From Mytilisepta virgata (Eukaryota > Mollusca > Bivalvia > Mytilida > Mytilidae), in NCBI GenBank assembly GCA_028015205.1, contig CM051517.1:57287455-57351454 (forward strand): DNA of 64,000 bases, in the 5' to 3' direction. Below, piece by piece: positions 1 through 64,000 of this stretch (position 1 is its first letter; every line of letters starts with the position of its first letter). Below the pieces are notes generated by a model. The model was not told the origin of the DNA. It did no database searches and saw only the letters and a program-made list of their open reading frames with translations. A program made the translations under genes and the position numbers.

Positions 1-108
1 TTTGCAGTGAAGTTTAACAGAGTTGAGCTGTTTTCTGCCATTTGGTTGGGTTGTTGTCTCTTTGACACATTCCCTGTTTCATTCTCTATTCTATTAATTG
101 CATTTTTC
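1..108 (-). repeat. dispersed mussel repeat, end fragment
   Basis: The words GTTGTCTCTTTGACACATTC and the following CATTCTCTATT are the reverse complement of the head of the repeat at 3,545-3,800. I recognise this repeat as one found throughout mussel genomic and transcript data (recollection, not a search). It runs off the window start. Confidence 0.6.
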
Positions 109-684
109 ATATGACCAATCTTGCAATACTCTGTTAATTTGACACACACCTGTTACTCTTGGAAAAGAATGAAAATAAACAAATACAATTTTTATCAACA
201 GACAATCCAAAACAAGGGCCCACCCAAAAAAACTATTGGAAATTGGATAATATTTGTGCGGTACAAATTCTGGAGTTCTATCTCTATCTTTGTATAGCTC
301 AATCCATGTATTTTTTTAACAGGACAAATTTTCAATTCTTTATTGATGAAAGAATTTGAATTTATGAATGAGGAAACTAGCAAACAAATAAAAAGTTTCC
401 AAAATCCAAAATATCAGAGTGCATTATAGTAGCATAATTTTTCCTACTCCGGTAAATCATTTTAAAATACTGTACATACATGTGTCCATATACAGTAGAA
501 AGTTTGTCACTTGAACTCAAATAATTTAAACACTGAAAGTATCCAAAATTGTGCATGGATGAGTGCCATAATCAAACTTCCTTTTCTGTGGAACTTTAAT
601 TATTTGAATTACCCTATGGTCGATCTGTTTTCTTACAGTCACTTGAGCGTTTGAACAACTGAAGTTCTACTGTATGTAATGTAC
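109..684. other. 3' flank of CCDC112 exon, no gene seen
   Basis: AT-rich sequence with no convincing ORF or RNA gene. It would be intron if the donor at 683-684 is used, or 3' UTR if the minus-strand exon reads on to the TGA at 639-641. Confidence 0.4.
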
Positions 685-803
685 CTGTGTGGTATGTGTA
701 GCAGTGGTCCATTCCCTGTTGGACCTTTCTCTTTGGTCCGCTCCTTCCATCCAGCTGTTGGTTGTAAAAGTCGACTAGGATCCCTACTTACTTCTACTTC
801 AAC
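685..803 (-). CDS. CCDC112: CCDC112 exon, C-terminal conserved block
   Basis: Acceptor ATAACAG before 803 in phase 0. It encodes VSRDPSRLLQPTAGWKERTK and GPTGNGPLLHIPHR, the most recognisable CCDC112 signature. A donor-like CAG|GTACAT lies at 685/684; if it is not used the frame stops at 639-641 after sixteen unconserved residues. A further exon beyond the window edge is likely. Confidence 0.78.
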
Positions 804-3800
804 CTGTTATTAAAACAATAGCATCAAGATTGTTACTGTTGTCCCAACTAGGTGGATAAAAGCCATCTCAAGGTTTATAACGTTGTTCTGTCAAGTTACA
901 TTGGGGAACAATTAATCAAGGATGTTTTGTATCAAGTGAATAGCCTAATTATGAAAATCTTAGATGGAATATCTAACAACAATTTCAAAAGCAGATATGA
1001 TTGTATTTATCTAAAGTTTTACTTGGTGTTTATCACAAACTTGTTTCATAAAGTAACTATTTTATGAGATTTCACAAAATTTTGTAGACACCTTTCAAAT
1101 CAAACAAACTTTGGATTATTTGGTTGACTGCCTATTATAAAGTAATGTTTAAACATGGCACATATTAATACACTCTCATCATATTTTAATGAAAAAAGTC
1201 ACATAACCCATTTTGAACCTCAAATTCTTCTAATATTTGTATCAATTATGTTTTGAATCTTATATACACTATACTACTCCATGACCAGAGTTCAAACAAA
1301 TTTATTTTCATGTTTTACAGAATAAACAAATTATTTAACTCAATTCAATTTTCTCCACTCATAAAAAGACTAAAATTTCAAGACTCGTGAAAGATACCCA
1401 AATCATTAATATCAACTTGTTCATGTACCTCTCCTTTTAACTTTTCAAGTCTTTTTTCTTTCTCCTTTTTTTCTTCCTCTTTAGCTTTCTGAATGGCAAG
1501 TCTTTGAATTACTGTCTTTTTATCCTGTTTAATAAATAAAAATTGAATACGGTAACATCCAAAATATTTTAATATTAATATCTGTAAAACTCAGTCCATG
1601 GAACAGGATTTTTCATAATTCTACCGGTAATATCTTAATCATTTAGAATCATCTTAGTACTTGACTCACAGATGCAATTAGTGGAGTCAATTGATCTTAC
1701 CTGATTTTGTTCGATCATATCTTCCAGACAAAGAAAAAGTATTCTGTCTATGGAATTTTCACTGTAAAGGGAGATAACTCTTCCTGTGAGATTTTATTAA
1801 ATTAAATATATACCCAGGATACACCAAATAAGCACAAAGTGCATGAAAAATATTAAAAATAATTTGTGAGTGCATTTATTTTGCTATTGGAAACTTCCCA
1901 TTCAAAATAATTTTTGCAGCTTAAAATATAACCTTTACAAAGAATGGTAAAACTTTTAAGTTTTCTTAGACGACTCATTTATTTTCTACTATGACTTCAC
2001 GAAATGGAATCTCAACATTTTAGATGGCAAAACCGTTCTAATTAAATTATAAGGATTTACTGTAATTTTGTTTTCAGTCTATTCGAAATAACCTCAATGC
2101 ACATGGTGCACAATAATTACCAAATTTACAGTATCTTTTTATCTAATTTAAGATGTCTGAAAGGATTTTATCTTTAAATTGAATTTTTTTATTTCCCCAC
2201 AAAAGTATTCAAATATACTAAAAACACTATGCCCTTGCACCTTTTCAATACTTTTTTTTAATTATCCTTACATTCAAGTTTCATTACTTTTCAACCGTAC
2301 AATAACTTTCATATTTTTTTCTTAAGAAAAATTTAAAATTTCAGTTAATAAGGTTAATTTCAGAAACTTAAAACTTAATCGACATTATTCTCATATGAGG
2401 TAATATTTAGCACATTGGTTAAAATAAAATTTAAAATATTTTTCAAACAAACATGTCATCAGAATAAGATGACAGAAATTGTGATTATTACATTGTAACC
2501 AGTGATTTACTGTAGTATCCGAGTGAAAGAAAATCTAGTAAATTGCATGTGAAAGAACAGCCGCTGTTTCACTCTAGGAAGTGACGTCACAATTGATGTA
2601 GAGAGATAACAAAAGACATAGTCCATTTTATTTCAATTTTGTTCTGCTAAAATGCTAGATTCTGTACAATGTAATAAAAAACTAATCGCTGAATTGAAAT
2701 ACCAGAAATAAACAACTTGTGACCGAACTACAGCTGTAAATGATTCGTGATTTACTGAGTAGTTTGGTCACTCGTTGTTCATTTCTGGCACTTCTGGTAC
2801 TGTAAATTCAGAAATTATTGCATGCATTTATTATTGCCATTTTGTCATTTTAGACCAAAATGCGATTTTAATTTTTGCGATATTGAGAAAAATCCCACTT
2901 CATTCATATAAAAAATTCCAAAATGTGAGTTTAAATTATTGCGATTACAACCCTGTCACATTTTTCACAATAATAAAAACATCGGAATAATTTCTGAATT
3001 TACAGTATTTGAATTCAGCGATTAGATATACATGTACTATAATTATTTCGTTTAAATGATACATTTATATAACAAGTATAAACAATGTATGCACAAAAAA
3101 TCTGACAGTGTGTTAAAACTTGACATCATCCTTGGCAATGACCAAATAATTATCAGCATCAAGGTGTCATGAAACTGAAAATTATTAAGAGGAAGTTCAG
3201 ACAGAAATTCCAATGATATAAACACCAACCCTCTCTCTAAATTTCACTAGTTCTTTAGCAGCAATCATTTTCTGTTGTTCTTTTTGTTCCCTTTCCCATA
3301 ATTCTTCTTCCAATTTTCGTAAACTTTCGTCTTCTTTCTTTTGTTGTTTAAATTCTTCAACCTTGTATTTAACTTCCAGCTGAAATAAAAAATTAAAAAG
3401 ATTATTATTTTCAGAAAATTTATGACATAACAATTATTGTCTTTATTTTTAAATTTTACAGAAAACATACAAGGCTTAAAAGTATCAAAGCAGTAACAAA
3501 TACTCATAATCAGTGACAAGCATGATATTTAGTGTATGCAGTATACTATATAGAATAGAGAATGGAAACGGGGAATGTGTCAAAGAGACAACAACCAGAC
3601 CAAAGAGCAGAAAACAGCTTAAGTCTACCAATGAGTCTTCATCGCAGTGAGAAAATCCCGCACCCGGAGGCGGGCTTCAGCTGGCCCCTAAACAATAATG
3701 TATACTAGTTTAGCAAAATGGATGGCACACTAAACTCCGAAACATAAAAATTAACCAAAATTCAAAAAACACACAAGACTAACAAAGATGTTATATATAT

Positions 3801-6800
3801 GTCATGTGTTTTTTTCACATTGAAGTGACCTACATAAAAAAATGTTATTTCCAAATTCAAATTAATTTACTGCCAAGAAAACTTATTGTTTTTAATTATA
3901 TTCTTCATAATTAGAAGAAGTTATTTAATTTTTTTTAAGTTTTTCTGAAGAGAAAAGGGGTTGTACAAATGAAGCATACAATATAATGTTTCTTGGAAGA
4001 AAGACTATTTATAAAACATGGATAAAAGGCCAATTCTGAATAGAATAAGTAAAGTTCCTTGTTTTATTTATGGACTATGTTCTGAACTCCCATGGCAAAG
4101 CAAATAAGAGAAGATGTTTGAGGTCAAAGAATTCTTAGACTACATTCTAAGTAGCTTCAAGAAAAGATTATCACCTTTCATTTTATAATGGCACATTGTT
4201 AATTTATATGTCTTTTCACTTTGTAATGGTGGTATGTTGTTATTGTACCTGTCTTTTTCTTTCCTCCTCCTTTTGTTTTGCCTTTTCAAGTTCTGCTCTT
4301 AATTTTCTTTCTTCAGCTTGAGCTCTTTCAAGTTCCTTCTGAACCTAAATGTATAATAATAATTGGATATTGGATAAAGTAACATGTTTGTTTAGGTTTT
4401 TAAACTTCATGTTTTTAAATAACACCATTCATACGCATGTATTGACATTATATTCAAACCAATTCCAGATTTTTTTTCCAAAGTGATAGACGTGTCCATA
4501 ATGTTCAAAAGAATGAACTGAACAGCTGTTCAATGTCCTCTACCCCCGCCAATATTTATATTTCCCATTTTTGGGTAGTTATAATGATTCTAGCAGAAAC
4601 TTACTTTTACTCGAAGAGAGTGACATAATTTTCAAAATTGATTAAATTATTATTGAGCAAAATGTTTATTTTTTTTAATTCCAATCAGAAATACTCATTT
4701 AAATCAAATCTAATGTGTAAAAATATTTTATCATAATCAATATATAATTGCAAATTTTAAAAGTCAATAAGGGGCAGAACTCCTATAATTTTTTTACTTT
4801 ATTCATCTTCCAACTTGCTTGAGCTATCCTTAAGATAGATGATGGATGAATTATTGTTTAACGTCCAGTGGCAACCAGGTGCATATCAGGACAAGAACAT
4901 GTTGATACGATAATGAATATGATCCCTGCTTTGTACTAGACCGACACGCTAAGTCGAATTTTTAATGTGCTAGCTCACGAGGTAACTGTCCGCAGGAAGA
5001 CATATCACCTCACTCGGACACATTATACTGACTCCGAGCCGACCAGTCTTTGCTCTTACTCCTAGATGCCGCGTGCTTGGCGGAAAAGCAGCAAATACCA
5101 ATTTTAATGTCTTTGGTTTGACCCAGCCGGGGATCGAACCCCCGGTCCTTCCGCACTCGGGGCGAGCACGCTACCACGAGACCACCGAGGCGGTCTCCTT
5201 AAGATAGAGGTTTGTGTATAAATATTATCAAAAATTAAATGAATGTTAAATTGGCTAAAGTTCCAACATGAATCCTGTTCAAAAATATTTGTAAGAGTTA
5301 TGGCCCTTTATGACTTAGAAAATTTGCAAATATTTGTAGGAGTTATAGCCCTACATGACTAATGACCATAACTCTTACAAATATTTTTGAACAGGATTCA
5401 TGTTGGAATTCTCTTTAGCTACAATTGAGATTAAAGTATGTGTGCATATTAACATCAGATAAGAAATGAATTTGCTAGAGTGTGTCTTCTTTTAAATTCA
5501 TCCCTGAAGCATAGTCTCATGACCTACTCCTTCAACATAGATTTCATCATTATCCCATGACCTACTCCCTCAACATAGATTTCATTATAATCCCATGACC
5601 TACTCCCTCAACATAGATTTCATCATTATCCCATGACCTACTCCCTCAACATAGATTTCATCATTATCCCATGACCTACTCCCTCAACATAGATTTCATC
5701 ATAATCCCATGACCTACTCCCTCAACATAGATTTCATCATTATCCCATGACCTACTCCCTCAACATAGATTTCAACATTATCCCATGACCTACTCCCTCA
5801 ACATAGATTTCATCATAATCCCATGACCTACTCCCTCAACATAGATTTCATCATAATCCCATGACCTACTCCCTCAACATAGATTTCAACATTATCCCAT
5901 GACCTACTCCCTCAACATAGATTTCATCATAATCCCATGACCTACTCCTTCAACATAGATTTCATCATAATCCCATGACCTACTCCCTCAACATAGATTT
6001 CAACATAATCCCATGACCTACTCCCTCAACATGGATTTCAACATAGTCCCATGACTTACTCCCTCAACATGGATTTCAACATAATCCCATGACCTACTCC
6101 CTCAACATAGATTTCATCATAATCCCATGACCTACTCCCTCAACATAGATTTCATCATAATCCCATGACCTACTCCCTCAACATAGATTTCAACATTATC
6201 CCATGACCTACTCCCTCAACATAGATTTCATCATAATCCCATGACCTACTCCCTCAACATAGATTTCATCATTATCCCATGACCTACTCCCTCAACATAG
6301 ATTTCAACATTATCCCATGACCTACTCCCTCAACATAGATTTCATCATAATCCCATGACCTACTCCCTCAACATAGATTTCATCATAATCCCATGACCTA
6401 CTCCCTCAACATAGATTTCATCATAATCCCATGACCTACTCCCTCAACATAGATTTCAACATTATCCCATGACCTACTCCCTCAACATAGATTTCATCAT
6501 AATCCCATGACCTACTCCTTCAACATAGATTTCATCATAATCCCATGACCTACTCCCTCAACATAGATTTCAACATAATCCCATGACCTACTCCCTCAAC
6601 ATGGATTTCAACATAGTCCCATGACCTACTCCCTCAACATAGATTTCATCATAATCCCATGACCTACTCCCTCAACATAGATTTCAACATAATCCCATGA
6701 CCTACTCCCTCAACATAGATTTCATCATAGTCCCATGACCTACTCCCTCAACATAGATTTCATCATAGTCCCATGACCTACTCCCTCAACATAGATTTCA

Positions 6801-9800
6801 TCATAGTCCCATGACCTACTCCCTCAACATAGATTTCATCATAATCCCATGACCTACTCCCTCAACATGGATTTCAATACACTTGGCTTCAAAACATGTA
6901 AACACTGTTTGCCTCTGAAAAAAAATCTTTACTTATTTTTTAGACATACCCTATATGCATTTAGTTGTTTAAAACGTTCTCTTTTTTCTGCCTGAATAAT
7001 TTCTTCCTTTCTTTGTTTTCTTTTTTCTTCTTCTACTTCTTCACTCTCTAACTCCTCATCAACTTTTATGATAACATCTTCCTTTTCTTCCTAAAAACCC
7101 AAAATATATATTAAATTATGCTTGTAAGTCTACTAAATATACCTTTTTTGGTAATCCTTAGGATATCCTATGAAAGGCAATTTTTTTGCATACTACATGC
7201 AAATAATAAATTTCAACTTAATATATGTATGTTTAAGTTTTGTTTGAAATGCTTAGGTAACATTCTTTTATTATGAGAATGAGGTCCAGAATTGATTTTT
7301 GATTGTTTTTCTTCTTTTGGGTCATTGAATCTAAAATTCATTCATTTTTTATCCAGGTTTTGCTCTGACCATATCTGTCAAGAAATTAAGTTCTGAAATG
7401 CAAATATTACATTTTCAACTGTTCTTTTTTAATTTGGATATAATACACACATATACATGTAGTTGTTTAATTATCGCTGTGTCATTGTAGAATTGTAGAC
7501 ATCTGTTATCTCCCTCTTTTTGAAGAACTAGTGTATCAATGCATCAATTTAAGTGTATAAACTGTAAAGATTCTACAAACCACTTTTTTCTTTCTCCATT
7601 TCTTTATACTTTCTTTTTTCTTTTCATTCAGTGAGAGGTATGTTTTATACCATTCTTCATGATCATTTATTTCTTCTTCAGTTTTTGTTGGAATTGCTAT
7701 CAAAGCATGCTGCAGGAAAATTGGCTTGCCCTTAAAATGAAACAATGTCCAATCAATACATAGTAGCTTTTGGTGATATGACCTATTTAGATTAAAAAAT
7801 TTATTGATAGATTGATTGATTGTTGCTTAACGTCCAGTGGCAAATATTTCATGCCTCTTCAGGACGAGAACAAATTTATCAAACAATTCAAATAGGGGTA
7901 GGGATGGGACACAAAGGGAAACCAATTCTGACTGCCACTGTAAAAGGATGATGGTTGGGTACGGTGAGATTACTTACCCTTCTGTAGTGGCCATCAGCCT
8001 ACTCTTTTTCGAAAACTACAAAAGGGGTTTTTAGCATGCAGGGAGTGTAGTATTCTCCAAACATGTTACCCACTATAATCCGCAGTCAGGCTTTCTGTAT
8101 TATGACCTGACAACCCCCCAAATGAGAGGCCTCCCGTATCTGCCAAATGGGGACTCACTAGGCAGCTCTATGGGTTGAACTCCCATAATCCGTCACAGGT
8201 GCCTAGGATAAGAATTTGAAGAGACAATCATATACATGAAATTTTTTTTTTAGTTGCTCTCAGTTTAGATGTTAAATGGAAAATCACTTACATAAAGTTT
8301 ATAAATAACAAATCAAATGTTTCAGGAGAAGACCCCCATTAGTTCTACCAATGTTTAAATATTCATGTTCATAGAATAAATTATTTAAAATAAACAAAAC
8401 ACTGTAATTTTACTTACATTATGTCTTTGTCTAAATTTAAGAAAAGTCTGGTGATCATACTCATCCCAGCCTCCTCTAACTCCTCCTGTATGTTCTAAAA
8501 ATTTCTGAAATACATATTGTGATTGGTATGAGAAGGCAATTGTCAACATATACCGTATATAAACACAATTGGCACCAGCAATTTTAACAATGTTAGAGGA
8601 TATAAAGTGTCTATATTGATAAAAAAATTTATCTAAAGTGTCCAGGCCATCAGTTACTAATTGATTAATATCGAGTGTCTCAAATGTTATTAGCATTAGC
8701 AATGGCCTCTGTAATTATCAGCAACTTCCATAGGCTATGAAACATATTTTAACTTGGAAAAGATTACTTTCTCTCTTTTGCTCTTTTTTACTTAAAAAAT
8801 TAAGCATTTCAGACTAAGACGTGCTAATAAATTCATTATCTATGTTCATATCCATAGGTATGAAGATTTTTGTACCCATAAAAACAATTTTATATCCTAC
8901 TGTTTTGTCTCTAACAGGGTGTATTTAGGTACTTCAGGGTTTCAGAATTTTTGCCAAGGAATGTCGAATGGTACTGTAAAGTATTAAAATCTCAATATCT
9001 ATGAATATGAAGGTAAATATCTTGTCTGTATAATGATTTTTGTTTGTTTAGTTTGGGTTTTATGCCATTTTCAGCATATTTTGGCTATTACGTGGCAGCC
9101 AGTTTTTATTCTTGGAGGAAGGAGGAGTACCTGGAGAGAACAACGACCTTCGGTAGGAAAATTGGCAATCCTTGTCCATTAAGATCAGAGTCGAACACAC
9201 CCCGCAACAGGTGAGATTCGAACTCACAACCTCAGTGTTGACAGGCTAGTGATCATTAGTAGTCATGACGAACTACCTAGACCACTTGGCCACCGAGGTC
9301 CCTGTCTGTAAACATAGTACCCTTGAGTTTGTCTCAATGACTGTTTACTCCACATCCCTTCATTTTTTCAAAAATAAATACTTCACGGAGGTATATTTCT
9401 GATTTATCATGCATTTTTACTACTAACTTCAAACTGTGCCACTTCTTGTGGCAAATCTTTAGTAACATCTCTTGCACTGGCTAATGGTTTCTGTTGTGGT
9501 TTTTTGCTAACTGCTGGTTCTGTCATTTGACCCCATGCTTCAAATTTTCTCTCTAAAGCTTGAATTTCTTGTGTTGTTGTTTTTTCATCTCTCATTAGTT
9601 CTTCATACCTAAAAGTTTAAATATGTGGAAAAAATTTAAATTAGATACTTATTTTTGTAGTTTAACTTTCTATGTACACCATTAAAAATTTGTGAATATC
9701 CTTTTTGCAGTATAAATACTGTCAGATCTCTTGATTTCATTTTATTAAAAATTTGATTTCAGCAGCCACCTTGGTTTTTGAATGGTTTCAACTACTGAAC

Positions 9801-12800
9801 TTCTTACAGAGGATCACCTAAGGACTATTGTATCAATTTCTGATTAAACTGTATATGTGGATTTAGTTAGAAATTTCTATATGTGAATTTTCCACTTTAA
9901 AGTCCTTTCTTATACTTATTTTGGCTGTGGTTGATGGTCTGGGTCATAGGATAAATTTTTTAAAAGGTCACCTATGGACCAAAGTTGCAAAATTTGGTTC
10001 CAAATAACTTAAGGGTTTCAGAAAAGAATATTCATAAAAAAACTCTTTTTTTCATAGGGTACAATGTAATACTAAGTCTGACTTTGATAAACATTATTGT
10101 TGGTGTTCCACATTATTGGCCAAGTGGTCTAGGTAGTTCGTCATGACTAGTGATCATTAGACTGTCAACACTGAGGTTGTGAGTTCGAATCTCACCTCTG
10201 GCAGGGTGTGTTGGACTCCGATCTTAATTGACAAGGATTGCCGAAAGTCTCTCCTGGTACTCCGGCTTCCGCCACCAATAAAAACTGGCCGCTGCAAAAT
10301 AGCCAAATGTGTTAAAAACGGCTTAAAACCCCAACTAAACAAACTAAACAAACCGTTGCTGCCAAATTTATATTCATAATGAAAACATAATGAAAAGGCA
10401 ATGGACATCATATCAAGAGACAGTTCATGTATATCCAGAACACAACAATAATCTATCTTGTATATTAACCAGTACCTACTGTTTTCTCTGTTGTTCTTTA
10501 AAAGCATTTATAGTTCCTTCTATTTCTTCCATAATTATCTTCAACTTTTCTACAACTATAAAATAACATATATAAATTCTTAGATATGAAATACAATGTA
10601 CATGATCTGTCCCACTGTATTATTCCTGATGAATTAAATTGAAAATATAGTATAGCTATAATGGCCATAACTTATCTGCATTTTGTTGTTGACAGATTTT
10701 TTTCTTGTTCTTTAACAGGTGTCAATAAAACATTACTCTCTTATAGTTTTTTCCCTTGGTCCTGAACTGATGTTTTTTTTTCCTTTTTCTTTTTTTTTAA
10801 TTGAAACCTCAACTGTATACTTCTAATTTTTAAAATCAGAAACTGAAACTAACCCAAATGAAAGATTTAGGATATCCTCCATATTGCAAGAAATTCCCTC
10901 CTTTCCCAAATCTGCCATTAGACTGTGACTTTACAAAACATCAAAATTTAACAAAAATAAAAAATACAGTCAAACCTGCTACACAGTCTATAAAGGGCAA
11001 TGTGAAATTGTTAGGAAAAAAACTTGTAAAATTAACCTCTCTATAAGGGCACATTTCTTTAGTCCCGTAGGTGCCCTTAGTACACAGGTTTGACTGTACG
11101 ACATTGCCAAAACCAACAACAAAATGGATAACAGAAAATGTCAACAATGACATAACAATCAATCCAAGCAACTCAACTGACAGAACAACGGACAGAAAAG
11201 AACATAAAAGAGTACACAAACATGAATACAACAGAGAGTCAGGATAGTCTGACTTGGTACAGACATTGAATAGTGGTGGAGTTAAACTGGTTTTAAGGGT
11301 ACCCAAACTTCCCCCTTATTAGACACTATTTGACTAGGATTATATATTTTTTATTTAGCTTCATGCTGTAGAATTAATTAGAAAGCATCCAATCTTAGTT
11401 TACAAAATTTGACTTTAACATCATAAGCACAAGAAAGTCAAGGTAGGTTTTATAGAATACATACATTCTGGAGTAGGTTTTATGTCTCTCAGTTCCATGT
11501 GGAATCTTTTCACCATGTGGCTTATTTTCTCTAATTGTTGTTTTAATTTCATTTCTGTAAATTTTAACATATCAAAATTAGCAAAACATTCCATATAATT
11601 AAAGCATAGTTTAAAAATACACAGCTGCTTTTTTTATCACAATCTCAAAGTTTATTGGTAAAAATCTGCTTAATCAACATAGAATTCACAACTTTTACTC
11701 TTGAACAAAACCTCTGATGTAGTATTACATGTATTTTCAATTATTTTACACAACTTAATCATGTACAAAAAAATTCATTTTAACATATAAACAAATTTCT
11801 GAATTTTTCTAAGTATCCATAGCACAATGGGAATCTCTAGTCTGGAGTTAAAATCTTCTTATAAGTATTTAAGACTTCTGAAGAAAATATTGAAATAAAT
11901 CTCTACTCCCGTTATATAAAGGCTTAATTTTTTTATCAAAATTTATTGATATTATCTGAGGACATTGATATTTGTCAGGCCAGATAAAACTACTGTTAAT
12001 TCTTCAATTTTTGTCCCCAACCCTGTATTCACTGACTTCTTCATTTAAACATTTCATAATTTTTGACATGTTCTGTAAGAAACCAAGTGGTAGAACAAAT
12101 GTTCATTTCGTATTAAAATATACCAGTACATGTAGTAAAATATACAAAAAAAAAAACATCCACATCATAAATTGTCTTAAATTTTGAGAATCCTGGACAT
12201 TTTTCCTTTATATTAATAGATATCCTTCGATTTAAAAGCCTTAATCACTAATTAACTACTATCAATAAAAAAAAATAACAGTGTTTAAAATTTTTTAGTT
12301 TTTCAGAAAACCCTACTTTCAGTTTTCCTTTCATCATTATTCTTTGAATCTGTTTCCTCCAACTGACTGAAATCTCCCCTAAAATCACTTCTCCTGCTGT
12401 ATAAATGAGTTTGTTTCTCTCTTTCTAAAGCTGCTATTCTACAAGAACAAATAAAAGAATACAATATTATATTTATTTATATATTTATCATATTTAACTG
12501 AACATATTTAATTCTCCTTAAAGAAAAGAATCTTTAACCAATTAAATCAGTCTCCACTCAAAATTCTTTTTTTTCTGTCGGTATCAATTTTCATGGTTAA
12601 GGTATACTGACAATAGATTTCTTGGTTTTATAATTTTTAAACAATAATACATTTTTGTACATGTGGCAATTGTCCATTTTTGCTATATTGCAGTTGTCTC
12701 CCATCTATGGAGTTATCTACTTTTTGGAGAAGGTGTCTTCATTATACATGTATATCAAGGGACAAATCGTCCTATTTGTGCAAAACATTTCCCATCCTAA

Positions 12801-14156
12801 CAATATCCTCCACATGCATTAATATAGTGTTATTAAATGGGTATTTTCATATAAAGCCTGTATTATGTCCGAGTCAGTCGTATTGGGTCGAGGTCAACTG
12901 TATAGACCCTAGGCAACGCCGAGGGCCTATACAGCTGATCGAGACCAAATACAACTGTACCAGGTTTTATGCAGAAAAACCATATCTTATCATTAATACA
13001 GGATTAGACCTGTATTAATGACCAGTTCCGGTTTTGTATTAAATGGACAGTTTTACTGTATTTCAACACATTTGTTAATAAAGATATGTTCTGGGATATA
13101 TTTTCCAAAATTTATTGATATGTGATGAAGGTATGATGGTCTTTCCCCATTCAATATTTTTAGAAAAGATTAAAATTAGTTTTTGCCCTTTATGTATAAT
13201 ACAAGACACCTTCTGTCAGGAAAGATAACTCGTGCATATGGGAGACAACTCCAATATCCACAGGTAGGGAATAATTGAATGTCCTCAATACAATAAAGTC
13301 AACCATAAACAAATGCTGATTAAAATAGTCAGTGCATTCATCTATACCATAAGAACAAAATGTACATGTAGATTTTATGGTTTTCAACCAAAGGTAAATT
13401 TTCCAGAGCACTATTACAGTAATAAATCAGAAATCTATAATTACAAAGTTCGCCTCGTTCCCCCATTATGATGGTAGGTCGCTTGGTACAAGAGAACTTA
13501 ACTCGGATGAAAAAGTTAACCTACATTTGTAAGTCAATGAAGTGCAATAAGTATGTCAGAGTGACCTAAAATTGGTGGGAGGATGTGTTACTCCATGAGA
13601 TGAATCCTTCCACCAAGTAATATGCTTGTAGGTCCCTTGGTATCGGAGAACTGAACTTGGATGTAAAAGCTAACCTAAGTCAATGAAGCGCAATAAGTAG
13701 GTCAGACTGACCAAATTTTGGTGGGAGGCTGTGTTACTCCCCGAGATGCACCCTGACACTAATTAATATGATTGTAGGTCGCTTGTTATCGGAGAACTGA
13801 ACACCAAGTAATATGATTCGGATGTAATACTCATTATCTACAACTAACAGTGTATGAATATCTATGACTAAATACCATTAAAAGGTTTCAAAACCTACCG
13901 GTAGTTAATAGAAAATTGATGTTTTATCAAGCAGTTACCAATGTAGTATTAAATATATAAAAAATGTTTTATTATTGATTTTAAAACAGAGATTGAGAAA
14001 TAACACAATATATAAATACATGTAATGAATCATTGATTTCATTGAATATAATACTGACTGAACATTTAATTTTTGAAGTTCCCTTAGAGTTTCCCCTTTC
14101 TTAGCTTGGTCTGTTTTGGATCTCCATGCCAAAATATTTCTCTCTTTGTCTTCATT
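685..14156 (-). CDS. CCDC112: CCDC112 coiled-coil protein gene, at least 12 exons (3' and 5' ends missing)
   Basis: Minus-strand host gene. Exons in transcript order: about 14,065-14,156; 12,317-12,438; 11,465-11,554; 10,480-10,555; 9,428-9,608; 8,418-8,504; 7,581-7,730; 6,950-7,090; 4,249-4,344; 3,230-3,379; 1,429-1,524; 685-803. From 12,438 to 685 every acceptor/donor pair is AG/GT and the phases join without a break. The product has an N-terminal helical region with HLYSRRSDFR, a VEKLKIIMEE segment, YEELMRDEKTTT, the globular-looking GGWDEYDHQTFLKFR block, EEWYKTYLSLNEKKKESIKK, then long charged coiled coils, and ends near VSRDPSRLLQPTAGWKERTK and GPLLHIPHR. These blocks match, in order, what I recall of vertebrate CCDC112, a centriolar-satellite protein linked to ciliogenesis. 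The first exon with the start codon was not found, and the phase from the 14.1-kb exon to the next is unresolved. Function is inferred from the family only. Confidence 0.78.
1429..1524 (-). CDS. CCDC112: CCDC112 exon, charged coiled coil
   Basis: Exactly 32 codons, phase 0/0, between TTAAACAG and GAG|GTACAT. It encodes a Lys/Glu-rich coil (QRLAIQKAKEEEKKEKEKR) leading into the conserved C-terminal block. Reading past the donor gives a stop after sixteen codons, so the donor is needed to reach the conserved C terminus. Confidence 0.75.
2680..3027. mobile_element. foldback MITE with a second MITE nested inside
   Basis: Outer arms: CTAATCGCTGAATT near 2,682 pairs with AATTCAGCGATTAG ending near 3,027, and CAGAAATAAACAACTTGTGA pairs with the segment 2,764-2,789. 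The inner element at 2,800-3,005 has perfect ends CTGTAAATTCAGAAATTATT and its complement and is flanked by TA at 2,798-2,799 and 3,006-3,007, as for Tc1/mariner-type MITEs. It lies in the CCDC112 intron between the exons at 1.5 and 3.2 kb. Confidence 0.75.
3230..3379 (-). CDS. CCDC112: CCDC112 exon, coiled coil
   Basis: Fifty codons, phase 0/0, acceptor TTTATTTCAG, donor AGG|GTTGGT. It encodes KYKVEEFKQQKKEDESLRKL and WEREQKEQQKMIAAKELVKF, matching the QQKKEQEEFLRLE region I recall for the vertebrate protein. Confidence 0.78.
3545..3800 (+). repeat. dispersed mussel repeat
   Basis: Begins AGAATAGAGAATGGAAACGG, contains GGGAATGTGTCAAAGAGACA and a CCCGCACCCGGAGGCGGG hairpin-like block, and ends in ACACAAGACTAACAAAG. 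Its head recurs inverted at 1-108. Non-coding; intronic in CCDC112. Confidence 0.6.
4249..4344 (-). CDS. CCDC112: CCDC112 exon, coiled coil
   Basis: Thirty-two codons, phase 0/0, acceptor ATACATTTAG, donor CAG|GTACAA. Encodes VQKELERAQAEERKLRAELE followed by KAKQKEEERKRQ, a continuous heptad-type coil. Confidence 0.76.
4838..5197 (-). mobile_element. tRNA-derived SINE (family A)
   Basis: On the minus strand a tRNA-like head has an A box in GTCTCGTGGTAGCGTG and a B box in GGGGGTTCGATCCCC, followed by a unique body and the tail CCACTGGACGTTAAACAATA. Other copies lie at 32,923-33,272 and, truncated, at 40,515-40,695. The tRNA-like part does not fold as a complete tRNA, so it is not a tRNA gene. 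Confidence 0.75.
5256..5417. repeat. foldback repeat, about 50-bp arms
   Basis: TAAAGTTCCAACATGAATCC and the following bases to 5,308 return as the near-perfect inverse at 5,367-5,417. The loop carries a diverged half copy (GTTATAGCCCTACATGAC). It is a MITE-like hairpin inside a CCDC112 intron. Confidence 0.7.
5518..6880 (+). repeat. 38-bp minisatellite, about 36 units
   Basis: Tandem unit CATGACCTACTCCCTCAACA then TAGATTTCATCATAATCC; successive CATGACC words are 38 bp apart (for example 5,518 and 5,556). Variants alternate CATCATAAT, CATCATTAT, AACATTAT, AACATAAT and CATCATAGT, and a multi-unit block with CTCCTTCAACA and ATGGATTTCAACATAGT occurs twice (about 5.7-6.05 and 6.25-6.6 kb), giving higher-order structure. 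Intronic in CCDC112. Confidence 0.92.
6950..7090 (-). CDS. CCDC112: CCDC112 exon, acidic/coiled coil
   Basis: Forty-seven codons, phase 0/0, acceptor GGTTTTTAG, donor AGG|GTATGT. Encodes an acidic stretch (DEELESEEVEEE) followed by RKQRKEEIIQAEKRERFKQL. The intron that follows holds the 38-bp minisatellite, 70 bp away. Confidence 0.76.
7581..7730 (-). CDS. CCDC112: CCDC112 exon, conserved EEWY block
   Basis: Starts after CATTTTAAG and encodes GKPIFLQHALIAIPTKTEEE then NDHEEWYKTYLSLNEKKKES, the best conserved part of the family. Two donors are possible, GTGGTT (exon end 7,584) or GTTTGT (exon end 7,581); both keep phase 0. Confidence 0.77.
7804..8214 (-). mobile_element. SINE-like element (family C)
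   Basis: Minus-strand tail GCCACTGGACGTTAAGCAAC plus ATCAATC repeats resembles the tail of SINE family A. The head, 8,072-8,212, is shared with 49,798-49,938 inside the Polinton (CTAGGCAGCTCT, GACCTGACAACCC, ACCCACTAT). Mollusc SINEs with a conserved tail are known; assignment to a named family is not attempted. Confidence 0.6.
8418..8504 (-). CDS. CCDC112: CCDC112 exon, GGWDEYDHQTF block
   Basis: Twenty-nine codons, phase 0/0, acceptor TGTATTTCAG, consensus donor AAT|GTAAGT. Encodes KFLEHTGGVRGGWDEYDHQT then FLKFRQRHN, a diagnostic block of the family. Confidence 0.82.
9038..9302 (-). mobile_element. tRNA-derived SINE (family B)
   Basis: Minus strand: a Leu/Ser-type head with A box in GGTGGCCAAGTGGTC and B box in GTTGTGAGTTCGAATC, body with AATAAAAACTGG, tail rich in AAACAAAC. 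Copies at 10,113-10,352 (+) and 18,845-19,118 (-). The internal insertion and body rule out a functional tRNA. Confidence 0.78.
9428..9608 (-). CDS. CCDC112: CCDC112 exon
   Basis: Starts in phase 2 (first G completes a CAG codon), 60 further codons, ends GAA|GTTAGT in phase 0. Encodes YEELMRDEKTTTQEIQALER and KFEAWGQ, followed by a low-complexity linker and LPQEVAQFE. The YEELIKEEKTT motif is what I recall in vertebrate CCDC112. Confidence 0.78.
10113..10352 (+). mobile_element. tRNA-derived SINE (family B)
   Basis: Plus-strand copy. The head carries AGTGGTCTAGGTAGTTCGTC and GAGGTTGTGAGTTCGAATCT, the body the GGATTGCC and GGCTTCCGCCACCAATAAAA words, the tail AACTAAACAAAC. It lies in the CCDC112 intron between the exons at 9.6 and 10.5 kb. 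Confidence 0.78.
10480..10555 (-). CDS. CCDC112: CCDC112 exon, VEKLKIIMEE block
   Basis: Acceptor ATTTTATAG. The exon starts with two bases that complete a Phe codon split from the exon at 11.5 kb and ends with CA of a Gln codon completed by the next exon. Encodes VEKLKIIMEEIEGTINAFKE. Both split codons resolve correctly, which supports the model. Confidence 0.8.
10967..11096. mobile_element. 130-bp MITE with TA target duplication
   Basis: Inverted ends CAGTCAAACCTGCTACA and TACACAGGTTTGACTG, flanked by TA at 10,965-10,966 and 11,097-11,098, as expected for a Tc1/mariner-mobilised MITE. No coding capacity. Confidence 0.85.
11465..11554 (-). CDS. CCDC112: CCDC112 exon
   Basis: Acceptor AATTTACAG, donor GAAT|GTATGT. 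Encodes MKLKQQLEKISHMVKRFHME then LRDIKPTPE. Split codons on both sides agree with the neighbouring exons. Confidence 0.77.
12317..12438 (-). CDS. CCDC112: CCDC112 exon, HLYSRRSDFR block
   Basis: Acceptor TTCTTGTAG, donor GAAA|GTAGGG. Encodes IAALEREKQTHLYSRRSDFR and GDFSQLEETDSKNNDE, close to the HLYSQRSDFR region I recall from vertebrates. It begins one base before a codon boundary, so the preceding exon must end in phase 2. Confidence 0.75.
12880..12952. repeat. 73-bp hairpin repeat
   Basis: GTATTGGGTCGAGGTCAACT pairs with AGCTGATCGAGACCAAATAC, and GTATAGACCCTAGGC pairs with GCCGAGGGCCTATAC. A MITE-like foldback; no coding role seen. Confidence 0.55.
13460..13830 (+). repeat. imperfect tandem repeat, about 150-160 bp, 2.3 copies
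   Basis: GTAGGTCGCTTGGTA recurs as GTAGGTCCCTTGGTA and GTAGGTCGCTTGTTA, each followed by GAGAACT, CAATGAAG(T/C)GCAATAAG and GGTGGGAGG. No gene. Confidence 0.7.
14065..14156 (-). CDS. CCDC112: probable CCDC112 exon, donor unresolved
   Basis: Acceptor TTATTTCCAG before 14,156. Encodes NEDKERNILAWRSKTDQAKK then GETLRELQKLNVQS, of the right character for the N-terminal coil. The obvious donors (AAT|GTTCAG or TCA|GTATTA) end in phase 0, whereas the next exon needs phase 2, so an exon between 12.4 and 14.0 kb may be missing from this model. Confidence 0.5.
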
Positions 14157-14348
14157 CTGGAAATAAAAACCATAAAATAAAAATCATATATCTTTATCCC
14201 ACACTTTTCAATGAAAAGAACATTTGTCACTGCACAAGGGTTGAAATTTTCTGGACGCTCTCACTAACCCTGGGCTTTTTAAAACTAGGCAAAATATCGT
14301 ACAATACAGATATTTACCAGCTCAAATTATCACTACTGCCAAGATAAA

Positions 14349-15077
14349 TTAGCCATTTCTATTCGATTCTGAAAGCGAATGTAATAAGCCAGACTTTAAT
14401 GACTTGACAACAGTATCATAACTATATCCCTTGTTGATAAGTCTGTTTAAAGGTTTGATCAGCTTTTCAGTTGAATGACGACATTTTTGTGCTTTGTATA
14501 GAATATTACCATAAAAGATGGGATGTGAAATACCTGAACATACAAGACATTTGCACGTTGATTTATATTTACAAATGAGGTCCTTGTACCAATAATAAAA
14601 TTTAGTAAAAGTTTTGACAAGTTTGTGATATCGAAATCCCTGGCATAATAATATTTCAGTAATACAGAGATTTCTTTCGTTTAAATCAAATATATTGTTA
14701 CATACACGAGCGAATCGAACAAGCTGAGATATATAAATGCTATACGATGGTGCCAAGGGAATGTCACCATCTAAAAACAGATAATTAACAATAGGAAATG
14801 AAAAATCATCTCTCTTATCATAAATTTTTGTATTAAGCTTCCCTTATAGATATATGTTATCAAGATCCAGGAAAGGGGAGTGTTCATTGTTAGTATTAGC
14901 TTTATTCAAACTAAGTTCAACAGGATATATCTCTTTAGAGTACATATTGAAGTTGTCATTATTGACAGCCAAAATATCATCCAAATATCTAAAAGTGTTA
15001 TTAAATTTTTGTATCAAATATTGTTTCGTTGGGTCTTTGCTGATTTTAGACATAAATTGTGATTCGTAAAAATACAT
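14349..15077 (-). pseudogene. decayed Penelope-like/reverse-transcriptase fragment
   Basis: Two broken minus-strand frames. The upstream piece carries the reverse-transcriptase box FRYLDDILAVNN followed by KEIYPVELSLNKAN and SPFLDLD; the downstream piece carries APSYSIYISQLVRFARVC and GFRYHKLVKTFTKFYY. The YLDD-containing order matches a reverse-transcriptase family common in bivalves that I place with Penelope-like elements (moderate confidence). Frame breaks and missing ends make it non-functional. Other pieces, probably from related copies, lie at 29,910-30,612 and 31,800-32,078. Confidence 0.65.
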
Positions 15078-15084
15078 AAACTTT

Positions 15085-15850
15085 ATAAAGGTCCTTCCAC
15101 AGATGCTTCATACTAAGTTACAGATTATTTGGCTTTGCAGTTTCAGAATTTTTTTTTTTAATTTTGACCAATCAGAAATAAGAATTCATCATGGTGGCTA
15201 TATTAGTTCTACGACTGGAACAAAATATGCAAAATTTATAAAAGTCCTTCCACAGATGCCTGTTACCAAGTTACAGTTCATTTGGCTTTGCAGTTGCAGA
15301 GGAGAAAATTTTTGAAATTTTGAACAATCAGAAATTATAATTCATCATGGTGGCCATATTTGCCATCCGACCAGGATTAAATATGCAAATTTTATAAAGG
15401 TCCATCCAAAGATGCTTCATACCAAGTTTCAGCTCATTTGGCTTAAGGGAGAAGATTTTTTGAATGTGTCCAATCAGAAATAAGAATTCATCATGGCAGC
15501 CATATTATTGGTCCGACTGGATAGAAATATGCAAATTTTATACAGGTTCTTCCACAGATGCTTCATACCAAGTTACAGTCCAGTTGGCTTTGCGGTTTCA
15601 GAGGAGATTTTTGAAATTTTGACCAATCAAAAATAAGAATTCGTCATTGCAGCCATTAGCCGTCCAAAGGGGACAAAATATGCATACATTATAAAGGTCC
15701 TTCCATAGATGCTTCATACCAAGTTTTAGTTCATTTGGCTAAGGGGTTTCAGATAGGGAAATCAAAATGTAAAAAGTTTACAGACGGATGACAGACAGAC
15801 CACAGACGCAAAGTGATGAAAAAAGCTCACATGGCCCTTTGGGCCAGGTG
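15085..15850 (+). repeat. about 150-bp tandem repeat, five copies, with 3' unit
   Basis: GTCCTTCCACAGATGC(T)TCA recurs near 15,090, 15,243, 15,400, 15,546 and 15,697, each followed by CCAAGTTACAGTTCATTTGG and TTTTGACCAATCAGAAATAA or variants. It ends in ACAGACGCAAAGTGATGAAA and GGCCCTTTGGGCCAGGTGAG, a 3' end I recognise from dispersed bivalve repeats. Confidence 0.8.
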
Positions 15851-17087
15851 AGGTAAAAACACTAGTTCCTGGTGATATGTTATTCCTATTTTCAACCCTT
15901 GCTGCCCGCAGCATTTTCTTATAATTGCAAATCTTCATGAATGGATTTCAGAATGTTGTTTCTGATTTTCGTATTCTTGCTTACTGTCTGTAAATTTGCA
16001 GTACTTTAGCATCTACTTGATTTTTCTGGGGTCCTAGAAAATGTTTTTGCAACATTCATAAACAGATAATTGTTCTTTGCATGCTTGTGCATCTTTCTTT
16101 CTTCTTTTTTTTTCAACCAATTTTTTCATGAATAGTGAAAATCCTGTGAAGTTATCTTTTTCAGTTAAAAAGTTGGCAGTTTGTTATGAAAGTCTTAAAA
16201 ATGGAAAATTAAGGGTTTTGGTTCAAATATTTCAAAACTGGTGTCAAATATCTTCAAAACTAAGTCATGAAGGTACGTTTTTTTCACATATATGAAAAGA
16301 ACACATAAAAATAGACCATAACAAAAAATCAGTAGAGGAACCTTACTGTATCATCGTCCCTTAATAGATTAGACAAGAAACAAGGACCAACGGGAGGCAT
16401 GCTATATAACCAATAATAATGTGGCAACTGGAAATCAAAGCACATGTTTATTTCATTAGACTCAAAGAATTGGCTAGGAAAAGGGAACAACATCACAATT
16501 AAACTAAATCATGTGACCAAAAAGTTTAATGTCAATGAACCTGCAAGACTAAGCCTTATGACTTCTGGTTGAAGTTCTCTGCAGATATTAACTAGCTTCT
16601 ATTTGAAAATAAATATTTTAATGACTAATTGTCATTAATACTTTACCAGAAATTTGAGAAACCATTATAAAAGCCAGAACTTGAGTTGAAGGGAATAAAG
16701 CTTTCGTTTGTGGTGCATGGAGATTGTTGGTGAATAAAATGTTCATATTCTGAGAGAAAAATGAATAAGGAATCAATTGATGTATGATTTATCTACTTAT
16801 AATTGGATATATTACGATTTCAAGTCTTAATACTGTCGGCAAAGTCTGGGTCGGCAATTTCCATGTTCTCTATACAGAGTGCGCTCTGACGTCCCACTGC
16901 CCCAGCATATCACAAAAAGGCCGTCAAACGTCAGAGCAATCTCAGACTAAAAGCTCCTGTGCTATTATTCACAATAAATTGTCAATTATCAAAAGATATA
17001 TTAGGAATCAGGGTTTCATCTTAACTTATTTTACAACATATAATTGTTAATTCAAACTGCTTATATACCCATAAGCAATAACCAATA
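15851..17087. other. no gene recognised
   Basis: AT-rich, short ORFs only, none with codon bias or family motif. The upstream CCDC112 exons may lie here, but I could not identify one. Confidence 0.4.
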
Positions 17088-17477
17088 CAAACGACTTAAA
17101 AGTAAAATATAGAACATACACATATTTTTCTACAACACTGGGGCTCGTATCATAGATGTTTTTGGGGCGGAAATATGTGCTCGTCGACTGGTATGCGTTC
17201 TACATCGTGTTATGTTTATGACGGATAAACACAATGTAGAACGCATACCAGTCGACTACAACACAGGGGCTCGTATCATAGATGTTTTTAGGGCGGAAAT
17301 ATTTGCCAGTCGACTGGTATGCGTTCTACTTCCTGTTAGGTTTATGACGGATAAACACAATGTAGAACGCATACCAGTCGACGAGCACATATTTCCGCCC
17401 CAAAAACATCTATGATACGAGCCCCAGTGTTGTAGAAAAATATGTGTATGTTCTATATTTTACTTTTAAGTCGTTTG
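17088..17477. mobile_element. 390-bp palindromic foldback element
   Basis: The left arm from CAAACGACTTAAAAGTAAAA through GGGGCTCGTATCATAGATGT and GGTATGCGTTCTACAT returns inverted at the right end, finishing at GTCGTTTG. The middle contains a second, diverged direct copy of the arm (GGGGCTCGTATCATAGATGT near 17,267). Another arm fragment follows at 17,480-17,525. Confidence 0.85.
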
Positions 17478-18844
17478 TAAGTCGACTCGCAAATATTTCC
17501 CCCTCAAAAACATCTATGATAGGAGCCCCTGACCCTGTGACTGTGTTCTACAACATACTTTTTAATATCTATATGTTTTGTTATTTCTACGGACTTAATT
17601 TTTTCAATGAAATGTTCTTTCATATCTCGGTATCCTCATCTTGAGATTAACACGGAAATTTGGTACTTTGCATTCAGCAGATCATCCTGCTAATCAAAGT
17701 ACCAGGGTAAGTACCTGTTTTTCAGCCATTTGTAAACAAAATTTGGACGAGATAAAAATACAAATTTCTTGCAGAAACGAATTCTTCTTATTATTTTTTT
17801 ACTCTAACTAAACGAAATAAATGTTGATAAAATTTAATTGGGTTTAAAACATATTATTATTCAAAACGATAATAACGTCCGAACGTCAATTATTTTGAAA
17901 TTATTATTAAAAATCGTTTCTTAAACAAACCAAGAAAAACGAATCATGTAGGTAAAGGAAAGATAACATTCTGAAAAAACTGATGTCCTTTATTTTTCCA
18001 CTTTTTTTATACATTGTAAATTTTATACATTGTACACTGTATATACCTTTTATCATGTTCATAAAGATGAAGCAAGACATTAAGGTAAAGTTCTCCAAAA
18101 TATAATAATGATATTATGATATTACTTGCTATACCATGTATACGTATGTGCTCATTTTAACACCGCAAATGCTTTTACTGTATGTAAATATAATTATGTC
18201 TTTTTGTGTAATTTATTGTACATGTGTGTATATAGTCGACTTTAAAAGCTCCCAATAGCTTATGTTTGTAATTGTTCATATCGACTCTCAATAAAACTTT
18301 TTGACTTTTGACTTTGATAATGGAAACGAAATATACTTCTTCTGACATGAAAAATAACGTTCAATAATAAAGGTAAATGCTATCCCTTTTTCAAATGAAA
18401 TGCCTCTTGGTTACTCAAATGAATTTTAAACCTTTATTGTGTTTTTTCTAAAAAAGAAAAAAAAAAAAAAAAAAAACACGCATACATAAAACAAGAATAG
18501 AGAACACTGAATTTATAATTATCAAACCCACACTTTTCTTTCTTGTTCACCAGTTATAAATAAGAATTATGGTTAAATTGACAGATTAATATCTAAAAAA
18601 AAAAAATAGTCATATAAATATGATATGCTAAGTAATTTAAAAAATTCGAGAATTTGATTCAAAGAAATCGTTCAGGTGTGAAGTGTACGTATTTAATAGA
18701 TTTTATAAAACAATGATTGTTGAAAAATCTGTTCTGAACAAACATTAGGTATGAAGGAACTTAAAAAATAGTTGAGGGCGGATTTTACAGCTATACTCGC
18801 ACATTAAGTAATTACAATTGAACAAGCACACAAACGAAGGAAGT
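17478..18844. other. no gene; LINE-type 3' tail and poly-A run
   Basis: At 18,230-18,316 GTCGACTTTAAAAGCTCCC leads to CAATAAAACTTTTTGACTTT and a TTTGACT-repeat tail, looking like the 3' end of a LINE. A run of about 22 A lies near 18,455-18,477. Otherwise nothing recognised. Confidence 0.4.
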
Positions 18845-19118
18845 TTGTTTGTTTGTTTAGTTGGAGTTTTACGCCGTTTTCAGCACATTTGGCTATTTCG
18901 CGGCGGCCAGTTTTTATTGGTGGAGGAAGCCGGAGTACCCGGAGAGAACCTCCGACCTTCGGTAGGAAAATTGGCAATCCTTGTCAGTTAAGATCGGAGA
19001 TGAACACACCCTGCCACAGGTCACGGTGAGATTCGAACTCACAACCTCAGTGTTGACAGGCTAGTGATCATTAGTAGTCATGACGAACTACCTAGACCAC
19101 TCGGCCACCGAGGCCCCT
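18845..19118 (-). mobile_element. tRNA-derived SINE (family B)
   Basis: Minus-strand copy with head GGCCTCGGTGGCCGAGTGGT and B-box region GTTGTGAGTTCGAATCTCAC; tail of AAACAAAC repeats. The best preserved head of the three copies. Confidence 0.8.
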
Positions 19119-19284
19119 AACGAAGGAAGTAGTACTACATGGAGTCACATTCCTGGATTTTTGAAATAAAGCAGAATGGAGTTAAAATTGAACATTATCA
19201 TTTGTTATGCACGAGAGGGATAAGCTGGCATGGTTGTACGTGGTTATAAAATTGTTAAGCACGAGTAAACAAATTTGATGAGTC

Positions 19285-19445
19285 CCGTCATAGACATCCT
19301 CCTAAGTCAGGGTTTTGTAACCACGTTCGTTTCTACAAACGCTTGTAGGAACGAACGTCGATGCAAAACCCATATATCCTCCCAAGTCAGGGTTTTGTAC
19401 ATGTTGTATCCACGTTCGTTTCTACAAACGTTTGTAGAAATATTT
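19285..19445. repeat. two-unit palindromic repeat
   Basis: CTCC(T/C)AAGTCAGGGTTTTGTA occurs twice, each followed by CCACGTTCGTTTCTACAAAC, whose inverse (GTTTGTAG, GGAACGAACGT) follows directly, so each unit can fold back. No coding role. Confidence 0.6.
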
Positions 19446-19831
19446 TTATTTGGAATACCATGTGATCTTTGGTGATTTTGTTTAAAATTGTGAATACTCG
19501 TATAGACATAAGATCTGAAACTTGGATTGTGTTTTACATGTTTTAATACCGGAGGTTAGAATGGCGAGGATGTTCGATCGATAATCAGATAATAAGGCCT
19601 ATAACTTTCAAATAATATTTATTTATCTAAATTCGTTAAATAAATTGATTGTCAAGTTTCTAATGCAATTTGTAAAGTCTGATTTTGCTCTTTGAGTTTA
19701 AGTAAAAGTATGGGCGTTTTCGGAAACATCTTTGATGCCACTGCTAAGTGTAAATTGTCTACTTGGTCTTGAGCGACATTATCGAGCACAAAATAGAACT
19801 AGTGTGAAGCTATCATGCAATTTGATATTGA

Positions 19832-20555
19832 TCCCGCAATTCAAATATCCCGCAATTCGGTATCACGCAATTGCATTCGGAATTATGCTCGAAAATATTT
19901 TGGACAAGAAAACATTTTTGTTAGCTATTATTCTAACCTTTGTCTGAAATAAACTACTTAATTTATGCCAGGTCATATGACACTCCTAAGAATAAAGCAA
20001 ACTGTATCAATATATAATTCTTTCCTTTTTTGTTATCATTATTGTTATACTTTGCTCACATAAGCAGAAAAGTACCACAACGTGAAGAGGACATACGATA
20101 TAAGGATTAAAGAAGGGAATAATATTTTTGACCAACGAAAACAAAATTTATGGGAAATAACTGTGATTTAGTACGTATGAAGTTTTCCGTGTGGAAATAC
20201 AATTTCGTATGTTTGGAATTACAATTTCTACCTAGTAACATTCATAAATAAATATTGCTTTGGTGATTTTGATATTTTGGTTAAGAATTTGATATAAAAT
20301 TAACACTTAAAAAGACCCCATTAAGATGTTTAACCACCCCCCCCCCCCCCATCTCTTTTTTCCGAAAAGTTAGATGAGGCATCAAGAAAAGTTTAAAATT
20401 TCTGTTTGATAAAGTTTTTTGTCATTGTTTTCATCTGATATGCCAAGATTAGGGTAACAAAGATTTTTATTGTTTTTTTTAAATAATATTTTCGAGCATA
20501 AATCCGAACGCAATTGCGTGATATTAGAATTGCGGGATATCGAATTGCGTGATAC
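19832..20555. mobile_element. inverted-repeat element, about 70-bp arms
   Basis: Left arm ATCCCGCAATTC..GGTATCACGCAATTGC (19,832-19,901) is inverted at 20,483-20,555 (AACGCAATTGCGTGATATTA, GAATTGCGGGATATCG). The 580-bp interior has no ORF; it includes a C15 run near 20,337. A non-autonomous DNA element is likely. Confidence 0.65.
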
Positions 20556-21468
20556 ACATTAGTCAAAATAGACGAAAAATGTCAACCCGAATGCTGAAGG
20601 TGGTAGGTCTGCGTTTACCATAAAAGACCTTTACATGCGGGACTTTTGCGGGGGTTTAAAAAAATAACGAGATGTAGATAGAACGATTTGTCCGATAACT
20701 TTCTTAAAGATAACTTACTTGTTATTGTAAGTACTGGATGTACATTTGATTTATATTATATATGGTAATAATTATATTTCAAGTATTTACCTGATGCAAT
20801 GATAAATGACAACGTGTTACATTGCATAATTCAGAAAATTTATTCTCCTTGTTATTATCTCCCTTTACTATGGAATAGAAAAAAATAATAAATAATTGTT
20901 TGGGGTTATTTTATGTAAATAAGTGTATCTTAATTTAATATAGTAAAATGAGAAATAATACAAACTTACAGATGAAAAGGAAAAGTTGTATTTTAGGCGT
21001 ATGAATAATAATAGAAAAGTTTTGTAAAGTATAATACCATTTAATAGTTGATAAATGTGTATTTATTTATTTTCAACAGATCATCTGACGTCCAACTGAT
21101 ATTTCAAAACAACAATCAATTTCTAAATTTACTGCTACTGCAGGGGTGGCAAGTTCGAATTGCGTGAGTGTTAACAAGTGACGAGATCTTAGACCGTTGA
21201 AAATAATCAATCTACCGAAGACACTCATCAGTTGAAATAATATAAGTCATCCGCGTCACGTGCTCGTCCGACAAATGACATTGCAAATGAAATACATTTA
21301 TATTTAATTTAGTAGTAAACAATTGTGATTTCAGTTAAGAAGATTATTTCTGCAGCAAAAAACATTTATTTTGTTAAACGAATTATATCACGATAAGCCG
21401 AATTTTTAAAGTGCTCAGTAGCTCCGAATTTTTCAAGTGTTCCTTTTACATGGTTACATGTATGCCCC
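20556..21468. other. no gene recognised
   Basis: AT-rich intergenic or intronic sequence with no long ORF, splice-supported exon or RNA gene that I can see. Confidence 0.4.
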
Positions 21469-21550
21469 GGAAAGACTTCCTTTTGGCACCCTTGGCGCGT
21501 ATGTCGATGCTTATTCCGTCAACCAAGGAGTGCCAAAAGGAAGTCTTTCC
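21469..21550. repeat. hairpin with 27-bp near-perfect stem
   Basis: GGAAAGACTTCCTTTTGGCA at 21,469 pairs with TGCCAAAAGGAAGTCTTTCC ending at 21,550; the stem extends to CCTTGG/CCAAGG with one bulge. The loop is about 27 nt. Confidence 0.75.
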
Positions 21551-21743
21551 TTTTTTTCATTCAACAATATATTATTTATACTGCAACAGGTCTATTTGGG
21601 CAGTCAAAATGCGTTAACCGTATATTATATATACACATTGCATATAACGTACATTTAGGCCACACCTACTTGGCTTTATTGACGGGACTGAAATAAATAT
21701 TTTTGACAAAATTTAAATACTTAATTCTCTTGTCTCTTATTTT

Positions 21744-22125
21744 TTGTTGTTGAAAAAAAATAATTGCAGCGAATTGCAGATGGTAATTTTCAACAGAAAA
21801 AGAATTAAAGAATTAACTTATACAAGAATATTTATAAGTAAGCTTTATTTATCATGTTTATATAAATCAATAAAAAAAACACTGGACACAGAATTTTATT
21901 TAAACTCAAATGATATAAATGATAGACGAAATATTGCTAAATCAATAATAAATGATCATTGTCTGCAAATTAAAAAAGGAAGATATCTTAAAATTCCCAG
22001 AGAAAGTAGATTTTGTAAATTTTCAACCTTAATGTAGTTGAAGATGAGAGACATTTTTTACTAGAATGCCCAAAATATTCAAATTTACGAAAAGACTATA
22101 TATATAAAAGTCTAAAAAGTTACAA
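21744..22125 (+). pseudogene. LINE ORF2 C-terminal fragment
   Basis: The frame ends with KKGRYLKIPRESRFCKF, and after a frame break VEDERHFLLECPKYSNLRKD follows. This GRY..IPR..R.C..C..(V/I)EDE.HF...C order is the C-terminal zinc-knuckle region of many LINE reverse transcriptases. No RT core remains. Confidence 0.65.
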
Positions 22126-22139
22126 AACAACATCAAAAT

Positions 22140-22580
22140 AAAACAAATAAAATTCTGAATTTAGCAAAGTTGTCGGATCACTGAGATCTTCATCAGTGCT
22201 GTCGAGTTGCGAAATGACTAATTAATTACATGTAGAAAACAATATGGATAATCGTGATCTTGATCTTGATCCTCTTGTGTAGCAACGCATGTAAACAAAA
22301 ATTAAAATAAATAATCCTTTAACATAAGGTAGAGAATTATTTTACAGAATTATAACATCATTGCAAATGAAAAAGTACACGAAAAAAAATAAAATAAATA
22401 AAGCACTTGGAAATAACAATAAAAAGGGATTATTCAATATCTGTATCAATTGACAAATAAATTTATTTCTTTTTATTTATCCCCTTGGATATAAGGTGCC
22501 TAGTTCTTTTATCCAGAAGCTTTCTCTTGTCTGTCTTTCTTGATCACTCCAAATCAAATTTTGTTCTATAATAGAAACTT
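22140..22580 (-). repeat. probable 3' region of the Penelope-like element
   Basis: Non-coding stretch directly downstream (minus strand) of the GIY-YIG-like fragment. It includes GACAGCACTGATGAAGATCT, a word typical of Penelope-like element untranslated regions as I recall. No ribozyme fold could be confirmed. Confidence 0.35.
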
Positions 22581-24222
22581 TCATTTTACCAAAGTCCCCA
22601 GGATTGTGTCCAGTCGACCGAAAGTGTTGGCTGACGGGTAGAAAGTCTTTCTTCTATGGCCGTTCATACTTTTGTTGAAAGCTTGCTTACTTTCTCCAAT
22701 GTACTGATTACAAATCCCACACTCCAACATGTAGATCACGTTGCTTGATTTGCAGTTCACAGTGCAAAATATTTTGTAATCTTTGGCTGTTGTGTGACTT
22801 TTAAAGCTCTGTGTACATATCATCTTGGAGCAAGTCTTACACCTTTTGTCTGAACAAGCCTGACATTGGCCAGTTGATGACGACAACTTGCTAGTGATAT
22901 CAGCTCGTACAAGAATGTCTTCAGTCAGGCTTTTCGGTCATCGGAACGCCATAACTGGGAGTTCTGGGAAAAGTCTGGAAATGTCGGGGTGTTTTTCGAA
23001 TTATTTCCAGTGTGTCATGATGGTATTAGAGACATTGTGAAGGCTAGGGTGGTATGTTGTAACGAACTGTATTCTGTTGGTGGTGTCTTTTTCTTTATAT
23101 TCTAAGAGACTGTCTGTACTGAAGCGGTTAGCTTTTTTTAAGCCGTCTTGTATGCGTTGATGTGTATACCCTCTATTTTGAAGATGACCACGTAGTTCAC
23201 CAAGACGTTGTGTTGTTGTTATTGGAGAGGAACAGATGCGTTTAACTCGGAGAGCCTGGCTATATGGGATACTGTCGTAGCAGTGTTTAGGATGACAACT
23301 GCTTGGTGGCAGATATAGATGTTTGTCAGTAGGTTTGGAATAAACATCGGTGGACATTACTCCATCTTCTAATGTTGTATTTGTATCGAGGAAATAAATT
23401 TTAGTCTCGGATATTTCATGGGTGAATTTCATTGATGGGTGGACACTGTTTGCATGATCGACAAAGACGTTCAATTTTTCTTCGGCATCTGTCCACTTCA
23501 TGTCAAAATCATCTACAAATCTATACAAAGACAATGGCTGTGTTTCCGAAGATTCCAAAATTTGTTTTTCTAGTTTCCCGTTAAAGATGTTAGCATACGA
23601 CGGAGCCATTTTCGTTCCCATAGCTGTGCCATTCACCTGTAAGTATAGTGTTCTCCATTGAAATTATTATGTTTGAGGACCAAGGTTAACATCTCAACTA
23701 AGCATTCAGTAGGGGGTTATTGAATGGTCCGTTTTTTCCAGATTTCCTTACAAACAAGGATGTCGTCATCGAGTGGTATGTTGGTGTACAAGGAAGTCAC
23801 GTCCATGGAGACCACGTACGAGGGTGTTATGAGGAAGAGGATTCAAGCTTTTCATCTTTTTTAGATAATCGGTGGTATCGTGTATGTTAGATGGTAAAGA
23901 TTCAATATGTGGCCGAAGAAGGAAATCCAAGAATTCCGATGTCTTTTCTGTTGGGTGACCATTTGCTAAGACAATATATAGGTCTTCCTGGGTTATTTTT
24001 CTTGTGGATTTTAGGCAGAAGATAAAATCGACCAGCTTTAGATTTTTTCGGGCGTAAGATATTCGAAGGTGTCATAATCGATGTAGCCTTTGTCATGCAT
24101 ATCTTGAAGCTTGCAGTTATCTTTTGCGCAAATTCAATGGTAGGATCTGACGTCAGCTTTTGATAAAACCTAGCGTCAGAGAGCTGGCGTTCTGCCTCTT
24201 GGATGTAGTCAACTTTGTCCAT
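22581..24222 (-). pseudogene. Penelope-like retroelement, broken into at least three frames
   Basis: Minus strand, in order: an N-terminal piece (GRFYLLPKIHKKNNPGRPI) at 24,222-23,902; the RT palm and C-terminal part at 23,636-23,001 with MGTKMAPSYANIF, the catalytic box as YRFVDDF, FLDTNTTLEDGVMSTDVYSK and PTDKHLYL; and a GIY-YIG-like piece at 22,886-22,581 (IYMLECGICNQYIGESKQ). This is the domain order of Penelope-like elements, RT then GIY-YIG endonuclease. Frame breaks near 23.65-23.9 kb and 22.9-23.0 kb and the altered GIY-YIG first motif make it inactive. Confidence 0.8.
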
Positions 24223-24383
24223 TACAACTACTATCGTTTGTAAACATTATATTTGGTACCCAAATCGTCTATAGATAGGTTGTAAATATTTTTTACCCCA
24301 GTTTTTAAATAACTTTCGGAAAAACAGCTCCACCTGGCGTTAGTTCAACATCCTATTCCATGTTCAACCCGTATTTTATTTTA

Positions 24384-24800
24384 CAATGTTGTTATCTCCC
24401 TTTCTTATGCGTGATATTGTAAAATACTATTTAATTTTAGATATCTTACATATTTATTTCTGTACGCTTAAAATGTAATCAAAATTTTTACAATTTCAAT
24501 AATTAAAATAGAATTATAAATATTTGATGATATTATTAACAAAAAATTGAAACTTTTACTTTAGTACAATACCGTTTAGTATTAATATTTGAATGATTAT
24601 TTATTTCATTTGGCTCACTGCATTGATGCACATCTGCATATTTAAAATATGCACATCTACATTTCACTTTTTTGGATCTAGTCACTGCATATGTAGTGTA
24701 TACATTAGTACGAAGTAGGTTATAAATATATTTCCTGTATCCGGCCCTTTTTGGATTAGTCTCTCGAATTATTAGACGAACGACTGTGTAATGAAAAAGG
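24384..24800 (+). repeat. dispersed repeat D, copy 1
   Basis: TTGTTATCTCCCTTTCTTAT, then TATTTGATGATATTATTAAC, ATACCGTTTAGTATTAATAT, GCACATCTGCATATTTAAAA and TGTATCCGGCCCTTTTTGGA. The same order recurs at 34,945-35,420, 39,480-39,740 and 56,390-56,900. At 39.5 kb the copy abuts LINE ORF1, so it may derive from a LINE 5' region or be an independent MITE. Confidence 0.75.
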
Positions 24801-24866
24801 AAATATTCGTAAAACATTTACATTTAATACATGTCCTTTTTGGTATGTGGTGCCTTTGAAAAGATA

Positions 24867-26408
24867 CACTGAACCGCAAAAGAAACGTCGCACAAAATGA
24901 CATGTTCACATACATTTATTTCAAAGTGACATTTATATATTTTAAATTAATTTTTACAAAATTTAATGAATGATTTACAGTCTTTTGGTTACAATGTTCA
25001 CAAAAACGTCACAATTGTCGCAACGTCACATGTTTTCAATGCTGTGCTCCCACGTCCGTTAATAACGTGTATGTCCTCCACCGGCACCAATTACTGCGGC
25101 ACATCTTCGGTACATGGAGTTGATGAGCCAATTAATAAACGCCATCGGAATACGTGCCCATACTCTCTGAAACGCTTGTGAAAGTTCAGCTGCAGTTGTC
25201 GGACTTGGCTGCTCATTATTCAACAGTCTTTGAACTTCGTCCCATAAATGTTCAATAGGGTTTAAATCTGGACTCAAAGCCGGCCAATCCATAACATTAA
25301 TGTTATTCTGCTGTAGGAAGTCTCTTGTGGCTCTTGCGATATGCGCACGTGCATTGTCCTGTTGGAAAGTCTTGTTTTGATGACGTGCGAAATGGGGCTG
25401 AACATGGGGTGTCAAGACTTTGTCGATGTAACGGGCAGCTGTTACGCCATTTCCTCTGCCTGGGCCAAGGTTCTGAAAGATGACTGGACCAAGTTTAACG
25501 TTAAGGCCGATTCCACCCCATACCATGATGCTAGGTCCTCCCCACGCGTCTGTTTCCAGAATGCAGCTGTCTTCGTAACGTTCCCCGCGTCTTCTCCACA
25601 CTCTGGTTCTGCCATCGGCTGTTGAAATGCAGTAACGGCTTTCGTCAGAGAAGATGATGTTACGCCATTGTCGATTTCGCCAATTCTGTCGCTGAGTGGC
25701 CCACTGAAGACGAGCTTGACGGTGTCGAGGAGTAAGAATAGGTCCTCTTGCTAGACGGCGACATCTCATGTTTCTAGCAGCTAATCGCCGACGAACCGTA
25801 TCATCACTTATGGGTCGTCCATGTGTTCCAACAGTATTTCTGGCAGTTTCGGCAGCTGGGGTGAACCGATTCATCAAATGGTGACGAACAATGCCTCTAT
25901 TCTGTCTAGGGGTAGTGACTTGGGGTCTACCACTCCGTGGACGGTCATTTGTGCTGTTTGTTGCATTGTACCGTGTCCGTAGACGTTCAATTGTTCGAAC
26001 AGCATAGTTGAAGTCGTTGGCAATAACTCTGGCAGATTGCCCAGCATCCAATCGACCAATGGCCTGTTCTCTCTGTTGTGGAGTCAGACGTGGCATAGCT
26101 TCTGTGTCAAAACTGATACTAACACTCTTTAATTTTCTCCGGCCTTTTATACCCATAAAGGAGCATGAATTTCACGAACATTTAAGATTTAAGAAAAATT
26201 ACCGCCAAGTGTGTCCCACGAGCGGTTTTAGGTACGGTCGCTCTACGATATCAACTGAAAATTATTCAACCGAAAATTTAATTCACAGGTAATTTAATCT
26301 TACCTGGTGATGTAATCGTAATACTGATTATATAAAAATCATTAATTAATATTTATTTTGAATTTTGCTAACATTTTGAAAAAGCGACGTTTCTTTTGAG
26401 GTTCAGTA
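24867..26408 (-). mobile_element. complete Tc1/mariner transposon
   Basis: Ends CACTGAACCGCAAAAGAAAC and GTTTCTTTTGAGGTTCAGTA are inverted repeats of about 25 bp with two mismatches, flanked by TA at 24,865-24,866 and 26,409-26,410. The 1,542-bp interior holds a single intact transposase on the minus strand. Nothing in the sequence shows it to be dead. Confidence 0.9.
25059..26096 (-). CDS. Tc1-like transposase (DD34E), intact
   Basis: 345 residues from the MPRLTPQQREQAIGR start; the open frame extends 20 codons further upstream, but MPRLT is the start usual in this family. N-terminal helix-turn-helix pair (AIGRLDAGQSARVIANDFN, then a second HTH ending near PISDDTVRRRL). Catalytic D in FSDESRY, D in FQQDNARAH, and E in PDLNPIEHLWDE with 34 residues between the second D and the E, hence DD34E. 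The length is that of full Tc1 transposases (about 340) and no stop or frameshift is seen. It cuts and pastes its own element at TA sites and acts in the nucleus. Confidence 0.95.
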   Translation of the reverse strand: MPRLTPQQREQAIGRLDAGQSARVIANDFNYAVRTIERLRTRYNATNSTNDRPRSGRPQVTTPRQNRGIVRHHLMNRFTPAAETARNTVGTHGRPISDDTVRRRLAARNMRCRRLARGPILTPRHRQARLQWATQRQNWRNRQWRNIIFSDESRYCISTADGRTRVWRRRGERYEDSCILETDAWGGPSIMVWGGIGLNVKLGPVIFQNLGPGRGNGVTAARYIDKVLTPHVQPHFARHQNKTFQQDNARAHIARATRDFLQQNNINVMDWPALSPDLNPIEHLWDEVQRLLNNEQPSPTTAAELSQAFQRVWARIPMAFINWLINSMYRRCAAVIGAGGGHTRY

Positions 26409-26410
26409 TA

Positions 26411-27132
26411 TATCGTCATTATAATACCAAGATTTCTGGTGTTTTTTTAATTGAACATTGATTCTCTTGTTGGATCATTGATAGACCATCAGGTAAATTT
26501 GTTCAAACTTTTTGTCCATTTGAACTGCATGCTGTCCTTTCTATTTATATGTGTGTTCTGGCACTTGATCATTATTCTAGTCTTTATATGATGATGGGAA
26601 AATTGGGACCACAATTTGATGGTTTCCTTTTGAAATTATTTTCTAGGGACCAGACCTTGAACAATTTGGCCACCGTTACTAAACCAGAGGCTCCCGGGAT
26701 TCTGTATCGTCCACCTGATATTGACATTGTTCATTGCTAAAGGTCCTTGAAATTAACACCCATGCCATGTTTGGTTTCAATCCATACAGTAATTTTCAAG
26801 AAGACGCCGTTTGTATGTAATTCCCATAGGGTCCTATGTTAAACTAAGCCTTCCTCTGACGACCATTTTACCTAGACCTAATACGAATTTTCTAAAGAAA
26901 TTGTTTCAGTTTTCTGCCGTCAAAATTGGGAACGATTTACCTTCTAGTCTTTAAAATTGTGCTAATTTAAATTTGTTTTTTTTTCTAAAGATGTAATCAT
27001 TTATTGATATATTTATTTATATATGAACATTATTGGATATATGTAATATGCATGTGTATATTATAATATATATATTGTACTTATTGTTTCTCTGAGCGCC
27101 TCAATGAAAATTAGACTTGCTCTAATTGCGTC
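26411..27132. other. no gene recognised
   Basis: A plus-strand 63-codon ORF near 26,549 shows no family motif. The text around 26,600-26,940 is less AT-rich and may be an old retroelement piece, but I cannot name it. Confidence 0.35.
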
Positions 27133-29142
27133 AGTAGTATATAGGAGGTTTTCAAGTCGCATTTGTGGAGGAGGAGCCGGATATGACGTCACCGGAAGTA
27201 GTGGAATTTCCCGCCAATTTTCTTTATTTGTTAAGTCAAGTGCTGGGACCCGGATGTGAAGGCTGCACCGGATGTGAAGGCTGTGACCGGTGTCGGCTGC
27301 GCATGTGTAGCCGGAACCGGAAGTAGTGGATTTTCCGCTCATTTTCCATTATTTGTTCACAGAAGTGACGTCAGTCACGTGCTTGGACGCGGCAGTGTCG
27401 TCTGCAATGCTTGACCGGAATTAGAATTGGGTTATCTTCCCTTTTCTCCGCGCTTTTCACCCCGGGTGATGTCTTCCGTTTGTTCAAAGGAGGTCCAATG
27501 GTAGCGTTGGATTATGTCCCCTTACCTGCAGCTGATGCTGTCACCGTTAGGTCAATGTAGCAGTGTCCTTAGCAACCGCCTTAGCAACGGTTGTCCATTT
27601 CATTGCTCTGTGCTGATCAACGCCCCTCTTCTCTTGCTTCTTGCTGCTCATCACTGCTCTTCTCTTGCTCTTCGCTGCTCATCGCTGCTCTATGCTGCCC
27701 ATCGCTGCTCTTCGCTGCTCATCTCTGCTCTTCGCTGCTCATTTCTGCTCTTCGCTGCTTATCGCTGCTCTTCGCTGCTCATCTCTTGCTCTTTGTTGCT
27801 CATCGCTGCTCTTCTCTTGCTCATCGCTGATCTTCGCTGCTCTTCTCTTGCTCTTCGCTGCTCTTCTCTTGCTCTTCGCTGCTCTTCTCTTGCTCTTCGC
27901 TGCTCATCGCTACTCTTTTTCTTACTCATCGCTGCACTTTGCTGCTCTTCTCTTCCTTTTTACTGCTCATCGCTGCTCTTCTCTTGCTCTCTGCTGCTCT
28001 TCTCTTGCTCTCCGCTGCTCTTCTCCTGCTCATCACGGCTCTTCTCTTGCTCTTTGCTGCTCATCGCTGCTCTTCTCTCGCTCTTTACTGTTCATCGCTG
28101 CTCTTCTCTTATTCATCGCTGCTCTTCTCTTGCTCTTCGCTGCTCTTCGCTGCTCTTCTTTTGCTCTTTGGTGCTCTTCGCTACTCTTCTCTTGCTCTTC
28201 GCTACTCTTCTCTTGCTCTTCGCTGCTCTTCTATTGCTCTTCACTGCTTATCGCTGCTCTTCTCTTGCTCATCGCTGCTCATCTCTTGCTCTTCTCTTGC
28301 TCTTCGCTGCTCTTCTCTTGCTCTTCACTACTCGTCGCTGCTCTTCTCTTGCTGATCACTACTCATCGCTGCTCTTTCTTTTTCATCACTGCTCATCGTT
28401 GCTCTTGCTCTTTGCTGCTCATCGCTCCTCTTCTCTTGCTCTTCACTGCTCATATCTACTCATCACTGCTCTTCTCTTGCTTATCACTGCTCATCTCTTG
28501 CTCCCTGCTGCTTATCCTTGCTCTTCTTTTGCTCTTGTGGTCATCTCTTGCTCCATGCTGCTCTTCGTTGCTCTTCTCTTGCTCGTCACTGCTCATCGCT
28601 GCTCTTCGTGGCTCTTCTCTTGTTCTTCGCTGCTCTTCACTGCTCTACATTTGCTCAACGCTGCTCTTCTCTTGCTCATCGGTGCGCTTCGCTGCTCTTC
28701 TCTTGCTCATCGGTGCGCTTCGCTGCTCATCTCTTGCTCCGGGCTCCGGGCTCCGGGCTGTTCATCGCTGCTCATCGCTGCTCTTCTCTTGCTCTTCGCT
28801 GCTCATCGCTGCTCTTCTCTTGCTCTTCGCTGCTCATCGCTTCTCTTCTCTTACTATTCGCTGCTCTTCTCCTGCTCTTCGCTGCTCATTGCTGCTCATC
28901 GCTTCTCTTCTATTGCTCATCACTTCTCTCCAAGAGCAAGAATAGAGCAGACATGAGTTGCATAGAATAATGAAATGGACAGCCGTTGCTAAGGAGGTTG
29001 CTAAGGACACTCTTCCATTGACCTAACGGTGACAGCATCAGCTGCAGGTAAGGGGACATTATCCAACCCTACCATTGGACCTCCCTTGAACAAACGGAAA
29101 AACGCAAAGAAAAATGGCGGGAAATTCTACTACTTCCTGGGA
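27133..29142. mobile_element. non-autonomous Polinton-related inverted-repeat element
   Basis: The left end AGTAGTATATAGGAGG matches the Polinton's AGTAGTATATGGGG. It is followed by the same ETS/CRE/E-box motif mixture (ATGACGTCACCGGAAGTAGT, TTCCCGCCA, GACGTCAGTCACGTG). The inner left block 27,500-27,600 (CCTTACCTGCAGCTGATGCT, CCTTAGCAACCGCCTTAGCA) is inverted at 28,965-29,060, and the outer block returns at 29,110-29,142 (ATGGCGGGAAATTCTACTAC), where the right end is cut short. The inner blocks also match the Polinton at 55,390-55,480. The interior is a minisatellite, with no Polinton gene. Confidence 0.8.
27600..28935 (+). repeat. heptamer-based minisatellite (GCTGCTC/TTCTCTT/GCTCTTC), about 1.3 kb
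   Basis: Degenerate tandem array of 7-bp words, often arranged as 21-bp GCTGCTCTTCTCTTGCTCTT-type units, with GCTCATC variants and a short GGGCTCC triplet near 28,740. Because 21 is divisible by three the array stays open in all frames, giving spurious proteins of 480 and 434 codons made of SSLLFSCSSL-type repeats. Inverted smaller arrays occur at 39,833-40,152 and 55,275-55,385. Confidence 0.92.
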
Positions 29143-29909
29143 GACCCTTTACATAAAGAATTTATTATTATTATTATAGCGAGCGCAGCATATGCATTTT
29201 CTATATATGGGTCATTTAGAAAAGTCATTGCTTAATCGGGGCAGCCATATTGTGCTACATACTAAGGCTAGAAAAGGTTTCGTTCGCAGAAACGGAAGTA
29301 AGTAAAGTAAGGGAAATAATTTGCTTCAAATTCTAATTTTAGAGTCAGAATCGTGATATCGGAAATGAGTTTCTGGAAAGGGCTGTGCTCGTATCATTGG
29401 CCACTCCAACATCATATTATTATATTATTATATACATGTATGTATCATGGATGAAAGATCGGCACCAAAGTAACAACACTTGGTCAGAACGTCATAATGA
29501 ACATTCATGCTATGATTTCAATCCATTCACTGGTTCTCTAGAAGATTTTTGTATGCATTTCCCTTATGTTCCTTTGTGTTTATGCTGTTACAGACTGAAA
29601 TGGACCAGCTCGTAAAATATCCTTTAAGTCTTTGAAATTCTTTAATATCCACATTTGATTGATACCACTTCTTGAACAGCTTATCTCACAATAACTTTGG
29701 AGGCCCGTTTTGACAGCTGTTAAAATAGAAGTTAGAAGTTGGGACAATGGCTTGGTGGAAGACTTGACAGAGCTATAAAGCGTTGTTTATATGGACACTT
29801 ATGTAACTTGGGTATCCAGTACAAGGTAGGAAGATTACAATCATCATCTTTGATGGAAATACCAAAATAACGATAAAGCCGATCTATGATTTTCGGTTAT
29901 TTCTTACTT
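29143..29909. other. no gene recognised
   Basis: Mixed AT-rich sequence with an ATT microsatellite near 29,160 and an ATATT run near 29,400. No supported coding exon. Confidence 0.35.
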
Positions 29910-30612
29910 TTAAAGTGTAGTAGCTTTATCGGTAGGATTGCCAAGTGAACTAGCAATCCCTAGTTCATTAATCAAGCATTGAATATAGTTGTTTTTGCAT
30001 ACAAAAAGGGTGTTATTAGGGGCCTTACCTGCAGGAACAACATGTTTGTCATGAATGGCGGAAAATGTCTTGGCAGCATCAGGGTTGATGAAGACTGATA
30101 TTCCTTTTTTACTCATAGACCTAAGTTTATCATTTCGGACTTGAATTCTCTCTCTTGCTCACCTTTTGGCCATTTTCTGGCATAGTCCTCCACAGCATCC
30201 ATCGGTAGATAGGACCTTTTGCAAGGACATCAAGAAGTGATTCATTGTCTATGATATTTAAGTCTCCTGTGATGACATGGCCAACAGGACTATATTTGAA
30301 TGGAAAACTGTTGCATGAACAATCAGGGGGCTTAGCTTTGAGATCGTCGGTGTTGAGGTCCTGCTATACACGTTTCTGACAGAATATTTTTGGTGCAATG
30401 GGTGTAGTATAGGTATAAGAAATAATGGGAACCGACTGATCTTTGAAATAAGGCGGAACCTTTAATCTGACCGCTTTATGGTGAATGATATTGCCAATAT
30501 TTAGGGCATCTAAACCTTTGTTGGCAAAAAAGAGTGGAATAAAATGGTTGTCTTGTTCAATTACATGTGTACAAACTGGTTTGAAAAGCTGGAGACGTCC
30601 AATATCCAACAC
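29910..30612 (-). pseudogene. Penelope-like reverse-transcriptase, N-terminal fragments
   Basis: Minus strand: a piece with AVRLKVPPYFKDQSVPIISY (30,612-30,364) followed by one with HDKHVVPAGKAPNNTLFVCK and NNYIQCLINELGI (30,116-29,910). These are N-terminal segments of the same bivalve reverse-transcriptase family as at 14.3-15.1 kb. Stops between the pieces and the missing RT core show decay. Confidence 0.6.
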
Positions 30613-31107
30613 AACAGATGTCAGTTTGTATTCACGTGAATTAGAATCAGTAGTTCTCTACTGTCTAAGCAGGCTTGATATAAAGTGTGTAGTTTTAGGA
30701 GGGGTAAAGAATATAATTTAGTGTATTGATAGAAACATCATGACATTGAGGCTTTGTACGGAAATGCTTCTTACATATATCATAGTTCCTCAGTCTACTG
30801 TGACATATAATCATGAGTATTCGTATTTTTACCAAAAATAGGCCAAAATGGACTAATAATGGAATATACAGGGACCAAAACGAGATTTGATTTATATGTG
30901 TTCATTTCTGACTTTACTTGTTTAATACTGTAAAAAATTGTCGCCCTTTTCTGTACCAATCACAAGACACAAATATATATATAGTTACAAAAACTAATTG
31001 ATGTTGCCATGACACCGTGCTAAAATCCGCTAAAATTAAAAACAAAATGAGTCAATCTTTAAAAATCTATCAGCACTATAGTTTACTTACTAACAAAAAT
31101 TATATTT
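30613..31107. other. no gene recognised
   Basis: AT-rich with no long ORF, between a retroelement fragment and a foldback element. Confidence 0.35.
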
Positions 31108-31539
31108 AAGGAATGTTTCCAATTTTTGAACAGGTTATACGATATAACCTGTTTTTGGTCGGTTTTTGAATGTCGTAAACTGACCCAAACCAGCTTATTT
31201 AACGATTGACTGTAATTTTTTTTCAGTCTATGAAGAAATAACCTCAAGCACGTGGTGCACACTAAAAAACCGCGTAGCGCGTTATTTGAAAGTGTGCACC
31301 ATGTGCGTTGAGGTTATTTCTAATAGACTGAAAACAAAATTACAGTCAATCCTTATAATTTAATTCCAAAGGTTGTTTGACGTCTAACACGTCGGGACTC
31401 CTTTTCACGACGTCATAGTAGAACAGAAAACTTAGTCTATGCTATGATAGACGGAAAAAAATTGACCAATCAAATGACGCGTTACATCCAATTTTAAATT
31501 ATTGAAGTATAACCTTTACAAAAATTGGAAACATTCCTT
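31108..31539. mobile_element. 432-bp palindromic MITE with inner palindrome
   Basis: Ends AAGGAATGTTTCCAATTTTT and AAAAATTGGAAACATTCCTT. The inner palindrome 31,205-31,350 has GAAATAACCTCAAGCACGTG and its inverse CATGTGCGTTGAGGTTATTT around ACCGCGTAGCGCGTT. One diverged inner arm also occurs near 2,070-2,120. Confidence 0.8.
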
Positions 31540-31799
31540 ATAATTTAATTTCCAAATCATTTTACAATGATTCCTCGATTCAAGCATCAATAATGACATG
31601 GGACTATTTTAATTTACAATTGGCAGATTAATCCGATGGTTATACAGAATAACCAACGTTGCTCTATGCTGTTCAGCCAATTAAAATACAGAATTCAAAT
31701 CAAATTAAATTATTGTCCATGCCATGACTCAGTTTACATCGTTGATGATTAGGAAATAGCTTCATCACATTTAGAGACTTGATAGAATACCTACTCTAT

Positions 31800-32078
31800 C
31801 GATTTTGTCATTGCATCCTAGGGGAATTGCAGTCCCCAAGGTGCGAATCCAGTATTCCTCTTTTTGTCTATACGTAAGTGTGCACTTAAATTAGGATTAT
31901 TGGTAGGATGGTAAATTTTCTCAATAATCCGGACTTTCATTGAAAGAATAGAATGGTCGGGTTGGTTGAAGTACTGGTAGACTTCGGGAAAATCGCTTCT
32001 GTGTAAAGCATACATCAAGTTCAATTTTGATGTATTTAGTTTTTGTTTATTAAACCCAAAGACTTGTTTACTTTTCAT
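31800..32078 (-). pseudogene. Penelope-like element, C-terminal fragment
   Basis: Minus-strand frame with FPEVYQYFNQPDHSILSMKV and RIIEKIYHPTNNPNL, a block I recall downstream of the GIY-YIG motif in bivalve Penelope-like proteins. It lies upstream of the N-terminal fragments at 30.6 kb, so it comes from another copy or a rearranged one. Confidence 0.55.
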
Positions 32079-32790
32079 TTATTTTTTTTTAATTTAATTC
32101 AGGAAAACAAATTATTTTTTTAATTATATTCACAATCAAAGATTTTTTTTCGCTTTATTTTCGATTCAAAATACTTTTTTCCAAAGAATTTGGAATCAAA
32201 CATTTTTTTCAGAGAAAAACCCATGCCCCCACAAAAGATGAATGGTCCGTGCCTAAATCATGACCTGTATATTTTCACACCACTATAATCTATATCTTAG
32301 CATTTATATTAGTAATATTGTTAATTTTATGTATCCCATCAACCCCATTGGGGTATAATTGTGCATTTATACGATAAAAAAATTATATCTAATGGCAGTA
32401 AATTTTATTCCGTTTTCTTTTTTAAATCAAGAAATCCTCAATATATTAAATCATATATCCTTAATTTGAAGGGTCAAGTAAAGAGTATAACATTAACTAG
32501 CTACAATAATGTAGCTCCTGTGACAACTTTTGACTCGGCGGAGCTACAAAGCGGTCCCATTACTCGTAATGGAGCAGCTGGGTGTGATTCACACCCTGGG
32601 GTTTTAGGCATATTTTCCACCTGTTTTGGTTCAAGAACTGTAAAAATATTATCTTTCTATCACTATCAGTTAAAATAAATCAACATACCATCACCTAACG
32701 GGAGATTTCCAAACCAGAAATCTGGAATTCAAAATTTTCATCCATGTTTTGAATTTTGTTTTCTTTTCGCTAAAGTCCTGTTCTAAATAA
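32079..32790. repeat. composite repeat debris
   Basis: Contains CACTATAATCTATATCTTAG, CAATATATTAAATCATATAT and the block CTACAATAATGTAGCTCCTG with GACTCGGCGGAGCTAC. Parts of this recur at 33,285-33,345 (inverted), 35,430-35,555, 58,430-58,480 (inverted) and 59,715-59,860. No gene. Confidence 0.55.
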
Positions 32791-32922
32791 GGAAGTTTCC
32801 AATGCCAAAATACTAGTTTTCCGCGATATTGTCAGTCGTGGTCGTCGTGAGGATTTCCATATAAGGTCAGACCACGTTATTCGTTATTGCCATACGTAAA
32901 AGTTGTTTTTCCTCCATTACGA

Positions 32923-33272
32923 GAAAATCGTGGTAGCGTGCTCGCCTCGAGTGCGGAAGGTCGCGGGTTCGATCCCCGGCCGGGTCAAACCAAACTGAGA
33001 CATTAAAATAAGTATTTGCTGCTTCTCTGCCAAGCACACGGCATATAGGAGTAAGAGCAAAGGACTGGTCGGCTCGGAGTCAGTATAATGTGTCCGAGTG
33101 GGGCGATATGTCTTTCTGCGGATATTTACCTTGTGAGCTAGCATGTTAAAAATCCGGCTTAGCGTGTCGGTCTAGTACAAAGCAGGGATCATATTCATAT
33201 CATATGAACATGTTCTCGTCATAATATGCACCTGGTTGCCACTGGACGTTAAACAATAATTCATCCATCCAT
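32923..33272 (+). mobile_element. tRNA-derived SINE (family A)
   Basis: Plus-strand copy: CGTGGTAGCGTGCTCGCC (A-box region), GGTCGCGGGTTCGATCCCCG (B box), body GCCAAGCACACGGCATATAG, tail CCACTGGACGTTAAACAATA. The head lacks its first bases compared with the copy at 4.8-5.2 kb. Confidence 0.78.
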
Positions 33273-33416
33273 ACATTGATGGTACCCCGTTGTAGCTCCA
33301 CCGAGTCAAAACTTGTCACAGGAGCAACATTATTGTAGCTAAACTTTATAATTAACCGGCGTGAACCTTTCTCAATTCCATTCAAAGGAATCAGAAATTT
33401 TATCAATAATGACAAT

Positions 33417-33513
33417 AATAAGGTATAGGAGCACCTCTAACATCGTGGGGCAACTATAAAAAAACCATTTTATAGTTGCCCCTCGATCTTCGAGGTGGCC
33501 CCTATACCTTATT
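33417..33513. repeat. 97-bp hairpin MITE
   Basis: AATAAGGTATAGG/CCTATACCTTATT ends; inner arms GGGGCAACTATAAAA and TTTTATAGTTGCCCC. Its right arm is the sequence immediately left of the Polinton (40,696-40,720). Confidence 0.8.
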
Positions 33514-33775
33514 ATTGATAGAAATTCTTATTCCTGTGCTCAATTCAAATTTATTTTAACTGTAAATGATTTGTAACTACCCTCTCATGTCCTTTTAATG
33601 TTTGTGTACTGTATAATTTTGTTTTCTTGTTCTACAGACAATCATTTAGCATGAGTGTGATATTACTCTTATATTATGAGTTCAAAAATTGTAATCTTTG
33701 AAATACTTGTACTGTTTGTAGATAAGGGAATACTAATTGAGGCACCCTCTTTAAATAAAGTCATTATTATTACCG

Positions 33776-34450
33776 TCTCGCATGCAGACGGGATAAGTAA
33801 TGAAAAGCTAAACAGAGGGTACCAGTCGTCAAAAAGGACCAGAATAAGTCTCCTGATTGGCCGTCCCAACATCATGAGATGGACGCATGCATGATAAACA
33901 GTCTCTGATTGGTCAGTCAACTGGCATAGCTGATCTGCGGGTGCAACTCCGTACATGATTACGGGATAGCTTCACCTAAACTAGGGAAAATCGTCACTGG
34001 CTGTACAAAATACAATATTTGTTCAGTTTACCGTAGTAATGATATAAACTTATCGCTGGGTGTCTAATAAAACACAGAATTTCATTTGTGCTTTTAGTTT
34101 GTTGCTTAAAAAGCGTGTTTCACACTGTCGTACCTGTACATCTGCATTCTATTAATAGACAAATAGCGGTCTATTTGTAGACACATTGACTGAATAAATA
34201 TTGACAATTCATTTATTTATTATTCTTGATATGTTTTGCAATAAGGTCCACTGCTAAGATTCTAAATATTATATTATGTGTATTTCCTATTACAAACTTA
34301 ACGGGCCGTGAATTAGCTGTCGTTTCCGACTGCTCCATCGGTTTATTTAAACAAAAGTAAAAAACAACTTATACTTTATGATTTAACACAATTAGAAATA
34401 CAAATATCACTTAGAATCTTCCTAATGTACTTTAAACCTTCAAGTAACCA
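33776..34450. other. no gene recognised
   Basis: Less AT-rich start (CCGTCTCGCATGCAGACGGG, a short palindrome at 33,773-33,792), otherwise nothing interpretable. Confidence 0.35.
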
Positions 34451-34454
34451 CCAC

Positions 34455-34955
34455 ATGTCTCCTGTGCCTGTCCCAAGTCAGGTCGTGGTAATTTGTTAGT
34501 CTTTGTACTTTTTATTAATAGCCTTATTGTAGTTACGTGTATGATTGTTAAATTTTACAAATTTTACCACAATCATACATTTCACAACATAAATATTGTC
34601 ATAGATATCGTCAAATGTCACACCTTACTTTCGGAAGTTAACTTTAAAGATAAAGGCTATTACATAATTTGTATGGCAATTTAAAAAAAAATCAAGTATA
34701 AAAAATTAAAATCTTTGAATATCCTTTAGTAAAAAAAGAGGCAGCCCAATAAAGCCATCAATTAAAACACATCTTTAAAAAAAAACTATGTAGTAATATA
34801 TCTATTGAAAGGTAGTAATAATACATATAATAAGGGAAAGTTTAATGTGATGACTTAACGAACATTTAATAATGAATAAAAAATAATAATATTTTTTAAT
34901 AAAAAGCTAAGAGACGGCTAGCTTTTTAGAAAAGCTATTACTTGTTATTATTATT
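34455..34955 (+). repeat. dispersed repeat, inverted paralogue of 59,870-61,380
   Basis: Blocks CCCAAGTCAGGTCGTGGTAA, ATTGTTAAATTTTACAAATT, AGGTAGTAATAATACATATA and AAGCTAAGAGACGGC recur in inverse order and orientation between 61,375 and 59,870, where two LINE 3' ends interrupt them. Confidence 0.75.
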
Positions 34956-35420
34956 ATTGATTGTACCCAAATTTTATTTTTCACTGTTGTTATCTCCCTT
35001 TCTTATGCGTCATACTATAAAATACTACATAGTTTTAGTTACTTTATATATTTATGTCTTTACACTTTGACATAAAATCAAACTTTTTACAGTTTCAATA
35101 TTTAAAATAGTTTTATAAATATTTGATGCTATTATTAACAAAAGATTGATACTTTGGCTATAGTGCAATACCGTTTAGTATTAATATTTGAAGGTATATA
35201 TATATCATTTGAACCCCCCATAATCTTGCACATTTACGCATATGCGTAGTACATTAAAAGTTTTTTTCATTTTATCACTGCATAGTAGTGATAAGCATTC
35301 TTCAAAATATCCACAGAAGGGCTCCACAGGCTGTATCAAGCAACTGACGTGTTTCTGTATATTTCATGTATCGGGCCTTTTTTCGGATTAGTTTTTCGTA
35401 TATAGTAATTAAACGACTGT
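34945..35420 (+). repeat. dispersed repeat D, copy 2
   Basis: TTGTTATCTCCCTTTCTTAT, ATACCGTTTAGTATTAATAT and CGGGCCTTTTTTCGGATTAG in the same order as at 24.4 kb. Confidence 0.75.
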
Positions 35421-35555
35421 AAATCAAGACAAGAATATTTGGATTTATCACCACTATAAACTATATCTTAGCAGAACATTATTCCGTTTTGGGTTTTTTT
35501 TTAATCAACAAATCCTCAGTGTATTAAATCATATATCCTTTATTTGAAGGGTGTT

Positions 35556-38500
35556 TTATGAGGGACCGTTCTCTAGTTGGTCCTTTAATTTATTAATGCA
35601 TGAAATGAACTCTGGTTTTGGCTTACTTAGGTTTTCAAAATGGGACTTCCATGCGGAGAAAGAAACCGAGCTATCATTTTCATTGGTTTCTTTCTCTTTT
35701 AGTTCATTTATTAACTTCCAGTATAATTTAGGGCCTTCGTCATGAAGAGTCTCAATTTTAAAAAAAAGTGTTTGTTTGAATTTTCTGTATTTGAACTTTC
35801 GAAGTTTTGTATGTTCACGGTATAATTTGTAGAAATGACCTATTACCTTTGGGTCATTAGGGTACTTTGAAAATATTTTGCCATAGTCCAGTAAATTTTT
35901 TTTGGCTACAAATAATTCAGTATCATACCACTTTTTATGTTTTTGTTTGTGAGTTTTCTTGTTTGAAAATTTCCTTCGTTTTAGAGATTTGGTCGCAGTT
36001 GATATAATTATGGTAGAAAGATTTTTTTGAAGCAGAGTCAATTGATTCATTAGTATCAAGAATGTCTGTTTCTATAAATTCAGTTAATTCCTGCTGAATT
36101 TGAGGGGATAAAATGGCTGTCTGAAAGAGATTTGGAGAATCATCTGACCATATGAAATTTGGTTTCATTACATGTGTAACTATATCATTACAAATGTTAG
36201 AATTAATACAATAATTTGCATAGAGAGACCACTCCAACAATCAGTGACAATCTGATAGTGTTGGAATAAAGTGGGATACTCTAAAATATAATATATGGTT
36301 AAGGATATTCTCCGACACAAGTGTATAATCAACTGTACTGGCACCGTTAGGTGTATAACATGTATAAGCACCAAAGGTGTCGCCTAAGGTTCTCTAATCT
36401 GATTACTTATACAGAGATCTAATAGATCTTTGCCTCTTTAGTCCAATTTAACATCTTTGCAAAGACGACAACTAATTTGCGAGTCAGCAGTATAATTGGG
36501 GTATAGTGGGGTATGATTTGAATTATCATAAGCAATAAAATCTGGCTCTGATGATACTCTGGCATTTAAATCTCCACAAAGTAATATGTCTCCTTGTTTT
36601 TTTATATAAAATAAGATCTTTTTCTATGCATTGAAGGATATCATACTCTAGATTTTTTGAGTAGGACGACACCTCTGGTGGATTATAGATAACACAAATG
36701 TATAGATTCCTATTCATGTTAAAGAAAAATCTGTCCAATTTTATCCATTGAAAATCATGGTATTTATTTTCAATAATTTTAATGGAGGATTTAATTTCTG
36801 GTTTGCATAATATTGCTAAGCCTGCAAAGTGTCTATTATTTCCTTTTGACGCAGGTCTGCATATCAAATGACAGTACATTTCTCCAATTTTATATTTTTG
36901 GCAGTTATAACTTAAATGTGTCTCTGCTAAGAAACATATATCAAATTTCTTGATAATATTTAAGAATAAGGGATCATCCATTTTGTTGTTTTGTCTGGAA
37001 ACCAAGCCCCTAACATTCCAAAAGCCCATTTTTATGGATTTGAATATCATTTTTGACATCTTGCCAAAGAGATGAATTAAAAAGGCTTTATCTAAGGTGA
37101 GTAAAAGTTTGGGGAAAAATTTAAGTGATTTTGAAAACCACTGAAAAAGACATAAAGATCAGTGGCCAGATTTATACGAATCACATAGCAAACCGGATGT
37201 TTTTTCCGTTACATTATGATTTGAAATGCAATAAACTAATGTATATGATACCATATCGAAACAAAATAGTACATGTACATTTAAATATACAAAATGATAT
37301 AATACACAGTCTCTTGCAATAAAATAAAACAATATAAGTACAGTATAAAGAATACCAACCAAAGTGCTCTTTTGCACATTAAGCAGTACCTGTATGGAAA
37401 ACTTATTTACAAGTATGTGGAACATCAGACCATCAAACAGTCTGGATACACTTGACAACATGCATGTATATAAAAAAAAATATAAGAAAAATTTGAAATC
37501 TTATCATCATGTGGAAAAGTTGTGACAGTCATCCCTGTGAGCTGAGCATACATAGAAGTATTTCCTGTCACATGCATGCTGGGGACATTGCTTATGGACT
37601 GTCATTTGATGACTTTGTGACTATATATATACCTATATGATTTGATCAATATAGATGCAGTCCTCCCCGTGACCAAAGCATACCTATAAATATATGTGAT
37701 ATGTATGCTAGGGTCACCAGGGGTCGGTGCTTAAGGACTACTGCAGATGATAATTATAATATATATATATTAATTATATGATGATAATAATAAAATAAGT
37801 ATTTAATAATAATAAATATATTCAGATATGACGTCATCAAAACTTAGATTTTTATGTACAGTCCTTCCCCTGACCAAAGCATACTTACAAATATTGCTTG
37901 TATGTATGCCAGGGTCACTAGGGGTCGGTGCTTAAGGACTATTGTACTTGAATTTATATGTACATTCCTCCCCGTGACCAAAGCATACCTACAAATATTG
38001 CTTATATGTATGCTAGGGTCACCAGGAATCGGTGCTTAAGGACTATTGTACATAACAGTTATGATAAATGTACATAACAGTTATGATAAATATTATATAT
38101 ATAAAAGAAAATAAACATGTGACATCATCATTACCTGAGTGTAGGTGTACAGTCCTCCCTGTGACAAAAGCACGCATACAAATTTTGTTTTATTTTACTG
38201 CATGCCAGGGTCACCAGGAATCGGAGCTCAAAGACTGTTGTAGATGACAGTCATTACAATCAAATCATTTCAGGAAAAAAAATGTGAACGTAAAAATATG
38301 CATGATGTCTATATATTTGTGTGTATAAAAAGCAAATATGTCCCATGTCCCACAATAAGTCCCTAAAATGGGAAAGAATCCAAAATATATTCACTGAGGA
38401 GGGGTTCTCCCCTACCCCGCCCTCTTCTATTACTGGATTTTGACCTATTTCTGCGTTGGGTTGGCAAGGGAATATAAAGGACATTGTGAATAGATTTCTA

Positions 38501-39510
38501 AAGATTGCTGGCTAGATAAGAAACCCTTTTTTGTGATAAATGAATTTTGTCATAAGTGAGTAGCTCTTTGTTTGGGTTGCCTCCCTGTAGCATGTTGCTG
38601 TGCTCACAGTAAGATATATTTGGAAAAGAATTATTCATGATCTTTTGTTTGATTAGGGCATTTAGAATTTGACCATTAGTATGACAAAGTAAATTGTCTA
38701 ACCTTGGAGTGCACAAAGATATTATTAAATGGATATTTTCCCATTTTGATTTTATGACAGACAATAATTTATCAAATTCAGTAACATATTCTTGAGGTTG
38801 ACAGGATTTTATGTCATTTGTGAAAATATGTAAAATAATAATATCTGGTGTTATATCATTGAGTTCTTTGGTATACGTATCAGCTTCTTGGTATGTGTAT
38901 TTGATGACTTTCGTTACTTTGGTCATTTCTGTCAGTTTATCCTCATTGATATGCTGTGCCGATCAACAAGACTCTAGGTTTTAGTGATGCACTACCTTCT
39001 TGTTCTTTTGTATGTACAAAGGTTTCGTGAGTGTTAATAGAGGCTGCAATGTGCGATTTTAAGGATATTATCTCATCTTGGGCCCTGTCCAGCTTTGTTG
39101 ACAAATCTTCATTTTTGGCCACTAAAGATTCAATTTCCTCATTATTTTGATGCAGTTTGATGCAGTTTGTCTAAATACTGTTCTCTCTCAGCAGAAGATG
39201 CTTTGGTAGTTTGATCAAGATGTGATTTTGTGTCTTGTAGCATCTGGGTGGTGTGTTTTGTGACTGCTCAAATTGCCCTATTGGCTTTTTCTATTTTAAT
39301 TTGTGCCTCTAGAACTTGATTTTGCTCCTTCCATTGGTGTATTATCTTCTCTAGTGCTTTAATTATGTCCGAGCGATCGGTCTTGTCTTGTTTGGGCCGA
39401 TGCTGCAGTTTTTGTGTAAATCTTTCTAATGATTCATTCACTCTAGTAATTATTTTAGTCACATTTATAATTTTAGACATTTTCATATTTATGTCTTTAC
39501 ACTTAAACAT
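35556..39510 (-). pseudogene. decayed LINE: ORF1 (coiled coil + SGNH) and ORF2 endonuclease, RT missing
   Basis: Minus strand, in order: a coiled-coil ORF1 piece (39,510-39,268; LEKIIHQWKEQNQVLEAQIK); an SGNH/GDSL-esterase piece (38,926-38,498) with IILHIFTNDIKS and the distal catalytic block YDKIHLSQKRV; an apurinic-type endonuclease (37,059-36,526) with MGFWNVRGL, FLAETHLS and FAGLAILCK; and the post-endonuclease linker (36,240-35,556) with YDTELFVAKKNLLDYGK and GPKLYWKLINELKEK. The reverse-transcriptase core is absent and several frame breaks are present. ORF1 proteins with an esterase domain are known in CR1/L2-type LINEs, so I place it there with moderate confidence. Confidence 0.8.
37640..38245 (+). 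repeat. imperfect tandem repeat, about 105-190-bp spacing
   Basis: CCTCCCCGTGACCAAAGCAT then TATGCTAGGGTCACCAGG and CGGTGCTTAAGGACTA recur near 37,660, 37,862, 37,967 and 38,152, with a diverged copy near 37,530. It sits between the ORF1 and ORF2 pieces of the LINE. Confidence 0.75.
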
Positions 39511-39740
39511 ATAATGAAAATTTTTACAATTTCAATATTTAAAAAAGTTTTATGAATATTTGATGCTATTATAAACAATTAGAAACTTTTACTTTAGTAT
39601 AATACCGTTTAGTATTAATATTTATATGAGTAATTATTTCATTTGAACCTATATGTTGGTGCACATCTGCATATTTATAATATGCACATCTACATATGAG
39701 TTTTTGAGTACGTCACTGCCCTGTGTAGTGAATTACATTA
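39480..39740 (+). repeat. dispersed repeat D, copy 3 (partial)
   Basis: ATTTATGTCTTTACACTTAA to GCACATCTACATATGAGTTT, colinear with the other copies but lacking their first 100 bp, where LINE ORF1 begins in the opposite direction. Confidence 0.65.
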
Positions 39741-39832
39741 TATTTTCATTTTTTGCATTCTTATTATTTATGACACTTCACTCCCCTTGTTTTTGATAAT
39801 ACGTGCACTTCTAATGACATTGATCAAATCAT

Positions 39833-40152
39833 TGCTGCTCATCGCTTCTCTTCTCTTGCTAATCACTGCTCTCCTCTCTTCTCAGTGACAAGCAAGCGAA
39901 GAGCATTGATGAGCAAGAGATGAGCAGCGAAGAGCAAGAGAAGAGCAGTGATTAGCAAGAGAAGAGCAGAGATTAGCAAGAGAAGAGAAGCGATGAGCAG
40001 CAATGAGCAAAGAAGAGCAAGACAAGAAAAGCGATGAGCAGCAATGAGCAACGAAGAGCAAGAGAAGAGAAGCGATGGGCGGCAATGAGCAACGAAGAGC
40101 AAGAGAAGAGAAGCGATGGTCGGCAATGAGCAACGAAGAGCAAGAGAAGACC
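39833..40152 (-). repeat. heptamer minisatellite, small copy
   Basis: GAAGAGCAAGAGAAGAGCAG- and CGATGAGCAGCAATGAGCAA-type units, mainly the inverse of the 27.6-28.9 kb array, with a switch of orientation near 39,880. It lies only 0.6 kb left of the Polinton end. Confidence 0.88.
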
Positions 40153-40514
40153 ATTAATATTTAGGTTGTAATAAGGAAGTTTCCAATGCCAAAATACTAT
40201 TTCCTGCGATATTGTCAGTCGTGGTCGTCGTAAGGATTTCCATACAGATCTCAGGCCAACCCTCCTGTGATCTGGTAGTAAGATTTTCCATATAAGGTCA
40301 GGCCATGCCTCCTGCGATCTCGCGATACCTGTCACGACTGAAAGAAAACATGCAATTTTGAAACCGACAAAAATGACAAGATGTGCAAAACAACGATTTC
40401 AACATTAATAATAAAGTAATTCTACATTTAATATGCTGGAAATTATACAGTTCAATGATATTTCAGATAAACACGACATCTTCGTTATTGCCGTAGGTAA
40501 AAGTTATTTTTTCT

Positions 40515-40695
40515 CCATTACGAGAAAACCGCCTCGGTCGTATCGTGGTAGCGTGCTTACCTCGAGTGCGGAAGGTCGCGGGTTCGATCCCCGGCCGGGT
40601 CAATCCAAATTAAGACATTAAAATTGGTATTTGCTGCTTCTCCGCCAAGCACACGGCATATAGAAGTAAGAGCAAATGACTGGTCGGCTCGGAGT
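40515..40695 (+). mobile_element. tRNA-derived SINE (family A), 3' truncated
   Basis: Full head (GCCTCGGTCGTATCGTGGTA, GGTCGCGGGTTCGATCCCCG) and body to GGTCGGCTCGGAGT, then joined to the foldback arm at about 40,695, whereas the 33-kb copy continues to the SINE tail. Confidence 0.78.
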
Positions 40696-40727
40696 ATTCG
40701 AGGTGCACCTATACCTTATTATTGATA

Positions 40728-40733
40728 GAAATT
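40728..40733 (+). repeat. Polinton target-site duplication, left
   Basis: GAAATT, identical to 56,108-56,113 and present once at the empty paralogous site 33,521-33,526. Confidence 0.95.
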
Positions 40734-41155
40734 AGTAGTATATGGGGACAGGCAAATTATCATTTGAGGTGGTGCTACCGGAAGTGACGTCAACCGGAAA
40801 TGACGTCACCGGAAGTGACGTGACCGGAACCGGAAGTGATTTTTGCGCGCATGCGCAACCGGAAGTAGTGGATTTTCCCGCCATTTCTTAACGGAAGTGA
40901 CGTAAGTCACGTGGTAGGACCCGGATGTGTGTTCTGCGCATGTTCAGGAACCGGAAGTACCCGGAAGTGGTTTGCGCAACCGGAAGTAGGGTGTTTTTTC
41001 CGCCATTTGTTGACGGAAGTGACGTAAGTCACGTGGTAGGACCCGGATGTGCCGTCTGCGCATGTTCGGGCGGAACCGGAAGTGGTTGGTGCAACCGGAA
41101 GTAGTGGATTTTCTCCATTGACGGAAGTGACGTCAGTCACGTGCTGGGACCCGAA
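40734..41155. repeat. Polinton left terminal inverted repeat
   Basis: Matches the inverse of 55,661-56,107. Packed with CCGGAAGT (ETS-type) words, about ten, interleaved with TGACGTCA/TGACGTAAGTCA (CRE/AP-1-like), CACGTG or CACGTGGT (E-box) and TTCCCGCCA/TTCCGCCA (E2F-like). The right repeat has an extra block of about 21 bp (GATCACCTGACTTCCGGTTC region). Such repeats carry the replication ends for protein-primed PolB; the motif density may also make them enhancer-like. Confidence 0.93.
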
Positions 41156-41334
41156 TGTGTAGGTGGAAGTCCAAAGAGACCTCCTCCAAGGGGGAGATAA
41201 CTTTTCCCCATAATCTCCTCTAACAATACAAGGGGAGACAAAAAAAAAGCTGATCTGCATTTAAACAAGGCTGTCAACTGTCAACATTCGAAGCAAACCA
41301 TTATGATGGCTTCAAATGCAGGCTGCATTAACTT

Positions 41335-41347
41335 TTTTTTTTTTTCT

Positions 41348-41389
<42 letters not shown>

Positions 41390-41416
41390 CTAATTTTTTT
41401 TTTTTTTTTTTTTTTT

Positions 41417-41451
<35 letters not shown>

Positions 41452-41476
41452 CTAATTTTTTTTTTTTTTTTTTTTT

Positions 41477-41524
<48 letters not shown>

Positions 41525-41551
41525 CTTTTCTACTTTTTTTTTTTTTTTTTT

Positions 41552-41585
<34 letters not shown>

Positions 41586-41598
41586 CTTTTTCTTTTGG
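41335..41598 (-). terminator. encoded A-tract after CARD-PC4, with GTTAATGCAGCC module
   Basis: Minus strand: the CARD-PC4 stop at 41,599 is followed by about 250 bp of A runs broken by AAATTTGAAA and AAATTAGAAA words, then GTTAATGCAGCC (41,321-41,332). The same arrangement follows the protease and PolB genes. The role is inferred; homopolymer lengths in assemblies are unreliable. Confidence 0.55.
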
Positions 41599-42363
41599 TT
41601 ATAAGTCTGGTCCATTTGGTTGACATTCACTGCAAAACATGGCACTTTCCACGTTCTGGTGGGTTACTGCACAAGATAAGGTTTTCCTCAACTCGGGAAC
41701 GAGTTCTGGGATGACTTTGTCCACCTCCTTTAATTTTTCGTACTGTTCAAAATCCAAACTCACTCCTTGGTCTGTCGGATGTAGCTCTTCGTCCAGAGGC
41801 GATAGAGAGTAATGGCGAACGTCTAACTTTAATTCCGGACTCTGTGCCGTGACGTACACGTTTCCACCGAGGTGTTTGTGTAGGGACGCGTATCTGTTGT
41901 GTTCCAAGTAATGAACGGCCTCGTCGATATCGTCCAAGGTATATTGGAGTTGTATCCAGCGAAACAGTGGGAAATACACTTCCATCCTCCCGTCAGTCAA
42001 GGTGATTCCCTCCTTTTCAACCTTCAGGTGTAAGCTGCCTCCCAGATGAAAGCTGGACTCTTCCGGGAAACAGATTTCCATGTCCTCTTTGTCGGGATCT
42101 GTCAAGACTCCTAGCAGATCGTCCCTCCTATTCACCATCAGGGCGTGACAAAAACCGTTAAATGCATCCGGACCTCTTCTGGGTAGTAATTGTAGTAAGG
42201 TACGGGTCCGCATCTTCCTGGTTGGTTGATGACAAATGAATTCTCTCTGGTCCTCGTCCACTATGCCTCGTTGTACCAATACATCGACTACTTCGTCTAC
42301 CGGCGTTTCGTTCACCAAAAGAACGTAATTCTTGAGCAAGGCTTGTCTGTGCTGTGGTTGCAT
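41599..42363 (-). CDS. CARD-PC4 fusion protein (254 aa), predicted cell-death/immune adaptor
   Basis: Start chosen at 42,363, 34 nt after a TATATATA box; the open frame runs 76 codons further upstream but there it only reads the promoter repeat. Residues 3-88 look like a CARD: six amphipathic helices with VDVLVQRGIVDEDQREFI, TRKMRTRTLLQLLPRRGPD and AFNGFCHAL, the last like the RG..AF..F...L helix of RAIDD/CRADD-type CARDs. Residues 105-145 and 165-220 are PC4-like modules (SPELKLDVRHY, LHPTDQGVSLDFEQY), the same pair as in the 172-aa protein of this element. A C-terminal Cys/His cluster (C231, H235, C244, C247) may bind zinc. It may be an element-captured host CARD fused to the element's own DNA-binding module. 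Family knowledge predicts homotypic CARD binding to apoptosis or innate-immune adaptors; that role is inference. The single-gene block sits next to the left repeat. Confidence 0.8.
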   Translation of the reverse strand: MQPQHRQALLKNYVLLVNETPVDEVVDVLVQRGIVDEDQREFICHQPTRKMRTRTLLQLLPRRGPDAFNGFCHALMVNRRDDLLGVLTDPDKEDMEICFPEESSFHLGGSLHLKVEKEGITLTDGRMEVYFPLFRWIQLQYTLDDIDEAVHYLEHNRYASLHKHLGGNVYVTAQSPELKLDVRHYSLSPLDEELHPTDQGVSLDFEQYEKLKEVDKVIPELVPELRKTLSCAVTHQNVESAMFCSECQPNGPDL

Positions 42364-42390
42364 CTCGACGTCTGTAACGTTCGAAGGAAT

Positions 42391-42505
42391 AAGACGATAT
42401 ATATAGCCAGAACGCGGACGTAAAAGAGAGCACCATGGGTGTCTACGATCAGGTCCGCGTCCACGACATGTTGCAACATGTCTGCATGACGTCATGAAAC
42501 ATGGC
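42391..42505 (-). promoter_or_regulatory. CARD-PC4 promoter: CRE, stem-loop and TATA, shared with PolB
   Basis: Minus strand 5' to 3': ATGACGTCAT (CRE), ACATGTTGCAACATGT (palindrome), GACGCGGACCTGATCG, CACCCATGGTG, TACGTCCGCGTTCTGGC, TATATATAT (42,397-42,405), CGTCTT. The GCGGAC/GTCCGC arms can form a stem. The whole block matches unit 4 and the TATA end of the PolB upstream array at 54,500-54,870. Confidence 0.8.
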
Positions 42506-42620
42506 GGCGCCCACGGTACGTGTCGCAACACGTCGAGTAGGTTGCATGAAACATGCTGGGGAACGAATGAGAGAGGTGGGTCACTCTGCATTTATCCAGG
42601 CTTGTGACTGGCTAGTGATA

Positions 42621-42713
42621 GGCTGCATTACCCCCCTTCTTTTTTTTTTTTTTTTTTTTTATATTTTTTTTTTTTTTTTTTTTTTTTAATTTTTTAATTT
42701 TTTTTTTTCTTTT
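42621..42713 (-). terminator. encoded A-tract after protease, with TAATGCAGCC module
   Basis: Directly after the protease stop (42,714) the minus strand is almost pure A for 75 bp, then GGGGGGTAATGCAGCC (42,621-42,636 region) and CAGTCACAAGCCTG. Same module as after PolB and CARD-PC4. Confidence 0.55.
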
Positions 42714-43166
42714 TTATATTTTTTTAACGAGTCGTAACACGAATCTATTCACAGTGTCCGTGGCCTCTTTTGGATCCTCCAATAGTCTAGTGATATCCTT
42801 CATGACATGTCCCATACTCCGATGTATCAGATAAAAAATGCAGTGCTGACCGCACACCGTTGAACCTTCTTCTTGTACCCTGACGGTGTTGTATGTCCAC
42901 ATTCGACAATGTCGATTCATGAAGTTTAGGTAAGCGATCGAATGAGGTGGTATGCCGGTAGGATCGTAGTATTCTCCCATGGAATTGGCATCGATGTATA
43001 TAGCTATCCAATGTTTTCCCTCTCGACTATCAGGATCCGTGTTCCCCACCAAGGCCGAAGGCACGTTCATCTGTCTGGGTAATCGATTTCTGGCGTACAC
43101 TCCTTTAAACACTGATCTGGTCCCCGGATGATCGTTTAAGACGCCTTCGATCTCTAAAGTGTTCAT
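42714..43166 (-). CDS. adenain-type maturation cysteine protease
   Basis: 150 residues. His-Asp-Cys triad in family order: H52 in GKHWIAIYID, D68 in EYYDPTG, and C109 in STVCGQHC with Q98 ahead of it as oxyanion residue. This is the Polinton PRO/adenovirus endopeptidase (C5-like) layout and near-complete length; in related viruses it cleaves capsid and core precursors inside the particle. The start overlaps the major capsid stop by one base (TGATG), suggesting translational coupling or simple compaction. Intact. It is followed at once by an A-tract. Confidence 0.93.
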   Translation of the reverse strand: MNTLEIEGVLNDHPGTRSVFKGVYARNRLPRQMNVPSALVGNTDPDSREGKHWIAIYIDANSMGEYYDPTGIPPHSIAYLNFMNRHCRMWTYNTVRVQEEGSTVCGQHCIFYLIHRSMGHVMKDITRLLEDPKEATDTVNRFVLRLVKKI

Positions 43167-44468
43167 CAGGCACTGTAATCAAACAGGACTTGTCTATTTC
43201 TGTCTATTTCGATGACGTTGTCGAACTCTGCATACAAAACCACGTTGATGGTAGCAGGAAGTGCTTCGGCAAAATGAATTTCTAAACGTAAGTTGCCTTG
43301 TTTTATCAGTTGAAAGGTACCCACTTCAGACATGTCGGGGGTCAAATCGAAACCAAACAAGGTGTAGCCTTTAGAGAAGTCTTCTCTGGAAATGGCGTTT
43401 CCTTCGTCTTGAAACATCTTTCCGGTGCTGGTATAGAGTCCCATGTAACTTCGAATGTATCCTTCCCCACCGAAATCCGGCTGCAGGGGTTTGCTGGGTA
43501 TCTGTTTTCCGTCCACGTTGAGCGCGACAAAGTTTATCTTGAAGTGTTTAAAGTTAAACGGGTTTTTCGTGATGTTGCCGTTCAAAGCATCGCTTTCTAC
43601 ACAGCCTATGACCAATCGCTTGGGCATCTGTCCCAGGAACATGTTGTCTTGGACGTAATTGGTGTTTCCTCTAGGTACAGTGTCCACTTTGACTTCCACC
43701 CGTCGTATGGGGTATTTGCTGCTCGTTTTTTTCCAAAGCTTTGATGTGGGCCATGCGAATGGCCGGGCTCAACTGCACCTTTCTGACGAATAGACCTAAA
43801 TCTCTAATCTTAACCTTGAAAGCGTTGGCATGTCCCATCAAAGCAAAGACGTCTCTGCTCCTCCTCAGTTTGATTTTCAGTTCAACTTGATTTAATAAGT
43901 ATTTATCTTGACAAAATAAGTCTACGTGAAGTTTTCCCATCATCTGGACTTGTCTGCTTTCGGCAATCAATGCCTTTCTGCTGGAGAATCCCACGTTGTC
44001 GTCGGTTCTAGCCTCTATGTGTTCGGGTGTGTCTTTGTACCACATGACTCCGGTCAATTGAGATTCTTTGGCACCGGGTCCGTAGCTGAGCAAAGTTTCT
44101 ATATAGGCCCGATACGGGTAAACACTCGTGGGAGGGGACACCAATTTCTCGTTGAGACTCACACTGACATCGCTAAAGAGCGAATGCATCCATAGATTCA
44201 CAGGTCCCACGTCCGAATCGTTGGCCAAATTGCTTCCGTCCGCTTTCACGATCTGTGCCTCTACGAACAGATACGTGTTGGCCAAGTCGATGTAGTCTTC
44301 TCCGGCCCCGCTTACGACGAATTCGTAAGGTCCTTGGTCCGTCAGAGCCGATGTTACACCTTTCTGTTCCCAATATCCGTGTTCTACACTGGTCTGGGTG
44401 GGTGGAACCCCAAACAAGTCCAATTCCGATTTAGTGCATTCGCACGAGTGTGGATGTACGAGTGACAT
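43166..44468 (-). CDS. major capsid protein (double jelly-roll type), interrupted by a single-base frame change
   Basis: Two abutting frames. 44,468 to about 43,733 carries the N-terminal part ([39 protein letters not shown]), and the frame from about 43,726 to 43,166 carries the C-terminal part (NKPFNFKHF-like region with [39 protein letters not shown]). Together about 430 codons, normal for Polinton/adintovirus major capsid proteins, which build the trimeric hexon-like shell. The frames change at a homopolymer of seven identical bases (43,726-43,732), so one extra base, real or a sequencing error, breaks the gene. The extra-base direction does not fit a -1 slippery site. The start overlaps the pX-like stop (TAATG). 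Confidence 0.88.
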
Positions 44469-44881
44469 TATCCGAAAACGTCTTGCGATGTGGTCCGTTG
44501 CTTGGTCAGACGACGTCTGATACGTTTCTTGGGTGCAGGTCTTTTTATAACTCGTTCTCCGGGTGGGCCGGCATACCCGATGGCTTTCTTGAACATGTTT
44601 TTGCCTGCCGTTTTCAATCTGGACTTGGCAGCTTGTTTCAAATTCTTTCCTTCAACGGCGTCTCCGGCAATGCGTAGTCCCGTTTTCAACGCTTGGCGAC
44701 CCAGTGTCTTGGCTCCTTTTTTCAGTAACGGCATGGCCGCCTTAAACAATCCTCCAAACACGCTTCCCAATCCGTGTCCCCTTTGAAATCGACTTCCCCC
44801 ATAGACGGGATAACCACTCCCCGCTTGATGAAGATAATAGTCTTCGTAAGACTTGGCATCACAACAATGACGTGCTTTCAT
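44468..44881 (-). CDS. basic pX/pVI-like minor virion protein
   Basis: 137 residues, strongly basic. A Gly-rich N-terminal patch (GSGYPVYGGSRFQRGHGLGS) leads into an amphipathic segment (VFGGLFKAAMPLLKKGAKTL) and a Lys/Arg C terminus (PAPKKRIRRRLTK). Metazoan Polintons/adintoviruses carry such a protein next to the capsid genes, compared with adenovirus core/pVI-type proteins. A DNA-condensing or membrane-active role is inference. It overlaps the penton-like stop by ATGA and shares a base with the capsid start. Confidence 0.8.
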   Translation of the reverse strand: MKARHCCDAKSYEDYYLHQAGSGYPVYGGSRFQRGHGLGSVFGGLFKAAMPLLKKGAKTLGRQALKTGLRIAGDAVEGKNLKQAAKSRLKTAGKNMFKKAIGYAGPPGERVIKRPAPKKRIRRRLTKQRTTSQDVFG

Positions 44882-45624
44882 GTTAAAAACTTCTTTTTTC
44901 TGCAGTGAAGTGTTACCACCACTCGTCCACGTTCGAATGGCACGATTCCTCCCGTGTCGTCCCTTATATCTATTTCGATGTCCTGGAATCGGCGCTGTAC
45001 GAGGGTACAGTATTGAATGGGATCGAACACACGCGTCATCATATCTCCGTCTCTACCTTCTACGGGTACGATTCTCAACAGTGGAACTTGCGAGTCACCC
45101 ACCATTCTTGGTTCGATCAATGGACAGTACACGTACAACGAACTTAGACTTCTCGTGATGTCGGCGACAAACTCGGCCATGTGTTCTCCGGCCGGAAAGA
45201 TGGCCTGTTTGAATCCTAACATGTTCTGTAACAAGGGACTGAGAATAACTTGACTGTTGGGTTTGACTTGAACGAACACTTTATGATTCACTTCGTTTAA
45301 ACCGATGTTGAATTTTTTCTTGAGTTCCGTCCTGCTCTTTTTGGATTCCACGGCTTTACACAGACGTTTCGCAGACGAGTAATACCCCTCCGGCAATTCG
45401 AAATGATGTCGCTGTAATTCCTCGCTTTCTTGAAAATGAACACCTACCCATCCTTCCTGTTTCTTTACGTTGTACCACGTATGCGGATACTGTATCTCTG
45501 CCAATCCGATCTCCCACGATCCGTCTAAATCCATCATATGAGGTAATCTCGTCGTGTAGCGAGTCAAGGTGTTGTCCGGATAATATTCCATCGAACTATT
45601 GCTGGGTAACGTCAGATAAAACAT
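44878..45624 (-). CDS. minor capsid (penton-like, single jelly-roll) protein
   Basis: 248 residues. The N-terminal signature YYPDNTLTRYTTRLPHMMDL then GSWEIGLAEIQYPHTWYN is typical of Polinton minor capsid proteins, which form the fivefold vertices. A beta-rich body with LLQNMLGFKQ and LYVYCPLIEPRMVGDSQVPL follows. Full length, no breaks. The start overlaps the end of the membrane-protein gene by 29 bp in another frame; the stop overlaps the pX-like start by four bases. Confidence 0.9.
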   Translation of the reverse strand: MFYLTLPSNSSMEYYPDNTLTRYTTRLPHMMDLDGSWEIGLAEIQYPHTWYNVKKQEGWVGVHFQESEELQRHHFELPEGYYSSAKRLCKAVESKKSRTELKKKFNIGLNEVNHKVFVQVKPNSQVILSPLLQNMLGFKQAIFPAGEHMAEFVADITRSLSSLYVYCPLIEPRMVGDSQVPLLRIVPVEGRDGDMMTRVFDPIQYCTLVQRRFQDIEIDIRDDTGGIVPFERGRVVVTLHCRKKKFLT

Positions 45625-45844
45625 TATGTTTGATTGTCGGATTTGGCAAGAGGTATCCCAAACAGCTGCTCAGTAAAGCCGTCCACAGGTTACTGTTTTC
45701 TGTGCCGATCGTTAAATTGTAAATACTGACGACAATCACTGTATACAAAATCAGAATTTGGCACAGGAATACAATCTCCGGGCGTGGTAGTTTCTTTCCG
45801 AAAGCAACCCAAGACCTTCTGCTATCCGTATCGTTCGGTGCCAT
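45596..45844 (-). CDS. small single-pass membrane protein
   Basis: 82 residues: a hydrophilic head with SWVAFGKKLPRPE, one transmembrane helix (IVFLCQILILYTVIVVSIYN) and a second hydrophobic patch (LWTALLSSCLGYLLP). I recall a KKLPR-E-IVF protein of this kind next to the penton gene in metazoan adintoviruses/Polintons; its role is unknown. Starts 4 bp after the integrase stop. Confidence 0.75.
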   Translation of the reverse strand: MAPNDTDSRRSWVAFGKKLPRPEIVFLCQILILYTVIVVSIYNLTIGTENSNLWTALLSSCLGYLLPNPTIKHNVLSDVTQQ

Positions 45845-45848
45845 CGAT

Positions 45849-46910
45849 TCAACTGATTCGCTTTGAGTGAACGTCTCGCTTTTGTAGATCCGAAGAAAAT
45901 ATCCAACTGTTGAATTTGGCGGGATAACCCAACCATATGACGAGATACTGTAATCTCCTGCCCTTCTTTCTCTTCGTCAAAATTTTTTCGATTTTATACA
46001 CGTCGTCTTTCTTAATGACTTTCTGTAATTCTTCGGCATAAAATGTTCCCTCCAATTCTTCTCCGTGATCGTCTTTCACCACGTATACCGGGGGTCTGGT
46101 CTCGATGCATCGGACCACGCTAAACAATTCTTCCGTCCAATGAGGTAAATATCCTTTTTTAAATGTTCTTTTGGCTTTAGTGAGTCGCACTCGATCTCCA
46201 GTTTTGAATTTGCATTTTGGAATCGAGCCACTTCTTCCATACAATCGTTTGGCTACCGAGGTCTGGTTAGCCCATGTCACTTCGACCGGTTGTCTACCGA
46301 TACTTCTATGGTAAGTATGATTGTACGAGATCACCATGTCTTCCAAAGCATCCAAATACGTCAACGTTTCTCTGTGAGTAAAATATTTCCACATTTTGGT
46401 TTTTAACGTACGATTAAAACGCTCCACGATACTGGCTTTCGTTTCCTCGTTATGTGTCGTAAAGAAATGGATGTCGTGATCTCTTAAAAATTTCTGGAAC
46501 ACTCGGTTGGTAAGTTCCGTGCCTTTATCCGTCTGTAAACGAATCGGACGTCTTCCCGACTTGAAAATGACATTAAAAGCTGCCACTAGACTCCGCCCCG
46601 TCTTGTCTTTGAGAGGTACGACCCAGGCGTATCTCGACAACACGTCGATACAGGTAAGCAAATATCTGTATCCATCGTTATAAGACGCAATCTTCGCTAC
46701 GTCTACTAAATCCGCTTGCCATTGATGATCTATTCCATACACCACCACTTTTCGTCTGACGAACCGTCTTCTAGTTGGTTTATGTAGAGTATATGCATCT
46801 TGAGTATGTAACCATTCTTTGACTTCTTTTTGCGTGTACCCTTTCGGTCTGAATTTATTAAGACCTCCATAACTCCCGGGATCAGGAACATGGTAATACG
46901 TCGAGTCCAT
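45849..46910 (-). CDS. retrovirus-like (rve) integrase with chromodomain
   Basis: 353 residues. DDE core: D67 in QWQADLVDV, D128 in LQTDKGTEL, E163 in ASIVERFNRTLK, with 34 residues between the second D and the E. The C-terminal region ends in a chromodomain-like segment (YKIEKILTKRKKGRRLQYLV, IWLGYPAKFNSWI), a known feature of Polinton integrases that may steer target choice. It joins the element ends to chromosomal DNA and makes the 6-bp duplication seen here. Intact; 37 bp downstream of the preceding gene. Confidence 0.96.
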   Translation of the reverse strand: MDSTYYHVPDPGSYGGLNKFRPKGYTQKEVKEWLHTQDAYTLHKPTRRRFVRRKVVVYGIDHQWQADLVDVAKIASYNDGYRYLLTCIDVLSRYAWVVPLKDKTGRSLVAAFNVIFKSGRRPIRLQTDKGTELTNRVFQKFLRDHDIHFFTTHNEETKASIVERFNRTLKTKMWKYFTHRETLTYLDALEDMVISYNHTYHRSIGRQPVEVTWANQTSVAKRLYGRSGSIPKCKFKTGDRVRLTKAKRTFKKGYLPHWTEELFSVVRCIETRPPVYVVKDDHGEELEGTFYAEELQKVIKKDDVYKIEKILTKRKKGRRLQYLVIWLGYPAKFNSWIFSSDLQKRDVHSKRIS

Positions 46911-46947
46911 GTCCTAAACTAACAGCGGTTGGATGTGACATTTCTTT

Positions 46948-47586
46948 TTAATACGGTGTCCACGTCAATGCCTTGGGAGTTTTCGGTGTTTGCCATCGTT
47001 TCGGAGACGGACTTTGTTGTCGTTTTCGAGCTCTCGGTGTTCTTTTCGTTTGATGAATATGTCTCCATCTTTCTTCGTGACCTATCAAATCTTGTGGGAC
47101 GTTAGCTTCTCTTAACGCGTCGCCAAACCTTTCCCATCCTTCCGGGTTAAAATATTTCCTTTTACGCAAGACGTCGTTGACTAAATCCACCACATTGCTT
47201 CCCTTGATGGTTTCTCCTTTAAACGTTAATTCTCCCTTCTCGTTCCACGTGATCTCTGGACTGGCTTTCATTTTCTTCCATAAAAGTTCTGCTTTTCCTT
47301 TGAGTGTTTTGGGAACACTTTCTATGACCTCTTTCTCCAAGGGATCTTCGGAAGTTGTCGGGAGTTCCGGGACCACAGGTCTGGGTCTATAATCATCGTG
47401 TATATTCATATAACGATAAAGAGACTGATCATATAATTTCAATCGCTCCTCGGTCGGTAGATCGTCACGTTCCAAGATATCGTGCATCTTTCTATCTAAG
47501 GTATCCATGGCTCGGATTCGCTGATCGACCGGAGGTTTGGGTCGCTGTGGGATCTGAGTAGACGTATTCAAATACAAGATCTTCAT
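46948..47586 (-). CDS. Polinton protein of unknown function (212 aa)
   Basis: I recognise no domain. Pro-rich and charged, with an acidic helical middle (MHDILERDDLPTEERLKLYD; PLEKEVIESVPKTLKGKAEL), NYGWERFGDALR-like block as EGWERFGDALREANVPQDL, and a basic Pro/Ser tail (TPRARKRQQSPSPKRWQTPK). A protein of this type precedes the integrase in several animal Polintons as far as I recall. The ATG overlaps the preceding stop as ATGA. A structural or DNA-binding role is possible. Confidence 0.7.
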   Translation of the reverse strand: MKILYLNTSTQIPQRPKPPVDQRIRAMDTLDRKMHDILERDDLPTEERLKLYDQSLYRYMNIHDDYRPRPVVPELPTTSEDPLEKEVIESVPKTLKGKAELLWKKMKASPEITWNEKGELTFKGETIKGSNVVDLVNDVLRKRKYFNPEGWERFGDALREANVPQDLIGHEERWRHIHQTKRTPRARKRQQSPSPKRWQTPKTPKALTWTPY

Positions 47587-47918
47587 TGTAACAATCCGGA
47601 GAGTAACGGTCCCACGACGGATGCAATGGGTGCCAAGAGAGAGCCCAAGAATCCTCCTTTCTGTAAAATGACTTTTTTCTTTTTGAGGCTGACCGTCTTT
47701 TTCGCCAGTTCTCGGAGTCCGCTTTTATTTCGTTTCAATTTATCTTTCTGTGCACGAGTTAACTCGACGTGTCCTTTCAAAACGTTATCAGCACACTCGC
47801 ACAAACACTCGATGAGACTTCGATCGGCTTTCCGTATGAGATGTTTTTGAACGCAAGGCTTTGCGTGTCGTAAATATACTAGATCGTTGGCGTGTTTTCG
47901 GAGACGTGTCGAGACCAT
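47583..47918 (-). CDS. small basic protein with hydrophobic tail (111 aa)
   Basis: Basic N-terminal two thirds with KHLIRKADRSLIECLCECAD and KKTVSLKKKKVILQKGG, then a hydrophobic, Gly/Pro-containing C terminus (FLGSLLAPIASVVGPLLSGL). This pattern recurs in Polinton/adintovirus genomes and has been compared with adenovirus pX/core-like proteins; a membrane-active or virion role is inferred. The stop overlaps the next start (ATGA). Confidence 0.75.
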   Translation of the reverse strand: MVSTRLRKHANDLVYLRHAKPCVQKHLIRKADRSLIECLCECADNVLKGHVELTRAQKDKLKRNKSGLRELAKKTVSLKKKKVILQKGGFLGSLLAPIASVVGPLLSGLLQ

Positions 47919-47974
47919 GTTCTCTCTTCCGTTTTCCGGCCAAGACTGACGTGACGCTGTATTCGTCGACGTAT

Positions 47975-48709
47975 TTATGCATCCACGTAAGCACTCTGTA
48001 CTTCTCCGGGGAAAATATGGCTTCTCAATCTCAGTCGATCTGGAGTCTGTTGTTTCATGTCGATGATTAAATACCCGTGAGGTTCGGCCGTGGCGGCAGC
48101 ATAGGCATCTAATAAAAGATCCCCTTTCCGAGGAAACATTTGTCGAGCCAAACTATGAATCTGAGAAGCGTCTCGAGGATTCTTGAATAAGACCATGTAA
48201 TGAGCATTGAGACTGATGGTCCTGTGGTGTTTACCCTGATGAAAGATGTTTTGTACGATATACATGACGCTGATGTTTCGATGATGACTCTTTTTAGTAA
48301 ATAAGGAAGCCACTTGGTCATCGGTTTCTGTCATCAAATCATCGATGATAATCAAGTGTCGCCTACTCGAATCTAAACTATCGATATCGGGTAGTCCTTG
48401 TATAAATTCTACACCGTCCACGGTACCATAAAGCGTTTGGTATTCGCTATAACACCATAAAATTCGAGCAGGAAAAGGGCACATCATATGGTGGATATTA
48501 GCCACGAATCGTTTGACAAAGACCGATTTCCCACTTCCCGTAGGACCGGCAATCAAACAGGTAAACGGGTGAATCCAAGGCATGAAATGATTCGGATCGA
48601 ATCCATCTGAACAATAAAAGATATTGGGGTCTTTGGTAGGATTACAATAGTAAGGTTCTTCTTGCTCAAGGAATGGGGTTTGTTGATCGGAAGGCCACTC
48701 GGTACTCAT
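47975..48709 (-). CDS. FtsK/HerA-type genome-packaging ATPase
   Basis: 244 residues. Walker A GPTGSGKS at 55-62, Walker B LIIIDDLM at about 119-126, and a downstream sensor-type QN (YIVQNIFHQG). The length and order match the A32-like packaging ATPases of Polintons, adintoviruses and other jelly-roll capsid viruses, which pump DNA into the shell. Intact. It is the first gene of the tight core run; a TATA-like GATAAATATC lies about 55 nt upstream. Confidence 0.94.
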   Translation of the reverse strand: MSTEWPSDQQTPFLEQEEPYYCNPTKDPNIFYCSDGFDPNHFMPWIHPFTCLIAGPTGSGKSVFVKRFVANIHHMMCPFPARILWCYSEYQTLYGTVDGVEFIQGLPDIDSLDSSRRHLIIIDDLMTETDDQVASLFTKKSHHRNISVMYIVQNIFHQGKHHRTISLNAHYMVLFKNPRDASQIHSLARQMFPRKGDLLLDAYAAATAEPHGYLIIDMKQQTPDRLRLRSHIFPGEVQSAYVDA

Positions 48710-48751
48710 GTTGTCGGTTTGAGTGCTAGATCAAGACTGATCGTGGTGATT

Positions 48752-48770
48752 GTATACTGGGATATTTATC
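48752..48770 (-). promoter_or_regulatory. TATA-like region upstream of the ATPase gene
   Basis: Minus strand GATAAATATCCCAGTATACA, 43-61 nt upstream of the ATPase start. Weaker than the TATA boxes of the PolB, PC4 and CARD genes. Confidence 0.4.
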
Positions 48771-48807
48771 GACGACCAACACAAACGAAACAGTTTCATA
48801 TTTTATT

Positions 48808-49326
48808 TTACATTTTTACAAAATCTACATCAGTCAATGTTTTGAGTTCTGGTTCTTTCTCTTCAAACAGAGGTACGATCTTCTTCAGTTCTTGCCATTC
48901 GTAGGAACTCAGTGTTATACCTCTCTTGGTCGGTTGTAAAGTCCATTCTCCGTTAGGCACGAAATGTTTTCTGACGTGAATGATAGGCGAGGGTGCTTTA
49001 ATGATGACATAAACATCTTCTCCCAGATGATATCTCCAGTCCACCGGTTCTTTGTCCTGTACTCTACCGATCAAATCGTCCACCACTTCTGTGGTACTGC
49101 ACAACATTTTCCACTGCATTAACGACAGGCTGACTCCGGTCTTGGTGGGCACCGTTTCACTTTCCCAAAATCTGAGATCTACTCTTTTACTGCCATTCCA
49201 TTCTGTCAGCTCTGCATAACGTCCTCCACCCAATGGTACTTTCAAAGGAATATCGGAATCTGTCATGGCGTCTTGGACGATATCGCTCTCGGTCTGGTCT
49301 TTGGTTTTCTTTTCTTTACGTGGCAT
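48808..49326 (-). CDS. tandem PC4-like single-stranded-DNA-binding protein (172 aa)
   Basis: An acidic/Lys-rich N terminus, then two PC4/p15-like modules at about 33-80 (GGGRYAELTEWNGSKRVDLR, TKTGVSLSLMQW) and 99-155 (DVYVIIKAPSPIIHVRKHF, LQPTKRGITLSSYEWQEL). The G-R-Y/D-V-Y strand, V-R-K/D-L-R strand and T(K/R)xG(I/V)(S/T)L helix cap follow the coactivator PC4 fold. PC4 binds single-stranded DNA; in the element it could assist replication or transcription (inference). The same pair occurs in CARD-PC4, pointing to duplication. It has its own strong TATA box. Confidence 0.78.
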   Translation of the reverse strand: MPRKEKKTKDQTESDIVQDAMTDSDIPLKVPLGGGRYAELTEWNGSKRVDLRFWESETVPTKTGVSLSLMQWKMLCSTTEVVDDLIGRVQDKEPVDWRYHLGEDVYVIIKAPSPIIHVRKHFVPNGEWTLQPTKRGITLSSYEWQELKKIVPLFEEKEPELKTLTDVDFVKM

Positions 49327-49357
49327 GTCGGCTGACTGATTCTTTTTCTAGCTGGTC

Positions 49358-49375
49358 TATTTATATATATATATT
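49358..49375 (-). promoter_or_regulatory. TATA box of the tandem-PC4 gene
   Basis: Minus strand AATATATATATATAAATAG, 32-49 nt upstream of the ATG at 49,326, the same spacing as in the CARD-PC4 and Bcl-2-like genes. Confidence 0.65.
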
Positions 49376-49452
49376 TGTGAAGATGGACTGGATTGGTTCT
49401 TATATCATGAAACTCGAAACAGGATTGGCTATCTTTAAGACATCTTGATTGG

Positions 49453-49713
49453 TTAACTTCTTCCGCTCCGATTGGTCGAAAATCTGTCATTTTCATTGGT
49501 CAATTCCAACCTTTTCGATAGATCAACACGATGATACACTGTCCAAATATGCGGCGCCCAATCCGGAAACTGTTCACAATAGGTACGAGTAAACGCCGAC
49601 AATACGATCAGTCTTCCTTGGTTCACCACACCGTCTTCGAACATGGCAGTGACGATTCTCTCGTATACTTGGAAGGGGTCCATCGTACGAATGACTTCTC
49701 TGATCATCTTCAC
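49453..49713 (-). CDS. minimal Bcl-2-like protein, BH1 only (86 aa)
   Basis: Residues 12-43 (DPFQVYERIVTAMFEDGVVN, QGRLIVLSAF) follow helices 4-5 of Bcl-2 proteins, with FEDGVVNQGR at the place of the BH1 core F.DG..N.GR. No BH2-type W..NGGW follows, no BH3 or C-terminal membrane anchor is visible, and the tail (NENDRFSTNRSGRS) is polar, so it is either a truncated copy or a minimal family member. Bcl-2 homologues have, I recall, been reported in some adintoviruses. Blocking host apoptosis is the expected role if it folds; unproven here. It is the first gene of the core block, with a TATA-like CTATTTATAG about 35 nt upstream. Confidence 0.62.
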   Translation of the reverse strand: MKMIREVIRTMDPFQVYERIVTAMFEDGVVNQGRLIVLSAFTRTYCEQFPDWAPHIWTVYHRVDLSKRLELTNENDRFSTNRSGRS

Positions 49714-49747
49714 TTCCTTTTATACACGTGACAGGCACGTCTTTCCT

Positions 49748-49757
49748 CTATAAATAG
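49748..49757 (-). promoter_or_regulatory. TATA-like box of the Bcl-2-like gene
   Basis: CTATTTATAG on the minus strand, 35-44 nt before the ATG at 49,713. Confidence 0.5.
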
Positions 49758-49797
49758 AAAATGAGTGTAAATTTAGAAACATAGTTTTTTTTTTCCA

Positions 49798-49938
49798 AAC
49801 ACCCACTATGGTCCGCGGTCAGGGCTTTTAACGACCTGACAACCCTCAACGAGAGGGGGTCCCCTATCCGCCACCTGGGGGACGCGCTAGGCAGCTCTGT
49901 GGGTTGAGCTCCTGTGTTTTTGATCACAGGTTCCTAGT
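49798..49938 (-). repeat. SINE-head-related segment inside the Polinton
   Basis: ACCCACTATGGTCCGC, CGACCTGACAACCC, CGCTAGGCAGCTCTGTGGGT and CACAGGTTCCTAG are colinear with 8,072-8,212 (SINE C). The tail half of the SINE is missing. It lies between the PolB A-tract and the Bcl-2-like promoter. Confidence 0.7.
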
Positions 49939-50004
49939 TCATAAAAAAGGCTACTCTGCATTGACAGGCTGGTAACTGTCTACATATATACAAGTATATA
50001 CATA

Positions 50005-50135
50005 GGCTGCATTAACCTTTCCTTTTTTTGTTTTTTTTTACTTTCTACTTTTTTTTTAAAATTTTTTCTTTTTTTCTTTTTTTTTAAATTTTTTCTTTTT
50101 TCTTTTTTTCTTTTTTTTTAAATTTTTTCTTTTTT

Positions 50136-50170
<35 letters not shown>
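50005..50170 (-). terminator. encoded A-tract after PolB, with GTTAATGCAGCC module
   Basis: About 110 bp after the PolB stop the minus strand is A-rich for about 145 bp (AAAAAAGAAAAAATTT units), then GGTTAATGCAGCC (50,005-50,017) and, further on, CAGTTACCAGCCTGTCAATG. Same order as after the protease and CARD-PC4 genes. Confidence 0.55.
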
Positions 50171-50283
50171 TTATCGGTTAACAGACGACTCAAAAAAGAG
50201 TGGTCTGTTCATACATCAAAAGAAAAGCTTTCCCACTACATAAAGTACATATGTACAATCGAGTCGGTCAGCCGTTCATCCGA

Positions 50284-53200
50284 TTAAATATCTAAGGGTG
50301 TCGTAGGCACCCCGTCCGCCAAAACTTTACGTTTTGGGTAAAAGTACGAAAAACCAGCTCGCTCTTGCAAGTAGGTATAGATTTGGTTGTCTACAGAGCG
50401 AAACCCTCTGTTGGTTCCGGAGCCAGAGTTCTTCGACAGGAGAACGTCCATGTATTTCTCCTTGTTGATGTCGTTTGTTCTCCTGTTGACTCCTTTACAG
50501 CTGAACTTTGTTTCGTCTCCAAAGCAGAAGTACGTCTTGCTACACAGGGCAATCATCCCGTCACCACTGAATTCAGTCTTGAATAGTCCTGGAGTCCTCT
50601 TGTCCCAAGCAGCCAGTTGTGATGTGTCGGTACGGGGAAACCAATTCTTCTTCTCTGCTTCAAAGCGCCGACGCAACTCCGGTTTGATCACTTCCTCCAA
50701 ACTATCGCCAGAGAGAGCCATGTAGGCACTGTCGGTGTCCATTGCACAATATTGATAATCACGGCGATCCACAAAAACGTCCATAAAATCGTAATAAAAT
50801 TCCAACATCCGAAGTTTGGCGTACTGGTAAACGAAACACCCAATGTGCATGGGCAGGTCCAGGTGTATGGTCTTCTTACTCATTTCCACTTCGAAAGTTT
50901 TGTCACTCAGCTGGTTGCACCGGCGGAAAGAAGGATCTACGAGGTAGCGACTGATCTGGTGTTCCTGGCAGTAAATCACATCCGTGTGTCTTTCCTTGTT
51001 GGTCACCGTCTTGCCGTAGCTGGAATTTCCCCTCAGTTTCTCGTTTTCGGCAATTATCTTCTTATTTGGGTCGGTATCTCCGGCTCGCCTGGCATCACTG
51101 ACTTGATCGCCGAAGGCTCTGAAACACGCCGACGGTGTGTACTCCACCACTTGGTAAATCTTGGTGACTTTCAGTCCGTGGTTGACGTACCATTTCAGCA
51201 ACGGGGATATCACCATGATCTTCTCTCCAAACATGCTGCCGATTAAAGACTTTCTAGGCTGGGACATGATTCCTTTTTCTTCTGCATAACTCTTCATGTG
51301 GTCCCCAATGTCGTCTCTGGACACGTCCACGTTCTTGAAGACTGGAGGCATTTCTGCAAATTTTGACTTTAGGTCCTCAGGTACGTGCAGGTCCACTTCT
51401 AAGGCACCAAACAACTTGTCCTCCATCACGGCTCTCATGATGTCGTCTTCGGTCATGGTGGCGAAACGATCGCAGGGTCTCTGTCTCTGAGACACGAAGG
51501 TCTTGATTCCTTGGTCTTCTTTCTTTAACCGATCCCATTCGCACTCCCACATCTGTTTCACTTGGTAGTCGTTTTCTGTAATGTACTCTATTTTTTCTCG
51601 GGTGGCCTTGTTTAATTCTTCCAAGCTCTTTCCGTTCAACGGGTTTTCTGTCTTTCCCCGAGTCAGGCGACAACAATGTCCGTGCCACAGGCAGCCCTGG
51701 AACTCGTAAACTGTATTAGTATCCTTACAGTAGCCGTCCACGGGAAGGCGCCGACGTCCGATCAGTTTTCCCGTGTCGTTCCCCTGGTGACGTATGTGGT
51801 GTCCTGTCTCCTTGGCTTCCCATTCCATCCACTCGATTGCCATTCTTTCGTACCTTCGAGGTGTCTGTCTTTTAAAATGGTCCTCGCTCTTGCGTCGGAC
51901 GAAGTGACCCGTTGGCATATCCTGCATGATGCTCCACAGGTACAAAGCATTGGCGTCCACACCGTAGATCTTCTTGCACGGTTTTGGGTCTTCGTATTCA
52001 GCAGGCCGGATGAAGGTCTGGTCTTTCTCGTGGTATCTGTGGAAGACGATGCTGGGTCCACCCACTATGTTTTCTTTGTATAACTCGTACAGATCTTTGT
52101 TCTTCTCGTCCGGAACGGTGAAATAATCGGATAGACCATCGAACATGGTTTTCAGTGTGAGTCCCGGTACGCTGATGCCGTGTTTAAACATGTCCACCTT
52201 CAATCCCTTGTAATATACAAACATCTTCTCGATGGCTTCCAGCATGGGCTCCACGTCTTTGTTGTTGTACCATATCAGGAACTCTTTCACGTTCTTCATT
52301 TTCTTTTCCTGCCAGACTTGGCGACACAGCTGGTACTCTTCGGGTGCAATGTTCTCGTTTTTCAGCGTACTGAAAAATGCCTGGTGTGGTGGTAACTCCG
52401 TCACTGCCAACTTGTCTAAACCCGTCATCCACTCGTATGGAAAAAATCCTTTCTCTTCCGCACAGCCGTAGGCTTTCAAAAACTGTGAGTAACTAAACCC
52501 GGGCGCCAGGTAGTTGGTGATGTCCAAAAATTTCAACTTCTCCGTCTTGATACACATGAAATTGTTATTGCGCTTCACTGTATACTTTATCTTGTGACTT
52601 TCCACCAGACGAGTGAAGAAATCTATCTTCATGGCGTTCACGTCGTATTTCCCGGTGTTGAACCCAATCACGGGTAATTCTTGGAGATGTCGTTCTAGTT
52701 GCTGCTTCAACTTGTACAGGTGATGTTTCTTTTCCTGGCGTTCTCGCTCTTCGTCGTCTTGGTATTCTTCCATGTCCCGATCCAGTCTCTCTTGGATCTC
52801 TTCAAATACACCAGCGTACCTGGGCATCAGTAGGCGAAAGGCTTTGTCACTTATTTCTGTCAAATGTATCAAACACGAATCAACTGTTTCACTGCTATCG
52901 CCTTCGGACACGAAACAAATTGGCTCTGTAAACTCCGGTACGTTGGAACACACGGAAACGCTGAGCAAAACGTGTTGACTGGTCCATTCCAATTTATCCG
53001 ACCTCGGTTTGTCTGTAGGTTGAAGCATCGCCTCTATATCGTAGGTGGTTCTGTACGGATAATATCTGTCTTCTACCGGAACTTGGATTCCTTCGTCCTC
53101 CAAACGTTCGAACACTGTCTGTGGTGTATGGTACACTCCGCCGGGGTATTTGTAGAGTACGTCGCCGGTGCAGGTTCTCTCGTGTCTCTGTAGGTGCCCT

Positions 53201-54477
53201 ACATGCTTCCACATCTTGTCACATTTTGAACACAGGTAACTGTGACTGTATTTCTCCATGTTGCTGACATAACTAAAATGGTTGTCGTACAAATTCAAGT
53301 TCATGGTGTCCTGGAAACTGTAAGGAGAACGTCGTACTAATCTCGCCGCTACGTCGCCGTCTTCTGTCTCTTGAAGATCGTACACACAGATGTTGAGTTG
53401 GAACAGTGGTTCGATGTACGCCAAATCGTCTAAACAAATGCCTTTGAAATCACCGCCGGCCATTTCTGTCTTCTGCAAATATTGGCGATGGTAAGTCTTG
53501 GCAGGTACTTCTACGTTTACGACGGGAGCTCCACGGTGGACGGCCAAACATCGGAAAAAACACAAATTGTCATCATATGGCCCATGGGATCCACCAACCA
53601 AGCACACCAACCCTTTGTTCCTCAGGAAGAAGTCTGGTAACACGACTTTGGCTCCTATCGGGTGTTCCACCAACTTGTTAACATAGAACGTGGCATTTGT
53701 CAGTAGATGCACTACCCATTTGGTATCTGGTCTCTGCTGCCGGATGAACTCCAAAATGTCGTGACGACTCAGTTCTTCCAGAAACTGCTCTATGTCTTCT
53801 TCGTTTCTTATCAGGTGTGGTACGTCGAAAAACCTGGCGTTGTTCTGGCTGGAATGGAAGTATCTAAGTTCTCCGGTCTCTACGTTCCTCAGTACAAAGC
53901 CAAACGACACGTTGATCTTGAAGGCCGTGGTCTGGAGTTCGAACATGTGGCGAACCATGTCAGGAAAGGTACCAGTTGTAATTTCGTTCAACGTAAAGTT
54001 GAACCGATCCTGGACACGGTTGCCGGTATTTTCTTCTGTCCGGATGGTCTGCCAGTGTCTCAGGTACAAAACCCTGGTATCGGGATCTTCTGGCAATACG
54101 TCTGGCTGAAGGTTGATGGCTGTCTTCACTGGTAGGTTGTCTGGTCTGCTCATCCTGCGTCTTTCCGCACTGGGGCCAGGTAGTGGCGAGGCTGGTCTCT
54201 TGAGTGGTTTCATCATCCTGGGCTTGGCATCTGGCTTGGTATGCAACAGTCTGTGGCGAGCAAGGTTGTCCGATCTGTTAAAGTACTGCCCACAGTCTGG
54301 ACACTCCAGGGTGTACTGGTGGGACTCCTGGTGGCGATTCCTGACATCTGCTCTGGTAAACTCCTTTCCACATACCTGGCATGAATACGTCTGGTCCGCA
54401 ACAGCATGTGTCTTCTGGTGGCGAATCAGGCTTCTCTTCTCCGTAAACGTCTTACTGCACTTCTCGCAAGAGAACAT
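50284..54477 (-). CDS. polB: protein-primed DNA polymerase B with zinc fingers and OTU-like segment (1,397 aa)
   Basis: Replicates the element from its terminal repeats. Domains in order: three C2H2 fingers (about 4-79; CEKCSKTF, CQVCGKEF, CPDCGQYF); an OTU-like segment with YDDNLCFFRC (301-310) and the matching LNLYDNHFSYV (H400), the D/C/H pattern of OTU cysteine proteases; a fourth C2HC finger (C416-C436); a 3'-5' exonuclease with ExoI TTYDIEAML (480-482), ExoII GFNTGKYDVN (605-614) and ExoIII WYNNKDVEPM (736-745); an EFQGCLWHGH block (925-934) seen in this polymerase group; and the palm with YGVDANALY (838-846), KLRGNSSYGKT (1147-1157), MDTDS (1246-1250) and KGVNRRTN. All catalytic motifs are present and there is no break. 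Long even for Polinton PolBs because of the N-terminal fusion. The OTU assignment rests on motif spacing only. Confidence 0.95.
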   Translation of the reverse strand: MFSCEKCSKTFTEKRSLIRHQKTHAVADQTYSCQVCGKEFTRADVRNRHQESHQYTLECPDCGQYFNRSDNLARHRLLHTKPDAKPRMMKPLKRPASPLPGPSAERRRMSRPDNLPVKTAINLQPDVLPEDPDTRVLYLRHWQTIRTEENTGNRVQDRFNFTLNEITTGTFPDMVRHMFELQTTAFKINVSFGFVLRNVETGELRYFHSSQNNARFFDVPHLIRNEEDIEQFLEELSRHDILEFIRQQRPDTKWVVHLLTNATFYVNKLVEHPIGAKVVLPDFFLRNKGLVCLVGGSHGPYDDNLCFFRCLAVHRGAPVVNVEVPAKTYHRQYLQKTEMAGGDFKGICLDDLAYIEPLFQLNICVYDLQETEDGDVAARLVRRSPYSFQDTMNLNLYDNHFSYVSNMEKYSHSYLCSKCDKMWKHVGHLQRHERTCTGDVLYKYPGGVYHTPQTVFERLEDEGIQVPVEDRYYPYRTTYDIEAMLQPTDKPRSDKLEWTSQHVLLSVSVCSNVPEFTEPICFVSEGDSSETVDSCLIHLTEISDKAFRLLMPRYAGVFEEIQERLDRDMEEYQDDEERERQEKKHHLYKLKQQLERHLQELPVIGFNTGKYDVNAMKIDFFTRLVESHKIKYTVKRNNNFMCIKTEKLKFLDITNYLAPGFSYSQFLKAYGCAEEKGFFPYEWMTGLDKLAVTELPPHQAFFSTLKNENIAPEEYQLCRQVWQEKKMKNVKEFLIWYNNKDVEPMLEAIEKMFVYYKGLKVDMFKHGISVPGLTLKTMFDGLSDYFTVPDEKNKDLYELYKENIVGGPSIVFHRYHEKDQTFIRPAEYEDPKPCKKIYGVDANALYLWSIMQDMPTGHFVRRKSEDHFKRQTPRRYERMAIEWMEWEAKETGHHIRHQGNDTGKLIGRRRLPVDGYCKDTNTVYEFQGCLWHGHCCRLTRGKTENPLNGKSLEELNKATREKIEYITENDYQVKQMWECEWDRLKKEDQGIKTFVSQRQRPCDRFATMTEDDIMRAVMEDKLFGALEVDLHVPEDLKSKFAEMPPVFKNVDVSRDDIGDHMKSYAEEKGIMSQPRKSLIGSMFGEKIMVISPLLKWYVNHGLKVTKIYQVVEYTPSACFRAFGDQVSDARRAGDTDPNKKIIAENEKLRGNSSYGKTVTNKERHTDVIYCQEHQISRYLVDPSFRRCNQLSDKTFEVEMSKKTIHLDLPMHIGCFVYQYAKLRMLEFYYDFMDVFVDRRDYQYCAMDTDSAYMALSGDSLEEVIKPELRRRFEAEKKNWFPRTDTSQLAAWDKRTPGLFKTEFSGDGMIALCSKTYFCFGDETKFSCKGVNRRTNDINKEKYMDVLLSKNSGSGTNRGFRSVDNQIYTYLQERAGFSYFYPKRKVLADGVPTTPLDI

Positions 54478-54499
54478 AGTCGTTACCTTTTCAAAGGTT

Positions 54500-54870
54500 C
54501 AAGACGATATGTATAAATTTTCATCTGTATATATAGCCAGAACGCGGACGTAAAAGAGAACACCATGGGTGTCTTCGCTCAGGTCCGCGTCGACCAAAAT
54601 TTTCGATTTTTTCCTGAACGCGGACGGAATAGAGAGCACCATGGGTGTCTACGATCAGGTCCGCGTCCACCGAAATTTTCGATTTTTTTTTCCTGAACGC
54701 GGACGGAATAGAGAGCACCATGGGTGTCTACGATCAGGTCCGCGTCCACCGAAATTTTCGATTTTTTTTCCTGAACGCGGACGTAAAAGAGGGCACCATG
54801 AGTGTCTACGCTCAGGTCCGCGTCCACGACATGTTTCAACACGTTTTCTAATGGAAATTTCCATGACGTC
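54500..54870 (-). promoter_or_regulatory. PolB upstream region: TATA and four stem-loop repeats
   Basis: Tandem units of 66-72 bp, each with GAACGCGGACG..., CACCATGGGTGTCT and AGGTCCGCGTC (GCGGAC/GTCCGC arms around a loop of about 35 bp). Units are separated by AAATTTTCGATTTTTT. On the minus strand the most gene-proximal unit ends TTCTGGCTATATATACAG, with a second TATA (TATACATATCGTCTT) at 54,501-54,515, some 25-35 nt before the ATG. The distal unit continues into ACATGT and TGACGTCA. One unit with the same flanks drives CARD-PC4. Confidence 0.8.
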
Positions 54871-54897
54871 ACATTAACGGGATCCAACATGAACGCC

Positions 54898-55115
54898 AAA
54901 AAATATAAAAAATAAAAATAAAAAATAAAAATAATAGAAAATAAAAAAAATTAAAAAAATAAAAATAATAATAATAAAAATTAAAAAAAAAAAAAAAATA
55001 TTAAATATAAAAAAAAAAAAAATAATAAAAAATTAAAAAAATATGTAAATATATTAAATAAAAAAAAATATGATAATATAAATAGAAAAAAAATTAAGAA
55101 AATAATAAAATACTT
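54898..55115. repeat. A/T low-complexity tract
   Basis: About 215 bp of AAAAT/AATAATA words on the plus strand, without G or C for long stretches. A possible easily melted region near the right end; no gene. Confidence 0.8.
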
Positions 55116-55260
55116 ACCTAACCCTAAAATAATCTTATCCCTAACACTAGTACCACTTCAAAGTCATAAGGGATTGAGACCAATCCACCCTTTGAAACAT
55201 GACTTTGAAGCAGGCTGCAAAGCAGAACTAGTGTTAGGGTAAACGATTGTCTTTAGGGTG
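55116..55260. repeat. imperfect palindrome with TTAGGG/CCCTAA words
   Basis: CCCTAACACTAGT (55,139-55,151) pairs with ACTAGTGTTAGGG (55,228-55,240), and CTTCAAAGTCAT with ATGACTTTGAAG. Extra CTAACCCTAA and TTTAGGGT words lie outside. A hairpin inside the Polinton near its right end, function unknown. Confidence 0.7.
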
Positions 55261-55274
55261 CTTTCAGGTCTGAG

Positions 55275-55385
55275 TACAGAGCAGCGTTGAGCAGCAAAGA
55301 ACAAGAGAAGAGCAGCGATGACGAACAGCAACAAGCCTGAGTAGCCATGAGCAGCAAAGAACGGGATGGAGCAAGAGAAGAGAAG
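55275..55385 (-). repeat. heptamer minisatellite seed in the Polinton
   Basis: GAGCAGCAAAGAACAAGAGA and AGAGCAGCGATGACGAAC-type words, the inverse of the 27.6-28.9 kb array but only about 110 bp long. It is followed by GAAATGGACCGCCGTTGCTA, matching the inner inverted blocks of the 27.1-29.1 kb element. Confidence 0.8.
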
Positions 55386-55660
55386 TGAATGCAATGAAAT
55401 GGACCGCCGTTGCTAAGGCGGTTGCTAAGGATACCCCTCCATTGGTGACAAGCATCACTTGGAGGTAAGGGGACATAATCCAATCCTAGTCCTCACAGAA
55501 AATACCCACAGTTGAAAAGAGCGGGATAAGGGGAGATAATCCAATAGTGTACTTCGTATACTCTCGGACTTCGACATAACAGTGAGAGACCGATGAAAGA
55601 ACCAGAGACGACCGAGAAATGCGGGAAAAGGGGAGATAATTCAATCTGGTGAAGCATGAA

Positions 55661-56107
55661 ACTTCCGGGTCCGTGACTTGCGTCACTTCCGTCAACAAAT
55701 GGCGGAAAAAACACCCTACTTCCGGTTGCACCAACCACTTCCGGTTCCGCCCGAACATGCGCAGACCACACATCCGGGTCCTACCACGTGACTTACGTCA
55801 CTTCCGTCAACAAATGGCGGAAAAAACACCCTACTTCCGGTTGCGCAAACCACTTCCGGGTACTTCCGGTTCCTGAACATGCGCAGAACACACATCCGGG
55901 TCCTACCACGTGACTTACGTCACTTCCGTTAAGAAATGGCGGGAAAATCCACTACTTCCGGTTGCGCATGCGCGCAAAAATCACTTCCGGTTCCGATCAC
56001 CTGACTTCCGGTTCCGGTCACGTCACTTCCGGTGACGTCATTTCCGGTTGACGTCACTTCCGGTAGCACCACCTCAAATGATAATTTGCCTGTCCCCATA
56101 TACTACT
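55661..56107. repeat. Polinton right terminal inverted repeat
   Basis: Inverse of 40,734-41,155 with the extra block of about 21 bp near 56,000-56,020 and otherwise near-identical outer parts. It ends CCCATATACTACT against GAAATT. Same ACTTCCGG, TGACGTCA and CACGTG word set. Confidence 0.93.
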
Positions 56108-56113
56108 GAAATT
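56108..56113 (+). repeat. Polinton target-site duplication, right
   Basis: GAAATT, identical to the left copy at 40,728-40,733. Confidence 0.95.
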
Positions 56114-56390
56114 CTTATTCCTGTGCTCAATTCAATTTTTTTTTAACTGTAAATGATTTGTAACTACCCTCTCATGTCCTTTTAATGTTTGTGTACTGTA
56201 TAATTTTGTTTTCTTTTTCTGCTGACAATCATTTAGCATGACTGTTATAACTTATATTATGAGTTCAAAAATTGTAATCTTTGAAATACTTGTACTGTTT
56301 GTTTGTTTTTGTTTTTTTTTTGTGAGGGCCTCGAGGTAGATTAGTGAATGCTAATTGAGTCACCCTCTTTAAATAAAGTCATTTTTATTA
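56108..56390 (+). repeat. right half of the composite repeat disrupted by the Polinton
   Basis: GAAATTCTTATTCCTGTGCT to CTTTAAATAAAGTCATTTTT, colinear with 33,521-33,775. Confidence 0.88.
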
Positions 56391-56900
56391 TTATTATTGA
56401 TTGTACCCGAATTTTATTTTCCACTGTTGTTATCTCCCTTTTCTATGCGTCATATTATAAAATATTACATAGTTTTAGTCACTATACATATTTATGTCTT
56501 TACACTTTAACATGAAATCAAAATTTTTACAGTTTCAATATTTAAAATAGTTTTATAAATATTTGATGCTATTATTAACAAAAGATTGAAACTTTTACTA
56601 TAGTGCAATACCGTTTAGTATTATTATTTGAATGATTATGTATACAATTTGAACACCTATGATGTTGCACATCTACGTATAGTAATATGCACATCTACAT
56701 ATGGGTTTTTTGAGTCTGTCACTACTATGTAGTGATTAGAATTCTTCAAAATCTTGTTAATGCAATAATGAAATATTCACAGAAGGACTTCATAGGCAGC
56801 ATCAAGCGCCTGACGTGTTTCTGCATATTTCGGGCCTTTTTTCTGATTAGTTTTCGTTTACAGTATTTAAACGAATGACTGTGTAAATCAAGACAGGCAT
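56390..56900 (+). repeat. dispersed repeat D, copy 4
   Basis: TTATTATTGATTGTACCCGA, TGTTGTTATCTCCCTTTTCT, ATACCGTTTAGTATTATTAT and TTCGGGCCTTTTTTCTGATT. The copy at 34.9 kb shares the same opening TTATTATTGATTGTACCC. Confidence 0.75.
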
Positions 56901-56999
56901 ATTTGGATTTATCATCACTATAATCTATATCTTAGCACAGGAACTGTACATGAAGGGGACATGAATCTATATGTAAAGTCTTTGTAAATTGACAGATCT

Positions 57000-58250
57000 T
57001 TCTGCGACTCGGCGGAAATAATTCGTATTCGTCTCCGGGATCACCCGGTCATTTCCGGTATACGCCATTTTGATAGCAAGAGTAAAAAAAATCAATTACA
57101 AATTTCATTAATATGATCCTGCGAAAGTGTTAATAAGGTAAGTTATTAATGTCATAATGTTGTGTTTTACTTATATTTTGTATGTTAATCCGGTTTGAAA
57201 CATTAACATTGACGTAATTAGTTACAAAGCTGTCTAAAGAGTGGTATTGACTGCATTTAAAAGTTTTGTCCCAATTCGTGTCCTCTATGCTCTATGTTTT
57301 CGCGAATGGCCGTTTTCATCACTTATTCCAGTTCATTAAAACCATTTTTTTCTCAAAACTAATGTATATTGTGACAGTATTAATATAATTTTATAAAGTT
57401 TTTGCTTTTCTAAACATTAATTAGGAGGGCTAGAAGTTGTTTAAATTTCGATGGATTCTTTCCCAGAAATCACCCCCTATAACCCAATGTTTTTTTTATG
57501 GCCGTCTTCATCACTTATTCCTGTTCATTAAAACCATTTTTTCTCAAAACTAATGTATATTGTGACAGTATTAATATAATTTTATAAAGTTTTTGCTATT
57601 CTAAACATTAATTAGGAGGGTTAGAAGTTGTTTAAATCTCACTGGATTTTTTCCCAGAAATCACCCCCCATAACCCAATGTTTTTTTATGGCCGTCTTCA
57701 TCACTTATTCCAGTTCATTAAAACCATTTTTTTCTCAAAACTAATGTATATTGTGACAGTATTAATATAATTTTATAAAGTTTTTGCTATTCTAAACATT
57801 AATTAGGAGGGCTAGAAGTTGTTTAAATTTCACTGGATTTTTTCCCAGAAATCACCCCCCATAACCCAATGTTTTTTTATGGTCGTCTTCATCACTTATT
57901 CCAGTTCATTAAAACCATTTTTTTCTCAAAACTAATGTATATTGTGACAGTATTAATATAATTTTATAAAATTTTTGCTTTTCTAAACATTTATTAGGAG
58001 GGCTAGAAGTTGTTTAAATTTGGCTTGTTTTTTATAATAATTTGTGAGCAAAATACTTTTAGATATTGTGCTGAAAATTCATAAAATAACCATACTCTTT
58101 TTTTTCAGACAACAGATTCTGGGATATTCCTGATCTACATTTGATTGATGGGCCTACTACAAAGCCTGACAGTGTTTTACAATTTTACAGTGCATTCTAC
58201 ATATACTGAATCTTCAAATACCATGTACTTTTTCAATTAAAAACTAATGA
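57000..58250 (+). ncRNA. candidate spliced non-coding transcript
   Basis: A relatively GC-rich, promoter-like stretch (GGTCATTTCCGGTATACGCC then ATTTTGATAGCAAG, including a GCCATTTTG YY1-type word) is followed by a consensus donor AATAAG|GTAAGT at 57,138. An acceptor TTTTTTTTCAG lies at 58,109, and the following sequence has no ORF. The intron would hold the 191-bp tandem repeat. Speculative; it could be part of a transposon 5' region. Confidence 0.2.
57300..58020 (+). repeat. 191-bp tandem repeat, 3.7 copies
   Basis: GGC(or T)CGT.TTCATCACTTATTC recurs at 57,308, 57,500, 57,690 and 57,881, each followed by AAAACTAATGTATATTGTGA, TTAGGAGGGCTAGAAGTTGT and CCCATAACCCAATG. Confidence 0.92.
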
Positions 58251-58675
58251 ATCTCATTATTCGTTACATTTTTGTTTGTTCTGTCTTGTTGGGGTTGTAG
58301 CCTGGCAGTTTGTATACTTTCCACTGCACAACAGGACCCAAAACAAGGAATTTGTACAGGGGTCTAAATACATTTGTCTCCCAGTTTACATATCTTGAAG
58401 TTATCATTTATATGATAGTAGCTCCGCCGAGTCAAAAGATCACAGGAGCAACGTTATGATAGCTAATTAAACAATACCATTTAGGCCAGGGACTGTCCGT
58501 ATATATGGTCCCTGTTTAGGAAAAGGAGATATAAAAACAAGTTTGTTATGCAAAATAAACCCAACAATAGTCTTTTACAAAGAAAGTGTGACTACCAAAT
58601 ATTATTATATTTTCAAGTTCTGAATATATATAACAATGGTCTGAATATTAAATGTCATATCCCATGGGTCATTTC
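58021..58675. other. no gene; repeat debris
   Basis: Includes AGCTCCGCCGAGTCAAAAGA then ACAGGAGCAACGTTATGATA near 58,430-58,470, inverse of the block at 32.5 kb. Otherwise AT-rich and unassigned. Confidence 0.4.
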
Positions 58676-59025
58676 CTATACATAAATATATTTTCCCCGT
58701 GGGCGTAGCTTGAGAACTTTAACTAGTGAGGCAAATCTCCGAGTGGAGCGAGCCGAAATTTTAGTATTATATGATCTCTGAATTGGCTTACGCTTTATGT
58801 TTCTCAGACTGTGCTTTCTAAGATGACCACGGAAACCAGATAAGGAAGAATAAGAAGAGTCACACTCCGGCCACTTATACATATATTTTGTAATATCTTT
58901 CTTGACTTTTTTGGTGGTGGGTTTTCACTATCAGAGTCTATATCTGAAACAGTAAACTCCCCGAGGAGCAAATCTAAGTTCAGGTCACTGTCGTCCCACG
59001 ACAAGAAATCACTTTTGGCCGACAT
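58676..59025 (-). pseudogene. small decayed zinc-finger ORF
   Basis: The minus-strand frame from 59,025 begins with an acidic, Ser/Asp-rich segment (FLSWDDSDLNLDLLLGEF, DIDSDSENPPPKKS). In another frame, from about 58,890, a C2H2-like finger follows (MYKWPECDSSYSSLSGFRGH then LRKHSL) in which the first Cys is Trp. An acidic leader plus a single finger looks like a bivalve transposon-associated or regulatory protein, but I cannot name it. The frame shift and lost Cys suggest decay. Confidence 0.45.
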
Positions 59026-59700
59026 GATAATATGGTAATATTTTTAGAAATGGTATGGATAATTTTTATGAATTCGATGGCTTGTGTTTGTACAAATCCA
59101 TTGTATGTTCCTTTTCTTTTTTTTTCTTTTATAAATTTTCTCAATCATATCTTAAAATTTAATTGAATGTTATCAAGAAAAAACTAAAGTCGGCACCAAT
59201 TGAAGACATAATTAAATAAGAAATGAAGCAATCAAACCAATCATTTAATGATCAATACCGACGAAATGAAATTGTAAAAAGTCGTTAGTGTTGTAATGAA
59301 TGGAGATTGTTTTATACAATTACGGGACATCAAAAAGATAACAAAATTCATCAACAATCAATTGACAATAAAAGCTTGCGTGTCCCAGAAGATTTAATAT
59401 AACTTTTTGAGACATTATATACATATACAATATATAATTAAATTACTGAAATTAATATCAAATTAATAATATAGTAACCTCCATTTAAAGAAACACACTG
59501 AAATATAAATAAATCGAATTACTTACTCAAAGCCGGATATTTGACAAACTTACCGAACTCGATTTTATTTTTTCCTAAATACGAAAATAATGCTAGCTTT
59601 GTTGTGTAATTTTTTAAATGCGAAAGTAAATGATCGATTCCTAGCTTTGTATTAGAGTCCTAGAAATATCCTATTATAACCGAGTGACATATCCCGTTAG
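59026..59700. other. no gene recognised
   Basis: Very AT-rich, no long ORF, no structured RNA seen. Confidence 0.35.
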
Positions 59701-59714
59701 TATTATATGATCCC

Positions 59715-59945
59715 TGCTTAGCAGAACATTATACCGTTTTTGGTTTTTTTTTTTTATTCAACAAATCCTCAGTGTATTAAATCATATATCCTTTATTTGA
59801 AGGGTCAAGCAAAGAGTATAACTTTATCCGGCGCGAACCTCAATTCCATGCTCAATTCAAAGAAGTAATAGCTTTACTAAAAAGCTCGCCGTCTCTTAGC
59901 TTTTTACTAATAAAGAGTATTATTTTTTATGTATTATGCCTTGAA
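59715..59945 (+). repeat. composite repeat pieces
   Basis: CAACAAATCCTCAGTGTATT and TTTATTTGAAGGGTCAAGCA match 35,505-35,550 and 32,440-32,480. AAGCTCGCCGTCTCTTAGCT inverts the word at 34,903-34,925. Confidence 0.55.
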
Positions 59946-60664
59946 AATATTTGAAGAATTTGACTTGACATTAAAGAATACGAACAGTTTGATAAACCTT
60001 TTCATAAAATTAAATATAATTTAAAATGTAAAACAAGAAAACTGGTAGAGGATAAATATAAAAATCAACTAATGTTGAAATTATCAAGTCTTACAAGCGA
60101 TTCAAAATTATATTTATATAAACAGATAAAATCTGATTTTGGATTGGAAAAATATTTAATAAAAGAATCCAGTTTCAAAAATAGACAAATTTTAACTTAA
60201 TTCAGAGTCGGTGAACATTCTTTAAATATAGAAGTAGGAAGATACAAAAATATTTTAAGGGAAAACCGGCTATGTACTGTGTGTAAAGAAATTGAGGATG
60301 AGTATCATTTTTTCTTAATTTGTAACATTAATAAAAAAGCAAAGGCAAACTATGTTCCAACATCTTCAACTTAATTTGAATATAGATTTTGATAACAAAT
60401 TGGAACATATTAGTCAAATTTTAAACCCTAAATTAGAACTTTTACCTTATGTTTGCGACTTTATAAAGCAGTCATTTGCACTACGAAAATAGGGTCCACA
60501 TTGGTCAGAGTTCATATTATAATTATAAAGATTGTTTTTTATTGTAAGCTGTTTGTTGTATTCATGTTGTGTTAATGTCTATTGTGATGTATATATATTG
60601 AGGCGTTGTTGTATTGTTTTGCTTTGACCCATATGGGTGTATTTTATGCAAATAAAGTATCATT
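59946..60664 (+). pseudogene. LINE 3' end with ORF2 C terminus
   Basis: The plus strand encodes, with breaks, an RVGEHSLNIEVGRYKNILRE then NRLCTVCKEIEDEYHFFLIC stretch, the terminal Cys-rich region of LINE ORF2. It is followed by a 3' UTR ending CCATATGGGTGTATTTTATG and CAAATAAAGTATCATT. 5'-truncated insertion within the repeat that is intact at 34.5-34.95 kb. Confidence 0.7.
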
Positions 60665-61385
60665 AAATGTACGTAATGTCATCACATTAAACTTTCCCTT
60701 ATTATATGTATTATTACCCCGGATTATTACTACCTTTCAATAGACATATTACTACATAGTTTTTTTAAAGTCTGTGTCGATGGCTTTTCGGGGCTACATT
60801 TTACTACTCAAGGATGTTCAAAGATTTTAATTTTTTATATTTGATTTTTTTTTAAATCGCCATACAGATATATCTAACCATCATTTTAACATCTTGATGA
60901 ATTTAATAAACTAAAACACATTCTAAACCTCATTCCTGAACTTGTTTGTCATATTGGAGTCTTCATTAAACAGTCTTTAGAACTGAGGGGGTCAGACCCA
61001 TGTCAGACAAGCTCATGATTGTGTTTTTTACATAAATTTATAATTGAACTTTTGAAATATGTTCTATTATATTGTATTGTATTTCATAGTATTGCATTGT
61101 ATTTAAAATGTTTATGTGTTTGTTTGTATTGCTTGACCCTTATGGGTGTAATTTTGCAATAAAGAAGAACTATTCTAATAGCCTTTTATCTTTAAATTTA
61201 ACTTCCGAAACTTAAGGAGTGACATTTGACGATATCTATGATAATATTTATGTTGTGAAGTGTATGATTGTGGTCAAATTTGTAAAATTTAACAATCATA
61301 CATGTAAATACAATAAGGCTATTAATAAAAAGTACAAAGACTAACCAATTACCACGACCTGACTTGGGACAGGCGGTGTGTTCCC
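60665..61385 (-). repeat. dispersed repeat, interrupted copy of 34,455-34,860
   Basis: TTAAACTTTCCCTTATTATA, ACTACCTTTCAATAGACATA, then, after an inserted LINE 3' end, AATAGCCTTTTATC, ACAATCATACATGTAAATAC and TTACCACGACCTGACTTGGG, all inverse of the 34.5-kb copy. Confidence 0.75.
60865..61175 (+). pseudogene. LINE 3' end fragment
   Basis: CTCATTCCTGAACTTGTTTG and GTCTTCATTAAACAGTCTTT resemble a decayed ORF2 end. The terminal CTTGACCCTTATGGGTGTAA and TTTTGCAATAAAGAAGAAC parallel the 3' end of the LINE at 60.6 kb. Confidence 0.6.
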
Positions 61386-61529
61386 TGAGTGCCAACATTC
61401 TTAAAATTACATAAGGCACATAATGTTGTTTTGGGCATTTCAGTGGGGTACTCTAAGGGGTGTTGATAAGTTACTAATTAGACAGATTTTTGTATTGTTA
61501 AATATATGATTAATGGCATGAAATATCAT

Positions 61530-62400
61530 AAAAAACTAGAAAGACAATTGTTCAGAGAACAATTGCAAGGTCTTTCCCGTGTCAAATTGCATATAAGGCT
61601 ATTACGCATGACTGTTGACCTTCTATTTTGACTTGCATAGTCAAAATATAGGACTCTGTCACAATGACCTTGACCTTTGATCTTCGATTTTGACCTCTAC
61701 AGCTCTAAAATAGGTTCTTGAACATAAATGTATATGGTTGCTAGGTACTTTGACATCAGTTGCTAAGGACTTTTTCAATGACCTTGACCATGACCTTCCA
61801 TTTTAACCTCTATAACTCTATAATAGGGTCCTGAGCATAAATATATATGGTTGCTAGGTACTTTTCTATTAGTTGCTAAGGACTTTTTAGATGACCTTGA
61901 CCCTTGGCCTTCCATTTTGACCTCTAAGGCTCTATAATAGGGTCCTGAGCATAAATATATATGGTTGCTAGGTACTTTTCCATCAGTTGCTAAGGACTTT
62001 TTCGATGACCTTGACCCTTGACCTTCCATTTTGACCTCTATGGCTCTATAATATGATCCTGAATATAAATATATATGGTTGCTAGGTACTTTTCCATCGG
62101 TTGCTAAGGACTTTTTCAATGACCTTGATCCTTGACCTTCAATTTTCACCTCTATAGCTCTATAATAGGGTCCTGACCATAAATATATATGGTTGCTAGG
62201 TACTTTTCCGTCCGTTGCTAAGGGCTTTTTTGATGACCTTGATATCTGACTTTTGACCTTGGTACTAAAATGTAGATCTTTTGAAACTGATCTTTTTTGT
62301 ATTAACATTTTCTTCATATCTATAATGGTGTTCGAGATATAGTGTAAAATAAACATGAGTCATGGGCATTAACTCCTATAACGAGTCATCGTACAACTTC
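61530..62400 (-). repeat. 115-bp tandem array with head unit, copy 1
   Basis: Head ACTAGAAAGACAATTGTTCA (61,535), then units containing GTTGCTAGGTACTTTTCCAT, CAGTTGCTAAGGACTTTTT and GATGACCTTGACC at about 114-116-bp spacing (61,758; 61,874; 61,988; 62,101; 62,214). The whole block recurs at 63,250-64,000. The 193-codon minus-strand frame is repeat-driven and not a gene. Confidence 0.9.
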
Positions 62401-63240
62401 AGACCCAAAGAGACAAACTTAGATCTTCAGAAGATAAACATTTTCCCCAATATATTTCATCAGCTATTTGTTACGGTTTCTGAGGTATTCTCATAAGAAG
62501 GTATAAGGTCAAAGGTCAAGTGCGACCTTGACCTTTGACCTTGGGGTCATTTCGAAGAATAAGACATTTGATGACTATTGTTGAAAGTCCCAAGTCTCTA
62601 CGACTAACAGTTTATGAGTTTTGACCATGTACGCGTTTCGTCAAATATTCAAGGGCCAGTAACTCCTATAAGGAGTCGATAAACCAAGTTGAGCGAAACA
62701 TGACAAAGTTGCGTCTTGTGAAGATGAACATTTTTGCCAACATATTTGATCAGCTATTTGTTACGGTTTCTGAGTTATTCTTGTAACAAGGTATAAGGTC
62801 AAAGGTCAAGTGTGACCTTGACCTTTGACCTTGGGGTCATTTTGTAGAATAAGACATCTGATGAATAATGGTGAAAGTCCCAAGTCTCTACGACTAACAG
62901 TTTACGAGTTTTGATCATGCACGCGCTCCGTCAAATATTCAAGGGCCAGTAACTCCCATAAGGAGTCGATAAACCAAGTTGAGCGAAACATGACAAACTT
63001 GCGTCTTGCGAAGATGAACATTTTTCCTTATATATTTGATCAGCTATTTGTTACGGTTCCTGAGTTATTTTGGTAACAAGGGTTTACGGTATTTGGGCAG
63101 ATAACTCTGTATCGAAAAGAGTTCGGCTTCGCGGTGTCAATCCTGAATCCGGTTTATCATTCCGAACCAACTGGTGAAATATGATTTCGATATGTCGCGA
63201 AATGAAGAAAATTCTTGACATCGAAGTTGGCGGAAAAGAA
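62400..63240 (+). repeat. about 294-bp tandem repeat, 2.8 copies
   Basis: CATCAGCTATTTGTTACGGT (and GATCAGCTATTTG) near 62,458, 62,749 and 63,039, each preceded by GAAGATGAACATTTTT-type words. The first two are followed by AAGGTATAAGGTCAAAGGTC and GACCTTGACCTTTGACCTTG. Confidence 0.88.
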
Positions 63241-63249
63241 GAAAAATAA

Positions 63250-64000
63250 TAACTAGAAAGACAATTGTTCAGAGAACAATTGCAAGGTCTTTCCCTTGTC
63301 AAATTGCTATTAAGGCTATTAAGCATGAATGTTGACCTTCTATTTTGACTTGTATAGTCAAAATATAGGACTCTGTCACAATGACCTTGACCATTCACCT
63401 TCGATTTTGACCTCTACAGTTCTAAAATAGGGTCCTGAACATAAATATATATGGTTGCTAGGTACTTTTCCATCAGTTGCTAAGGACTTTGTCAATGACC
63501 TTGACCCTTGACCTTCCATTTTGACCTCTACGGCTTTATAATAGGGTCCTAAGCATAAATATATATGGTTGCTAGGTACTTTTCCATCAGTTGCTAAGGA
63601 CTTTTTCAATGACCTTGACGCCTGACCTTCCATTTTGACCTCTACGGCTCTATAATAGGGTCCTGAGCATAAATATATATGGTTGCTAAGTACTTTTCCA
63701 TCAGTTGCTAAGGACTTTTTCGATGACCTTGACCCTTGACCTTCCATTTTGATCTCTATGGGTCTATAATAGGGTCCTGACCATAAATATATATGGTTGC
63801 TAGGTACTTTTCCATCGGTTGCTAAGGGCTTTTTAGATGACCTTGATATCTGACTTTTGACCTTGGTACTAAAATGTGGATCTTTTGAAACTGATCTTTT
63901 TTTGTATTAACCTTTTCTTCATATCTATAATGGTTTTCGAGATATAGTGTAAAATAAACATGAGTCAAGGGCATTAACTCCTATAAGGAGTCATCGTACA
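63250..64000 (-). repeat. 115-bp tandem array with head unit, copy 2
   Basis: The same head (ACTAGAAAGACAATTGTTCA) and units as 61,530-62,400, with four to five units, followed by the same AAACATGAGTCA(A/T)GGGCATT junction. It runs off the window, so a larger-scale tandem array of about 1.7 kb period is likely. Confidence 0.88.

Follow-up and report, generated by a model that had tools for sequence, protein, structure and literature searches.

A Polinton gene joining a CARD to a relative of PC4 suggests interference with host cell-suicide machinery in Mytilisepta virgata

In a stretch of 64,000 nucleotides from Mytilisepta virgata (the window), we found a Polinton that carries a gene joining a CARD to a relative of PC4, an arrangement suggestive of interference by the element in the cell-suicide machinery of its host. 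The gene, here CARD-PC4, encodes 254 amino acids (41599..42363, minus strand). On the basis of sequence and of analogy with a viral protein, we hold with moderate confidence that its CARD acts as a decoy. This is the easiest reading because the CARD is unaccompanied by a protease, the element is virus-like, and the gene is probably co-expressed with that for the polymerase.

Domain structure of the CARD-PC4 protein

The CARD spans residues 3-88 (42100..42357, minus strand, as for all parts of the gene) and was detected with Pfam, for which PF00619 scored 42.1 bits against a curated threshold of 23.9, with a PDB profile search, with an AlphaFold2 model, and with structural searches by Foldseek and VIA-align. 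The six-helix bundle with a broken helix 1 that marks a CARD within the death-fold superfamily was found. The identification of a true CARD in the earlier, sequence-only reading is thus upheld, and a chance match or a non-CARD helical fold at the NH2-terminus is excluded by the same four lines of analysis. The first PC4-like repeat, residues 102-154 (41902..42060), was recognized in the AlphaFold2 model and by profile comparison, with no match in Pfam, and the second, residues 160-221 (41701..41886), by Pfam, the PDB profile search, and the AlphaFold2 model. A conserved C-x3-H-x8-C-x2-C tail, residues 231-247 (41623..41673), is modeled by AlphaFold2 with low confidence and is a possible zinc knuckle. 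The open reading frame (ORF) encodes no protease downstream of the CARD, and this arrangement would be the make-up of a nonenzymatic decoy.

Comparison of the CARD profile with solved structures gave CED-3 (42.5 bits), RAIDD (39.9), and Apaf-1 (39.6) as the top natural CARDs, followed by a protein designed on the CARD fold (38.6), CARD8 (35), and NOD1 (27), with caspase-9 (25.9), RIP2 (20-22.9), and IFIH1 (18) at the low end. In one run, the CARD of human caspase-2, in a provisional version of its sequence, scored 65.0 bits against 45.6 for CED-3, a score that serves as a lead. Two fragments of the CARD-PC4 family are named 'caspase 2' by their source, a naming that is probably automatic, and two other rows carry unrelated names. 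The structural ranking placed Apaf-1 first and then caspase-9, RIG-I, and CARMA1 beside CED-3; it is less telling than the profile ranking for the type of CARD. On balance, the apoptosis branch, with its initiator caspase and adaptor, suits this CARD better than does the inflammatory or RNA-sensing branch. A set of 13 CARDs largely retains every one of the charged positions, acidic at 23, 24, 27, and 28 and basic at 50, 52, 54, 62, and 63, so that the partner of the CARD cannot be named from sequence.

The Polinton carrying the gene

The element measures 15,374 bp (40734..56107; termini AGTAGTATATGGGG...) and was delimited by alignment of its terminal inverted repeats (TIRs) and by a 6-bp target-site duplication, GAAATT, present at 40728..40733 on the left and 56108..56113 on the right. 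The left TIR (40734..41141, plus strand) and the right TIR (55672..56107, minus strand) are 92% identical over the aligned stretch with gaps counted, namely one 21-nt indel and several small ones. All assigned ORFs of the element lie on the minus strand and comprise a PolB-like ORF, a 172-amino acid PC4-like ORF, an ATPase, an integrase, capsid-region ORFs, a protease, and CARD-PC4, the last gene in the row, which adjoins the left TIR. Position between the TIRs, the target duplication, and the integrase, ATPase, and protease ORFs together bear out the previous placement of the gene in a Polinton.

The integrase (45849..46910) combines rve (2.8e-14 in Pfam) with a chromodomain. The packaging ATPase of the A32/FtsK type (47975..48709) matched Pox_A32 with an E value of 1.4e-4, slightly under the curated cut-off, and the adenovirus-type cysteine protease encoded by the next gene upstream of CARD-PC4 (42714..43166) matched Peptidase_C5 with an E value of 0.0031, also under the curated cut-off. 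The ordinary PC4-like protein of the element, a tandem of 172 amino acids without a CARD, is encoded at 48808..49326. The putative protein-primed DNA polymerase B (50284..54477; 1397 amino acids) has C2H2 zinc fingers at its NH2-terminus; we take it to be a polymerase B from the motifs D-x-NALY, NSSYGK, and DTDS, which were spotted by eye, and a Pfam scan of the ORF in two halves returned the C2H2 fingers only, with no polymerase match even at an E value of 5. Neither candidate ORF for a double jelly-roll major capsid protein (43671-44468 and 43166-43699) matched Pfam, and the former had no sequence match in the PDB. These two ORFs overlap in different frames within the capsid-region gene (43166-44468, minus strand), and for this reason the putative major capsid gene of this copy looks frame-broken, or the assembly is in error there.

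Several repeats and ORFs were observed around the element. A direct repeat of ~220 bp (39484-39705 and 56487-56710; 77-96% identical in pieces) flanks it outside the TIRs and target duplication, with the copies ~17,003 bp apart. A simple-repeat motif resembling GAGCAACGAAGAGCAAGAGAAG is present in the left flank (39881-40168) and again within the element's right end (55269-55388), and Leu/Ser/Cys-rich ORFs at 27.5-29.0 kb (27514-28970) look by eye like a translated array similar to this repeat. Elsewhere in the window are a 365-amino acid transposase ORF of the Tc1/mariner type (25059-26156, minus strand; DDE_3 and HTH_Tnp_Tc3_2), a 191-bp tandem repeat (57306-58000, scanned up to 58000) with at least four copies that are 77-98% identical, and two minus-strand ORFs (61775-62356 and 63376-63747) with a repeated unit around GQGSRSSKKSLATDGKVPSNHIYLCSGPYYRA. 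The former of these two ORFs matched DUF6599 at 27.6 bits against a cut-off of 27, a match that is doubtful because no single stretch passes the cut-off.

A promoter-like block upstream of CARD-PC4 and PolB

Directly upstream of CARD-PC4 is a promoter-like block of 44 nt ending in TATATA (42400..42443, minus strand), and the same block with one mismatch lies upstream of PolB (54530..54573, minus strand). These are its only two copies in the window when both strands are searched with up to five mismatches, and the block is absent from the ~110 nt preceding ten other ORFs of the element; the gene for the 172-amino acid protein has its own TATA-like run upstream. A wider unit of 79 nt occurs once before CARD-PC4 and as four imperfect tandem copies before PolB (54531-54842, minus strand). 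In the copies before PolB, the words GACGCGGAC and GTCCGCGTT are nearly inverted forms of each other, and the array has the look of a repeated regulatory site. Given that one promoter-like block is common to both genes, the simplest reading is that CARD-PC4 is co-expressed with the DNA polymerase and is thus probably made early.

The location of the block bears on the direction in which the CARD would act. Rather than inhibiting host assemblies, the CARD might nucleate host CARD filaments or recruit caspases, with NF-kB-like signaling or late lysis for particle release as the outcome. Having largely retained both of its charged faces, the CARD could nucleate assemblies and not just cap them, and Herpesvirus E10, a fused viral CARD that activates signaling, provides an example of such activation. 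We nevertheless consider it unlikely, given that the block is common to the polymerase and absent at the capsid-region ORFs, which argues for an early role, and that the nearest functional precedent, the grouper iridovirus protein GIV-CARD, inhibits apoptosis (PMC4457926, which also counts E10 among viral CARD proteins).

Homologues and origin of the fusion

A protein search with the CARD-PC4 protein yielded 33 homologues with 38-68% identity, 24 of which have a CARD model and six both CARD and PC4 models in precomputed Pfam annotation. A search with the CARD profile yielded 91 matches, three of which (P0239-P0241; 32-40% identical) resemble host exons. When 122 distinct proteins were pooled and assigned to parts by blastp at an E value of 0.01, 49 matched on both sides of the fusion, 67 on the CARD side alone, and six on the PC4 side alone. 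The CARD-only rows, judged from the list, are mostly short, contig-cut, or frame-broken pieces; together with the 49 matches to both parts, this leaves a separate family of CARD-only genes unsupported. Nine proteins (P0002-P0007 and P0009-P0011) are full length, with the CARD, both repeats, and the tail, and share 56-69% identity with the window protein. The whole CARD-PC4-PC4-tail architecture is therefore kept in at least nine other full-length frames as well as in many fragments, and the recurrence of the fusion in 49 of 122 proteins shows that it is not private to this element. It also counts against a host CARD exon having landed by chance in or near this element copy and against a chance ORF; the position of the gene between the TIRs and the 44-nt block held in common with PolB point the same way, and we regard such an origin as very improbable.

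We also rejected the CARD as a regular component of PC4-like proteins in Polintons: among the matches listed for the 172-amino acid protein (120 of 187), PF00619 was found in none, so that the outcome which the sequence-only reading had named as refuting it, the same helices in all such proteins, did not occur. The Cys/His tail was likewise found in none of these 120 listed relatives, and in 17 of the 34 sequences of the CARD-PC4 set (P0001 and the 33 homologues, a count that takes in broken-off sequences and the CARD-less P0033). The two PC4 families are parted, with support of 100/100, in a tree of 28 rows. In this tree P0033 has a long branch and no firm place among the CARD-bearing rows, and 61% of bootstrap trees contain a branch with the CARD rows all to one side of it; 18 rows are labeled CARD, with P0016, P0020, and P0027 being pieces that lack a full CARD. 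P0033 is the sole PC4-only row that seems complete without a CARD, as judged from the protein row alone, and it may represent the state before CARD gain. The pattern fits a second PC4-like gene with the tail that gained a CARD, as one possible order of events. We infer that a duplicate of the core gene gave rise to the PC4-like part and that the CARD was acquired from a host. Among IMG/VR viral contigs, no relatives were found of the CARD-PC4 protein (alone or aligned), the ATPase, the 172-amino acid family alignment, or the integrase, and five proteins scanned against PHROGs gave no match.

The PC4-like module

Both repeats of CARD-PC4 adopt the PC4 fold in the AlphaFold2 model. The second repeat matched human PC4 with an E value of 1.3e-5 in the PDB profile search, PF02229 scored 23.7 in the window protein, slightly under its cut-off of 25, and profile comparison related the module to the 172-amino acid family at 98.1%. 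Kinship of the tandem with the element's own 172-amino acid protein, as previously proposed, is supported by this comparison, by the modeled fold, and by the PC4 profile match. The AlphaFold2 model of the 172-amino acid protein was poor (mean pLDDT of 51.3) and was left out of comparisons.

The two families differ in charge. Net charge is negative for both CARD-PC4 repeats in all 15 rows counted. Of 21 rows of the 172-amino acid family, 19 have a neutral to positive repeat 1, but 16 have a mildly negative repeat 2, and this mild acidity makes net charge by itself weak evidence. In the repeat 2 loop, taken as the two residues directly before a conserved glycine, a basic residue is present in one of 15 CARD-bearing rows having that glycine, compared with 20 of 20 rows of the 172-amino acid family. 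The loop, a DNA-contact region in human PC4, reads DQ in the window protein. A sixteenth CARD-bearing row, P0028, has RR at the loop and then breaks off before the glycine, and P0033 keeps a basic loop (RK). Given that the basic loop is mostly lost, we describe CARD-PC4 as having a PC4-like fold rather than as a demonstrated single-stranded DNA (ssDNA) binder.

The acidic repeats (15 of 15 rows) and the loss of the basic loop (kept in one of 15 CARD-bearing rows versus 20 of 20) also speak against the label of DNA-binding protein given in the sequence-only reading, which is thus supported in part: the CARD, the PC4 tandem, and the Polinton location stand, the DNA binding is weakened, and the capture of a host CARD with a mollusc sister group is conjectural, with three of 91 CARD matches resembling host exons. 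That reading envisaged a DNA-tethered sensor or sponge, with the PC4 part on ssDNA of the element and the CARD gathering host adaptors. A loop without a basic residue in 14 of 15 CARD-bearing rows having the glycine and a net negative charge of both repeats in all 15 rows make such tethering quite improbable. CARDs self-assemble, and the fusion partner here is related to a core protein of the element, so the CARD might be structural, driving PC4-like modules into oligomers that serve in DNA replication or packaging, without any host target. An acidic module with its basic loop mostly lost would be a poor part for handling DNA, however, and a profile resembling initiator-caspase and adaptor CARDs would be needless for a pure scaffold; a structural role of this kind appears improbable.

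Discussion

We propose that the Polinton behaves as a virus and that CARD-PC4 is one of its accessory genes. Its product, probably made early alongside the DNA polymerase, would contact a look-alike host adaptor or initiator procaspase, of the RAIDD/caspase-2 or Apaf-1/CED-3 type, through CARD-to-CARD pairing. The decoy CARD would cap or poison the host assembly, and the infected or replicating cell would be spared an early death. The PC4-like module has lost the look of a canonical ssDNA clamp. Its likelier task is to tether the CARD to protein complexes of the element, for example by pairing with the 172-amino acid protein, or it may give the decoy a fixed valency. The full combination, in which an apparently animal Polinton lineage uses an early gene with a polymerase promoter to dock a decoy of the caspase-2/CED-3 type on the replication machinery by means of its own repurposed PC4-like protein, is offered tentatively, as a possibility rather than an expectation.

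Polintons occupy the ground between transposons and viruses, and it is an open question whether those of animals still undergo infectious cycles. A recurring CARD gene that is tied to the polymerase by a promoter block points to conflict with host cell death, a fight that is less necessary for a transposon passed on by vertical descent alone; initiator-caspase and adaptor CARDs provide a concrete and testable class of host target. If the joint decoy reading is correct, the elements encode a transposon-borne death-fold inhibitor and are, or were until recently, viruses that evade apoptosis, and a PC4 paralogue has switched from DNA handling to docking a host-defense decoy on the replication machinery. 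A targeted literature search with narrow terms, covering few subscription journals, found no report of a CARD in a Polinton and none of a CARD fused to PC4-like repeats (CARD-PC4-PC4-Cys/His), and the terms CARD, caspase, and PC4 do not occur in the main text of PMC11071296 and PMC11071308.

Viral CARD proteins are already known, and CARD-PC4 joins that kind. As described in PMC4457926, GIV-CARD is a CARD-only protein of 91 amino acids encoded by an early gene; its highest identity is with other ranavirus CARDs, it resembles caspase-1 and human ICEBERG, and in HeLa cells it lowered caspase-8 and -9 activity and apoptosis. The ranavirus vCARD/GIV-CARD and CARD-PC4 have in common a CARD without a protease in an element of the DNA-virus type. 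Early expression was measured for GIV-CARD and is predicted for CARD-PC4, which also differs, as far as GIV-CARD is described, in being initiator caspase- or RAIDD-like by profile, in having PC4-like repeats and the Cys/His tail fused to its CARD, and in residing in a Polinton. The prodomains of initiator caspases (CED-3 and, by way of the provisional sequence, caspase-2) and the adaptor RAIDD are its nearest natural CARDs by profile, but the window protein has no protease or death domain after the CARD and shows 28-36% identity to them. With Polinton/Maverick elements of the adintovirus type, the present element has in common its TIRs, 6-bp target duplication, rve-chromo integrase, A32-like ATPase, protease, and a putative PolB-like ORF, whereas the CARD gene is extra. 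Finally, CARD-PC4 has the beta4-alpha repeat in common with the ssDNA-binding coactivator PC4/p15 (SUB1), its second repeat matching PF02229, but it has two repeats per chain, is acidic, and has mostly lost the basic loop.
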